A stretch of DNA of 64,000 nucleotides from Artemia franciscana (lineage: Eukaryota; Arthropoda; Branchiopoda; Anostraca; Artemiidae): NCBI RefSeq assembly GCF_032884065.1, contig NC_088867.1, forward strand, positions 47,132,185-47,196,184. The letters run 5' to 3'. Shown one piece after another: positions 1-64,000 of the stretch. Within the stretch, counting starts at the first letter, position 1. Each line of letters opens with the position of its first letter. A program made the translations under genes and the position numbers. The notes below the pieces were generated by a model that was not told where the DNA came from, did no database searches, and saw only the letters and a list, made by a program, of their open reading frames with translations.

Positions 1-474
1 ACCAAAAAATCGGGGGGCAACTAGCCTTCGTCCCCCGCTCTTTTTTTCTCAAAATCATTCGATCAAAATTATGAGAAAGCCATTGAGCAAAAAAAAAAAA
101 TATGCAAATTTCGTTTTGATTATTCCTCTGCGGAGAGCCAAAATCAAAACATGCATTGATTCAAAAACGTTCAGAAATTAAATAAAAAAAACAAGTTTTT
201 TCAACTGAAAGTAAGGAGTGACATCAAAACTTAAAACGCACAGAAATTACTTCGTATATGAAAGAGGCTGCTTCCTCATCAACGCCCCGCTCTTTACGCT
301 AAAGTTTTTTACTGTTTTAGAAAGAAGAATTGAGAGAAAGAGTCAAACTTTAGCGTAAAGAGCGGGGCGTTGATGAGGAAGCAGCCTCTTTCATATACGA
401 AGTAATTTCTGTGCGTTTTAAGTTTTGATGTCACTCCTTACTTTCAGTTGAAAAAACTTGTTTTTTTTTATTTA
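1..474 (+). mobile_element. 3' part of a hairpin-foldback unit
   Basis: Positions 1-178 match the spacer that precedes the last foldback in the full units at 8108-13442 (shared text such as GGGGGGCAACTAG and AATTCAAAAACGTTCAGAAA). From about 179 to 474 there is a long foldback. A left arm with ACTGAAAGTAAGGAG, CAGAAATTAC and CCCCGCTCTTTACGCTAAAG is mirrored by CTTTAGCGTAAAGAGCGGGG, GTAATTTCTG and CTCCTTACTTTCAGT, ending TTATTTAA. The two arms share copy-specific variants, for example TCATCAACGCC matched by GGCGTTGATGA. No coding potential is seen. The unit runs off the left edge of the window. Confidence 0.8.
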
Positions 475-1572
475 ATAAATTAAAATAACACCAAAATATC
501 AAAAATAGCAAGAGAAGATGTCTTCATGATGAGGTACTTAAGTTTGTAATTGAATTTGTCATATTTAGCATACCTAAATACCAACAAAATATTATTTCAG
601 GTCCCAAGAAAGTCATATTTTAAAACACTATTAAAAACGCATTTTCTTAGATGATATATGCCCCCCCCCCCTGAATGCTTGATATTACAAACAGAGTTGT
701 CACAAAAAAAACAATATCAGCTTGAAATACTGGAACTAAATCAAATAGATCCGATATGTCTTATAATTCATGGAATATAAAAGAACTAAATAGACGTTTT
801 CCATTTTCTTGGTAAAAGAAAATCGAATATTCCTGCTGATTAACTTGGTCGTCTGACTAGTAATAGTAAAACGGGAAGAAAAATTTGTGAAACAGGAAAA
901 CTGTATTCCATCGATATATAGCATTGTGGGCATTATGATCAACCCTATGAATACAAAAAAGGAGCATTAATATCCTTTCTGAAAAGAAATTCTTTTTCAT
1001 TTTTGAGTAATTCCTTTCCAAATGAATTCTTCTTCTTTGGAACCTTTGGATTATATGAATAGGCCTTTATTATAGCAAAGAAAAATCACAAAAAAGAAAA
1101 ATATTATTTTGGAGGAAATTGATAATTTATTTTTGAACTTCAGAAAATTATAAGCGGTAATTTTATGATATAGTGCCAACTAGTCATCTAAGTAGAGCCT
1201 GTTTCTCTGACGCTCAATCCTAGAAAGATGCCTAGGTATGCTAAAAATATAATACTTTAGAAACAAATTTGGGCTATATATTTACAAATTAGGGGTGGGG
1301 GATAATGTATAGCGGGTCTGCATGCCCAATGTGTTAGGTCAATTATTCTGCATATTATGAAGTAAGAACTGTTTTCTAACTTCACACTGTCCAAATACTT
1401 TACCCCCCCCTCCCTTAATAAGCAACTATATAGCCCGAATTATATATTTCCCATCTATTCTGTCACTTCTCTTTGTCTTGTCTCTCACTAAGCTGAAAGA
1501 AACCAACGCAAAACTGGTCCTACAATGCGTCACTGGATGAACAACTCGAGTGGTCAGCGCTATATAATACTA
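475..1572. other. intergenic, no gene recognised
   Basis: AT-rich sequence with a 10-nt C run near 661 and another C-rich run near 1405. Short reading frames here have no recognisable domain. I see no RNA gene or transposon end. Confidence 0.5.
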
Positions 1573-2648
1573 AATTAAAAAAACAAGTTTTTTTTAACGG
1601 AAAGTAAGGAGCCACATTAAAAATTAAAACGGACAGAAATCACTCCGTATATGAAAGGGGATGTTCCCTCCTCAACGCCCCGCTCTTTGCGCTGAAGTTT
1701 AACTCTTTCCCTCAACTCTACTTTTTAAAACAGTAAGAAACTTTAGCGTAAAGAGCGGGACGTTGAGGGGAGAACAGCCCCTTTCATATATGGAGCAATT
1801 TCTATTTGTTTTAGTTTTAATGATGCTCCTTACTTTCAGTTAAAAAAGCTTGTTTTTTTATTTGATTTCTGAACATTTTGAATTAATTCTTATTTTGATT
1901 TTGGCTCTCTGCACATAAATAATTAAAACGTAATTTGCATATTAACTGGTTTTTTTTGGCTAATTGGCTTTTTGGCTAAATGGCTTTCTCAGTTAAAGAT
2001 AAAATTATAATTCTTAGTTCAATTTGAATCACATTTATTTTATATATAAAAATCGGACGTTTTTGAGAAAAAAAGAGCTTACGTAACAAACTTCTATATT
2101 CGTATGTTTTTATTACGTATATGAGGGGGTTCTCCCCATCGTCAATACCTAGTTGCTTTACATTAAAGCTTAAATTGTGTCCCAATTCCTTAAGAATGAC
2201 CCCTGAATAACAAAGGCCGTATAATATTTAGTTGAAAATACTCAAAATACTTTAGCGTAAAGATCGAGGTATTAGGAGGAGTACCCCTTAATATGCATAA
2301 CAATTTCTGTTTGTTTAAGTTTTAATGCTGTTCCTTACCTTCACTTGAAAACACTTTTCATATTTATTTTTTCATTATTTCTTAAATAATGCTAGAAAAT
2401 CCTGCGAACCCCTTCATGGAAATTCTCCTACCCCATGACAAATTCCTCCATGAAAGGATCCTCCCCCTTTTTCTAAAATAAGGCAAAGTTTCTCAGGCTC
2501 AGAAGTTTTGATGGGTAAGACTAAACTTGATGAAACTTATATATTTAAAATCAGCATGACAATGCAATCAAAATTCCGTTTTTTAGAGTTTTGGTTACTA
2601 TTGAGCCAGGTCGCTCCTTACTACAGTTCGTTACTACGAACTGTTTGA
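1573..2648 (-). mobile_element. internally deleted hairpin-foldback unit
   Basis: Read on the minus strand, this starts at 2648 with TCAAACAGTTCGTAG and the complementary ACGAACTG (terminal hairpin). It passes through a shortened first module (about 300 bp instead of about 850), then the first foldback and spacer. It ends with the second foldback at 1573-1865 (TTAAAAAAACAAG on the plus strand). Total length is about 1.08 kb against 1.68-1.73 kb for full copies, so the loss lies in the hairpin-proximal module. No gene content. Confidence 0.75.
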
Positions 2649-2734
2649 CAAGTACCTAATGCTTTATAAAATTACAAATTACATACACATGGTGTAATTG
2701 TATTTCTTTTAGCATTTCGCAATTTTTACATACA

Positions 2735-3262
2735 CTGATGTACATATACTGATATACTGTATATATACTGATATACTATAGTATATACTATATACTGACA
2801 TACTGATAATACTATAGTATATACTGATTTTTATACTGATATACTTTATATATACTGATATACTATATACTGATATACTGATATACTATAGTATATACTA
2901 TATACTGATATAGTGATATACTATAGTAAATACTGATATACTGATTTTTATACTGATATACTATATACTGATATACTCTCTATACTATAGTATATACTAT
3001 ATACTGATATACTATAGTATATAGCGATATACTGATTTTTATACTGATATACTGTATATATACTGATATACTATATACCGATATACTGATATACTATAGT
3101 ATATACTTTATACTGATATACTAATATACTATAGTATATACCTATATACTGATATACTAATTTTTATACTGATATATTGTATATATACTGATATACTATA
3201 CTCTGATATACTGATATACTATAGTATATACTGATATACTGATTTTACATATACTGATGTAC
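2735..3262. repeat. satellite of ACTGATATA-type units
   Basis: About 0.5 kb of imperfect tandem repeats built from ACTGATATA, CTATAGTATATA and TGATTTTTATACTGATA. A higher-order block (ACTGATATACTGATTTTTATACTG followed by a TATATACTGATATACTATA stretch) recurs several times. Purely AT-rich and palindromic in part; the reading frames that cross it are repeat artefacts. Confidence 0.85.
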
Positions 3263-3363
3263 AGTGTGTCCCACACAAAAACTTTACAAGCCAAATATTT
3301 TCTAAACTTTTTTTGATTTAAGTCGAAAAGCTTCTTTATACATATAATATATAAAGCTTTTTT

Positions 3364-3633
3364 GGTACTTGTGAATATAGCGACCAAAATCAACAATGAA
3401 GTTAGGTTAATCATAATGAAATATACCAAAGTATGATGAAAATATAATACTTTAGTAACAACATTATGGAAACTATAACAGAGAATTATGGAAAGAAGGC
3501 CACCCAGAACTCAATATATTAAATCCCTAGCCTAAATAGCCCTACAAACTAAATATTTAATTTAAATATTCCGGCATAGTAGTTTATCTCACTCAGACCG
3601 AGCTGATTATCTTCGAGTGCACACAGAGATACC
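3364..3633. mobile_element. MITE, GGTACTTGTG terminal-repeat family
   Basis: Begins GGTACTTGTGAATATAGCGA and ends with GTGCACACAGAGATACC, which is roughly its inverse. The subterminal GAAGTTAGGTTAATCATAAT and GATGAAAATATAATACTTTA blocks are shared with the copies at 3695-4061, 7331-7688, 31089-31319 and 46782-47079. The right end is less certain than the left. No transposase is encoded. Confidence 0.55.
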
Positions 3634-3694
3634 GGTTTTACTAAAGATCAAGAACAAAGTTTGGTCGATTCGATACGCAAATATCATTCTTTTT

Positions 3695-4061
3695 GGTACG
3701 TATGGGTTATACAATAAACACTCGAAAATTTGTGACGCTCTCATAAGACAAAAACTAGTCAAGCAACTTCAACAAGATAATTCCTTTGCCTGGGTAGGCA
3801 GACTGGGGTTTCTCACACTGTCAACAATATTTCTGAATAGGTTTTTTGGGGTTGAGGGGTAAAAAAGGTACCTAGTTTTAGATTAGGTTACGTATTTAAT
3901 ATAGTGCAATCTGGGCATACACCTCCTCCTTCCATAATTGTTTGAAGTAGTTTTCCTAATTTTGTTGCTGAAGTATTATATTTTCATCATACTTTGTTTT
4001 ATTTCATGAGCACTAACCAAACTTCACTTTTCGAATGTTTCTTATGTAACCAATAAGTACC
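3695..4061. mobile_element. MITE, GGTACTTGTG terminal-repeat family
   Basis: The left end GGTACGTATGGGTTATAC mirrors the right end GTAACCAATAAGTACC at about 4046-4061. Internal right-side text (TTCATCATACTTTG, CTAACCAAACTTCACTT) is the inverse of the subterminal block of the neighbouring copy at 3364, so the two copies lie close together in opposite orientation. An 81-residue frame overlapping the left end has no domain and is probably fortuitous. Confidence 0.6.
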
Positions 4062-4062
4062 T

Positions 4063-4068
<6 letters not shown>

Positions 4069-4155
<87 letters not shown>
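4069..4155. repeat. (TA)n microsatellite
   Basis: About 87 bp of uninterrupted AT dinucleotides. It abuts the end of the MITE at 4061. Confidence 0.97.
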
Positions 4156-4159
<4 letters not shown>

Positions 4160-6060
4160 TCGGAAAAGCTTCTATCAGAAAATTAAAAACTTTTATGAAG
4201 TAAATTAGCCGAAAGGTGCTGACTTCCCACAACCTGGTGTAGGCCTACATCTAGGAGCGCCATGTGCGCCACAAAGTTCCGTAAAGCTTAGCACAGTCCT
4301 CAAAACACACGGCACACCCCTCAAAACGCTTTTTTTTACTCGCAGGGAGTAAGCATCCCACTTTATGTTGGAATTGAATTCATTGACAGCTCCAAAACCT
4401 CAAACAGTACCGACATATTCGTTGTTGTTTTAGATTATGTTCGCAACTACCATTTTTTTTTTTTTTGGCATGATTCTACTCCTGTTCTTATTAGGCCTTT
4501 TTTTTTAAATAGAACTTTTTTAGATTACATAAAGGGCACATTCAGCGACAATATTCGTATATACAAAGAAAAAGAGGTGCCTCGGTCTGAAAATTTATAA
4601 AGATTACCCTAAGAAAAAGTTTCAAGTATATAAAGTAATTAAAAATACCTTGACAATTTTTACGGTTAAAACTTGTGGAAAAGGAGAAAATCAAAAGGGT
4701 CACATTGGGCTATATATAGTGATTAACTCTTTCTCACTTAGGATCGTGAAGAGAATTCTTAGCTACATAACCCTCATTTAGTAAAATTAGACAAAAACCC
4801 TTGCCAGCCTGTCTAATAAACGAAAACGAAATAACACAAGTTTCCTGAAACACCAACCCACATGAAACCAAAAGGAAATACAGACGAAACATAATCTTTA
4901 AAAAACCCACATGCAGCCGGATGACGTAGGAACAGATGTACAATGAGGGGTGAGAGTCGAGGGTGAATTATTCTCACGGTTCCGCAACAAAGAACGCTTC
5001 GTCATCTCCCTCTTTTTCAGCGACTAAAATTATATTGATTATCTGTAAAGTTAGCTTCCAGCGAAACAATTTGGGTAACAAAGACGAATCAATGCAAGAA
5101 GAGCTGCCACAGGCTCTAGGCTTATAAACACAATTTAGCTTCTTATGACAATGACAAGAACTAGACTGCCTAAAGGTCCATTTTCAGAAAATCTGAATTT
5201 CACAGATACAAAGAAATTTGTCGATTCGGACTGAATACTTGATTATTAACTCGCAAACACTGACTAAAAAAATTCAGACTGAAATGAATGCAAGCTTGTT
5301 AAGTTTCGTCCTGATATTTGTTTCACAATAAAAAAAAAGTCAATTGCGAATTTTGCAACTGAGATATACAGTCCACATTTTACTTAGAATCGGAGAATTT
5401 CCCACAATGCCAGAATAAGTTTGCGACAATCTAACATGTTCTCTAAAGGAGCATCATTATGCGTTTGAGCTTCATGGAAGATACTAATTTTATTGGGGAA
5501 GGGGGCTTGAAACCTCGAAAACAGTTAAGTACGCAGGAATTTGTTTCAGGGGGGAGGGGTAAAAATCCAAGACATAAGAAATTATTGGGAAAATATGCAA
5601 TTATTTTCAGGGGGGGGCTTATAGGATTTGGCAATGTACACGCTTGTTCCGAATACAAGTTTTTATGCCCAAATGCTTTAGGCCAGACTCCGACCTGATA
5701 AATTTTGTAATCCCTAATTTTATTCATATATGGTTTCTCAAGAACACAATTTGATTGAAGGCTAACTAAAAAAATGTGGAGCCTGAGGAAAGAAAATCAC
5801 TTTTGGAATTTAAAACCGCGAAGGTTATAAGGGGATTGGGCGATTGAAACTTTTACTCCCCTACTCCCAACAAAAAGATTTGTCTATAATTACTTATATT
5901 TTTAACAGCCTATAGTTTCGGTTTAGGAGCAACAGCACTACTTTCGTAGGTGTAAATAATTTTCATAACATTTTTTTTCAAGGCCAATCAAATAGTGTAG
6001 CTTATAAAAGAACCAACCCAAACTTTTCTGGCCCCAAAAAACAGATTTCTTATAACAAAC
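4156..6060. other. intergenic, no gene recognised
   Basis: No recognisable coding or RNA gene. Positions about 4222-4300 (CACAACCTGGTGTAGGCC ... GCCATGTGCGCCACAAAGTTCC) are similar to 14828-14910, showing a small shared repeat. The frames at 5443-5727 (minus) and 5459-5698 (plus) overlap each other on a G-rich stretch and have no family match that I can see. Confidence 0.5.
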
Positions 6061-7805
6061 AGAAACTTAAAAAGCTTAGAAACTTAAAATGAAAAGAAAT
6101 TATTCCGCATATGAGGGGGCTTTCCCCTCCTTAACCCTTGCTCTTCACGCTAAAGTTTTTTAGGACTTCTAAAAAAGTTTTTTATTCTAGTTAATTGTTC
6201 CTTGTATTTAAGGAGTCGTTCTTTAAGCATTAGTTCAAATGTTAAACTTTAGCTTAAAGAGCAAGGTATTATGGAGGGGGTAACCCCCTCACATAAGAAA
6301 TAATTTATGTTTGTTTGAGTTTTAATCTTTGATCCTTTGCCACAATTCTCTAAGAAAGACTGCTCAAACACAAGGGACCGTTGAATCTGAATGAGATGGA
6401 ATTTTAAGACTTTGGCGTAAAAAGCAAGGGTCGAGAACGGGCAGTACTTCTCATATATGGAATAATTTCTGTTTGCTTTAAATTTTAATGTTGCTCCTTA
6501 CTTTCAGTTGAAAAAAAGGTTTTATTTAGTTTCTGATTGTTTTCCAAATAATACCGGGAAATCCGGGTCCCCCTCCATGGAAAATTCCCTCCCACCACGA
6601 AACATTCTTCTATGGAAAGTTCCTCCTAAGTAAAATACACCCCCGCCTTGAAAATCCCCCCGGAAAACTCCATCTTCACTGAAAATTCCCACCGGAAAAT
6701 TTCTTGCCTAAAATTTCTCCTTAGCATACTCTGATTGGAAAAAGACTTTGATTACTGATAATGGTTCAAATCATGCCAGAAATCCCACCTCCGTGGAAAT
6801 TTTTCCCAGAAATCCTCCTCCCCAATGGAAAGTTGCTACCACGGAAAACTTATGATTTCAACTTTACTTAACAGAATGGCTATATCAAAAGTTTGATCGG
6901 ATGACCTTGGGGAAAGGGGGCATGGAAGGGGGGAGCTAGTTACCCTCTAATTTTTTTGGTCACTTAAAAAGATCATTAGAACTTTTAATACCCGTTGAAA
7001 TGAGCCGTCTCCAGATATTCTAGGACCATTAGTTCAATACTATCAACCCTGAGGGGAAAAAAAACAAACAAAAATATATAAACATGCATCCATGATCCTT
7101 CTTCTGGCAAAAACCACAAAATTCCATATTTTTGCATATAGGAGCTCGAAATCTCTACAACAAGATTCTCTGACGCGTTTGTTGAATCCGATGACGAGAT
7201 TATAATTAAGATTACTTGACTTTTAGGGGGTATTTCCCCATTTTCAAAATTCAGGCAAATTTTTTCAAGGTCATAGTTTCTGATGGGTACCACTAAACTT
7301 AATGAATCTTATATACTTGGAATTGACAAAGATACTTATGTATTATCCCGAATACTTTACTCTATTTGATTTGAGAAAAACCAGTTTTTCTGTCTGCAAT
7401 CGGTTATAATTAGTTTAGTCTTAGCGAGAAAAACAATGATGCATCTGTATTTTAATTAAATACTTAATATATAGAGGTAGTTGCATTTAATACAATCTAA
7501 TAAATATATAGACGTGGTGGTTAGGTATTTAGTATAATACGTTCTTGGCGGCCTGCTTTCCATAATTCTTTGTTGAAATTTCCATAATTTTGTTCCTAGA
7601 CTCTTATATTTCATCATATTTTTGTATGTTTCATAATGATTAACCTAACTTCACTTCTTGAGTATGTTCGGGATAACACACTAGTACCTTGGCACAAATA
7701 GCCAATTTTCGTCATGCATCTACTGATAAAAAATTCCATTTCTTAGAGTTTCGGTTACTGTTTAGCCGAGTCATTCCTAACTTACAGTTCGTTACTGTCT
7801 GATAT
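6060..7805 (-). mobile_element. old, diverged hairpin-foldback unit
   Basis: The foldback at 6066-6330 (TTCCGCATATGAGGGGGC mirrored by GGGGGTAACCCCCTCACATAAG), a second partial foldback to about 6530 and the long first module to about 7300 follow the order of the full units on the minus strand. The terminal hairpin is degraded at 7780-7805 (TTACAGTTCGTTACTGTC). The unit is interrupted by a MITE at 7331-7688. Divergence from the other copies is visibly greater. Confidence 0.6.
7331..7688. mobile_element. MITE nested in a hairpin-foldback unit
   Basis: The left end GATACTTATGTATTATCCCGAA matches the inverse of the right end TTCGGGATAACACACTAGTACC. Internal GATTAACCTAACTTCACTTC and CATAATTTTGTT blocks are shared with the copies at 3695, 31089 and 46782. 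It interrupts the first module of the older unit, so it inserted later. Confidence 0.65.
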
Positions 7806-8107
7806 AGTGAATGAAAACCCATTTTTCGCTAGTCACTAAAAACTAAACTCTGTAGTTACTTGGCAAATAAAGAAAATGACTTTATGGAAGGATTGAAATT
7901 CCTGGTACCTGATCTATTCATTGTAGGGGGGAGGGAGTGGTAAATTTCTTACCACCATTTTCGGAAAATACTTTTGAAAGACGTATTTTGAAAACAGACC
8001 TTTGGAAAAGACTTCCAAAAATCATTAAGTGATACCACTGTCTAATTTTCATCCCACCCCTGGTTCTTGGTAAATCTAGAACAAATTAATTTTGAATTAA
8101 ATGATTG

Positions 8108-9782
8108 TCAAACAGTTCGTGGTAACGAACTGTAGTAAGGAGCGATCCGGCTCACTAGTAACCGAAACTCTAAAAAATGGAATTTTGATAACAATAGATA
8201 CATCAAAAGAATCGCATTTTAATGCTGATTTTAAATGTATAAGTCTCACCAAGTTTAGTCTTACCAATCAAAAGTTACGAGCCTGAGAAAATTTACCTCA
8301 TTTTAGAAAATAGGGGGAAAAAAAACCCAAAAGTCATACAATCTTAACAAAAATCACACCATCAGATTCAGCGTATCAGAAAACCTTATTGTAGAAGTTT
8401 CAAGTTCCTATCTACAAAAATGTGGAATTTCGCATTTTTGCCAGAAGTCAGATCACGGATGCGTATTTATTTGTTTTTTTGTTTGCCCCCCCCAGGGGTG
8501 ATCGTATCGACTGAGTGGTCCTAGAAAGTCGTCAGAGGTCTCATTCTAACGGAAATTAAAATTTCTAGTGCCCTTTTTAAGTGACCAAAAAAATTGGAGG
8601 GCACCTAGGCCTCCTCCCACGCTCATTTTTCCCCAAAGTCACCGGATCAAAATTCTGAGATAGTCATTCTATTCACCATAGTCGAAAAACATACTAACTA
8701 TGTCTTTGGGGACGACTTACTCCCCCGCAGTCCCTGTGGGAGGGGCTGCAAGCTACAAATTTTGACCTGTGTTTACATATAGTAATGGTTACTGGGAAGT
8801 GTACAGAAGTTTTCAGGGGGATTTTTTGGGTTTAGGGGAGAGAGTTGAGAGGGTGGTTACGTGGATGGATATTTCCCATGGAGGAACTTCTCATGGGGGT
8901 AGAGAATTTCAATGAAGGGGGCGTAGGATTTTCTAGCATTATTTGAAAAAACAATGAAAAAATAAATATGAAGTTTTTTCTACTGAAAGTAAGGAGCAGC
9001 ATTAAAACTTAAAACGACAAAAATTATTACGCATCTGAGGGGTTTACCTCCTCGTTATACCTCACTCTTTACGCTAAAGTATTTTTAGTAATTTCAACTA
9101 TTTATTCTACGGCCTTTGTGATTCAGAGGTCATTCTTAAGGAATTGGGACACAATTTAAGCTTTAGTGTAAAGAGCGAGGTATCGATGAGGGTTGAACCC
9201 CCTCATATACGCAATAAAAACATACGAATATAGAAGTTCGTTGCGTAAGTTAATTCGTAAGTTACGTATATTTTTTACCAATGAAAACGTTTGTAAAAAA
9301 TTAAAAGTTCTAGTTGCCTTTTTAAGTAATCAAAAAATTGGAGGGCAAGTAGGCCTCCTCCCTCGCTTGTTTTTTCTCAAAATCTTCCGATTAATTACAA
9401 TTAATCAATATGCAAGTTTCGTTTCAATTATTTACGTGCGGAGAGTCAAGATCAAAACATACATTAATTCAAAAACGTCCAGAAATTAAATAAAAAAAAA
9501 AAAGTTTTTTTTAAATGAAAGTAAGGAGCAAAATTAAAACTTAAAACGAACAGAAATTACTCCGTATACGAAAGGGGCTTTTCCTCCTCGACGCCCCGCT
9601 CTTTACGCTAAAGTTTCTTACTGTTATAAAAAGTAGAGTTAAGAGAAAGAGTCAAACTTTAGCGTAAAGAGCGACGCGTTGAGGAGGGAAAGCCCCTTTC
9701 ATATACGGTGTAATTTCTGTTCGTTTTAAGTTTTAATGTTGCTCCTTACTTTCATTTAAAAAAACTTTTTTTTTTTATTTAA
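8108..9782 (+). mobile_element. hairpin-foldback unit, tandem copy 1
   Basis: Full-length unit of 1675 bp. It starts TCAAACAGTTCGTGG with a 9-bp stem and GGTA loop, followed by AGTAAGGAGCGA. Next comes a module of about 850 bp without genes, then a first foldback at about 8975-9225 (CTCACTCTTTACGCTAAAG mirrored by CTTTAGTGTAAAGAGCGAGG). A spacer of about 260 bp and a second foldback at about 9486-9782 follow, ending TTATTTAA. Short frames inside it are not conserved between copies, so it looks non-coding and non-autonomous. It is followed by about 220 bp containing a (TA)n tract before copy 2. Confidence 0.8.
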
Positions 9783-9840
9783 TTTCTTAAAAAGAGATTA
9801 ATATCAGACCTGGTATAGGTTTTGATATACCAGATATAGG

Positions 9841-9950
<110 letters not shown>

Positions 9951-10005
9951 CGTAAGGTTACTCATTAAAATTCATATCTGTGATGCAGCTACAATACGCC
10001 TGACA

Positions 10006-11720
10006 TCAAACAGTTCGTGGTAACGAACTGTAGGCCTAGTAAGGAGCGATCCGGCTCAATAGTAATCGAAAATCTAAAAACGGAATTTTGATACCAATCG
10101 ATACATAAAAAGAAAAAGACTTTAATGCTGATTTTGAATATATAAGTTTAACAAGTTTAGTCTTACCCATCAAAAAGTTAAGAGCCTGAGACAATTTCCC
10201 TTATTTTAAATAAAAGGAGAAAACACGCTCTAACAGTAATAGAATCTTAATGAAAATCTCACCATCAGATTCAGCGTATCAAAGAACCCCACTACAGAGG
10301 GTTCAAGCTCCTATTTGCAAAAATGTGGATTTTTTTTTGTCAGAAGAAAGATCACGGATGCGTGTTTATTTGTTTTTTGTTGTTGTTTTTTTCCCAGGGG
10401 TGATCGTATCAACCCAATGGTCCTAGAATGTCGCAAGAGGGCTGATTCTAACAGAAATTAAAAGTTATAGTGCCCATTTCAAGTGACAAAAAAATTTAAG
10501 GGCAACTAGGCCCCCTCCCACGCTCATGTTTATCGCAGTCACCGGATCAAAATTTTAAGATGACCATTTTGTTCAGCATAGTCGAAAAACATGATAACTA
10601 TGTCTTTGAGGACAACTTAATTCCCCATAATCCCCAGGGGAAGGGCTACAAGTTATGAACTTTGCCCATTGTTTACATATGGTATTGGTTATTGGGAAGT
10701 ATATAGACGTTATCACGGCGGATTTTTTCTGGTGGTGAGGGGTCGGGTGGAGGGGGTTCCGTTTTAGTATCTGTTCATGGAGGAATTTATCATGGGAGAA
10801 GAGAATTTCCACGAAGGGGGTGCTGGATTTTCCAGCATTATTTAAAAAACGATGAGAAATTAAATTAAAAAAAGTTTTTTTCAACTAAAAGTAAGGAGCA
10901 ACATTAAAACTTAAGACCAACAGAAATTATTACGTATATGAGGGAGTTCGTCCCCTCCTCAATACCTTGCTGTTTACTTTAAAATATTTTTAGTAATTTA
11001 AAAAGAGCTATTTATTCTAATTAAACGGCCTTTGTGATTCAGGGGTCATTCTTAAAGGATTGGAACGAAATTCGAACTTTAGCGTAAAGAGCGAGGTATT
11101 GACGAGGAGGCGAAACCCCTCATATACATAATACAAGTATCCGAATACAGAAGTTCTTTACGCAGGTTAGTTCGTAAGTTACGTACATTTATTACTAATA
11201 AAAACGTTCTTAAGTAAAATTGAAAGTTCTAGTGTCCTTTTATAAGTAACCAAAAAAATTGGAGGGCAACTAGGCCCCCTCCCCCACCCCTTTTTCGCAA
11301 AATCGTCCGATCAAAACTTCGACAAAGCCATTTACCCCAAAAAAATAAATTAATCTGCAAATTTCCTTTTGATTATATGCACGATGAGCCAAAATCAAAA
11401 CCTGCATTAATTCAAAAACGTTCAGAAATTGAATAAAAAAAGAGTTTCTTTAACTGAAAGTAAGGAGCAACATTAAACTAAAAATGAACGGAAATTATTC
11501 CGTATATGAAAGGGACTGTCCCCTCCTCAACAACCCGCTCTCTACGCTAAAGTTTGACTCTGTCACAACTCTACTTTTTAAAACAATAAAAACACTTTAT
11601 CGTAAAAAGCGGGACGTTGAGGAGGGGACAGCCCCTTTCATATACGGAATAATTTCCGTTCGTTTAAGTGTTAGTGTCGCTCCTTACTTTCAGTTTTAAA
11701 AAACCTGTTTTTTTATTTAA
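10006..11720 (+). mobile_element. hairpin-foldback unit, tandem copy 2
   Basis: 1715 bp with the same order: terminal hairpin (here followed by a 6-nt insertion, AGGCCT), non-coding module, first foldback (about 10870-11130), spacer, second foldback (about 11430-11720). Its last bases TTATTTAA are joined directly to the TCAAACAG start of copy 3, with no intervening base. The ORFs inside (for example 10573-10884 minus and 11484-11699 plus) lie in repeat sequence and are not credible genes. Confidence 0.8.
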
Positions 11721-13442
11721 TCAAACAGTTCTTGGTAACGAACTGTAGTAAGGAAGGCTCAATAGTAAACGAGACTCTAAAACACGGAATTTTGATGCGA
11801 AAAGATACATCAAAAGAATTGGATTTTCATGCTGATACTAAAATATATAAATTTCAGCAAATTTAGTCTTTGTCATCAAAACTTAGGAGCCTGAGAAAAT
11901 TTGCCTTATTTTGGAAAATAGGAGGAAACACCCCCTAAAAGTCATAGAATCTTAACGAAAATCACACCATCGCATTCGGCGTATCAGAGAACCCCAAAGC
12001 AAACTTTTCAAGCTCCTATCTACAAAAATGTGGAGTTTCGTATTTTTTTGCCAGAAGACAAATCACGGGTGCGTGTTTATTTTTTTTTTTATCTTTTCCC
12101 CAGGGGTCATCGTATCGACCAAGTGGTCCTAGAATTTCGCAAGAGGGCTCATTCTAATGGAAATGAAAAGTTGTAGTGCCCTTTTTAAGTGATCAAAAAA
12201 TTGGAGGGCACCTAGTCCCCCTCCCACGCTCATTTTTCCCAAAGTCAACGGATCAAAATTTTGAGATAGCCATTTTGTTCCGCATAGTCGAAAACCATAA
12301 TAACTATGTCTTTCGGAATGACTTACTCCCCCATAATCCCTGGGGGAGGGGTTGCAAGTTACAAACTTTGACCAGTGTTTGCATACAGTAATGGTTATTG
12401 GGAAGTGTACAGACGTTTTCAGGGGGATTTTTTTGGTTTGGGGGTGGGGTTGATGGGAAGGGGCTACGTGGGAGGATCTTTCCTTGGAGGAATATGTCAT
12501 GGGGGAAAGTAAAATCAATTAAAAGGGCGCAGGATTTTCTAACATTACTATAAAAAAAAACATGAAAACATTTTTTTCAATTGAAAGTAAGGAGTAGCAT
12601 TGAAACTTAAAACGAACAGAGATTATTACGCATATGAGGGGTTCTAAAAATACTTTAGTATAAAGAGCGAGGTATTTAGGAGGAGATAAATACCTCGCTC
12701 TTTATGCTAAAGTATTTTTTGTAATTTCAACTATTTATTCTACAGCCTTTCTAATTCAGGGGTCATTCTTAAAGAATTGGGACAAAACTTACGATTTATT
12801 GTAAAGAGGGAGGTATTAAGGAGGGTACAAACCCCCTCGTATACATAATATAAATATAAGAATATAAAAGTGTGTTATGTAAGTTAATTCTTAAGTTACG
12901 TATATTTTTTACTAATAAAAACGTTCGCTAAAAATTAAAGTTCTAGTTGCCTTTTTAAGTAACCGAAAAATTGGAGGGCAACTAGGCCTCCCTCCCCACC
13001 CCTTATTTCTCAAAATCGTCTGATCGAAACTAAGAGAAAGTTATTTAGCCAAAAAAAGAATTAATATACAAGTTTCATTTCAATAATTTATGTGCGGAGA
13101 GCCAAAATCAAACATGCATTAATTCAAAAATGTTCAGAAATTAAATAAAAAAAAAAAATAGTTTTTTTTTAGCTGAAAGTAAGGAGCGACATTAGAACCT
13201 TAAACGAACGGAAATTACTCCGTATATGAAATGGGCTGTCCCCTCCGCAATCCCTCGCTCTTTACGCTAAAGTTTGACTCTTTGCCACAATTCTACTTTT
13301 TAAAACAATTAAAAGCTTTAGCGTAAAGAGCGAGGGATTGCGGAGGGGACAACCCATTTCATATACGGAATAATTTCCGTTCGTTTAAGGTTCTAATGTC
13401 GCTCCTTACTTTCAGCTAAAAAAACTAGTTTTTTTTATTTAA
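11721..13442 (+). mobile_element. hairpin-foldback unit, tandem copy 3
   Basis: 1722 bp. It starts TCAAACAGTTCTTGG, so one base of the hairpin stem is mismatched. The first foldback region contains an extra small hairpin at about 12640-12715 (GCGAGGTATTTAGGAGGAG next to AAATACCTCGCTC). The second foldback, 13146-13442, carries the distinctive CCGCAATCCCTCGC arm matched exactly by GCGAGGGATTGCGG. The same derived features occur in the inverted copy at 28389-30119. Confidence 0.8.
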
Positions 13443-14819
13443 TTGTTACAAGAGGCGAAAAAAACCTTCAAAGGTGTTGTATTCAAAACAAAAGCCAAAT
13501 TCAGATGATTTCACCACTACAATACCACGTCAACCCAAATTCGAACAAGCCAAATCCTGTCTGTAGTTTAATTTGCATGAGGCAAACAAAGGCTTGTTCA
13601 GGTTGGTACAGCGCCAGACTTATTTCCCCTGTCAAAAGTTACGCCTAAAGTTAATAAATTGTGTGCCTCGAGATGCAAGCTCTTTTGAGTGCGTTATGGC
13701 TGACTGATGCCAGATTTTTCTTCGTTATCATGTGGGTCTACTAATGTTGCCAGATATACGCGGAGAGAGGAAATCCCCACTGAGCTTCCAGTTATAGATC
13801 TGGAATCAGGGATTCAAGAGACATTTTTTTCTCATCATGGGGTGGAGTCGAAGGGGCTAAATTTATGAATATAGGGAAAATCTTTGAATTATGCAAACGA
13901 TATACGATTTATGCAGAAATTATGGAATTTCGGGCAGGAGCACCAATCCCCAACCCCCACCTGCACACACGGGAATTCAGAATCAAGTGAACATAGTAGA
14001 TATATTAGCTACGATTGAACATAGAGATAGGGGGGATATTTTGCAAACACTATAATGTGAAGATAAAAAGTAAAATCTAAGAAGCACACGTCTGTATCGG
14101 GGTCCCTTTAATTGCTGCTAATTTTTTTTTCAAGATTCAAGATTTTTATTTCGCACAGTAAAAAACACAAATAATTCATCAAAGCTAACAGGGAGCTGCA
14201 CTCGAAAGAAGGCTATCTATTTTTGCCTTAATTTCATATCCACCAAAAATAAAGAAACAAATATAAGAGAAAAAAGAAAAAAATCACAAAAACCTCATGC
14301 CATAAAGCAGGAGAGGGCAAAGGAGACTACCTCAGTATGGCAAATTCCCAATAAAATAATAATTTCATGCCAATTTAGTTTGTTTTGTGCACTTTATTTA
14401 TATACTCTTTAGCTTTTTTTTCTGTTTACAATACTCATAATGTGACCAGGTTTCGTAACAGAATTTAAACCAGAGCCCCGGAAACCAATTGAATTGATGG
14501 CAATAATATGGTTAGGCTAGTTGAGGGGGGTTTCACTACATATATCAGCGTTGCATGTCTAGTGCGTCGTAAAGCTAATTTGTCAGTACATTGATAAAGT
14601 TCAAATGATGAAAATGGACACAACCAAAATTTAAAAATAAACTACTATAAGTACTAGCTTTATTTTTGCGTTTCATGTTTTTACTGTAGCTAAGCTGAAA
14701 AGGTGCAATAAAACCCGTTCTTTCTCCGCAGTTTCACCTCGATACTCCGCATATCCATACAACCCCAATTCCTCACAGACTGGTCCACTAAAACTGTTTC
14801 ACCAATGAATAGTGAAAGG
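13443..14819. other. intergenic, no gene recognised
   Basis: Ordinary AT-rich sequence. Positions 14125-14330 (TTCAAGATTCAAGATTTTTA ... ) read like the tail of an unidentified transposon but cannot be assigned. No domain-bearing frame or RNA gene is seen. Confidence 0.45.
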
Positions 14820-14825
14820 TTACTC

Positions 14826-14925
14826 ACTTTCCACTACCTGGTGTATACCTCGGAGTACCTGGTGTATACCTCGGAGCATCATGTGCACCACACAGTTCCA
14901 CCACACGTGGCATGAACCATCCGGC
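14826..14925. repeat. short shared repeat with a 21-bp internal duplication
   Basis: TACCTGGTGTATACCTCGGAG occurs twice in tandem, followed by CATCATGTGCACCACACAGTTCC. A related sequence lies at about 4222-4300. On the minus strand the block ends in GTGAGTAAC, which would be a good splice donor, so a repeat-derived exon is possible but unproven. Confidence 0.4.
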
Positions 14926-15237
14926 ATACGTGATTCCTGACTGTCGGTGAACTCTAGATAAAAAGAACCTTCAATTACCCTGCACAGTATTTCATTGAAA
15001 GGCCTATATAGGGACCGCTTTACGTACATGCCTTTGTGCGAAATCTAAGGTGTTATCGTCTTCCCACCATTCAGAAGCTCGCCTCAAGTTTTAATTTTTT
15101 GTTTTAACTTCTGCACATTAATAACTGGGATCCGATAACGAGTAGATTTGTTTCCTAACCAATTTCAATGTCATACCCCTCCCCTCAGATTGGTTCCATA
15201 AAACTGTTTTCAACCTATAAATAGTAATTCTAGTTAC

Positions 15238-15411
15238 CTTAGGAAGTGACAAGACTATGCTTCCGTTTCCTTCGCCACGATACTCCCATTCTTTGCCAAC
15301 AAGAAAAAACTTAGGAATTTTTTCTGAATTAATGTGATCATTGCGGGCATTTTGTTTTTCAGCATCTTTTTGCATTTGACTTAAATCTGATTCTAGGAAC
15401 TCTACGACCAT
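15238..15411 (-). CDS. probable first coding exon of inositol-pentakisphosphate 2-kinase-like gene (partial)
   Basis: On the minus strand a strong splice acceptor (CTTTTCTTTTCAG, ending at 15427) opens an exon at 15426, and the first ATG lies at 15411. The frame runs 58 codons to a consensus donor, AAG|GTAACTA, at 15238/15237. About 40 residues in, it reads EWEYRGEGNGSIVLSLPK. This resembles the N-terminal nucleotide-binding start of the Ins(1,3,4,5,6)P5 2-kinase family, where a W-x-Y-x-GEGN-x-S/N-L-V pattern opens the kinase. Family enzymes phosphorylate InsP5 to InsP6. The frame stays open past the donor to 15118, but that part has no family likeness and I read it as intron. Later exons were not found; downstream minus-strand sequence here is repeats. 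The assignment rests on one short motif and is tentative. Confidence 0.45.
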
Positions 15412-15426
15412 TTTATTGAGCTCTAT

Positions 15427-16770
15427 CTGAAAAGAAAAGATCGAGTTAAAACTACGTAGAAATAACAGGTTTTAGTGCAATTTTTCAGCTTAACTACAGA
15501 AAACAGAAAATGAAACGCAAAAATGAATACTGTAGTTTAATCGCAGACCTGGCAAAAAACAGGTATAATCAAGGCAGCAACTTGCGCATTTTAGTATTAC
15601 ACCGCTTTCTCAACATGAATTTGTTTTTTCTTTATCTTTGACTGTTCACGTGACTCTTTTATTTGGACTATAATTAATGTATTTACTGTTTTACTCCATT
15701 TTCAAAAGCCATTTGAAATGAAAGGTAATAGCCTACGTGCAATATGAGGATAAGGGATAGGGAAGAAATCATGTCCTCTAGGGGTTACCGACTTTCAACA
15801 ATTAGGTACATTAGGGGCGAATGCGGTAGCTTTCCTCATCACATAACCACCAAAAGATGTGATCTTTTTTGGTTAAGCCAGCCTTTGATAGGTTTGGATC
15901 CTCCTCAAACAGATTTATGGCTGCACCCCTTAACAAATAACGCTGGACAACGGGTGACTAAGCTGTATTCCAAAAATAGTCTCCACACAGGAAAGCAATT
16001 CGGTACGCATTTGGAGGGGAGAGGGCAATTTTGAACAAAAACAAGTGACGCAACACAAAATCCGATATTGAGGGATGGGTTCGAGCCTAAAGGCCTTCCT
16101 TGTAAGTGCCTGTCTTCAGAACCTTCCATCGAAAAGCGCCTAACATATCCTCCTCTTCGTTTTTAAGCTAAGTACTCACAGAACCTAGATCCACTGACAC
16201 GTCGACTTTTCGAAGCCACGAGTATAAAAAAAAACAAAAAAAAACAGGCGTTTTACAGAATACAAGTTTATACAAAGCTAAGCAATAAATACTAATTGAA
16301 AAATTTCCGCGATCTGTATACTTTGCTTTAAATGTCCATGGTTCTTCACCGTGCTTAGCTACGCTCGTCACGAACTTCAAATTGTAATTGCAGCAAACTA
16401 AAAATTTTGCTTGACGTTTGGATCTAGGGCGGCCGAAGACCTTTGGATAAAAGGTGTGGATTCTTAAGTTGCGCAACTTACCGTTAAATCGATAATAGAT
16501 GCAAAAGGGTGGTAAAGATTGAAAACTAATTATATAAACGTTATTTTATCAATGTGTATGTATGTATGTATATATATTTCCAAAAAAAGCCATCAGACCA
16601 TAGGAAAAAAAAAGGAAAAAAAAAGAACACAAACGTAACAAAACCAATAAGAAAAACACAAACAAATTAAACAGAAAAAACGTACTTATATATGAATCTT
16701 CACGGAATTATTTATAAAGAGATACATCTTTCACGATGTATCAGCCCTTTTTCAACATACTTAGCCAGAT
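15427..16770. other. unassigned, possible intron of the kinase-like gene
   Basis: If the exon at 15238-15426 is real, this stretch lies upstream of it and may be a 5' intron. A minus-strand frame at 16168-16476 (102 codons, with VFGRPRSKRQAKFLVCCNYN near its start) is not low complexity, but I do not recognise it. A (GTAT)n patch lies at about 16555-16575. Confidence 0.4.
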
Positions 16771-16773
16771 TCA

Positions 16774-17000
16774 TTAACGTAAGTTTAGCTCGATCCTATA
16801 ATTCCTTCCACCCACCTTCCGCCAAATCCTCAAAAAATTAAAAAGATATTCATCATCTTCTCCACACATCGGACAAGGGACTGGGTTAACATTATAACCC
16901 CTAAATTTCCTCTCTCTTTCCCCAATGTCAATTGACCCTCCCCTTAAGTTCAAAATCTATTTTATTTCTTCCCCTTTCAACCCAAATTAAAATAAACTTA
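16774..17000 (-). mobile_element. LINE ORF2 C-terminal fragment
   Basis: On the minus strand a frame ending at the TAA at 16774-16776 includes GYNVNPVPCPMCGEDDEYLF followed by NFL. The CPxCG-E-D-x-LF-x-FL pattern is the C-terminal cysteine motif seen after the reverse transcriptase of jockey/I/R1-type LINEs; the usual His of the motif appears as Asn here. Upstream sequence to about 17000 (LRGGSIDIGERERKFRG) fits the same region. No RT domain is present, so this is a 5'-truncated tail. Confidence 0.5.
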
Positions 17001-17479
17001 TCCCACCCACCCCCGTATCCTTCATCTTACTATACAGACTCGGAGCAAAGAGGCAAAGAGGCCAAGAAGCAAAGAGGATGAAAAAACTAGGACTGCAAAT
17101 CTCTCCTACTTTTTGCCAACAAAGCGTCCAAAAATGTCACTTCGGACGGACGCGAATGTTAGTGCTTTACGAACTTGCGTGCCACGAAACCCCATTGCAT
17201 CGTGTAGTAGCGTCGAGCGCGTCACAAAAAAAGGTATAGAATGCGGTAAAAGCGGGAAGACATTTCTTGGAGTAAACTTTTGATATTAAAACTTGGATAA
17301 AGCAAATGGACTTTTTTTCACAAAACATACCTAATTTCGTATAAAAAATATTTCATTTTGTAATTAGTTGTTGTTTACTCGAATATCATGGTCTAGTTCT
17401 TCCAGCTGAACTTTCTCCGAAGCATTCTAGAAATAAGCTGGCTGATTGTCTTATCCATTTCGGGCTTACTTTGTTGTTT

Positions 17480-19880
17480 CGAATTTAGGATCAAAAAGAA
17501 GCAGACATAGTACATTGGCTCTTGTCAAAGCATCCTAGTACAGTATACCACAAGTTAGTATGCCCTGTCTCTTGTGGCACGAATGTGTTGAATCTATTTA
17601 GTTTTGAGCTCCTGGATTACGAAAGCACAGAGGTAGTTCGATTAGGCTGCATTTATAGGCACTCACCTGTCCCAGATCCGTCTCTGGGAAAAGTGATCAC
17701 CTTGTAATTGGTCAACATACCATTCAGGCTCACAAACGAATAAACTAAGAAAACGGACACCGACGAAACAGCAATCATAGCATGAATAAGTGACGTGGGA
17801 CTGGACATCACTGCTTATAGGGGATGTAGATCGACAATTGATCAGTTTTCGGGTAAACCTTACAACACTTCAAAAAAGTACATCCTTATGCGAAAGCCCA
17901 AAACACACGCGTGCGTGACCTCTCCAATACATAGAAGATGGAATCGAAAAAGTCGACACTAGAACACACGCTATAAAAATAGGAAAGATAATCACTTTGA
18001 AAATTTTGTGAACAATCAACATAAGCAACGAAACGTGACCAGACTAATTCATTTAAATTTTGAGTCCGAGCTTCCGGATGATAACAATAAAAATCTCAAA
18101 AGTTCTGGAACTACGTATCTAGCAAAGGTCATGATTGATGTTCAATAAAAATCTAAAAAAAATCTGGTGACAAGGAAGTTACTAACACGCAAGAAATTGC
18201 TAAATTACTCAACCAACAATTTACGTCACTGTTTACCAATGAGCCTTACGGTTCTCTCCCCAACAGTCTCTCTATGATGTACCAAATCTTAGGAAACCTA
18301 TAACGATTTCTCTCAAGTCAACCAGGAATCAGATTTAGGCGCTTGGTGCCAACAGGGTGGCACACCCAGACAAGATACATTTAAACATGGCTTTCGAAAG
18401 ATCTGTCAGTCTTAAAACCACTAATCGAAAGATTTCACTAGTTCCTCGAATAGAATATTGCCCTTTCAGACTAGAAGAACTCACGAATTACATGAATATT
18501 CAAGAAAACTGACAAGACAAGAAAACTATGGGCTGTCATCTTAATATCAGCTATAGCAAAAACCCTGGAACACATTGCGAACGCCAAAATTCTGGCATGT
18601 CTTCTTTCCAATAGTGCAATGTCACTGAACCAGTATGACTTAACTCCAGGAATGTCAATGGAGACCGGCCTTCTCAAAACTTACAATATCAGCACAAGCC
18701 TTCTGGACAAGGGAGTGTCTTTTGACCTGATTTTGCTTGACCTTGCCAAAGCATTCGACTAGGTGACTCACAGACAACATAGGAATAAACTATCAATATT
18801 TGGAATCTATACTGATGTGATAGAATGGGTGACGAATTTCCCAACAGACCGAAAGCAACAGGTGCAACTTTTCACCCATAACGATGATAGAGCATTCTCT
18901 AAACCATGCGATGTCATCAGTGGAGTACCTCAGTATAGGATTCTAGGCCTCACCACCTTCCCCATTTATATAAATGATAAGATGAAGAAAATCCCTAATA
19001 ACATCAAACTCTAGGCAAATAATTCCAAGCTTTTCGGACCAGCTAACAAAGAAAGCCTGCAATCAGATCACCAGATAATCCAGAAGGGGTTCGATGAATT
19101 GTGACTCTGAGTTCAATATCAATAAATGCAACGTGCTCCATTTTGGCAGCAACAACTCTCACTACCAGTATACCATGTATGACTAGAACTAATTTCTGGT
19201 ATTCAACTTCGAATCCGCAATGAAGAAAGACTTGTGAGTGCTTGTTGACAAGCAGTGGAAGTTCCACGGGCACTGGAAACAAGTGGTGTCAATGGCTAAT
19301 TCAAGTCTTGGTCTACTGAAGGGTGCAATCACCACCGCTCCCGCAGAGTCTCTGTGAGACTTTAAAAGGCTATCGTTAGGTCTCTTGGATTTTCTGTGCT
19401 TTTGTAGCCTCTCCTTCTACAAGCTTGAAACTAGAACAATTGAAGGATTCAAAAGGTGCGTAAACGCGGGTATTACAGGTCTTACAGGTCTGCGACAAGA
19501 AACTTGAATACCTAAAACTCCCGACACCCGTTTTCAGAGGAGGTCAAGTTGACTTGTTGTTAAGGTGACATCATGCTGACCCACAGATTTAACACCAAAC
19601 ATACAACAACCTCATCAGTCATCATGCTTGTCGATACCACACTAGATGACACTGGAATAAGCTAGTCAAGCCATCAATAGAGATTAGAAACAGTTTCTAA
19701 ACGTCATACCTACCCTTGTGGTCACGCTACCGAGTGTTTTCTAATTGCATCACTCCAGCGAACCTCTGCCGCGGCATCTCACTGGCACAGTAATACAGTG
19801 ACTCATTGAAAATAACCGTCATTGACACGGAGCAGAACAGATCCAGCATGGACCTTAATTTGCCGGAGGCGCAATTATTC
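17480..19880 (+). pseudogene. decayed jockey/CR1-like LINE (endonuclease remnant plus reverse transcriptase)
   Basis: Plus-strand pieces in shifting frames recall a LINE ORF2. About 17625-17690 reads VVRLGCIYRHS, like the endonuclease GxxYRxP strand. About 18540-18720 resembles the RT fingers (SAIAKTLEHI, then TPGMSMETGLLKTYN). At 18727-18759 LILLDLAKAFD is RT motif A, followed by an in-frame TAG. Then come SGVPQYRILG near 18930 (motif B) and YIND. The catalytic FADD has become a stop plus ANN (TAG GCA AAT AAT at 19012-19023). The tail includes a KLVKPSIEIRNSF-like stretch near 19660-19695. Many stops and frameshifts are present, so it is inactive. RT copies RNA at nicked target DNA in intact relatives. 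Confidence 0.7.
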
Positions 19881-19969
19881 GGAACTTCTAATGTTCCAGA
19901 TTTTAGTTCTAGATTCTAGTTCTTTTATTTTAGGCTATATGTAAAAACTTTTTGTTGGAAAGCACTGAC

Positions 19970-20730
19970 TAATTACGACGATAACTGTGCTTGGTTAGAA
20001 GACAGAATAGACATGGTAGTTAAAGATCCAGTAATTATGTCTTCGAAAATGACACCCCCCCCACAGCCCTCAGGACAAGGGTTGTAAGTTATGTCCCGGA
20101 GGCATATGAGGGTTTTATGGAAAGGGTGGTAGTAAAAACTTCGGAGGGGGCTCATTGGATTGGCAATCAAAAATTCTAGTGCTGTTTTTGGGAATCAAAA
20201 TGATTGGAGGGAAATTAGCCCCCCTCACGGCCTATTTTCCCTAAATGCACCCTATAGAAATTTTGAGATAGCCATTTGATCAAAAACAGTCCAAAGATCA
20301 CATTTAGTTTGAAATTTATACTTCTAGTTTCCTTTTATGAGTCAAAAATGATGGAGGCTAACTAGTCCCCTCCTCAATACCCTCTTTCCCCAAACGCATC
20401 CGATCAAAATTGTTAGATAAACATTTTGTTCACAATAGTCCAAAGAACATATAATAATGTCTTCACAGCGGACACAACTCCCCAGAGCCCAGGGGTAACG
20501 GTTGAAATTTATCCCCGGGGGCATATGAGATTTTTATGGAACGGGTGGTAGTATAAACTTTGGATCGGATGTGGCTCATTTGATTGGAAATCAGAAGTTC
20601 TGGTGTCCCTTTTAAGAGTCAAAAGTGAATGGAGGGCAACCAGCCCTTCCCCAAAGCCAATCATTCCCCGAAACACATCCGATCAAAATTTTAAGAGAGT
20701 TATTTCGTTCAGCATTGTTGAAAGATTCAG
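19970..20730. repeat. tandem copies of a repeat related to the hairpin-foldback module
   Basis: Two to three degenerate copies with a spacing of about 420 bp. Blocks TAATGTCTTC...ACACAACTCCCCA, GGCATATGAG...TTTTATGGAA..GGGTGGTAGTA and GATTGGAAATCAGAAGTTCT recur at about 20035, 20455 and (partly) 20600, with a further fragment at 21305-21430. The GGAGGGCAACTAG and CCGATCAAAATTTT blocks are also found in the first module of the hairpin-foldback unit, so the two families share ancestry. Confidence 0.6.
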
Positions 20731-20914
20731 GTGTGCATTTCAGAGAATGTTGAGGGGAGTATTGAGCTAAATAAAAAAATGTTATGTGCACACGGATAGT
20801 CAAAAGGGCATAACAGCAATATCTTAGGAACAGCTTGGCAAGCGAAGTTGGAACTAACAGGGCTTGTTGTGGGGGATATTGAACTAACCAAAAGAAAATA
20901 TTTGTATCATAATG

Positions 20915-21275
20915 CTGATGCTTCTTACCATATTACTACTACTGCCACTAAAGCTAAGGCTACTACTATTAATTTTACTGCGATTACTACTACTGCTGTT
21001 ACTAAAACTAAGGGTATTAAGGTGAAAATTTTGTAAAATATTGAAACTGCATGTAATTAAATCGAAACACATTATTCCCACACAGGTTGTGAAGAGGACG
21101 TACCAGAAATGCTTCAGGAGCGGTTGATGGTATTAAGTTTAAACTTCCAGCGTCTGTTGAAGGGGATGCTAAAGAAACCAAAAGGGCTATGAGCATACTT
21201 GCTACTAATGCTACTACAACTACTGCTGCTACGCAAGTTAAGAGTATTAAGGCGAAGCTTTCAAGAAACATTTAA
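20915..21275. repeat. degenerate ACT/TAC trinucleotide tracts
   Basis: Two patches (about 20930-21030 and 21195-21260) of decayed TACTACTACTG and GCTACTAC repeats. Each is followed by a similar AAGG.TATTAAGG.GAA block, with a third weak patch near 21620-21680. Threonine- or leucine-rich frames crossing them are artefacts. Confidence 0.6.
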
Positions 21276-21942
21276 AAAGATGTTGAACTAAATCCGAAGT
21301 TCTAATGCCATTTTTAAGAGTCAAAAGAGAATGGAAGGCAAGTAGCCCTCCTCCCGGACACATTTATTTTCCAAAAACATCCAGTCAAAACTTTGAGACA
21401 GTCATTTTGTTCAGCATAGTAGAAATGTCCATTAACTATGTCTCAAGAGATATTGGGTATGTCAACCCCCCAAAACTATGTAACTGGCCCATTATGCTTT
21501 AAAACTAAATATTGCTTTAAAATTAAATCAAAAGGTACTGTGTGTATATTTACCAATAAGACACGTCAGCAATATATCGAGAGCGACAGGGGGCATTAAT
21601 TTGAAACTGTCGGACCTACTAATATTACTACTTCTGCTCTTACAATTTATACAAATCTAAAGAGTATAAGTGTATCCAAGTTGTTAGATAGCATAGATAA
21701 AATGTTTTGGGAATGATGATATCTTTTATTTTTCAGGTCACCTTGAGGTGTAAAATTAAATTAAACAATACTATTTGAGTCAGGATTAAACATCGGTGAA
21801 AAAGTTTTTCCAACATGCAGATAGCGAGCCAAACTATGGATTCTGATAAAAAAAAAAAAACAAAAAAAAAACGTAAAGATACGATTTTTCCACGAAAAAG
21901 AATATGTCAATAAAAAATGAACAGAAATCAATTTAAGAAAAC

Positions 21943-22465
21943 TTTTTCCACAAACAAGTTTTTCAAAGAAACGCAGAGCTCCATTAAACCAAAAATGAGC
22001 AGAAATAAAGTCAAATAATTTTCAGTGCGCAAAACTACCACTAATCGCAGTCAATAAGAAACCCAAAACGAACAGAAATTACAATGAATAACTAAAAAAA
22101 AAATACTAAAAGGAAAAACAAATGGCCGTAGATTTTCAATTTAATACACATACACTGATATTTATTCCTGAAAATTTCAATTATTTTTTATTTATTAAAA
22201 TGTATTTTGTTGTCAGTAAAGTACATATTATGTTCTGGTCTTGAGAAGGCATGGGGTCGTCAGCCTTTCTCATGTTAATTTTTGCTCATTTTGAGTTTGA
22301 CTCGGTTCTTCATTGTAATTTATGTTCGTCTTTGGTTTCATTTATTTATTGATGGTAATTTAAGGTAGTTTTACGCTTGAAAGATTATTTGACTTTATTT
22401 CTGCTCATTTTTGGTTTAATGGGGCTCTTTACTTTTCTTTGAAAAACTTGTTCTGTGGAAAGTTT
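21943..22465. repeat. foldback inverted repeat
   Basis: The left arm at about 21943-22075 (CAAACAAGTTTTTCAAAGAA, AAACCAAAAATGAGCAGAAA, AAAGTCAAATAAT) is mirrored at about 22320-22465 (ATTATTTGACTTTATTTCTG, CTCATTTTTGGTTT, TTCTTTGAAAAACTTGTTC). The arms are roughly 130 bp and the central loop about 240 bp. No coding content, so it is probably a MITE or foldback element. Confidence 0.65.
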
Positions 22466-22628
22466 TTTAAATTCATCAGAGATAAATACCGAGGGTAGTA
22501 AGACAAATCTAAGAAGAGCACAAAAGCACACTTGACGCCTTGGCCGGGTAATAGTTACGTTTGGTTGCGAATTAAACACAATCAAGTCCTGTTTTTCTTT
22601 TTTTATTAAGAAAGTAGTATATATATCT

Positions 22629-23470
22629 ATATATATAAAAATAAGTTGTCTGTGTGTGGATCTGTGGATCAGATGACGTCATGTTTGTTCGCATATGACG
22701 TCTGAATTATTTCACACTAATACAAAAGAAGAAAAAAACTAAAAAAGGTAAAAACTACGAAAAAAACTAAAAAGAAAAAAAAACTAAAAAAGCTAAAAAA
22801 CTAAAAAAAAACTAAAAAAAGGTAAAAATCTAATAACTAAAAAAAAACTGAAAAAAATAAAAAAAGGCAAAAACTACAAAAAAATAAAAACTAATAAAAA
22901 AACTAAAAAAGCTAAAAAACTAAAAAAAAACTAAAAAAAGGTAAAAAACTAAAAAAAAACTAAAAACTAAAAAAGAAAAAACTAAAAAAAAGGAAAAAAC
23001 TGAAAAATAAAAGAGAAAAAGAAAACTAAAAAAATATGAATAAATATATATAAAAATAAGTTGTTTGTGGGTTATGTCTGTCTGTCTGTCTGTCGAGTGA
23101 CGTCGTGTTTGTCCGCATATGACGTCTGAATTATTTCACACTAATACAAAAGAAGAAAAAAAACTAAAAAAGGTAAAAACTACAAAAAAAAACTACAAAG
23201 AAAAAAAACTAAAAAAGCTAAAAAACTAAAAAAAACTAAAAAAAGGTAAAAAACTAAAAACTAAAAAAAACTGAAAAAACTAAAAAAAGGCAAAAACTAA
23301 AAAAAAAACTAAAAACTAATAAAAAAGCTAAAAAACTAAAAAACTAAAAAAACTAAAAAAACTAAAAAAAGGTAAAAAACAAAAAAAAAAAAACTAAAAA
23401 CTAAAAAAGAAAAAACTAAAAAAAAGGAAAAAACTGAAAAATAAGAGAAAAAGAAAACTAAAAAAATATT
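22629..23470. repeat. tandemly duplicated Helitron 5' region with CTAAAAAA repeats
   Basis: Two blocks about 420 bp apart each begin TATATATAAAAATAAGTTGT. Each then carries GTTTGTYCGCATATGACGTC and TGAATTATTTCACACTAATA, followed by several hundred bp of AACTAAAAAAG-type low complexity. The second block (about 23044) lacks the TC terminus, so only the first is a genuine element end. Confidence 0.8.
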
Positions 23471-23514
23471 AATAAATATAAAAAATATAAATATAAATAT
23501 AATATAAATTAGCA

Positions 23515-24060
23515 ATCAACAAAGCACCGAGACACAAATGACGACCGGGACACAGGGAGTATAAATGACGACCAGGACATAAGTAAAAAAAAAAAACTAA
23601 AAAAACTAAAAAAATGGTAAAAACTACAAAAAAACTAAAAACTAATAAAAAAACTAAAAAATCTAAAAATCTAAATAAACTAAAAAAGAAAAAAAAGAAA
23701 AAAGGAAAAAAATAAAGGAGAGAAACAAAACTAAAAAACGAATGTATATACAGACCGGGACACCGGGATACAAATGACGACCGGGACACAGGGAATATAA
23801 ATGACGACCGGGACACAGGGACACAACTACAATGGGGACGCCGGGGGGCACAGGGGGATATAAATGACGACCGGGACACCGGGACACAAGGAATATAAAT
23901 GACGCCCGGGACACTCAAAGAGAAATCACAGACTGGAACACCGGGACACAAATGACGACCGGGACACAGGGAATATAAATGACGACCGGGACACAGGGAC
24001 ATAACTACAAAGGGGACGCCGGGGTGCACAGGGGGATATATAAATGACGATGGCGACTCA
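23515..24060. repeat. GACGACCGGGACACAGGG minisatellite inside the Helitron
   Basis: Irregular tandem copies of ATGACGACCGGGACACAGGG, alternating with GAATATAA and with ACACAACTACAATGGGGACG blocks, interrupted by an A-rich patch at about 23585-23740. On the minus strand it yields a repetitive CPGRHLYSLCPGRHLCPG-type frame of 207 codons, which is a repeat artefact. Confidence 0.85.
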
Positions 24061-24069
24061 GGGAATGGT

Positions 24070-24263
24070 CGATTAGCAATCACCATCAACAAAGCTCAAG
24101 GGCAATCATTAGAATCATGAGGTATAGATCTGAATACGGATTGTTTTCCCATGGACCATTATATGTTGCATGTTCAAGAGTCGGTAAACCTGACAATCTA
24201 TTTATATGCACAGACAATGGGACAGCAAAGAATGTTGTATATTCGCAAGTTTTACGTAGTTAA
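24070..24263 (+). pseudogene. Helitron helicase C-terminal remnant
   Basis: The plus strand reads RLAITINKAQGQSLES, an in-frame TGA, then GIDLNTDCF. After a one-base frameshift it continues HGPLYVACSRVGKPDNLFIC and then NVVYSQVLRS with a TAA at 24261-24263. The TINKAQGQ-L and LYVACSRV patterns are helicase motifs V and VI of the Pif1-type helicase in Helitron RepHel proteins, which unwinds DNA during rolling-circle transposition. Only about the last 64 residues survive, with one nonsense and one frameshift mutation, so it is dead. It lies just upstream of the element's 3' end, as expected. Confidence 0.85.
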
Positions 24264-24264
24264 A

Positions 24265-24267
<3 letters not shown>

Positions 24268-24360
<93 letters not shown>
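24268..24360. repeat. (TA)n microsatellite inside the Helitron
   Basis: About 93 bp of AT dinucleotides immediately after the helicase remnant. Both strands show Tyr-Ile repeat frames that are not genes. Confidence 0.97.
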
Positions 24361-24363
<3 letters not shown>

Positions 24364-24480
24364 ATATTCACAGGTGGGACATAGGGACACAACTACAATG
24401 GCGCGTAACTAATATGGCGCGTAACGACTTACGCGCGCGGGGGGGCTTGGGGGGGCGCGAAGCGCCCCCACCAACTAGGT

Positions 24481-24514
24481 GTTGGGGTGGCGCGAAGCGC
24501 GACCCCAACAGCTA

Positions 24515-24515
<1 letters not shown>
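24481..24515 (+). other. Helitron 3' terminal hairpin and CTAG end
   Basis: The stem GTTGGGGT pairs with ACCCCAAC, with an inner GCGC-GAA-GCGC stem-loop, followed two bases later by CTAG at 24512-24515. In Helitrons this hairpin signals termination of the rolling-circle strand transfer. A related GC-rich palindrome (GGGGGCGCGAAGCGCCCCC) lies about 30 bp upstream at about 24450-24470. Confidence 0.85.
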
Positions 24516-24567
<52 letters not shown>

Positions 24568-24572
24568 AGTGT
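24516..24572. repeat. (TA)n(TG)n microsatellite flanking the Helitron
   Basis: About 38 bp of TA followed by TG repeats. The left flank before 22626 is also TA-rich, so the Helitron probably inserted into a TA tract. Confidence 0.9.
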
Positions 24573-26120
24573 GCGTTTAACAGACCACTCTGGAGACGAC
24601 TAACGGCACTGACGTCTGATTCCCTCTACGCTGACAGACAAGAGCCTAACTCAAGTGAGGCAAGTACAGGTTCAACCATACACACCATCAAGTGTAGGAG
24701 TCTAAACAAACACTGAGATAAACAGATGTTACAATTGGTCTATTTAAGCTACATATTTTTTAGATTAATCATCAAGATAGATAACACAGGCTGACAGGAA
24801 TAATTTAAAAATATTTCTTTCGTTCTAATTGTTATTCTATTTCACTCTTATTGTATATTTTAAATTTTTATCGTTTCTGTAATTGTATATAAACAACCGA
24901 CTGGGCAGGGAAAGGCCGAATGGCACATTCTCTTTCTAATTTCAAACAACTAAACTTAATATAATTTTCGACCAATAATCTAGCCTGAAATACAATTAAA
25001 ATCATGATCTGCTACCTGTTTTTACCCCTAAGTAGTGGATTTCCTATACAAAAAAATTGAAAAATTATTGTTCCAATTTTTTTTTTTGCCCAGGCGTAGT
25101 CTATTGAACCCGTCGGTACTTCCACAATTCCATAGTTCCACATGCTGAATGGTGTAATTTAATTATAACTCCTGAAGAAGTTGTTTCATGAAAACTCAGC
25201 CATCGTAAATCGAAACACAATTTGCGCAAATTTTAATCATTTCCAGGACAAAATCGACCGGCTAGGTTGAACACAATTATCAGAGACAGCCAAGCTGTTA
25301 CTTAGTACATGTCACACCAGTGACGCCGAAGATTTGTCAGCTAAGCCACATACAGGGAAATGTTCAAAATTGATCATTCCACCCAAATTTAAGTCGTTCG
25401 CATTGACTTTCCGCTGGTTATGCATTAAAAGTGGATGAAGATACCGTATTCGCAAGGTGAACACCCTTGCAAGATATGAACAACCTTTGTTAAAGATTCC
25501 GCAAAAGAACATGATATACGACAGTCGTTGGCCCTCATTCAAAAGCGATATTTTAGTTTTTTATGCGTCGAGGAGAGGAGGGAGAAGTGACAAGAACTAT
25601 CCTGGGAACGGGACTGTAGAAAACCTTCGTTTAATATCATGTTAAACTGGGAGCGTCCTCTTTTTATTCGAGTTTTCGGATTTTTTTTTGATTTTTTTTT
25701 TTTTTTTTTTTTAATAGCCTTTACCATCAGTGTGTTATATAGGTACCAAGCAACGGAATTAAGACTACAATGCATTCGCTGAAGAGCAGCCATTCGTACA
25801 ATATTTTTTCTGGAGGGGGGCACAATTTCAAGAAAAATACAGAAATAGGAAATTATATAAAAGGCTAGGAATAATGAAAAAACACCAAAATATAGATCAG
25901 AGTGAGGACAGGGACTAGAGGCCACCTTTTCAGTAGCAGAGACCTGCTAAAAATCTGTGGTGAAAGAAGTTAAAATACAATTGTCGATAAGCCAAAATAC
26001 GTTAAATTAAACTTTAAAATTTGGATCGGCCTTAATCATACATCCGTACAGTAAGAATTTGAGAGTGAGTTAAAGGATTTCCTCTGAGGGGTTCGGTACG
26101 AGAAGAATCCTTTGGTATAC
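24573..26120. other. intergenic, no gene recognised
   Basis: Contains a T-rich run at 25681-25712. Frames at 25312-25542 (minus) and 25457-25645 (plus) overlap each other and show no known domain. No RNA gene is seen. Confidence 0.45.
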
Positions 26121-26410
26121 ATAGATAACTTCGAAGACCACACTGCCTTTCCATGACGAAAGTAAAACAGTTCAAAATAGGGATGATACCTTTTTATTGA
26201 CAGTGAAATATAAAATTATTTAACTGGATATTTCGAACACATATACAGTGTTCATCATCAGCAGTAAAACTCAAAAAAATCAGCAGTAAAAGCAGAGTTT
26301 TACTGCTGATGATGAACACTGTATATGTGTTCGAAATATCCAGTTAAATAATTTTATATTTCACTGTCAATAAAAAGGTATCATCCCTATTTTGAACTGT
26401 TTTACTTTCG
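26121..26410. mobile_element. foldback MITE with 12-bp flanking direct repeats
   Basis: Near-perfect inverted arms at 26160-26275 and 26293-26410 (GAAAGTAAAACAGTTCAAAA mirrored by TTTTGAACTGTTTTACTTTC; ATTTCGAACACATATACAG mirrored). CCTTTGGTATAC occurs at 26109-26120 and again at 26411-26422, bracketing the element as a target duplication would. The left side has about 40 bp (ACCACACTGCCTTTCCATGA) beyond the right arm. A second family member is at 51241-51423. No coding content. Confidence 0.75.
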
Positions 26411-26522
26411 CCTTTGGTATACAGGTTCATAAAAATGAAAAAATAGGGCCATACTATTGGCTGATCCGTATGTTTGTTCGCGCAAGATTTGGTTTACATA
26501 CCATACAAAATAATATATAAAT

Positions 26523-26525
<3 letters not shown>

Positions 26526-26557
<32 letters not shown>
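26526..26557. repeat. short (TA)n microsatellite
   Basis: About 30 bp of AT repeat. Immediately downstream, 26580-26592 is a G-run. Confidence 0.9.
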
Positions 26558-26559
<2 letters not shown>

Positions 26560-27204
26560 GCAAGTACGCGGGAATTTTTTCGGGGGGGGGGGGCAAAACC
26601 TTCGAAACCGCAGATATAGAGTACCACCTTTTCTATTTAGTAATGCAAAAAGCAAGTATATCGGAAAATACAGATTAACTTTAATCTGCAGTATAGTAGC
26701 GGAGGGAGAAAGAAGACTGAAGCCTCAAAAGTACGTTTTAGGCTCAGGTTATGTTCATAGCGATTTAGAACAAGTGATTAATCTATTATATCTCACTGAA
26801 AGGGAAATTTTAGGATTAACAGTGCAATATGGGTGCTTTGGGGGGTAGTTCTTCTATTGCAAACGTAGATTTTAATGAAGAATGATAGTTTCCAAAGTTG
26901 ATCCATTAAAAGCTGTACTTTATCCTGAAAAGGGGGGGGGGACAAACGCCCTAATACCAAGGATAATTCTATTTTGCTGTGGAAAGCAAACTCTTTACAA
27001 AAAATAACAGTACAATTGCTAATTACTTCAAAGAGGGTAAAAAGTTACACAGAAAATGGGTTAATAATTGGGCAGTGACTTGACCGGATAATTGATGATG
27101 TGTGTCCAGTCTTGGTAATATTCATTTTCTGTATGTTAAGTGCAAATCCTTTCAGTAGAAGTATTCGATAGCTCTTTGAAGGGAGGGGATAATCCTAAAC
27201 GGTG

Positions 27205-28388
27205 GGTGTTGAAGTTTGACTCTTTTTCTGTTTTACTTAAAACAGTAAAAAACTTTAGCGTAAAGAGCAAGGCGTTGAGGAGGGAACAGCCCCTTTCATA
27301 TATAGAATAATCTCTGTTCCTTTTAAGTTTTAATATCGCTCCTTACTTTCAGTTAAAAAAACTTGTTTTTTTTTTTAATTTCTGAACGTTTTTGAATTAA
27401 TGAATGTTTTGATCTTGACTCTCCATACATGAATAATTAAAACGAAATTTGCATATTAATTTATTTTTATGGCTAAATGGCTTTCTCATAGTTTTGATCC
27501 GACGATTTTGAGAAAAAAGGAGCGGGGGAGTAGGCCTAGTTGTCCTCCAATTTCTTGGTTATATAAAAAGGCAACTAGAACTTTTAATTTCTTACAGACG
27601 TTTTTATTAGTAAGAATATACGTAACTTACGAATTAACTTACGTAACGAACTTCTAAAATTGTATGTTTTTATTACGTATGTGAGGGGTTCATCCCCTCG
27701 TCAATACCTCGCTCTCAGAAAGGCCGTAATCAGAATTAATAGTTGAAATTAATAAAGTTACTTTAGCGTAAAGAGCTAGGTATTAGGAGGAGGTGAACCC
27801 CTCATATACGTAATAATTTCTGTTCTATTTAAGTTTTAATGCTGCTCCTTACTTTCAGGTAAAAAGAACTTTTTGATATTTATTTTTTTATTTTTCTTTA
27901 AAAAACTGCTATAAAATCCTGCGCCTCCTTCATGGAAATTTTCTTCCCCCGTGGAAAGATCCCCCGCATAGCCCCCTCCTTTCAACCACTCCCACCAACC
28001 AAAAAATCCCCCTGAAAGCGTCTGTACACTTCCCAATAACCATTACTATGTGTAAACACTGGCCAAAGTTTGTAACTTGCAGCCCCTCCCACGGGGACTG
28101 TGGAGGAGTAAGTTGTCCCCAAAGACATAGTTATTAGGTTTTTCGATAATGCTGAACAAAATGGCTATCTCAAAATTTTGATCCGTTGACTTTGGAAAAA
28201 ATGAGCGTGGAAGGGGGCCTAGGTGACCTCCAATTTTTTGGTCACTTAAAAGGGCAGTAGAACTTTTCATTTTCGTTAGAATGAGCCCTCACACGACATT
28301 ATAGGACCAATGGGTCGATATGATCACCCCTGGGGAAAAAAAACAAACAAACAAATTAATACGCATCCGTGATCTGTCTTGTGGCAAA
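27205..28388 (-). mobile_element. hairpin-foldback unit (host copy), distal part
   Basis: Minus-strand unit whose second foldback is truncated (27205-27380, one arm plus loop). The spacer (27380-27660), first foldback (to about 27850) and part of the non-coding module (to 28388) follow. It breaks off within the module at ...TGTGGCAAA, where the younger unit 28389-30119 is inserted. It resumes at 30120. Confidence 0.75.
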
Positions 28389-30119
28389 TTAAATAAAAAA
28401 AAACAATCTTTTTAGCTGAAAGTAAGGAGCGACATTAAAACTTAAAACGAACAGAAATTACTCCGTATATGAAATGGGTTGTCCCCTCCGCAATCCCTCG
28501 CTCTTTACGCTAAAGCTTTTAATTGTTTTAAAAAGTAGAATTGTGGCAAAAAGTGAAACTTTAGCGTAAAGAGCGAGGGATTGCGGAGGGGACAACCCAT
28601 TTCATATACGGAGTAATTTCTGTTCGTTTTAAGTTTTAATGTCGCTCCTTACTTTCAGCTAAAAAAATTAGTTTTTTTTTTTATTTAATTTCTGAACGTT
28701 TTTGAATTAATGTATGTTTGATTTTGGCTCTCCGCAGATAAATTATTAAAATGAAATTTGTGTATTAATTCTTTTTTTGGCTAAATGGCTTTCTCTTAGT
28801 TTTGATCAGACGATTTTGAGAAATAAGGGGTGGAGAAGGAGGCCTAGTTGCCCTCCAATTTTTCGGTTACTTAAAAAGGCAACTAGAACTTTTAATTTTT
28901 AACGAACGTTTTTATTAGTAAAAAATATACGTAACTTAAGAATTAACTTACATAACAAACTTTCATAACCTTATATTTTTATTATGTATACGAGGGGGTT
29001 TGTACCCTCGTTAATACCTCGCTCTTTACACTAAATCGTAAGTTTTGTCCCAATTCTTTAAGAATGACCCCTGAATCAGAAAGGCTGTAGAATAAATAGT
29101 TGAAATTACTAAAAATACTTTAGCATAAAGAGCAAGGAATTTATCTCCTCCTAAATACCTCGCTCTTTATGCTAAAGTATTTTTAGAACCCCTCATATGC
29201 GTAATAATCTCTGTTCGTTTTAAGTTTCAATGCTACTTCTTCCTTTCATTTGAAAAAACGTTTTCATGTTTATTTTTCATTGTTTTCTTATAGTAATGCT
29301 AAAGAATCCTGCGCCCTTTTCATTGAATTTTTCTTCCCCCATGACAGATTTCTCCAAGGAAGATCCTCCAACATAGCCCCCTCTCCTCAGCCCCACCCCC
29401 AAACAAAATAAAATCCCCCTGAAAACGTCTGTACACTTCCCAATAACCATTACTATATGTAAACACTGGTCAAAGTTTGTAACTTGCAGCCCCTCCCCCA
29501 GCGATTGTGGGGGAGTAAGTCATCCCCAAAGACATAGTTATTATGGTTTTCGACTATGCTGAACAAAATGGCTATCTCAAAATTTCGATCCGTTGACTTT
29601 GGGAAAAAATTGAGCGTGGGAGGGGGCCTAGATGCCCTCCAATTTTTTTGGTCACTTAAAAAGGGCACTAGAACTTTTCATTTCCGTTAGAATGAGCCCT
29701 CTTGCGACATTCTAGGACCACTTGTTCGATACGATGACCCCTGGGAAAAAAAACAACAACAAAAAAACAAACAAATTAACACGCACCCGTGATTTGTCTT
29801 CTGGGAAAAAATACAAAATTCCACATTTTTGTAGATAGGAGCTTGAAACTTCTACAGTAGGGTTCTCTGATACGCTGAATCTGATGGTGTCATTTTCGTT
29901 AAGATCCTACGACTTTTAGGGGGTGTTTCCCCCTATTTTCCTAAATAAGGCAAATTTTCTCAGGCTCGTAACTTTTGATGATGAAACTTATATATTTAAA
30001 ATCAGCATTAAAATGCGATTCTTTTGATGTAGCTATTGATATCAAAATTCAATTTTTTAGAGTTTTGGTTACTATTGAGCCGGGTCGCTATATACAGTTC
30101 GTTACCACGAACTGTTTGA
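28389..30119 (-). mobile_element. hairpin-foldback unit nested in another copy
   Basis: Full 1731-bp minus-strand unit. On the plus strand it starts TTAAATAAAAAAAAAC. It carries the second foldback (28389-28687, arms with CCGCAATCCCTCGC / GCGAGGGATTGCGG), a spacer, the first foldback with the extra small hairpin (about 29110-29190), the module, and the terminal hairpin ending ACGAACTGTTTGA at 30119. The flanking host sequence reads GGCAAA before and AAATACAAAATTCC after. Rejoined, this gives the uninterrupted A6 found at about 29804, so no target duplication was made. Confidence 0.85.
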
Positions 30120-30448
30120 AAATACAAAATTCCACATTTTTGTAGATAGGAGCTAGAAACATCTACTGTGGGGTTCTCTGATACGCTGAATCTGAGGGTG
30201 TGATTTTCGTTAAAATTCTATGACTTTTAAGGGGCGTTCCCCCTATTTTCTAAAATGAGGCAAATTTTCTCAGGCTCGTAACTTTTGACGAGTAGGACTA
30301 AACTTGGTGAAACTTATATATTTAAAATCAGGATTAAAATGCGATTCTTTTGATGTAGCTATTGGTATCAAAATTCAATGTTTTAGAGTTTTGGTTACTA
30401 TTGAGCCGGGTCGCTCCTTACTACAGTTCGTTACCACGAACTGTTTGA
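30120..30448 (-). mobile_element. hairpin-foldback unit (host copy), hairpin end
   Basis: Continuation of the host unit interrupted at 28388: AAATACAAAATTCCACATTT through the module to the terminal hairpin (ACAGTTCGT, TACC loop, ACGAACTGT) ending at TTTGA, 30448. Together with 27205-28388 it forms one older, nearly complete unit. Confidence 0.8.
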
Positions 30449-30837
30449 TAAGATTCCTTTAGTTTAATGTTACCCAGCGAAGCTACGAGCCTGAGAAAAT
30501 TTGCCTCATTTTCGAAAAAAAATTCTTTCTTTTTTTTTTCTTTGTTCTTGCCAGGGGTGATCGTATCAGATCAATGGTCCTCGAAATTTGGAAGAGGGTA
30601 GTAAAAAATTAAATATTTTTCACTATTATATTAAATAGATTTCACCTGTTATCGGTATATTTTTTGTTTCAACTATATATTGTTTAATTTATAAAAAATA
30701 ACCAATTATGAAGTTATTGTTTTAACATCGTTGCTTTGACTTTAACATCGTTGCAGCCTAGTAAAGAAGGAACCACGGCCCAAAGTAGCCGAAAAAGTAA
30801 AAAACGCGCTCTAATAAAAACTGGCTAGTGAGAATAA

Positions 30838-31053
30838 AGGCGTTTCCCCCTATTTTCTAAAATAAGGCAAATTTTCTCAGAATCGTAACTTTTGATGGGT
30901 AAGTCTAAACTTAACAAAACTTATATATTTAAAATCAGCATTAAAATGTGATTCTTTTGATGGAACTATTGTTATAGAAATTCCGTTTCTTAGAGTTTCG
31001 GTTAATATTGAGCGGAGTCGCTCCTTACTACAGTTCGTTACCACGAACTGTTT
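30838..31053 (-). mobile_element. hairpin end fragment of another unit
   Basis: About 215 bp matching the hairpin-proximal module (TTTCCCCCTATTTTCTAAAAT, ATATTTAAAATCAGCATTAAA) and ending with CTCCTTACTACAGTTCG and the complementary ACGAACTGT. A short related fragment also lies at 30478-30600. Confidence 0.7.
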
Positions 31054-31088
31054 TAAAATTAGCTTCGGTTAAGTTGAAATCTAAGTTT

Positions 31089-31319
31089 AGGTATATTTTT
31101 ATTAATATACTTAATATATAGAGATGATATTTTGGTTGGGTTAGGTTACGTTAGGTATTTAATATAATGTGTTCTGTGCGAGCCCCCTGCCATAATCCTT
31201 AGTTGTAGTTTCCATAATTTTGTTACTAAAGTATTGTATTTTCATTATATTTTGGTATATTTCATTATAATTAACCTAACATCACTTCTCGAGTGTGTAC
31301 TGGCTAAGACACAAGTATC
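31089..31319. mobile_element. truncated MITE, GGTACTTGTG family
   Basis: The right part matches the copy at 7331-7688 (CATAATTTTGTTACTAAAGTA, TATTTCATTATAATTAACC, CTCGAGTGTG). It ends GACACAAGTATC, the inverse of the family terminus. The left terminus is missing or diverged. Confidence 0.55.
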
Positions 31320-31687
31320 AAAACATTAAATGGACTACACGGGCAGGCATATAAATGGGAGGGAAGGGGACTACGTGACAATCCCAAAATCTTGCAATTT
31401 TTACCCTACTTTAAACATTACCCTACTTTTCTAGCATAACTTGTTTGTTTCGGTACCCCCCCCCCAATATTATTGTGAATGGTCCTGAACTCGGCTGTAG
31501 GTAATCAATATATTCAATGTAATGATTTTTAGCAATTAGTTCCAAGTTACTAGATTAGGCTACTCGGAAAATATAAACTAGCGTATCTACACTGCCTTTC
31601 GAAACAAAACTTCGAAAAGACGTCCAGGAGTATTTCAAACGTCAGTAATCAATACAGTAATCCAATAGGAATTGACGATTTATTGCA

Positions 31688-32264
31688 CAGAGGCTTCAAT
31701 TGGAGGGAGGGGGCATTGACCACCAAGATTATCTACCCCCCCCCCCTCAGAATTTGAAAAATACATTTTTTCGATATTCTCATTAAAAAGTGTTTTTGTT
31801 GGTTCTTACATAAAAAAATAGACCTCCCCCTAATTTCCATGAATTGACGCAAAAGCTATTGCATCTAACCCCAAACCATGAATAACTTAAAAAAAAATAA
31901 AACTCAATTAAAAAAAAATTAAACTGGAGGCGCCTAAAAGAATCTCGAAAATAGAATTTCTAAAGCGCAATGAAGTTCAATTAAAGCCCAGAGGCTTCAA
32001 TTGGAGGGAGGGGGCATTGCCCATCAAGATTATCTACCCCCCCCCCAGAATTTGAAAAATATATTTTTTCGGTATTCTCATTAAAAAATGTCTTTGATGG
32101 TGCTTACATTAAAAAAATAGCCCTCCCCCTAATTTCAATGAATTGACGCAACAGCTATTGTATCTAACCCCAAATCATGAATAACTTTTCAAAAAACAAA
32201 ACTCAATTAAACTGTAGGCGCCCAAAAGGATCTCCAAATGAAATTTTTAAAGCGCAATGAAATA
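31688..32264. repeat. direct tandem duplication, about 300 bp period
   Basis: CAGAGGCTTCAATTGGAGGG starts at 31688 and again at 31989. The copies share GATTATCTACCCCCCC, ATTGACGCAA and CATCTAACCCCAAA, and both end near AAAGCGCAATGAA. They differ by small substitutions and by poly-A length, so the duplication is not brand new. Confidence 0.85.
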
Positions 32265-32409
32265 AGAATTTTGCTATTGGACAACCCGACAGGGTATTTT
32301 GCTAAACAGTCACACTTTCAAACAATTTGATAAAAGACTAGAAGAAACTTCAATTAGATTAAAGACCCCATCAAACGCCATTTAGCAGAGTTCGGCCGTT
32401 AAAAAAAAG

Positions 32410-32694
32410 TCAAAATTTTATTGTTTTACGAATTTCCACAGGAAAGGAACACAAGTTTATAAGTACTCCGTACCATAAACTTTCACCTATAGATAAAATT
32501 GATGATCTATTATAGCCTCTTGCAAGATCTCTGTGTGTCGGACCCACTTGAAAATTAAAGACAATGACGAATTTACAAGCAACAACGCAGAAAAATTGAA
32601 TGCTGAATATTTCGACGCTACCATCAAAGGGAACGGGCCTTCCCAGCAGCAACAAAGAGACGACCACGTAAAACATTAAGAAATACGGTAGCAA
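32410..32694 (-). CDS. hypothetical ORF, hydrophobic N-terminus
   Basis: 94 codons on the minus strand, not low complexity and not in an identified repeat. The start MLPYFLMFYVVVSLLLLG would fit a signal peptide or membrane anchor, and a second hydrophobic stretch lies near residues 32-48. No family is recognised, no promoter or splice evidence was found, and chance occurrence is quite possible at this length. Confidence 0.15.
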   Translation of the reverse strand: MLPYFLMFYVVVSLLLLGRPVPFDGSVEIFSIQFFCVVACKFVIVFNFQVGPTHRDLARGYNRSSILSIGESLWYGVLINLCSFPVEIRKTIKF

Positions 32695-33520
32695 AGGAGT
32701 TCACAACTTTTGAAGTGTAAATAATTTAATATGAATTTTGCACGACTTTGCAACCGGCTGGTATGCGTTAGGTGACATTTTATCAATTCAGAAAATGTAA
32801 TTCTAACTTTAAATCGTCACTATAAGCATTTTTCCATCCTATTTTACTTTTTGTTATTTTAGATTGTTTATCGTATATTTTATTGCTTCAAAAAACTTTT
32901 TGTAACGTTCAAATTAATTACTTTGTGCTTTTAAAAATTATATGCTCTTTTTGTATGGCTTCGCCTGTGTTTTGTTTGGTATTCTCATCTTCTTTGTTAC
33001 AGATGAGAAAGGTCCTTGAAAGCAGGATCGAAATATTTTGCTTTCTCTTTAATTTTTCCCCTTATTAGTGACAAAAACATGCACGCATTAATTTTCGACG
33101 GTCATGTAACATTTTAAGTCTGAGAATTTGACAATTGCTAAAACATGGACATTACTGTCCTAGTATGTCGAGGCAAGATTCTTGTGGTAAAAAAAAATTA
33201 AACACAACTCTGTTTTATACTTCCACATTTTAAATGTTTACTGTATCATCACACCAGGTCTCAAATCACTGAGGCCTATCTGCGCACATAAGGCAGGGCG
33301 TGAAGGGGCGACTGATTACCCAACAATAAACATGTATGCAAGAGGGCTTTTTGTTTATGCCCCCCTCCTATTGCCTATTTTGCTTTTCGATTATGAGCCC
33401 ACACCACCGAATTGAATCCCTGCATAAGCCTACCCCACGTATAGAATCTCCTAATGCACCCTTAAGGGTCAGGGCTATGGTACCTACACAATACAAAGAA
33501 CCGGCATTAGAAAGATATCC

Positions 33521-33523
<3 letters not shown>

Positions 33524-33567
<44 letters not shown>
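33524..33567. repeat. poly-A run
   Basis: 44 consecutive A. The matching run in copy 2 is 56472-56515. The preceding 110 bp may be the body of a SINE or other poly-A-tailed insert, but no clear Pol III boxes are visible. Confidence 0.9.
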
Positions 33568-33571
<4 letters not shown>

Positions 33572-36500
33572 GTGTTTGATGAGAACTTGACGTCACGTCA
33601 CCATGATTTAGATCACTTAATATTAAAATAAATATTTCTAACCTAAAATTTGACCCTGTAAAGGGGAAGGGGGGCTAACAACCGAAACTTTGATGTTCGA
33701 TCAGAAAAACAGCTTACATGCATTTATCAGCAAAAAAATTTATCTGTGAAAATGCAGTGGAAAGGGCCATGATTTCGCTAATTTTACAACGAAGTTACCC
33801 TTAGGAGACATTGGTCCAAAGTCACTGGAATGCCACGATCTGGAATCTAAAAGTCGAATAGATTACAATTCCTGGTCACACACAGAAATCTGGTCTTAAG
33901 GGTGAGCTATTCAGGTCCAGAATTGAAGCTGTGACGCTTCTAGGCCAAGCGGTTTCGCAACACCGTTTTTGCAAAATTTTCAGGAAAATCTCCAAAAATT
34001 AGGGAATAGTAGAAGCATTGAAGAGAACGCAACTGATACAGAATTCCTGTATTGCTTTAAAATCACTTTCTTGTGAATAACCAGCGCGGTGGCGGAGTAC
34101 ACCCGGCTCTTTCATGATAAATCACCAGCGATAATTTATTGCACCCCCGACCCAGGCCTGTTGGTAAATCTGGGCTTGGGGTAACATTCAACACCTTGGT
34201 AATTTTAGGAAAGTGCTCTAACTTACTTCTTGTTTTGCTAACCAAAGAAAAGACAAAAAATAGTGAAATGTATAGCAGGCTTTTCTTCTATTAATTAAAA
34301 GTTATCCAAGCAAGGATGTTTTATACCAAGAACTAAATGATACTCTGAATGACGATTACGATCAACCACCTGGAGTATAAATCTCGGTTTAAAAAATATT
34401 GAGTTAAAACACAGCCAATTTGCATTGTTTACTACTTCAACAGAATAAAAGGAATAACTGGTAGTCCCTTGTTACCATAAACCACTAAATTACTGTTTTA
34501 CCTTGATAAGAACTTAAGTAAAAACGTCATACCATTAGTCAAGAATTTTTAACGAACTACTCTTATCGTTATTACAAAAAAATTATGAGCAAGAATAAAT
34601 AAAATGGAAAATACTATTCAATAGCCCAATGTTTAAAGAAACTCGAATGGTCCCCTTTAAAGCAGAACTTGTATCTACCTATCGGGTCAGAATAGGACTT
34701 ATGTCCTGACCAGATCCAAAATTAAAATAAAATTATGTTTGAAACAAAAGGTTATTAATCTTATCTTATCTGCCATGTTTTGAAGAATTTAGCTCTGAGA
34801 CAGGGAAGCGACGGAAGTTCGAAAAAAAGTACAAAAATACACACATCATATGTAAAATATTAGAAATTATGCAGAATTTTGCCGGGGCAAAGGACCCACC
34901 CATAGCATATTTTGCCCGTATTTTGCAATTTCTCTACCCTGTGACGCGTAGACATTACCCCCATTCATTAATTTGTTCATATAAAACATTAATTTGTTCC
35001 CATAATTTTCGGTAAGTTCTACATGGTATGCTGTTTCTGAATTTTGACGAACATAAAAAAAAAACATTCCTTATATCCCCTGAACTCATAAACAATTGCA
35101 AGGACCAATTAGTCAAAGAAATAACGTAACATGTGTTCCTAATAAGGTATCGTGGATGGCATCTATAACAACCGAGGGGGTTCCTATGCTATTACTAGTG
35201 TCCCTGAAGTATGTCAATAAAAGAATTATCTAAATTATCAAAGCAACAGCTTTCATATGACTGATCGTTCAATGTATTGTTCAAGGATTTTATTCAGGTT
35301 TTCCCATATTTTTTTCACGGCTTTAAGAGTAGGACTAACGGGTAATTAATTACCGTCGAATGCCTAGACCTCTGCAAGGTTTGTGCTAGATAGAAAAATA
35401 ATTACTACTTAAGCTCCATTGCATTTAGCGTAAGTATTGCTGTAGATTGTATGGTGTTTTAAAAGATACACACCTATTCAGGCTAATAGGTTTTTATAGA
35501 TGATACACATTATGTCAAATATTTCAAAAATTGAGAAAAGGATTTGAATAAGTTTAGTCACACAGAAACAACTGAACTTCCAGAACCAAAATATTGGGTT
35601 CTTAAAAGAAAAATGTCACATTTTTGACGTTTTACTCCCTTTACCCACCATCCCAAACGAACTTCATGCGCACCTTACTGCCGTTTATCACCAGCTAATC
35701 CATGGTAGGTCATCAATTCCCAAAGAAAATGACATGCCATATATAAAGAAAATTACTTTCAACGATTGCATTATATGTATCCGAACATTACTATTATATC
35801 TAATTCAAGATAAGATTTTCGTGTTTAGCCCAATATGATCTTCTCACGACAAACAATACACTTGAATGAATAAGTAGGCTGAAGCCCTATTATAAATATG
35901 AGTGTATAATTAATAAAAAAGCAGACCTTGAACTCTTAAGAAACAAAAAAAGGCACTCTAAAGTAAGGACCACTGGGGGCTTATAGAACCAGTGAAATTC
36001 TATTCAAATGGACGAGATTTGAAAAGAGGATAGAGACCGCTTGTAGTTTTAGTTTACAACCATCTAGATGAGCTGTTTCTTAGCTTGAACCTGTTATGGG
36101 ACAGTGGAACTGATCTTTTTGGAATCAGCAAAAATTTGGCAGTTACAATGCGTTTTCTCATTGATTGATCGAAATATAAGATTTTTGAACTTATCCTTTA
36201 CTAACACACTGCTAAGAGCAAATCATTTACCTAGATACTAAAGCTCAAATGAATATAAATGTGGCCAAGTTATATCGGCTTTGACTAGCTGATTGTGTCT
36301 CAAAAAAAAAGACTTCAAAAAAAAAAAACTACACACATGAACAGTGGAAAATACCCATACTTTCAGACACTGGAACGAGCATTTTTTCTTCAATATTGGC
36401 ACTCTTGAAAGCACATCGTTGCAGATAGGCACATTTCAGAAACGTACGCAAGTAACGAAAACCCCACTGTTAATCTCACCACAACCTCTTCTATTTGATC

Positions 36501-39500
36501 ATTTCTCGGGAAACCCATGACAAAAATGAACCAAAGGAGATCAGTTCGTCATTATGTTCTGTAGCCTCAACAGCTGATATACTCTAATGCCAACACTAAT
36601 AACATCAAAATAAGGTGGATGTCTGATTAACGGTCAAAACATGCTCAACGATTGACCTGGGTCTTGCCATCATAGGACACTGGCTGAACCAAACTTGTTT
36701 ACCTGTTCGGCCAAAAATAGGCGAATTTTGAAATGTTTTTGAAAAAAGTGCTCAAGTTAGTTATTATAAAAATCCATTTTCGTGGAAATCCTAGAAAAAC
36801 TATTTAGCTTCTCCCGTTTTGTGATGGAGGGATATTTAGATACATCATTAGTGTTTTTTTTTTCGACTGAACAGAGTATGATTCTTTTGAAAGTTCATGA
36901 TAGAACCGTCCCTGAAAATACTCTAGCATACCTGCTTGGAAAACATTAAAGATCACCGTACCGCTTCAGAGAGCTTTTGGAGTTCCCTTTTGTACCACCG
37001 AAGTTGATTCAAAACTTTGTAGACACAAAAATATTATTCATGCTGAATGTACACTGAACAAACAGCGCTTTGCTAACAATTAGGGAGACTACGTCTTCTT
37101 TTTTTTTTATCTAACCTCTCGTTGGCTTTTCAAAATGTAGACACTTAAGATCACCTATCAACATTTACCAAATTGCTCTTAAAGTTCCCTGTGACAGAAT
37201 TCTTTAATAGGCCGTTTCTTTGAGATGGTCAGCCGATGCTTTTTGACAACGTTTATAGCAATTTCATTTCCAGGCTAGTCTTTCTGTCACCTAAATATTA
37301 GAAAAAAACTGAAAAATTGACCGGTTGATGGACTTAAATATGGTAACACTAAAAAAATAAGTAATTCTTACAGGCAAGGATGTTCAGGGAGGAATCAAGC
37401 ACCACCCTGCCCAAACAGCCAAAAATAAAACTTAAATTTTACTATTTAGTGTGACGCTCGTCTAAAGAAAAACAATTTAAAAAATTATCCCCCCCCTAAC
37501 TAATTGTCCACAGCCTGCTCCCCAGTAAGATATTCTGTGGTAGGACTTATTTAGAGTGGAAGCTTATTTATTTAGCTGATTTAAGCATAAAATACATTTA
37601 CCAAGTATTTTCACAAGCAGAAAAAAAGGAACCTATTATATTCTTTAGAAACCAAAACAACTTCCAAACCACATTAAAACGGAGCGGATGAATCAATGCA
37701 ACCTGCTCAGCTAAAATAGAGCAAAAAAATGTCAATCCCTAAAATTTAGTTTGAATAGGCTGAATGATTGCTTGGAGTTTCCGATATCAAAGTGTTTTTT
37801 TTTTCTTCCAAGGCAATTACTTTCGAACTTACAAGTTCGTATTGCCTACCAGTCTTCTAACGTTGCTGTCCAAAGAAGTCAAAAAGGCCAGTTAATGCTC
37901 ACAATTTATTTACTGTACAAAACAAGCATCTCCTATTCAATAAATCCGTGGAGAACAAAAATATCTGTACATTCGCGCATTTATACACATAAAAGGAAAT
38001 GCACCTGTCAATAACAGATGGGAAAGGGGGGAACGCCTAGTCCACCAATTCACGAACGCTCGACCGCACGATACGAAAACAAAAGAAAAATCTACAAATA
38101 AACTTTAAAATTATATATATATAAAAAGCACTCTTTTGAGATACATTTAGATATCGAATTTCGTCGGACGTTCAAAATTTACAATTCGACTATCTACAGA
38201 ATTAAATGAACAAAATCACAGGCTTTCTATAAAGAATTCTTTGTACCTTTCCAAAAAAGGGGGATAATCAGTCGTATCGTTGAACGGTGACGAGTACTGC
38301 AAAAACAGACATAAAATTGAAGTCACCATTGACAATCACGAGTAAGACTTTCAGCTCAAAGAGCTGAAGGCTTTATTCTTCATCAAACGAGACTGAAAAC
38401 AGTAAGAGCTTAAAGCAAGTTTTTTTTTATTTTTTAGTTTAATAGAAAAATTCGAGTATCTGAACTTCAGAAACATAATCATATTTAAAAGTAAATTATT
38501 AAGCTTTCATCAGTTACTGTTTTCTGCTCCGCCTGATTTTAGCTTTTGGACATCGAACAAACGCCCAAATGTTTCTGACGCACAGCCATTTCAAAAACTT
38601 GTCAAATCCGGCAACACTGACCAGAGTAAAATAAATAGTCTTTAAAAAGGATCACAAATATTACGGTGTACAAGAAAACAAAAGTTGCAGTCGTGTACTT
38701 CCATTTTGAGGTAAAGAATAAAGAGGAGTTTGGTGAAAGTACAACCTATATAAGACAATGATGGTTCCCATTTCCACGTCAATGCTAGAAAAAAAACAAA
38801 AAACAATAAAACTAACCTACCAATATTTTTATAGATACTCAAATAGTTTACTTCAAATTTTAAAGAGATGCTACGAATATAGAACTTCTAAATTCTGAAA
38901 TAAACAGTTGTAGAAGCATAGAGATGGTAGAAATGGGAGTAATAAAAAAAAAGAAGAAAAAGAACCTATCACTGGTTTGAAAAAAACGGTACAAAACCGC
39001 AATTGGCCAAGCCTTTTCCAACAGACTAGTGTTAGTAGACAAACAGACAGAGAGCCAGCCAGGTTAGCAAACACTGAAATCACAGCACTGAAAACTTCTT
39101 TGCTCGACTGCTTGTTTGAGATTCGCTCTTGAACTTGGTCCCAAACAACTCCATAATAAAAAAGGGAGAAAAACACGTCGATTTTAGTTAAAAACACACA
39201 ACTGGAACACTTTATTATCTTGTACTCACAGGTAAATAATTTGTGTTGCACAATCAAGCAAGCTTCATCCACATTTGCCGGAATAGGGACACCATAAGAT
39301 GAGAAATAAGCGTCAACTGCGGCTTCAGAAAATCATGCGGTTATAATTTAGACCGTGTTTAGGTTTGAAGTCTTTTTATGAATGAGATCACAGCACAAAA
39401 ATCGAGGATCGATATCCTCAGGCTTTCCCCACTTTCAAGGGGAGGAGTCTCTTGGAGGAAACTATGGGAAGATCCAACACATCTTATGTCAAGGAATTAA

Positions 39501-39592
39501 GGCAGTCAGGTTGCTTTGAATCCTTCCCCTGGTTTCTAACAAGGGGGCTTCTCCCCCATCTATCACCAACAGGTGAGCCACTCGACGCCAGC
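33568..39592. other. low-copy sequence, no additional gene recognised
   Basis: Sequence downstream of BTG (on its strand), conserved in copy 2. It probably includes the BTG 3' UTR; AATAAA on the minus strand at 39211-39216 is one candidate polyadenylation signal, about 380 bp past the stop. Frames at 34063-34245, 38871-39272 and others have no domain, and being repeated in copy 2 only reflects the duplication. Confidence 0.5.
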
Positions 39593-40138
39593 CTAACTAG
39601 CGACGAAAGCAGCCATATGCTCATATGCAAGGATATTGCGCGCGTCCATTGCGAAGTCTAGCTTGCAAGAAGAGTCGCTATAATCAAGACCAGGAGAGGA
39701 TGAAGGTGTTGAAACATATGATGACGAAGATGGTGTTGGAGATAGTTGTGCCAATCGTATTGACTCAGCAATCTGACGCTCATCATAAAGGACGCAAATA
39801 GAACCATTTTCACCAATTCTATAAGACACTTCGGATGGATCCACCCACATTGTTAATTCACTTGGAAACAGGGTATACAGAAACGTCGCTGGAATACCCG
39901 AGTCTTCACCTGCCTGAGCAAGTAAAGGGTCAATTTTCCCGTTAATCCTTATACATCTGTATCCTGATCCCTTACAGGGCCTTTCAGGAAACCAATGGTC
40001 CCTGTATCTCAATCTTAGGGTTTCAATAATATTTTCTCGTAACATGTCTAACTGATGTTGCGGAATGGCGGCCGCGGTTTTCTTCAACCTGACCAGGCTG
40101 ACAAGAAAATTGGCAGCAGATGTCACTTCTAATCTCAT
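39593..40138 (-). CDS. BTG: BTG/Tob-family antiproliferative protein (BTG1/2-like), copy 1
   Basis: An intact 181-codon single-exon frame. The BTG domain spans residues 1-120. Box A at about 45-66 contains HWFPERPCKGSGYRCIRI; box B at about 90-118 contains SELTMWVDPSEVSYRIGE and then GSICVLY. A serine/proline-rich tail follows (131-152), so the protein is slightly longer than vertebrate BTG1 (171) and BTG2 (158) and far shorter than Tob. Family members bind the CNOT7/CAF1 deadenylase through this domain, promote mRNA deadenylation and restrain proliferation. The ATG opens the conserved domain directly, so the start is secure. About 76 bp upstream a strong acceptor (TTTTATTTTCCTTCCAG, exon edge 40214) shows a spliced 5' UTR whose first exon lies further right and was not located. 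The predicted protein is identical in copy 2. Confidence 0.95.
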   Translation of the reverse strand: MRLEVTSAANFLVSLVRLKKTAAAIPQHQLDMLRENIIETLRLRYRDHWFPERPCKGSGYRCIRINGKIDPLLAQAGEDSGIPATFLYTLFPSELTMWVDPSEVSYRIGENGSICVLYDERQIAESIRLAQLSPTPSSSSYVSTPSSSPGLDYSDSSCKLDFAMDARNILAYEHMAAFVAS

Positions 40139-40214
40139 TTTTATTTTTCGCTTTGAAACAAATCACAGCTCAATCTTTCTGCAAAAATCGATCTGGGATA
40201 GCGACAGAAAATAC
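40139..40214 (-). other. BTG 5' UTR exon part and splice acceptor, copy 1
   Basis: On the minus strand the sequence CCTTCCAG|GTATTTTCTGTCGC is a well-formed 3' splice site preceded by a T-rich tract. The 76 nt between it and the ATG contain no upstream ATG. The equivalent in copy 2 is 63085-63160. Confidence 0.6.
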
Positions 40215-41057
40215 CTGGAAGGAAAATAAAATATTTTTAAAATTCTTTCCATTATTCATTCAATTTGGCACAACTAGGTAGGAAAATGGAAAGGCGGTGC
40301 AAAAAAGAACATAAAAAGCTAAGGGAGTCTATACAATATACTAGTAAAATAAACGGTATAACTCACTTGCCGTTTCCTTTTAAACAATTGAACAACAAAT
40401 TTTTGTTTAAAGGATAGATCTAATCTCCTGACCTGCCACCCCACAGGAGGACAACTTGCTTTTCGTTAGGGGGACCCTTCTTTTGTTCTAGCCACACAAT
40501 GGAATCAAGCCATATTTTTCGAGAGGTTATTGTTTAACACAAGGTAAGTCAAATGAGCACCTTAGACCAGGGACGTACACAGGGGAAGTACATCCCTTTC
40601 AAATCCTAAGTTTTCCCGAATTACGGCATTTTTTTTCTTGTAAACATTTCATAATTCTTCCTCAACTTTTCCATAAAACAAGGAATCTAATTGTGCAATT
40701 TTTACTTTTAAAAGCATGTTTCCTTTGTAAGTGTTTATAAGCAATTAAAAGATATTTACAAGTAATTAAGTCAATATAAGTAATTGTAATCCATTTAGAA
40801 GTAATTTAATAGCTAAAAAGCAATTTATAAGTATTTTCAGTGTCAGACAACGTATTGACACATTAATCCCTAAGCATACATGCAGCAGCCCAACCACAAT
40901 AGAGTAGTATTACTAAATTACGAGGACCGAGTTTCGATGCTTCAGCCATTTAAGCACAATATTAAGAAATAGTGCATCAAATAATAGGTATCATATCCGC
41001 TGATCTTATAAGGGGTCAACCATTATGTTTTAAGGCTTAGGTGCTCAGCCCTCTTAA

Positions 41058-43028
41058 GACCCTTCAAATCAAAAGCAAAATTTTGAGGAAACAGACACCC
41101 TTCGTGTCTCGAGGATAACCATTTGAAATGAAAAACAAAAAAGCAGAAACTATTAAAAACACTTTTAAATAAGAATAGAAAGAAAAAAACTAAACAAGAA
41201 CAAAACGTGTCCTATAGGAGCCCTCCCCTGCCTTTTCTGCTGAAGTTTAACTACGTCAAAATAATACCAGTTGGCACGTGGAAGCGTTATTTCCCTCTTG
41301 CCTTTCAAAAATCGAGCCAAAAATTTGTGGTGTAAATAAATAAATCCTTTCGTACGACATCCCACCCCATTGGGGGCCGATTGTTTAGGCAGGGGACCTT
41401 TCTTTCGTTATAGACCTCTCGAGTGGAATCAAGCAATATTTTACGTAGAAACTTTTGTTTGACACGAGGTGAAATGAGCATCTTAGGCCAAGGACGTGCG
41501 CAATGGAACAGAAACCCCAACTGAAATCTTAAAAATTTTCCGAATGTACGGCACCCTTTTCTTGCCGACATTTAACAAATCTTTTTCTCGATCTTTCGAA
41601 GGACCGATATTGCAAAACCATACTTGACGAATTACAATGACTTCCAAAATTCTAATGTTAATTTAGACAACTGTTAAGGCCACGGGTATACTTGAAGAAA
41701 ACCCCAAAATTCTGAAAACTGCTGTAAAATAAGCAAACCTTATTCCTAAAAGTGCAGTGCTTCACTCCCATCCCCTTCCTTGATGAATAAATACATAGCC
41801 CACTATGTATAATTCCATCATATTTTGATGTACATGAACAGTTGTAACACCCGATTGATCTTTATCTTAACATCGGGGCGTTACAACCAATTTGCAGTAC
41901 GAATACAACAGGTGTTTTCATCCATCGGAGGAGAGGTATGGGGGGGGGGAGTAGATTGAAGCAGAGCGAATTAGGAACGAGATAAGTAAGCATCCATGAT
42001 TGATTTAAAGTAGTTTTCAAAAATTCTCAGGTTTTCATTCATTTGTGCCTCTGGTGTTCGCAATTAACCAAGTTTGCAATCACTTGGATTAAACAAAAAG
42101 GACATTTTCAAAGCGCACATTTAATCGATTTTTTCCTAAAAACAAAATTCAGAAAATGAACACGAGCATATTTGATAAAAAATTACCAGTAACCGATCCA
42201 TTCATTGCTGGTAATAAGTCATTTAGATATTTTTGAAAGCTGACAATAATAGTAATGCAACTAGCAAAATAAAAAAAAACATTAAAACTCAGTCAACTAT
42301 GACAAATAGAACTTCAGTTGAATTTACGGCCTAGGCTAGTCTTACATAGAATTGTCAATGAGATAATTTATTTTTAAATCCAATTTTACAAGTTTAAATT
42401 ATCTAATTTTGACAAGGAAGGAGGGCGCTTGATAATTGTGTTACGTGAAAATACAACCTGTAATAAAATCATCTGGATTATGTACGACAAAGTGGAGCAA
42501 AACATGAAATACATGCGTCTTTAAGCAAACTTTTTTATTGGTCTTTGTAAGTATTTTAGTCGAGAATTCTCCTTTGTAAATGGAGACAACTATCCATTTA
42601 GAATTTTTTTTTAAGGGCTTTTGCAAATTCAGGAAATTAGCTGAGTTTAAGTAAATGAAAATCTGGCAAAATTCTAGATGATGACTTTTGATAATCTAAG
42701 AAAGTGGCTGAAGAGTTCTGAGATATCTACCTCCATCATTTCTCTCTCAAAACCGGTCTATTGCAAGCTTGGGTAAACTTTACAACTTCAACAATCTTAC
42801 CAATCAGAATACTGTACTGATGAGAACAAAAACAGTTATAATCATCTTTTCTAAATCCAGAATTATATGATTTTAAAGGATTTGGAAAAAACTCGTCAAA
42901 ATGAAAGTCTGTAGTCTTTGAGACCTTATAAATTGATTGAGCAGACATGTAACCCAAAACCCTTCCTTTGTGCTTAATTATGCAGTAGGCTAGCTGCATC
43001 TATTTCTGAACATTTCATTTTGGTAAAA
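41058..43028. other. intergenic or BTG 5' intron, no gene recognised
   Basis: AT-rich, no domain-bearing frame. It probably lies in or beyond the BTG 5' intron. Two related stretches, about 40440-40640 and 41340-41590 (GGGGACC.TTCTTT, GGAATCAAGC.ATATTTT, GGTAA/GTGAAATGAGCA.CTTAG, GGACGTRCRCA), indicate an old local duplication. Confidence 0.5.
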
Positions 43029-44925
43029 TTCTAGTTAATTGACTTCTTGCTATCTTGGGAAGGGTTTAGGTTTGGAAAATGAAACTTTCAGGGATGAATC
43101 TACAGACTAAAGTATGTCCCGGGAAGGTAGCCTTAAGTACCCATCTCCACTCCTTCTCCCTCTAGAGGGTCCCGAAATTATGCCTACATGACAGGTCAAT
43201 AACTATTGAAATGATGAAAAAACAACATTTTACCTTAATTTTCTGTTACTAGTTGCTTTTTCTCTGCCTTTAGTTCTGAAAATGCAATTTCTGTTAATTG
43301 AGTAGAATTTTGAGTTATATCAATGTTTTTTTTTTCAAAATTTAGGAAATGTGTTTGTATATCTTTAAAGTCTTACAAAATGGGATTGAGCAAAGTTATT
43401 AAGCTGAAAACAATTTTGTTGTACTTCATTTAAGCAGAAGATCTATTTTGCAAGGTTTCACTTTTTTAGCACACATATTTTTAAAGGTTATCAAAGGTCA
43501 GGGCCCTTTATAGGGAGAAGGAGTAAGGGTAATTGCTCCAAAATACCTTCCCTGGACTTACTTTAGTCTGTATAGTCATCCCTAAGTTTCATTTTCCTAA
43601 CCTAAACCCTTTCTGAGATAGCATGAAGTCAATTAACTAGAATTTTACCTTCATTTTTATAATGCAAATAGGTATAGACCTGTCATGTAGACAAATTTCA
43701 GTTCCCTCTAGAGGGAGGAGTGGAGGTGGGTACTTTCAAATACCTTCCCGGGATATATTTTAGCCTGTAGACCCATCCCCAAAAGTTTCATTTTCCTAAC
43801 CTAACCCCTTTCCAATATAGTAAGAAGTCACTAAACCAGAATTTTACCCTTAATGGTAATTTCCTAGCCCCTTTCTGAGACAGCAAGAAGTCACTATACT
43901 AGAATTTTACTGGACTTACGTTGATTTATCAAAATTTCAATATAGCCTAATTCTTGTCTAAAATTAATATAATGTATAGTGCAACAAGATTGACAAAGCT
44001 TACCACATTTTTGGAATATATAAATAATAAATAACTAAAAAACAACAAAATTGCATTTTCAAAACTAAAACCAGAGAACAAGAAACTGAAAATAAAGCTA
44101 AAATGTTTGGTAAACTTTTCATTGTTCATATTATTGACTAATTGATAGAGTGAACATACCACTCGATGCCTTTTTTAAGCTATTTACGAATAGGACCTAT
44201 AATAATCGCTTCTATCGCAAATTCAAATTAAGTCCTTGAAGAGCTCTTGAAGCTTATAACCTTACCTGAAATTGCTGAAATTTTGAATAGGCCTATCTAT
44301 AAATTTACATACAGCTTTGAATTGACCTGGGATATTTATCTTCTTCCGTCATCTTTCACATTCTCTTTAAAACGTACACTTTAATTGAGCATTCGGCGTC
44401 AAGGAAGAAGAAAACGGTATAATAATGTAAATTTATTTATCAATCTTAATCGTTGAAAATCAGTGCTTGTGGATTATATAGCATTCAAAAATGGATTGAT
44501 AATGTAACAGTAAGTTTGAGACAAATGTTTTGTGCTTTTCTCATACACAAACACTAGAATTATTTTGGTCACAAAGAGCTCTGCTAAAATTTGAATTTAC
44601 GATAGAAGTGGTTTATATATTCGTGAAGAACATAAAAGGCATCGAGTGGAATGTTTACTTTATTCTTAACTTAATAAGATGCACAACGAAACACCTAGGC
44701 CTACCTGTACTTGATTTAAGCAGAAGATCTGATTTAGAACAGTCTAATTTTTAAAATACAAAGATACTAAAACATCAGGGTGATCTAGAGGAAGAAGGAA
44801 GGTATTCCAAAATACCTTCTCAGGACATACTTTGGTCTGTGAGCCCATCCCTGGAGGTTTCATTTTCCAAATCTAACCAGTTTCCCAAGTTAGCATAAAG
44901 AAGCTAAACTAACATTTTACCTAAG
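43029..44925. repeat. dispersed inverted/direct repeat cluster
   Basis: A block of about 120 bp (TAGTTAATTGACTTC, GGTTTAGGTTTGGAAAATGAA, ACAGACTAAAGTATGTCC) at 43029-43150 recurs inverted at about 43530-43660, 43716-43850 and 44805-44925 (GGACTTACTTTAGTCTGTA, TTTCATTTTCCTAACCTAA). A shorter piece lies at 43860-43910. Between them the 43947-44162 minus frame is AT-rich and not credible as a gene. Confidence 0.7.
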
Positions 44926-46781
44926 TTTTATTTACGATACTTAAACCCTTATCAAGAATTAGCCTCATATTTAAAGTTTTACCTACTTTTTCTATCTTTG
45001 ATCAAGTTTTAAGTTACCAATAAACAAGGAAGATGGTTTAAATATAGTGTTACATAATAAACGAAAAGTTACCTGATGTTAACTTCCAATTTCCTGAAAA
45101 CTTTTCTCAGCCCGTTAATTCTGATGGTAAATCACTCCTTCAACATACACCGATGTTATCTCAATAACTTTCTCATCTCGACTGAAACGTGTGCTATCGA
45201 ACGTATAGAAACATGGCCGTTTCTTTGTTGGATCAGCCAATGAGCAAAAAGCAACTTTATTCTTATTGGTGAAAAACCGGTCTCGAGGACATTTGGATTT
45301 TCATATTATGCTGGCGTCAGCTTTTATATACCATAAGGCGACCCTTGTAAACAAAGCAAGTTACAGCAAATATATTAGTTCTGACTATACCATAACCAGA
45401 AACCTCTCTGTGCAATATTTTTTTTTTACTTTAATTGAACAATTTAGAAAAAAAAAACCACAAACTATATTTAGTAGTCCTATTCAACAGGGAAATATTC
45501 GTTCTGTAAAATGGGGGAGGAGAATTCCCTAATATGGTCTGTGATCCAATCTCAAGGGATAAGTATCACTCTGGGAAGTTACTAGTCTCATGACCCCATC
45601 CCTAATTGAAAAAATGTACAATGCTTGTGCCTTATAGCAACCATACTCAGAAAGACTGCATTATATGAAATACGTATCATAACCTAACCAAAATCCCAAC
45701 TACCAAAATTGTCTGGTATAAATACCATGGAAACCGGTTATTGTCTCATGTTCGCGATTATCAGAGTTTGGTGGTTATAAGACACAAGTATCGTAGAACT
45801 TTTATCAATTTAGCGGTTTTTTTAGTTTGTATATAACCTACGGCTATATCTGGGACCGTCAAGAGGGGGGTAGGGTGGTGTGAATTGTAACGTCAACGAT
45901 TATTATACTGAAAAATAGCGCAACGTTAACGACTATTATACTGAAAAATAGCGCAAAGTAAAGAACCTAATGATGCTAATTAATTTTATCAACATGTTTC
46001 CTTCTGTGGAGCTAACCAACTAGAATCTTACCAGCCACCCCCCTCAAAAACTTTCGACTTTATGTAGAATTTCGATTGATATACTGATCAGACTAACACT
46101 TAAAACCTAATTTGTTCCAACATATTAAAGTTTGCTGTACTTTTTTTTATGTAATTGGTCTTCTGGGGGGAAGAGCAAGAATGTCAACCCCCTTCCCCAC
46201 AGGGATCAAAATTATATCAATACCGTTTGGTCGTCATAGTGTCAGACATCTGGAGCCCACAATTAGCTTCGATTATACAAAAAAAAAAAAAACTGAAACA
46301 AAATCTAAGAAGCAAATAAACCTAGTCCGAGCAAAACATATAATCAGAGGGGAGTAGATATGTCCCTCATTCCTTGCTACTCTCTCTACATTTAATTTGA
46401 ACCTTACTGGAAGCAAAATATTGCTTCCAATATAAGTATTGGTTTTAATTTATAGCTCGAATACTGTACCTGTTAGTGTTTCAAGTCAATGCAATTACAT
46501 CTAGGCAATGTTACAGGTGTTCAGGGCCAACGTAGCTACGACAATCAACTCAATACCAGCAAAAGAATGAAGACCAAAACGTAGGAGAAAAAAATGAATT
46601 TTCACATTATTTTGAGAAGCAGATTGTCGTCTGGTTAATTCTTAAGATAAGAGAAATTTAGAATCAACGTAAAACGAAGGATAATCCCCCTAAACATCAC
46701 CCAACTATCAATCTTAGCTTCGCGTGGGACGAGCGTCGACCTTTCCTAAATGCTAAGGATTGCTATAGCCATTAAAATTTG
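44926..46781. other. intergenic with a short tandem repeat
   Basis: No gene recognised. A 34-bp unit (AACGATTATTATACTGAAAA followed by ATAGCGC) is present twice in tandem at about 45891-45958. Frames at 45266-45532 and 46112-46357 show no domain. Confidence 0.5.
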
Positions 46782-47079
46782 GGTACTTATGTATTATAGC
46801 GACCACACCCAAGAAGTCAAGTTAGGATAACTCTAATGAAATACACCAAAATACGATGAAAATATAATACTTTATTAACAAAATTATAGAAACAGAAGAA
46901 CTCATTATGTTAAATACCTAATCACCTCAATATATTAAATATTTCATAAAAATACACCTACATCGTAGTTTTTCTCTGTGAGACTAAGCTACTTATAACC
47001 TATTGCAGAAAGACAAATTGGTTTTCTCAGATCTTACAGATCAAAAACTTGAGTGTGGTCGCTATAATACATAAGTACC
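46782..47079. mobile_element. MITE, GGTACTTATG family, intact ends
   Basis: 298 bp bounded by inverted repeats of about 32 bp with a single visible mismatch (GGTACTTATGTATTATAGCG... against the inverse of ...CGCTATAATACATAAGTACC). The subterminal GAAATACACCAAAATACGAT and GAAAATATAATACTTTA match the copies at 3364 and 31089. No transposase; target duplications are not evident. Confidence 0.8.
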
Positions 47080-47394
47080 GTCAGCTGAAATGTTCCCCAG
47101 GGAAGATTTCAAAACACCCCCTAGCTATTAGTTTACACCTATATATTTTTTTTCCAAATTATTGGTTGAATTAGGATAAAGAGGCATGGAAAGATGACAG
47201 TATCGTTTTCTCAGTATAAGAAACCATTGCTGATACTGAACATGCCTAGGATGGCAGTCTTGTTGTTCTGACTCACTCTGGCCAGAAAGCATAAAATAAA
47301 TGAAAGGAGCCAAGGGTGGATGAAGCAGATATTTTTAGTGGCATGGGTCCCCCAAAAGGTTAAAAGATGCAAAAAAAATACCGATGGGGGAGCT

Positions 47395-48130
47395 AAATTT
47401 TTATCACTGCCCCCATCCACACACATTAATTCTGTGTCCATACCTGGGATGCGTAGTGAGAGTTGCTAATGAGACAGGTCTTACGATTAATATGTCGACA
47501 ATAAAGTGTCTTTCAACCAAAGACAACTTTTCTATTTATTATAATAGAGAACCTATAGAGAGCGTGGAAGAGTTCAAATGTCTGTGGTCTAATAAAAAAT
47601 AGGGCTTCTAATGAGATTTCCAGTAAAGCTTGGTCCGTCTTCGTCCAGCTATGCAAACCTTTATAGACTTGAAGAATAATCAACATCGTGACTAATATTA
47701 CAGTCCACTCAACATGCGTGATTTTTTTTGGATATATTTGAGATTTGCCCCCTCAAGACAGAAGAAGAGCACCAGCTTGATACTTTTGACCATATAAGTT
47801 TACAGGCCATTGGTAACATAAGGCTGTCACAAAGAATTGGCAACCAAAAGACCATGAAAACATATAGACAAGAAGTAGTCATTACCATCATAATCTAGAA
47901 AACGTGTCTGAAGTGGATAGCCACCGTATTGTACTATTATCACAGTAAACGCCAGGTATTAGTGCCAGGCTCCCTTTTTTGTTGAAGAAGAAATCAGGTG
48001 ACCAGGGAAAATCTTACCATAATGACGTTAGAAAAGATGTGAAAGCACTTTGGAATTCCAGGTGCATATTCACAGATGATATGAAGTATGGCTGAACTTT
48101 ATTCAATCACAGACTGAAGACAGAACCCGA
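47395..48130 (+). pseudogene. LINE reverse-transcriptase C-terminal fragment, decayed
   Basis: Frames from 47457 on read RVANETGLTINMSTIKCLST and then ESVEEFKCL, the 'aGLxIN.xKTK ... ieSVeeFkYLGS' region downstream of the catalytic motif (RT motifs D-E). After frameshifts a DTFDHISLQAIGNIRLSQRI stretch near 47780-47850 corresponds to the 'xxFDxxCLRxIxxIrw..RvsN' segment, and KTCLKWIAT near 47900 to the 'LrWfGHvLRM' segment. The catalytic domain is absent, so it is an inactive fragment. Confidence 0.65.
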
Positions 48131-48916
48131 TAAAATCACTCGTTTCAGCCCCTTCTCGATGCAGAGTTGTGCTGAATAATCCCTTGTGTTGTCTTAAGTA
48201 ATTATATAGCTTTTTTTACTTTATCAATAGTATTAGCTATATAATCAATGAGCTGAAATGATATACTTTTGTTTTCATAGATGCTCCTTAAAACTGCACC
48301 ATCATCAAGGGTGACTATTTATGATTTTTGGAAGGATTTGGTCTCTGCTAGTTCTTTATTTTTACTCTAGTATATTGAAAGAGTACTTTTATGGAGCCAG
48401 TGGAATCCTTTCAATTTTCTATGTGAAAACTGAGCTCCATGTAAGCAACTTTCATGGAGTAATTCTTGCACCTCAATTTTCCTGTTTTTACCGAAGCATC
48501 ATATAATGATGTTAACAATCAAAATTATTGATTCATATATTGAATGAAGAAGAGATGAACTATGTATAGTCAAGAATATAACTGGATCTGAAATTTAAAC
48601 TAAATTTTCTTAGCCAAGAACCGTGAATTTTGGGACTCATGGGTCGCAACTGCGGAACAAAACAAGCGATAATGTATATCAGTTTGGCCTTTAATTCTCT
48701 AAAGGTACAACAGAAGTCCATTACGCTAACCCCTACCGTATTCATTTGAGATCAAATACGCTTTTCATATGGATACGAATGACAAGAATCTACCCCTTCC
48801 CCAAAAAAAGATCCAATCGACCACGGTTACCCCAATACTACTGTAGCTTTTGAACAGGTTTTGCTCAAGAAATTCCACAAGACCTCCTAGCAATTAGGCT
48901 TAAGACAGGATTAAAT

Positions 48917-49100
48917 AATAAAAAAAACTACTTTTTAACTGAAAGTAAGGAGCAACATTAAAACTTAAAACGAACAGAAATTACTCCGTGTATGAAAGGG
49001 GCTGTTCCCTTCTCAACGCCTCGCTCTTTACGCTTCAGTTTGACTCTTTCTCTCAATTCTACTTTATTAAACAGCAAAAAAACTTTAACGTAGAGCGGGG
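48917..49100 (+). mobile_element. truncated second foldback of a hairpin-foldback unit
   Basis: A left arm with AACTGAAAGTAAGGAGCAAC and CTCGCTCTTTACGCTTCAGT, a loop, then a partial right arm (GTAGAGCGGGGTGTTGAGAA) that breaks off at about 49100. Confidence 0.75.
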
Positions 49101-49909
49101 TGTTGAGAAGGGACCACAAGACTACATAACACCAAGGCCATAAAACGACAAAACTATGAGCAGAACTTTAACTTCTCATCAACTTAGTTTGGAAAGAACA
49201 TTCCTTCTGGTTGAAGAGCCTAAAACAAGAGCTTATAGAACCTCCTTCTTCCTCCATCCCAGTGGTTGAATCAACCTCCAGTTTTGAAAGACATAACTAG
49301 AACACTAATTGTCACTCATGACATGGGTAGCCTAAATTGGAAAAGCATTTTTGGCTGTTTTCAAATGATATAAATTTTAAGAACCCTCCCCTTCCCAAAA
49401 AAACAAACAGATGGAGTTCATATTTAAATAGGCGTAAATTAAAAATCATTTTGTACTTCCCATGCAATTTCGTCAAGACCTAACAACTTTTTCTGGTAAA
49501 TATCATGATGAAAAGAATTTTGGACTCACTTCCCCATATCGGTTACACCGTTTACAAAATCTTTACAGAAGTAACTATCACAGTTACTCTTACTTCCCAG
49601 CCAAGTTTGATTAAGACCCACATCTCGTTCTGGCCAAGGCTCTGACAGTAAGAATATATTCCTCTCCTCACAAAGATCAAAATGGACACAGGATCCCAAA
49701 AGGCAAACTATACCAATTACTCTTATTTATGATAAAGTTTTACTGATATCCGATTACCCTGTTAGCTAGATGTTCTGGTATAAAATACAAGAGCTAAGAG
49801 CTCATATGGCACTTGTGACGAGGCAAGAAGAGCTAAGAGCCAAGAGCTCTAACAAAATTCTAAGAATGAATAGATTGATTTAGAAGGAAAATCAGAGGCT
49901 TAATGCAGA
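49101..49909. other. intergenic, no gene recognised
   Basis: Repeat-like text (TTCCCATGCAATTTCGTCAA, CATATCGGTTACACC) that appears related to the satellite that follows. No gene is seen. Confidence 0.4.
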
Positions 49910-51225
49910 TCGGGATTTAAAATAAGAGCTCGGAGTCACGATGTCCTTCTAAATATCATAATTCATTAAGATCCGATCACCCAGTCGTAAGTTATAAATA
50001 CCTCATTTTTTCTAGTTTTTCCTCTCCCTTTAGCCCCCCAGATGGTCGAGTCTGGGAAAACGACTTTATCAAGTCAATTTGTGCAGCTCCCTGACACACC
50101 TACCAATTTTCATCGTCTTAGCACGTCCAGAAGCACCAAACTCGCCAAAGCACTGAACCCCTCCCCCCAACTCCTCCAAAGAGAGCGAATCCAGTACGAT
50201 TTCAGCAATCACGTATCTACGACAATCACGTATCTTTGCTTATTCTATCCACCAAGCTTCATCCCGATTCCTCCACTATAAGCGCTTTCCAAGATTTCCG
50301 ATTTCCCCCTCCAAATCCCCCCAATGTCAACAGATCTGGTCGGGATTTGAAATAAGAGCTCTGAGACATGAATTCCTTCTAAATATCAGATTTCATTAAG
50401 ATCCGGTCATCCGTTCAAAAATACCTCAATTTTTCTAATTCTTCCAAATTCACACCCCCAGCTCCTCCAAAGAGAACGGATCCGTTCCAATTATGTCAAT
50501 CAAGTATCTAGAATTTGTGCTTATTCTTCCCATTAAGTTTCATCCCGATCTCTCCACTATAAGCGTTTTCCAAGATTTCTGTTTCCCTCCTCCAACCCCC
50601 TATGTCCCCGGATCCAATTCGAGCCGAAAATGGAGCATCTGAGACACAAGATCCTTCTATATATCAAGTTTCATTAAGATCCGATCACCTATTCGTAAGA
50701 TAAAAATACCAAATTTTCATATTTTCTAAGAATTCCGGTTTCCCCCACCAACTCCCCCCAATGTCACACGATCTGGTCGGAATTTAAAATAAGAGCTTTA
50801 AAGCACAAGATCCTTCTAAATATCAAATTCCATTAAGATCTGGTCACCCGTTCATAAGCTACAAATGCCTCATTTTTCCGAATTACCCCCCCCCCCCAAC
50901 TCCACCAAAGAGAGCGAATCCGGTCTGGTTATGTTAATCATATCTTAGACTTATTTTTATTCTTCCCATCCAGTTTCATCCTGATCTCACTGCTTTAAGT
51001 ATTTTCTAAGATTTCCGGTCCCCCCGACTGCCCCCCCCCCCCCAATTACGCTCGATCCGGTTGAGATTTAAAATAAGAGATCTGAGTTACGAGATCCTTC
51101 TAAATATGAAGTTTCATGAAGATCCGACCACTCCTTCGTAAGTTAAAAATACGTCATTTTTTCTGATTTTTCAGAATTAAAAATAGACAGGATCCGTTCC
51201 AATTATGTCAATCACGTATCTAAGA
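49910..51225. repeat. satellite array with AAATAAGAGCTCTGAG units
   Basis: Units recur starting near 49912, 50342, 50619, 50778 and 51062, each with AAATAAGAGCTCTGAG-like text, CCTTCTAAATATCA, TTCATTAAGATCCGATCACC, GTTAAAAATACCTCATTTTT and C-rich stretches. Longer units also carry CTCCAAAGAGAGCG, TATGTCAATCACGTATCTA and TTTCATCCCGATC blocks. Spacing varies (about 160-430 bp), so the array is irregular. A 79-codon frame at 50042-50281 lies within it and is not credible. Confidence 0.8.
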
Positions 51226-51240
51226 CTTCTGCTTATTTTT

Positions 51241-51423
51241 AAGTAAAACAGTTCAAAATAGGGATGAAACCTTTTAATTGACAGTGAACAAATATAAAAT
51301 TTTTTAACTGCATATTTCGAACACATATACACTGTTCATCAAATTTATATCTGTTCACTCTCAATTAAAAGGTTTCATCCCTATTTTGAACTGTTGTACT
51401 TTCGTCACGGAAAGGCAGTGTGG
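51241..51423. mobile_element. foldback MITE, second family member
   Basis: Arms AAGTAAAACAGTTCAAAATA and TATTTTGAACTGTTGTACTT enclose a short loop. The right side continues CGTCACGGAAAGGCAGTGTGG, the inverse of the extra left end of the copy at 26121-26410. Comparing the two shows the full family terminus is CCACACTGCCTTTCC. This copy lacks the left terminus. Confidence 0.75.
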
Positions 51424-51896
51424 TAGCAAAATTTAGGGACCAAATCCCCTAAGATCCAATATATATCCCAAAAAAGTAGAACCAGGACATTTATTCTTAC
51501 TTTCCATCAATCCTGATTAGGATTAAGCAACCTCTTTAGGTATATATCCTGACGAGAGGAATTCAAGGACCCCTCCAATCGCCATAGAGATCGGGTCAGG
51601 TTTGTATAATCAAAAGGCATTGTTAGTACACTAACTTTTAGTTCCCGTCTATGTTGCCAACACAGTACAATTGTACCATTTTTGGTACAATTTGGAGGCC
51701 CTCGTACTATGTGGTACATTTGGAAAATTTTTGGCACAATAAACATTTCCCTGTACATTTTGGTTTTACTTACTCCTTTCTTACTCAGATATCTGTTCAA
51801 GTCTTAGTTTATTGAACATTTTCTTCTTGCTACGGGAAACTTTTAATATGCTGTTCAGATAGTAGCCTACAAATTATCCTCTTACGGTAAAATTAG

Positions 51897-54191
51897 ATGA
51901 TTGACTACGTCATTATTTCCAAACGCTGGAGATCATTGGTGAAGAACTGCAGAACTTACAGATCAGCAGAGCTTGGAAACGCAGACCATAGGCTTGTGTG
52001 CGCCGATCTTCGGCTTCGCCTCCATGCACAACGATCGAAAAAAAAAACCCGTCGCTGCAGATATTGGGAAACTAAAGGAACCAGATACTCGCCAGAAGTA
52101 CAGTATCGAGATATCGAATCGCTTCGAGGCCCTTGGCTCACTTAATAGCAGCGAAGAACTCTGAAAGCATTTTAAATTGCAGACCCGTGAAGCAGCACAA
52201 CTAGTGCTTGGCAAGAGGAGTTATCCAAAGAAATCGTGGCTAACTAAGGAAACACTGCAAGTCATAGAGCGAAGATGGAAGGCAAGACTTCTTGGGGACA
52301 TGACCACATAGCGGAGGCTCAATGGAGTGCGGAACAAACTCATTCACCGGGATAGAACCCAGTTTGTTGCAAGGAAAGCCGATGAAATTGAGCTAGCTGC
52401 AAAAAAGAAAGACATGGGCAGCCTATTTAAGCATCTCCGAGACCTCACTGAAATAAAACTCCCACCATGGGTCCCGTCCTGTCCAGGGATGGTGCACTTC
52501 TCTCTGACGAAGGTCCTTGTCTTGAGCGGTGGAAGGACCACTTCTGTTCGCTCCTCAACAATACTGGTCCGTCTGCGCCTCCTAATGATAGTCCCAGCCA
52601 ACCTTGCAGTCAAAGACCTGGAACAGATGTTCCTCCAGATGAGCCTTTCAGCCCCTCAGAAATTGGACATGCAGTAAAAATACTCAAGAATAATAAAGCT
52701 GCGGGTATCTGTGGCTTAAACTCAGAGCTGCTAAAATATGGAGGTCCTGCAATGCTCCTGTTTCTACACACCCTGTTCTCTGCAATCTGGCAAACAGAGA
52801 TAATTCCTGAGGATTGGCGGAAGGGTGTCATCATCCCCTTATGGAAGAGAAAAGGCTCGAGAAGCGACTGCTCCAACTACCGGGGAATAACCCTACTGTC
52901 AGTCCCTGGCAAACTGTTTTCAATGGTCCTGCTTGATCGATGTCGGAGCATCATTTGAAAAATCCGGCGACCGGAGCAAGCTGGTTTTATGTCGGATCGT
53001 TCAACCATCGAGCAGATTTTCACGATTCGACAAATAGTAGAGAAGACCACAGAGTTCCGACGGAAAGCATTTATTGCCTTCGTGGACTTTCGTGCTGCAT
53101 TTGACTCAGTCGATCGAAAAGCTCTTTGGCGGATCCTAGAGTTGACTGGCCTACCCGAGAAATATTGCAGACTTCTCAAGGCGCTGCACCATGGGACGGA
53201 GAGCTGTGTACAAGTAAATGGTCGGCGCAGCCCGTTCTTTCAAATCACCACAGGGGTGCGCCAAGGATGTGCAGTGGCCCCAGAGCTCTTCAATGTCATC
53301 ATAGATTACGTTATGACAAAAACCACTTCACGTCTCAGCTTTGGGCTCAAATTCGGAGATCATACCATCACAAATGTCGATTTTGCCGATGACTTGGCCA
53401 TTCTGGCGGACTCCATGGAGCAGCTGCTGGAAGCGCTCCGAATTCTGCGAGAAGAGGCTGCCAAAGTAGGACTGCATATAAACTGGAACAAAACTAAAAT
53501 TATGGCCATAGACCCGTCTTTTCCTGCTGTTAACTCTCCAGTTAGCCTGGACAGCACCACTAGCATCGAGGTTGTTAAAGACTTCACCTACCTGGGCTCC
53601 GTAATTTCTTCAAATGGCTCACTTCTCCCCGGGCTGCAGGCAAGATTATCTAAAGCGTCTTCTGTCATGGGTAGACTGAATCGTCACCTCTGGCGAAAAC
53701 CAAATATCAGTCACACAACGAAACTGCGGATCTTCAACGCTCTAGTCGGTTCTGTGATGCTTTACGGAGCTGAGACATGGCAAGCATCAGCTGCAACCCT
53801 CAAGAAAATAGACGTATTTCATGCAAAGAGCCTGAGGAGGATTGAGGGCCTACGATGGTCTGACTTCGTCAGCAATGAAAAGCTTCTGCAGCTCACAAAG
53901 CAGTCTTGGTTTTCGACTCAAGCAGCCGAGTGAACCTTACGATGGTTCGGGCATCTGCTTCGAATGCCACCACATCTACCCGCAAAGATGATCTATGACT
54001 TCGACATTATCAAAGTTGGTTGGAAGCGACCTCGAGGCCGACCGAAGAAACGTTGGTCCGACAGCCTGTCCGAGTTCTTGGCGATGGCAAACATCAGACA
54101 GGGCGAAGAGCAAATACTCGCCATGGACCGAAGTGGGTGGAGGAGGCAGACGTCACTCTCTACGCCGAGCAGTGCCCGGCAGTCAAGGTAA
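51897..54191 (+). pseudogene. 5'-truncated RTE-like non-LTR retrotransposon, disabled ORF2
   Basis: It begins inside the endonuclease C-terminus (IDYVIISKRW ... NADHRLV, the D-H catalytic pair at 51984-51989). A frameshift lies at an A-run near 52035, stops at 52162-52164 and 52309-52311, and another frameshift near 52460. From 52467 one frame holds the RT: KVIIPLWKRKG-like fingers (actual VIIPLWKRKGSRSDCSNYRG), then an in-frame TGA (52956-52958). From 52989 come motif A AFVDFRAAFDSVDR, motif B TGVRQGCAVAPELFN, catalytic FADD at 53382-53393, motif D GLHINWNKTKIM and FTYLGSVIS. A second in-frame TGA (53931-53933) precedes RWFGHLLRMPPH and the basic GWKRPRGRPKKRW tail. The RT core is otherwise intact. 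The clade is inferred from the tail and EN style and is not certain. Confidence 0.9.
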
Positions 54192-55014
54192 AATTACGAT
54201 AAAGTTATATTATCTCTAAGAAATTTAATTATGAAGATAGAAGAAAGGTCTGTGTTGATGCCATTCATTTCGGAAAAAATTAATTACAGCATAAAATATG
54301 TTTTGCTGCACAAACAGCCAAAATTCAGACAAAGCTTATAAAATTAAGGGCGAGTCTGAACATTAGGTACCCAGGTCCAACTCCTCTCCATCAATTCATG
54401 GGTGCACAGTGGTGAAACAGCTTGCCATTTCTTATACATTGAGTGATTTAAGGCACTTAGCTCTTTTAATAGTGCATCTGCTTCGAATGCCACCACATCT
54501 ACCCGCAAAGATGATCTATGACTTCGACCCTATCAAAGTTGGTTGGAAGTGACCTCGAGGCCGACCGAAGAAACGTTGGTCCGACAGCCTGTCCGAGTTC
54601 TTGGCGATGGCAAACATCAGACAGGGCGAAGAGCAAATACTCGCCATGGACCGAAGTTGGTGGAGGAGCCAGACGTCACTCTCTACGCCAAGCAGTGCCC
54701 GGCAGGAGACTTAAGTCAAGCAAGTCAAGGTAAAATTACGATAAAGCTATATTATCTCTAAGAAATTTAATTATGAAGATAGAAGAAAGGTCTGTGTTGA
54801 TGCCATTCATTTCGGAAAAAATTAATTACAGCATAAAATATGTTTTGCTGCACAAACAGCCAAAATTCAGACAAAGCTTATAAAATTAAGGGCGAGTCTG
54901 AACATTAGGTACCCAGCTCCAACTCCTTTCCATCAATTCATGGGTGCACAGTGGTGAAACAGCTTGCCATTTCTTATACATTGAGTGATTTAAGGCACTT
55001 AGCTCTTTTAATAG
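53951..55014 (+). repeat. tandem duplication of the LINE 3' end plus flank
   Basis: GCATCTGCTTCGAATGCCAC starts at 53951 and again at 54474. Each copy contains the last part of ORF2, GTCAAGGTAAAATTACGATA, and about 290 bp more, ending CTCTTTTAATAG (54472 and 55014). The copies are near-identical. The second carries an extra insertion of about 19 bp with AAGTCAAGC repeats at 54707-54727, and a CGA-to-TGA change near 54549. Confidence 0.95.
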
Positions 55015-55189
55015 TTACTACCCCGCCCTGCGGATTTGACCCCTACCTTGTGCATTAAAGGTCCATTTGTAATAGCAATCATTCTATAAATTAGTAGAGC
55101 TCTTCTTAGAGTTAACTAGGAAAACATTTTGCCTAACTTCTCATATATGTAATTATTCAAGCAAAGTCGTTAGACCTGACAACAAGAAA

Positions 55190-55453
55190 TTGGAGGATAA
55201 ATCAAGGTTTATTAGAACTAGTACCATAGAAACAGGAAAATACGTTTCTAATGGACCTTATTGTCATTATCTCAGTAAAGATGGCTTGTTCCTAGACAAC
55301 ATGCCCCCAAAAAATTTCTATTATTGCGACCGGAAATTGTTTGCAAAAAGACATGTACGTGCCTATGATTCATTGCTAAGTAAAACCACTAGCGATACAA
55401 CGCCAATTGCCAGAACTATTATGCTAATGATTTTGCATACATATATTTTGTAA
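55190..55453 (+). CDS. hypothetical ORF, not recognised
   Basis: 87 codons with mixed composition; the frame is also open upstream to about 55150. It includes ETGKYVSNGPYCHYLSKDGL and YYCDRKLFAKRHVRAYDSLL. It does not look like repeat-derived low complexity, but no family is recognised. It could be a chance frame, a transposon remnant or an exon: a possible donor, TTTT|GTAAAT, lies at its end. Confidence 0.2.
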   Translation: MEDKSRFIRTSTIETGKYVSNGPYCHYLSKDGLFLDNMPPKNFYYCDRKLFAKRHVRAYDSLLSKTTSDTTPIARTIMLMILHTYIL

Positions 55454-55749
55454 ATTACAACAGCTTCGCTTTGAGAATATTCAAATACCAAATTTCCAAC
55501 TGATATGATACTTTACTTCACTTATACTCATCTTTATTTTAATTTAGCACTCTACTTTGACAAACTTCTTGCTTGGATTTTTTTTTAATTTAATGTACAT
55601 AAAAGGTGGAAAAAGAGGAAGAAATATGTAAAATGAATTGTAGGCAAAAACTGGGTTTACTTTCCTTTTCTCTGATAATATATCCCCAAATGAGCCAAAC
55701 CCTCTGAAATCGATTCCATAATTTACATGCACCGAGCTTGGATACTGTT

Positions 55750-55979
55750 CTGATCAAGTTTATCAAGTTGATCATATTTCTGATCAAGTTGATCAAGTTG
55801 ATCATATTTCTGATCAAGTTGATCAAGTTTATCATATTTCTGATCAAGTTTATCAAGTTGATCATATTTCTGATCAAGTTGATCAAGTTTATCATATTTC
55901 TGATCAAGTTTATCATATTTCTGATCAAGTTTATCAAGTTTATCATATTTCTGATCAAGTTTATCAAGTTGATCAAGTT
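55750..55979. repeat. 30-bp minisatellite, about eight units
   Basis: Units of CTGATCAAGT-TKATCAAGTT-KATCATATTT start at 55750, 55780, 55810, 55840, 55870, 55900 (20-bp short unit), 55920 and 55950. They are made of three related 10-mers. The array is bracketed by ATACTGTTCTG on both sides (about 55742 and 55980). Because the unit is a multiple of three, several frames stay open. On the minus strand one reads as a KYDQLDKLDQ decapeptide and another as RNMINLINLI. Confidence 0.95.
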
Positions 55980-56257
55980 ATACTGTTCTGTAATTTGATC
56001 AAGTTTATTTACCAGAGCGAGTAAAGGCTCAGATGCTTTCTTGGTATTCAACCTCATTAGTCCAAGAAATCGCTTAGTTTAAAGTAATCATATTTTATGC
56101 AATATATCTCTACAACAAATAGCTTTTTTAATGCAATAAAACAAAACACAGAAACATTAGTTTCTGTTTCAACTTCTTCCTTTCAATCTACTTATTGGTA
56201 AGCCATCTAGATTCTTCAATCTTTTGCTTTTAGCGTAGGTATCACTCCTGACGCACT

Positions 56258-56357
56258 NNNNNNNNNNNNNNNNNNNNNNNNNNNNNNNNNNNNNNNNNNN
56301 NNNNNNNNNNNNNNNNNNNNNNNNNNNNNNNNNNNNNNNNNNNNNNNNNNNNNNNNN
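56258..56357. other. assembly gap, 100 Ns
   Basis: Exactly 100 consecutive N, the conventional size for a gap of unknown length. The sequence to the right is the near-identical copy of 33410 onward. Confidence 1.
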
Positions 56358-56468
56358 AATTGAATCCCTGCATAAGCCTACCCCACGTATAGAATCTCCT
56401 AATGCACCCTTAAGGGTCAGGGCTATGGTACCTACACAATACAAAGAACCGGCATTAGAAAGATATCC

Positions 56469-56516
<48 letters not shown>

Positions 56517-59500
56517 AGTGTTTGATGAGAACTTGACGTCACGTCACCATGATTTAGATCACTTAATATTAAAATAAATATTTCTAACCTAAAATTTGAC
56601 CCTGTAAAGGGGAAGGGGGGCTAACAACCGAAACTTTGATGTTCGATCAGAAAAACAGCTTACATGCATTTATCAGCAAAAAAAATTTATCTGTGAAAAT
56701 GCAGTGGAAAGGGCCATGATTTCGCTAATTTTACAACGAAGTTACCCTTAGGAGACATTGGTCCAAAGTCCCTGGAATGCCACGATCTGGAATCTAAAAG
56801 TCGAATAGATTACAATTCCTGGTCACACACAGAAATCTGGTCTTAAGGGTGAGCTATTCAGGTCCAGAATTGAAGCTGTGACGCTTCTAGGCCAAGCGGT
56901 TTAGCAACACCGTTTTTGCAAAATTTTCAGGAAAATCTCCAAAAATTAGGGAATAGTAGAAGCATTGAAGAGAACGCAACTGATACAGAATTCCTGTATT
57001 GCTTTAAAATCACTTTCTTGTGAATAACCAGCGCGGTGGCGGAGTACACCCGGCTCTTTCATGATAAATCACCAGCGATAATTTATTGCACCCCCGACCC
57101 AGGCCTGTTGGTAAATCTGGGCTTGGGGTAACATTCAACACCTTGGTAATTTTAGGAAAGTGCTCTAACTTACTTCTTGTTTTGCTAACCAAAGAAAAGA
57201 CAAAAAATAGTGAAATGTATAGCAGGCTTTTCTTCTATTAATTAAAAGTTATCCAAGCAAGGATGTTTTATACCAAGAACTAAATGATACTCTGAATGAC
57301 GATTACGATCAACCACCTGGAGTATAAATCTCGGTTTAAAAAATATTGAGTTAAAACACAGCCAATTTGCATTGTTTACTACTTCAACAGAATAAAAGGA
57401 ATAACTGGTAGTCCCTTGTTACCATAAACCACTAAATTACTGTTTTACCTTGATAAGAACTTAAGTAAAAACGTCATACCATTAGTCAAGAATTTTTAAC
57501 GAACTACTCTTATCGTTATTACAAAAAAATTATGAGCAAGAATAAATAAAATGGAAAATACTATTCAACAGCCCAATGTTTAAAGAAACTCGAATGGTCC
57601 CCTTTAAAGCAGAACTTGTATCTACCTATCGGGTCAGAATAGGACTTATGTCCTGACCAGATCCAAAATTAAAATAAAATTATGTTTGAAACAAAAGGTT
57701 ATTAATCTTATCTTATCTGCCATGTTTTGAAGAATTTAGCTGAGACAGGGAAGCGACGGAAGTTCGAAAAAAAGTACAAAAATACACACATCATATGTAA
57801 AATATTAGAAATTATGCAGAATTTTGCCGGGGCAAAGGACCCACCCATAGCATATTTTGCCCGTATTTTGCAATTTCTCTACCCTGTGACGCGTAGACAT
57901 TACCCCCATTCATTAATTTGTTCATATAAAACATTAATTTGTTCCCATAATTTTCGGTAAGTTCTACATGGTATGCTGTTTCTGAATTTTGACGAACATA
58001 AAAAAAAAACATTCCTTATATCCCCTGAACTCATAAACAATTGCAAGGACCAATTAGTCAAAGAAATAACATAACATGTGTTCCTAATAAGGTATCGTGG
58101 ATGGCATCTATAACAACCGAGGGGGTTCCTATGCTATTACTAGTGTCCCTGAAGTATGTCAATAAAAGAATTATCTAAATTATCAAAGCAACAGCTTTCA
58201 TATGACTGATCGTTCAATGTATTGTTCAAGGATTTTATTCAGGTTTTCCCATATTTTTTCACGGCTTTAAGAGTAGGACTAACGGGTAATTAATTACCGT
58301 CGAATGCCTAGACCTCTGCAAGGTTTGTGCTAGATAGAAAAAATAATTACTACTTAAGCTCCATTGCATTTAGCATAAGTATTGCTGTAGATTGTATGGT
58401 GTTTTAAAAGATACACACCTATTCAGGCTAATAGGTTTTTATAGATGATACACATTATGTCAAATATTTCAAAAATTGAGAAAAGGATTTGAATAAGTTT
58501 AGTCACACAGAAACAACTGAACTTCCAGAACCAAAATATTGGGTTCTTAAAAGAAAAATGTCACATTTTTGACGTTTTACTCCCTTTACCCACCATCCCA
58601 AACGAACTTCATGCGCACCTTACTGCCGTTTATCACCAGCTAATCCATGGTAGGTCATCAATTCCCAAAGAAAATGACATGCCATATATAAAGAAAATTA
58701 CTTTCAACGATTGCATTATATGTATCCGAACATTACTATTATATCTAATTCAAGATAAGATTTTCGTGTTTAGCCCAATATGATCTTCTCACGACAAACA
58801 ATACACTTGAATGAATAAGTAGGCTGAAGCCCTATTATAAATATGAGTGTATAATTAATAAAAAAGCAGACCTTGAACTCTTAAGAGAAGAAACAAAAAA
58901 GGCACTCTAAAATAAGGACCACTGGGGGCTTATAGAACCAGTGAAATTCTATTCAAATGGACGAGATTTGAAAAGAGGATAGAGACCGCTTGTAGTTTTA
59001 GTTTACAACCATCTAGATGAGCTGTTTCTTAGCTTGAACCTGTTATGGGACAGTGGAACTGATCTTTTTGGAATCAGCAAAAATTTGGCAGTTACAATGC
59101 GTTTTCTCATTGATTGATCGAAATATAAGATTTTTGAACTTATCCTTTACTAACACACTGCTAAGAGCAAATCATTTACCTAGATACTAAAGCTCAAATG
59201 AATATAAATGTGGCCAAGTTATATCGGCTTTGACTAGCTGATTGTGTCTCAAAGACTTCAAAAAAAAAAAACTACACACATGAACAGTGGAAAATACCCA
59301 TACTTTCAGACACTGGAACGAGCATTTTTTCTTCAATATTGGCACTCTTGAAAGCACATCGTTGCAGATAGGCACATTTCAGAAACGTACGCAAGTAACG
59401 AAAACCCCACTGTTAATCTCACCACAACCTCTTCTATTTGATCATTTCTCGGGAAACCCATGACAAAAATGAACCAAAGGAGATCAGTTCGTCATTATGT

Positions 59501-62500
59501 TCTGTAGCCTCAACAGCTGATATACTCTAATGCCAACACTAATAACATCAAAATAAGGTGGATGTCTGATTAACGGTCAAAACAAGCTCAACGATTGACC
59601 TGGGTCTTGCCATCATAGGACACTGGCTGAACCAAACTTGTTTACCTGTTCGGCCAAAAATAGACGAATTTTGAAATGTTTTTGAAAAAAGTGCTCAAGT
59701 TAGTTATTATAAAAATCCATTTTCGTGGAAATCCTAGAAAAACTATTTAGCTTCTCCCGTTTTGTGACGGAGGGATATTTAGATACATCATTAGTGTTTT
59801 TTTCGACTGAACAGAGTATGATTCTCTTGAAAGTTCATGATAGAACCGTCCCTGAAAATACTCTAGCATACCTGCTTGGAAAACATTAAAGATCACCGTA
59901 CCGTTTCAGAGAGCTTTTGGAGTTCCCTTTTGTACCACCGAAGTTGATTCAAAACTGTGTAGACACAAAAATATTATTCATGCTGAATGTACACTGAACA
60001 AACAGCGCTTTGCTAACAATTAGGGAGACTACGTCTTCTTTTTTTTTATCTAACCTCTCGTTGGCTTTTCAAAATGTAGACACTTAAGATCACCTATCAA
60101 CATTTACCAAATTGCTCTTAAAGTTCCCTGTGACAGAATTCTTTAATAGGCCGTTTCTTTGAGATGGTCAGCCGATGCTTTTTGACAACGTTTATAGCAA
60201 TTTCATTTCCAGGCTAGTCTTTCTGTCACCTAAATATTAGAAAAAAACTGAAAAATTGACCGGTTGATGGTCTTAAATATGGTAACACTAAAAAAATAAG
60301 TAATTCTTACAGGCAAGGATGTTCAGGGAGGAATCAAGCACCACCCTGCCCAAACAGCCAAAAATAAAACTTAAATTTTACTATTTAGTGTGACGCTCGT
60401 CTAAAGAAAAACAATTAAAAAAATTATTCCCCCCCTAACTAATTGTCCACAGCCTGCTCCCCAGTAAGATATTCTGTGGTAGGACTTATTTAGAGTGGAA
60501 GGTTATTTATTTAGCTGATTTAAGCATAAAATACATTTACCAAGTATTTTCACAAGCAGAAAAAAAGGAACCTATTATATTCTTTAGAAACCAAAACAAC
60601 TTCCAAACCACATTAAAACGGAGCGGATGAATCAATGCAACCTGCTCAGCTAAAATAGAGCAAAAAAATGTCAATCCCTAAAATTTAGTTTGAATAGGCT
60701 GAATGATTGCTTGGAGTTTCCGATATCAAAGTGTTTTTTTTTTCTTCCAAGGCAATTACTTTCGAACTTACAAGTTCGTATTGCCTACCAGTCTTCTAAC
60801 GTTGCTGTCCAAAGAAGTCAAAAAGGCCAGTTAATGCTCACAATTTATTTACTGTACAAAACAAGCATCTCCTATTCAATAAATCCGTGGAGAACAAAAA
60901 TATCTGTACATTCGCGCATTTATACACATAAAAGGAAATGCACCTGTCAATAACAGATGGGAAAGGGGGGAACGCCTAGTCCACCAATTCACGAACGCTC
61001 GACCGCACGATACGAAAACAAAAGAAAAATCTACAAATAAACTTTAAAATTATATATATATAAAAAGCACTCTTTTGAGATACATTTAGATATCGAATTT
61101 CGTCGGACGTTCAAAATTTACAATTCGACTATCTACAGAATTAAATGAACAAAATCACAGGCTTTCTATAAAGAATTCTTTGTACCTTTCCAAAAAAGGG
61201 GGATAATCAGTCGTATCGTTGAACGGTGACGAGTACTGCAAAAACAGACATAAAATTGAAGTCACCATTGACAATCACGAGTAAGACTTTCAGCTCAAAG
61301 AGCTGAAGGCTTTATTCTTCATCAAACGAGACTGAAAACAGTAAGAGCTTAAAGCAAGTTTTTTTTTTTTTTTATTAGTTTAATAGAAAAATTCGAGTAT
61401 CTGAACTTCAGAAACATAATCATATTTAAAAGTAAATTATTAAGCTTTCATCAGTTACTGTTTTCTGCTCCGCCTGATTTTAGCTTTTGGACATCGAACA
61501 AACGCCCAAATGTTTCTGACGCACAGCCATTTCAAAAACTTGTCAAATCCGGCAACACTGACCAGAGTAAAATAAATAATCTTTAAAAAGGATCACAAAT
61601 ATTACGGTGTACAAGAAAACAAAAGTTGCAGTCGTGTACTTCCATTTTGAGGTAAAGAATAAAGAGGAGTTTGGTGAAAGTACAACCTATATAAGACAAT
61701 GATGGTTCCCATTTCCACGTCAATGCTAGAAAAAAAAAACAACAAAAAACAATAAAACTAACCTACCAATATTTTTATAGATACTCAAATAGTTTACTTC
61801 AAATTTTAAAGAGATGCTACGAATATAGAACTTCCAAATTCTGAAATAAACAGTTGTAGAAGCATAGAGATGGTAGAAATGGGAGTAACAAAAAAAAAGA
61901 AGAAAAAGAACCTATCACTGGTTTGAAAAAAACGGTACAAAACCGCAATTGGCCAAGCCTTTTCCAACAGACTAGTGTTAGTAGACAAACAGACAGAGAG
62001 CCAGCCAGGTTAGCAAACACTGAAATCACAGCACTGAAAACTTCTTTGCTCGACTGCTTGTTTGAGATTCGCTCTTGAACTTGGTCCCAAACAACTCCAT
62101 AATAAAAAAGGGAGAAAAACACGTCGATTTTAGTTAAAAACACACAACTGGAACACTTTATTATCTTGTACTCACAGGTAAATAATTTGTGTTGCACAAT
62201 CAAGCAAGCTTCATCCACATTTGCCGGAATAGGGACACCATAAGATGAGAGATAAGCGTCAACTGCGGCTTCAGAAAATCATGCGGTTATAATTTAGACC
62301 GTGTTTAGGTTTGAAGTCTTTTTATGAATGAGATCACAGCACAAAAATCGAGGATCGATATCCTCAGGCTTTCCCCACTTTCAAGGGGAGGAGTCTCTTG
62401 GAGGAAACTATGGGAAGATCCAACACATCTTATGTCAAGGAATTAAGGCAGTCAGGTTGCTTTGAATCCTTCCCCTGGTTTCTAACAAGGGGGCTTCTCC

Positions 62501-62538
62501 CCCATCTATCACCAACAGGTGAGCCACTCGACGCCAGC

Positions 62539-63084
62539 CTAACTAGCGACGAAAGCAGCCATATGCTCATATGCAAGGATATTGCGCGCGTCCATTGCGA
62601 AGTCTAGCTTGCAAGAAGAGTCGCTATAATCAAGACCAGGAGAGGATGAAGGTGTTGAAACATATGATGACGAAGATGGTGTTGGAGATAGTTGTGCCAA
62701 TCGTATTGACTCAGCAATCTGACGCTCATCATAAAGGACGCAAATAGAACCATTTTCACCAATTCTATAAGACACTTCGGATGGATCCACCCACATTGTT
62801 AATTCACTTGGAAACAGGGTATACAGAAACGTCGCTGGAATACCCGAGTCTTCACCTGCCTGAGCAAGTAAAGGGTCAATTTTCCCGTTAATCCTTATAC
62901 ATCTGTATCCTGATCCCTTACAGGGCCTTTCAGGAAACCAATGGTCCCTGTATCTCAATCTTAGGGTTTCAATAATATTTTCTCGTAACATGTCTAACTG
63001 ATGTTGCGGAATGGCGGCCGCGGTTTTCTTCAACCTGACCAGGCTGACAAGAAAATTGGCAGCAGATGTCACTTCTAATCTCAT
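62539..63084 (-). CDS. BTG: BTG/Tob-family antiproliferative protein (BTG1/2-like), copy 2
   Basis: Intact 181-codon frame whose translation is identical to the copy at 39593-40138, with the same box A (HWFPERPCKGSGYRCIRI, residues about 48-65) and box B (SELTMWVDPSEVSYRIGE, residues about 93-110). The 5' UTR acceptor is preserved at 63160/63161. Perfect protein identity, intact splicing signals and low flanking divergence point to the same locus represented twice rather than to an old paralogue. If it were a true paralogue it would be functional by sequence. Confidence 0.95.
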   Translation of the reverse strand: MRLEVTSAANFLVSLVRLKKTAAAIPQHQLDMLRENIIETLRLRYRDHWFPERPCKGSGYRCIRINGKIDPLLAQAGEDSGIPATFLYTLFPSELTMWVDPSEVSYRIGENGSICVLYDERQIAESIRLAQLSPTPSSSSYVSTPSSSPGLDYSDSSCKLDFAMDARNILAYEHMAAFVAS

Positions 63085-63160
63085 TTTTATTTTTCGCTTT
63101 GAAACAAATCACAGCTCAATCTTTCTGCAAAAATCGATCTGGGATAGCGACAGAAAATAC
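63085..63160 (-). other. BTG 5' UTR exon part and splice acceptor, copy 2
   Basis: Same CCTTCCAG|GTATTTTCTG acceptor as in copy 1, preserved without change. Upstream sequence to 64000 is the putative 5' intron. Confidence 0.6.
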
Positions 63161-64000
63161 CTGGAAGGAAAATAAAATATTTTTAAAATTCTTTCCATTA
63201 TTCATTCAATTTGGCACAACTAGGTAGGAAAATGGAAAGGCGGTGCAAAAAAGAACATAAAAAGCTAAGGGAGTCTATACAATATACTAGTAAAATAAAC
63301 GGTATAACTCACTTGCCGTTTCCTTTTAAACAATTGAACAACAAATTTTTGTTTAAAGGATAGATCTAATCTCCTGACCTGCCACCCCACAGGAGGACAA
63401 CTTGCTTTTCGTTAGGGGGACCCTTCTTTTGTTCTAGCCACACAATGGAATCAAGCCATATTTTTCGAGAGGTTATTGTTTAACACAAGGTAAGTCAAAT
63501 GAGCACCTTAGACCAGGGACGTACACAGGGGAAGTACATCCCTTTCAAATCCTAAGTTTTCCCGAATTACGGCATTTTTTTTCTTGTAAACATTTCATAA
63601 TTCTTCCTCAGCTTTTCCATAAAACAAGGAATCTAATTGTGCAATTTTTACTTTTAAAAGCATGTTTCCTTTGTAAGTGTTTATAAGCAATTAAAAGATA
63701 TTTACAAGTAATTAAGTCAATATAAGTAATTGTAATCCATTTAGAAGTAATTTAATAGCTAAAAAGCAATTTATAAGTATTTTCAGTGTCAGACAACGTA
63801 TTGACACATTAATCCCTAACCACATTTAGCCCAACCACAATAAAGTAGTATTACTAAATTAGGAGGACCGAGAGTTTCGATGCTTCAGCGATTTAAGCAC
63901 AATATTAAGAAATAGTGCATCAAATAATAGGTATCATATCCGCTGATCTTATAAGGGGTCAACCATTATGTTTTAAGGCTTAGGTGCTCAGCCCTCTTAA

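Follow-up and report, generated by a model that had tools for sequence, protein, structure and literature searches.

A recently spread non-coding repeat family of Artemia franciscana with a long 3' foldback, probably a Helitron2/Helentron-type rolling-circle transposon

What kind of mobile element is a 1.73-kb unit of Artemia franciscana that sits inside another copy of itself? The unit, called c1 here, lies in the window, namely the whole 64,000-nt stretch of DNA that was analyzed, and a first-pass annotation had described it as a non-coding insertion into A6 with no target duplication and as an atypical, Helentron-like rolling-circle element. We confirmed that the unit is real and represents one copy of a dispersed repeat of ~1.73 kb, and that both flanks of c1 are parts of an older copy (c7), as expected if the unit interrupts its own family. 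Its non-coding nature also held; in the majority sequence of 34 near-full copies, the longest stop-free stretch was 75 aa, as compared to a mean of 80 in shuffled sequences (n = 100), and hence no frame is longer than chance. The family furthermore gave no match in viral, bacterial, and phage collections or in Rfam. The members found in the window are summarized in the table; compared by BLAST with the full copies on the opposite strand, c1 was 89.7% (c2), 81.2% (c3), and 78.3% (c4) identical. The head-to-tail pair of c4 and c2 was considered as a rolling-circle concatemer, but this was rejected: c4 and c2 are only as similar as noted in the table, versus 92% for c2 and c1, and they belong to two subfamilies.

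Table. Members of the repeat family in the window and structural features of c1 (positions count from the first letter of the window)
Feature	Position	Strand	Basis or remark
c1, the element under study	28389..30119	-	from TCAAACAG (30119) to TTATTTAA (28389); BLAST copies, 33 other near-full genomic copies
5' hairpin of c1 (22 nt; 9-bp stem, 4-nt loop), beginning 4 nt inside the 5' terminus	30094..30115	-	folding
3' asymmetric inverted repeat of c1, partner of the 5' AGTAAGGAGCGAC	28421..28433	-	13 nt
3' foldback of c1 (300 nt), 3' end present twice in inverted arrangement, ~127 nt each	28389..28688	-	folding
Foldback loop of c1 (43 nt), orientation B	28516..28558	-	reverse complement in c3, c5, c6
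c7, host copy, 3' part, own 3' end lost	27212..28388	-	BLAST/alignment
c7, host copy, 5' part	30120..30448	-	BLAST/alignment
c2, full copy	11721..13442	+	directly 3' of c4, a single T separating TTTAA from CAAACAG
c4, full copy	10006..11720	+	80% identical to c2
c3, full copy	8108..9782	+	
c5, internal deletion and mutated 3' end	1571..2648	-	
c6, 3' part only, cut by the window edge	1..475	+	foldback arms 100% identical
c8, 5' fragment	30839..31055	-	
c10, 3' foldback fragment	48911..49107	-	

Searching the genome (1,270,528,402 bases in 6,468 contigs) with c1 returned 8,955 first-look candidates, the best 40 of which were scored; 38 stretches containing 39 scored places outside the window were then fetched, so that the genomic sample described below is biased to c1-like copies. 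Among the 34 near-full copies obtained from these best matches (c1 included), 25 differ from the majority sequence by 0.06-0.51%, and the remaining nine, to which c1 belongs with 2.7%, by 2.2-4.8%. The sequences flanking the near-full copies vary, and the copies are therefore separate insertions; given that 25 of the 34 are within 0.51% of the majority, the family has transposed very recently. The best 40 places also include copies that lack the 5' side and retain an intact 3' end, with at least 190 nt missing in three of them (L012, L033, and L046) and ~30 nt in two (L019 and L043). At one locus (L031; C141:119000-127000), two very young copies share one orientation and are separated by a few hundred bases.

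Both termini of the family are structured, and they do not resemble each other. Read in the TC-starting sense, the family starts with TCAAACAG and ends with TTATTTAA. The annotated TC start on the minus strand and the hairpin near that end are both real; the order at the 5' end is TCAA, the hairpin, and then AGTAAGGAGCGAC directly inside. The hairpin folds with a z of -4.1 in c1, and two other copies gave -4.0 and -4.5; in each case none of 200 shuffled sequences folded as well. At the opposite end, the CTRR of canonical Helitrons is missing, as had been noted; c1 terminates in TTATTTAA, as do, with single-base variants, the genomic copies matching to the end, and a CTRR with a hairpin ~11 nt upstream was not found. 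Folding with RNA parameters detected a weak A/T palindrome inside the last 30 nt of the 3' end.

The only inverted repeat that we found between the two ends is subterminal and asymmetric. In a young copy at L031, its two halves occupy positions 27-39 counted from the 5' terminus and 34-46 counted from the 3' terminus and match at 13 of 13 positions, a score that was reached by 2 of 2000 mononucleotide shuffles. The repeat was reached by 5, 0, and 5 of 500 shuffles in c3, c4, and c5, respectively, and was not significant in c1 (356 of 500) and c2 (68 of 500), in both of which the 5' copy is decayed; in c1, what is left of it is AGCGAC at 30084-30089.

A feature that the first-pass annotation had not mentioned is the 300-nt foldback at the end opposite to the TC start, which folds with a minimum free energy of -147 kcal/mol (z of -30). 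Each arm is a complete 3' end in inverted order, so that the element has two 3' ends that confront one another. The 3' module also recurs farther inside in diverged form, which suggests that the element may have grown further by repetition of this module.

How the two arms are kept alike was examined in the six window copies and then in the fetched loci. The arms of c1 and c6 each have no mismatch in the 98-position core while c1 and c6 differ from each other by 15%, and in the younger of the six copies the arms are far more alike within than between copies; in c4 and c5 the arms have drifted to 89.6% and 84.5%, respectively, and arm identity in the six copies was scored as 100 to 84.8%. Among the 98 arm pairs, 21 take two or more Watson-Crick states in these six copies. 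When arms were reassigned among the copies, the true assignment alone of 720 reached 549 pairs, the next best reaching 548. Correction of the arms at each transposition, as suggested by the six copies, was nonetheless rejected, given that a shared mismatch passes uncorrected: of the 41 scored arm pairs from the fetched loci, 27 have one G/A mismatch in common, at arm position 95, and the mean number of arm differences (n = 41) was 1.73 within a copy versus 1.62 (left) and 1.42 (right) between copies. Since so many pairs share one mismatch, the exchange between arms is episodic and not tied to each transposition, and homogenization is visible only between subfamilies. Such a pattern is expected if inverted repeats that lie close together recombine or serve in template switching.

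The foldback loop of c3, c5, and c6 is reversed in orientation relative to that of c1, c2, and c4. Loops could be read at 52 places, seven in orientation A and 45 in orientation B, most of the latter being c1-like young copies; when 20 of these places were arranged in a tree, orientation B did not form one clade, with weak support for the deep branches. Rolling-hairpin (flip-flop) replication was also considered as the origin of the inverted loops and rejected, as the c1-like copies among the 52 places are in orientation B and ordinary recombination or template switching is enough to invert a loop.

The mode of insertion was then read from empty sites. Copies were aligned and paralogous empty sites were sought, as the first-pass annotation had proposed; 60 + 60 bases of joined flank from the 33 copies with both ends (including c1 and also L010, in which the first three bases are altered) were matched against the window plus the fetched loci. 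Seven of the 33 joined flanks gave a paralogous match across the join, and 26 had no match in that limited set. At six of the seven sites (c1, L010, L021, L022, L034, and L039), the insertion is exact, with neither duplication nor deletion of the target; the seventh, L015, shows a difference of three Ts in a poor gapped match to paralogs of 77-78% identity. The annotated A6 can indeed be rebuilt from GGCAAA on the left and AAATACAAAATTCC on the right of c1, but this site alone is compatible with an event of 1-2 nt, because the length of the run varies from 5 to 9 among the aligned copies. It is the five other exact sites, all away from long runs, that carry the case for insertion with no target duplication.

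In terms of target sequence, T directly follows the 3' end in all 39 genomic copies that match to the last base; 41 copies were considered, and L009, which is devoid of its last bases, and L018 were excluded as their matches stop short. T also follows all seven readable 3' ends within the window, one of them mutated. The T-T target proposed earlier is hence right on the 3' side, but the base before TC (n = 32) is mostly A (21) and less often T (7) or G (4), with no C. The target is thus mostly A^T rather than simply T-T; among the exact empty sites, L010, L021, L034, and L039 are A^T, and c1 and L022 are T^T. A T on either side of the unit [CAAACAG...TTTAA] is formally equal to a duplication of 1 bp.

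Beyond the T, the target contains a purine tract at +8 to +12. Purines were found at +10, +11, and +12 in 35, 35, and 36 of the 39 sites, respectively (binomial p of 3.5e-7, 3.5e-7, and 4e-8, uncorrected for 20 positions). Five consecutive purines within +6 to +14, a range picked after the tract had been seen, occur at 26 of the 39 sites versus 1-12 (mean 6.3) at control offsets of 30-180 in the same flanks. Pairing between the target and the T-run located just inward of the 3' end of the element might select this tract, although we regard this idea as doubtful. IS200/IS605 elements select their targets partly via DNA base pairing; if the idea is true, the family would be a eukaryotic rolling-circle element that does so.

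Taken with the exact insertion, the hairpins, the asymmetric repeat, the 3' T, and the missing CTRR, the earlier reading of an atypical, Helentron-like rolling-circle element is supported as the best fit, and the family is probably a non-autonomous transposon of the Helitron2/Helentron type (HINE-like). We call the family Helitron2/Helentron-like rather than a proven member of that group, because the position of the repeat differs from that of described elements and the search for a RepHel bearing the same ends turned up none. HINE/DINE-1 elements as described in PMC4067079 are similarly non-coding; their inverted repeats are subterminal and 12-15 bp long, a palindrome lies near the 3' end, and they enter T-rich targets with no duplication. 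The family follows this pattern in its exact insertion at a site with T on the 3' side (and mostly A on the 5' side) and in the weak palindrome plus foldback near its 3' end. Differences from the same description are that the HINE repeats are spaced 2-4 nt (5') and 38-60 nt (3') from the termini, as compared to 26 and 33 nt for the 13-nt repeat here; that their palindrome is 5-10 bp in contrast to a 300-nt 3' foldback; and that the family prefers A^T over TT.

The Helitron2 elements of Bao and Jurka (PMC3627910) share with the family hairpins at both ends, asymmetric inverted repeats, and a T at the 5' end, while their repeats are placed 0-2 bp from the 5' end, within the hairpin, and ~20-30 bp from the 3' end; our 5' repeat begins immediately beyond the hairpin, at position 27. 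In the same source, Helitron-1N1_CRe inserts before T or C with no duplication, and three related CRe elements have duplications. FoHeli1 and FoHeli2 of Fusarium, which are of the Helitron2 type, begin with TC followed by a hairpin, have an inverted repeat 38-51 bp from an A/T-rich 3' end, and show reconstructed sites with no duplication, all of which resemble the family; they differ in that they encode RepHel and end in ATATTTT, and a long 3' foldback is not mentioned in the accessible text of PMC5148889. Canonical Helitrons such as Helraiser also start with TC and insert at A^T with no duplication but, as portrayed in PMC4778049, have a CTRR end, one 3' hairpin, and neither a 5' hairpin nor an inverted repeat, unlike the family examined here.

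Helitrons are reported to occupy 8.81% of the A. franciscana genome, and the accessible text of that genome paper (PMC11492255) does not describe the family. In the open-licence literature, represented mostly by titles and the beginnings of abstracts, we found no description of the family, of a Helentron-like element with a long 3' foldback, or of the purine tract; six exact repeat words of the family were also absent from open-licence literature texts.

Proteins with a Helitron_like_N domain are abundant in the genome; from 7,435 first-look candidates, 150 were scored, all of which were above the cut-off and many of which lie in frames of >1,500 aa. The top 20 loci represent one family, with L047 being 94.6-96.9% identical to the other 19 over 0.9-2.4 kb and parts of some pairs being 87-90% identical. 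A 1,159-aa frame combines Helitron_like_N with the start of a PIF1 match just under the cut-off. A RepHel gene flanked by the same ends, which the first-pass annotation had proposed to look for, was not found among these top 20 loci, none of which has similarity to c1 within 1.5 kb. Also, tblastn with the 1,159-aa frame at E 1 gave no match in the window, L001-L046, or L067, and L067, chosen for the end of one Helitron_like_N member, contains no coding frame of that member. By eye, a canonical Helitron 3' end is present in the window at 24380-24517 (GTTGGGGTGGCGCGAAGCGCGACCCCAAC hairpin and then CTAG followed by T), and the abundant family appears to have the same kind of end, a GC-rich hairpin with CTAG, as judged there and at L047. 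Upstream, at 22640-24100, A-rich and ACCGGGACACAGGGA tandem arrays are found that by eye are like stretches near the RepHel loci L047, L055, and L061.

DUF6570, which we take to belong to RepHel proteins, marks a second, low-copy class of candidates, with 47 matches from 59 first-look candidates, five of which are in frames of 2,446 to 2,701 aa; long DUF6570 frames lie at C6:2729223, C76:536697, C3032:14381, C10:1769458, and C4112:12028. An autonomous partner of the Helentron type would combine RepHel with an endonuclease and share the ends of the family; a search for OTU gave two matches of eight candidates, neither near the DUF6570 loci. Flanks were probed downstream of two members. The 2,001 bases of L068 contain an old fragment of the family (69-71% identity over ~120 nt) and a TA repeat, with no recognizable end. 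In the 941 bases of L069, a foldback with 127-nt arms shows a weak motif match to the family (1 and 0 of 1000 dinucleotide shuffles). It was considered as the 3' end of a partner and rejected as an independent dispersed repeat; in a comparison by eye of its 40 scored places, the query place alone was near a DUF6570 place. This foldback repeat (L069 1-585; C10:1776400) has 1,351 first-look candidates and is ~99% identical in the 40 scored, and its arm and that of our family share a motif of 23-31 nt.

Other modes of movement need to be weighed against these data. Foldback elements commonly carry long inverted repeats, and the T on both sides of the exact empty sites could be taken as a 1-bp duplication, so that a DDE transposase might be moving the family as a MITE or foldback element. 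To our knowledge, a one-base duplication is not a feature of any known DDE family; the two ends here are dissimilar, their sole repeat is subterminal and asymmetric, and terminal inverted repeats with duplications of at least 2 bp were not found in the family. The targets described for HINEs, furthermore, look alike (PMC4067079), and we consider a DDE mechanism very unlikely. A SINE-like or other retroelement would account for the copies that lack the 5' side and have intact 3' ends, but near-full copies dominate, there is no target duplication and no 3' A-tail in the TC sense, and the invariant T after the 3' end speaks against it as well; this origin is hardly credible.

A closer alternative keeps the rolling-circle mechanism and changes the enzyme, i.e., the family would be moved in trans not by a Helentron-type protein but by the RepHel of the abundant and apparently canonical Helitron (Helitron1). 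That family is young and largely intact, judging from the scores and long frames given above, and our family shares the starting TC and the landing mostly at A^T with canonical Helitrons (PMC4778049). The abundant family, however, appears by eye to end in the hairpin with CTAG, whereas ours lacks CTRR and features an inverted repeat plus a 5' hairpin, and no end sequence in common was found within 1.5 kb of those RepHel genes; we thus regard this enzyme as an unlikely source. The Helitron2/Helentron-type reading has its own counter-points, namely that no RepHel with the ends of the family was found at the top 20 Helitron_like_N loci (1.5 kb) and that the 5' repeat lies 26 nt inside and not at 0-4 nt as in the described Helitron2 and HINE elements.

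If the Helitron2/Helentron-type reading is correct, a RepHel protein of the HUH, two-tyrosine class, provided in trans, would make a nick in front of the TC at the hairpin end and then replicate and peel off one strand. The subterminal inverted repeat and the palindromes would mark the 3' end at which this process stops, with the foldback possibly acting as the terminator, and the single-stranded or circular intermediate would be joined between a non-C base (mostly A) and T with no duplication of the target. A recently mobile family with ends of the Helitron2/Helentron type in an easily kept laboratory animal would make this largely inferred mechanism testable with natural ends, a target rule, and a terminator; the extended target motif and the homogenized, sometimes flipped foldback give concrete predictions on the way in which the 3' end is recognized and joined.

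Several other features were observed in the window. A foldback element with ~100-nt arms and a short loop was recognized by eye at ~26190-26411 (GTTCAAAATAGGGATGATACC), and a frame for a LINE-type reverse transcriptase (RVT_1) lies at 52959-53930. Another short dispersed repeat family is found at 31141-31317, 3360-3535, 7519-7688, and 46778-46893, with GGTTAGGTT-like motifs by eye. Finally, 33410-41057 and 56358-64000 form a direct duplication of 7.66 kb with 99.2% identity, which carries a BTG-family gene (39596-40162) and is either a recent gene duplication or an assembly duplicate.
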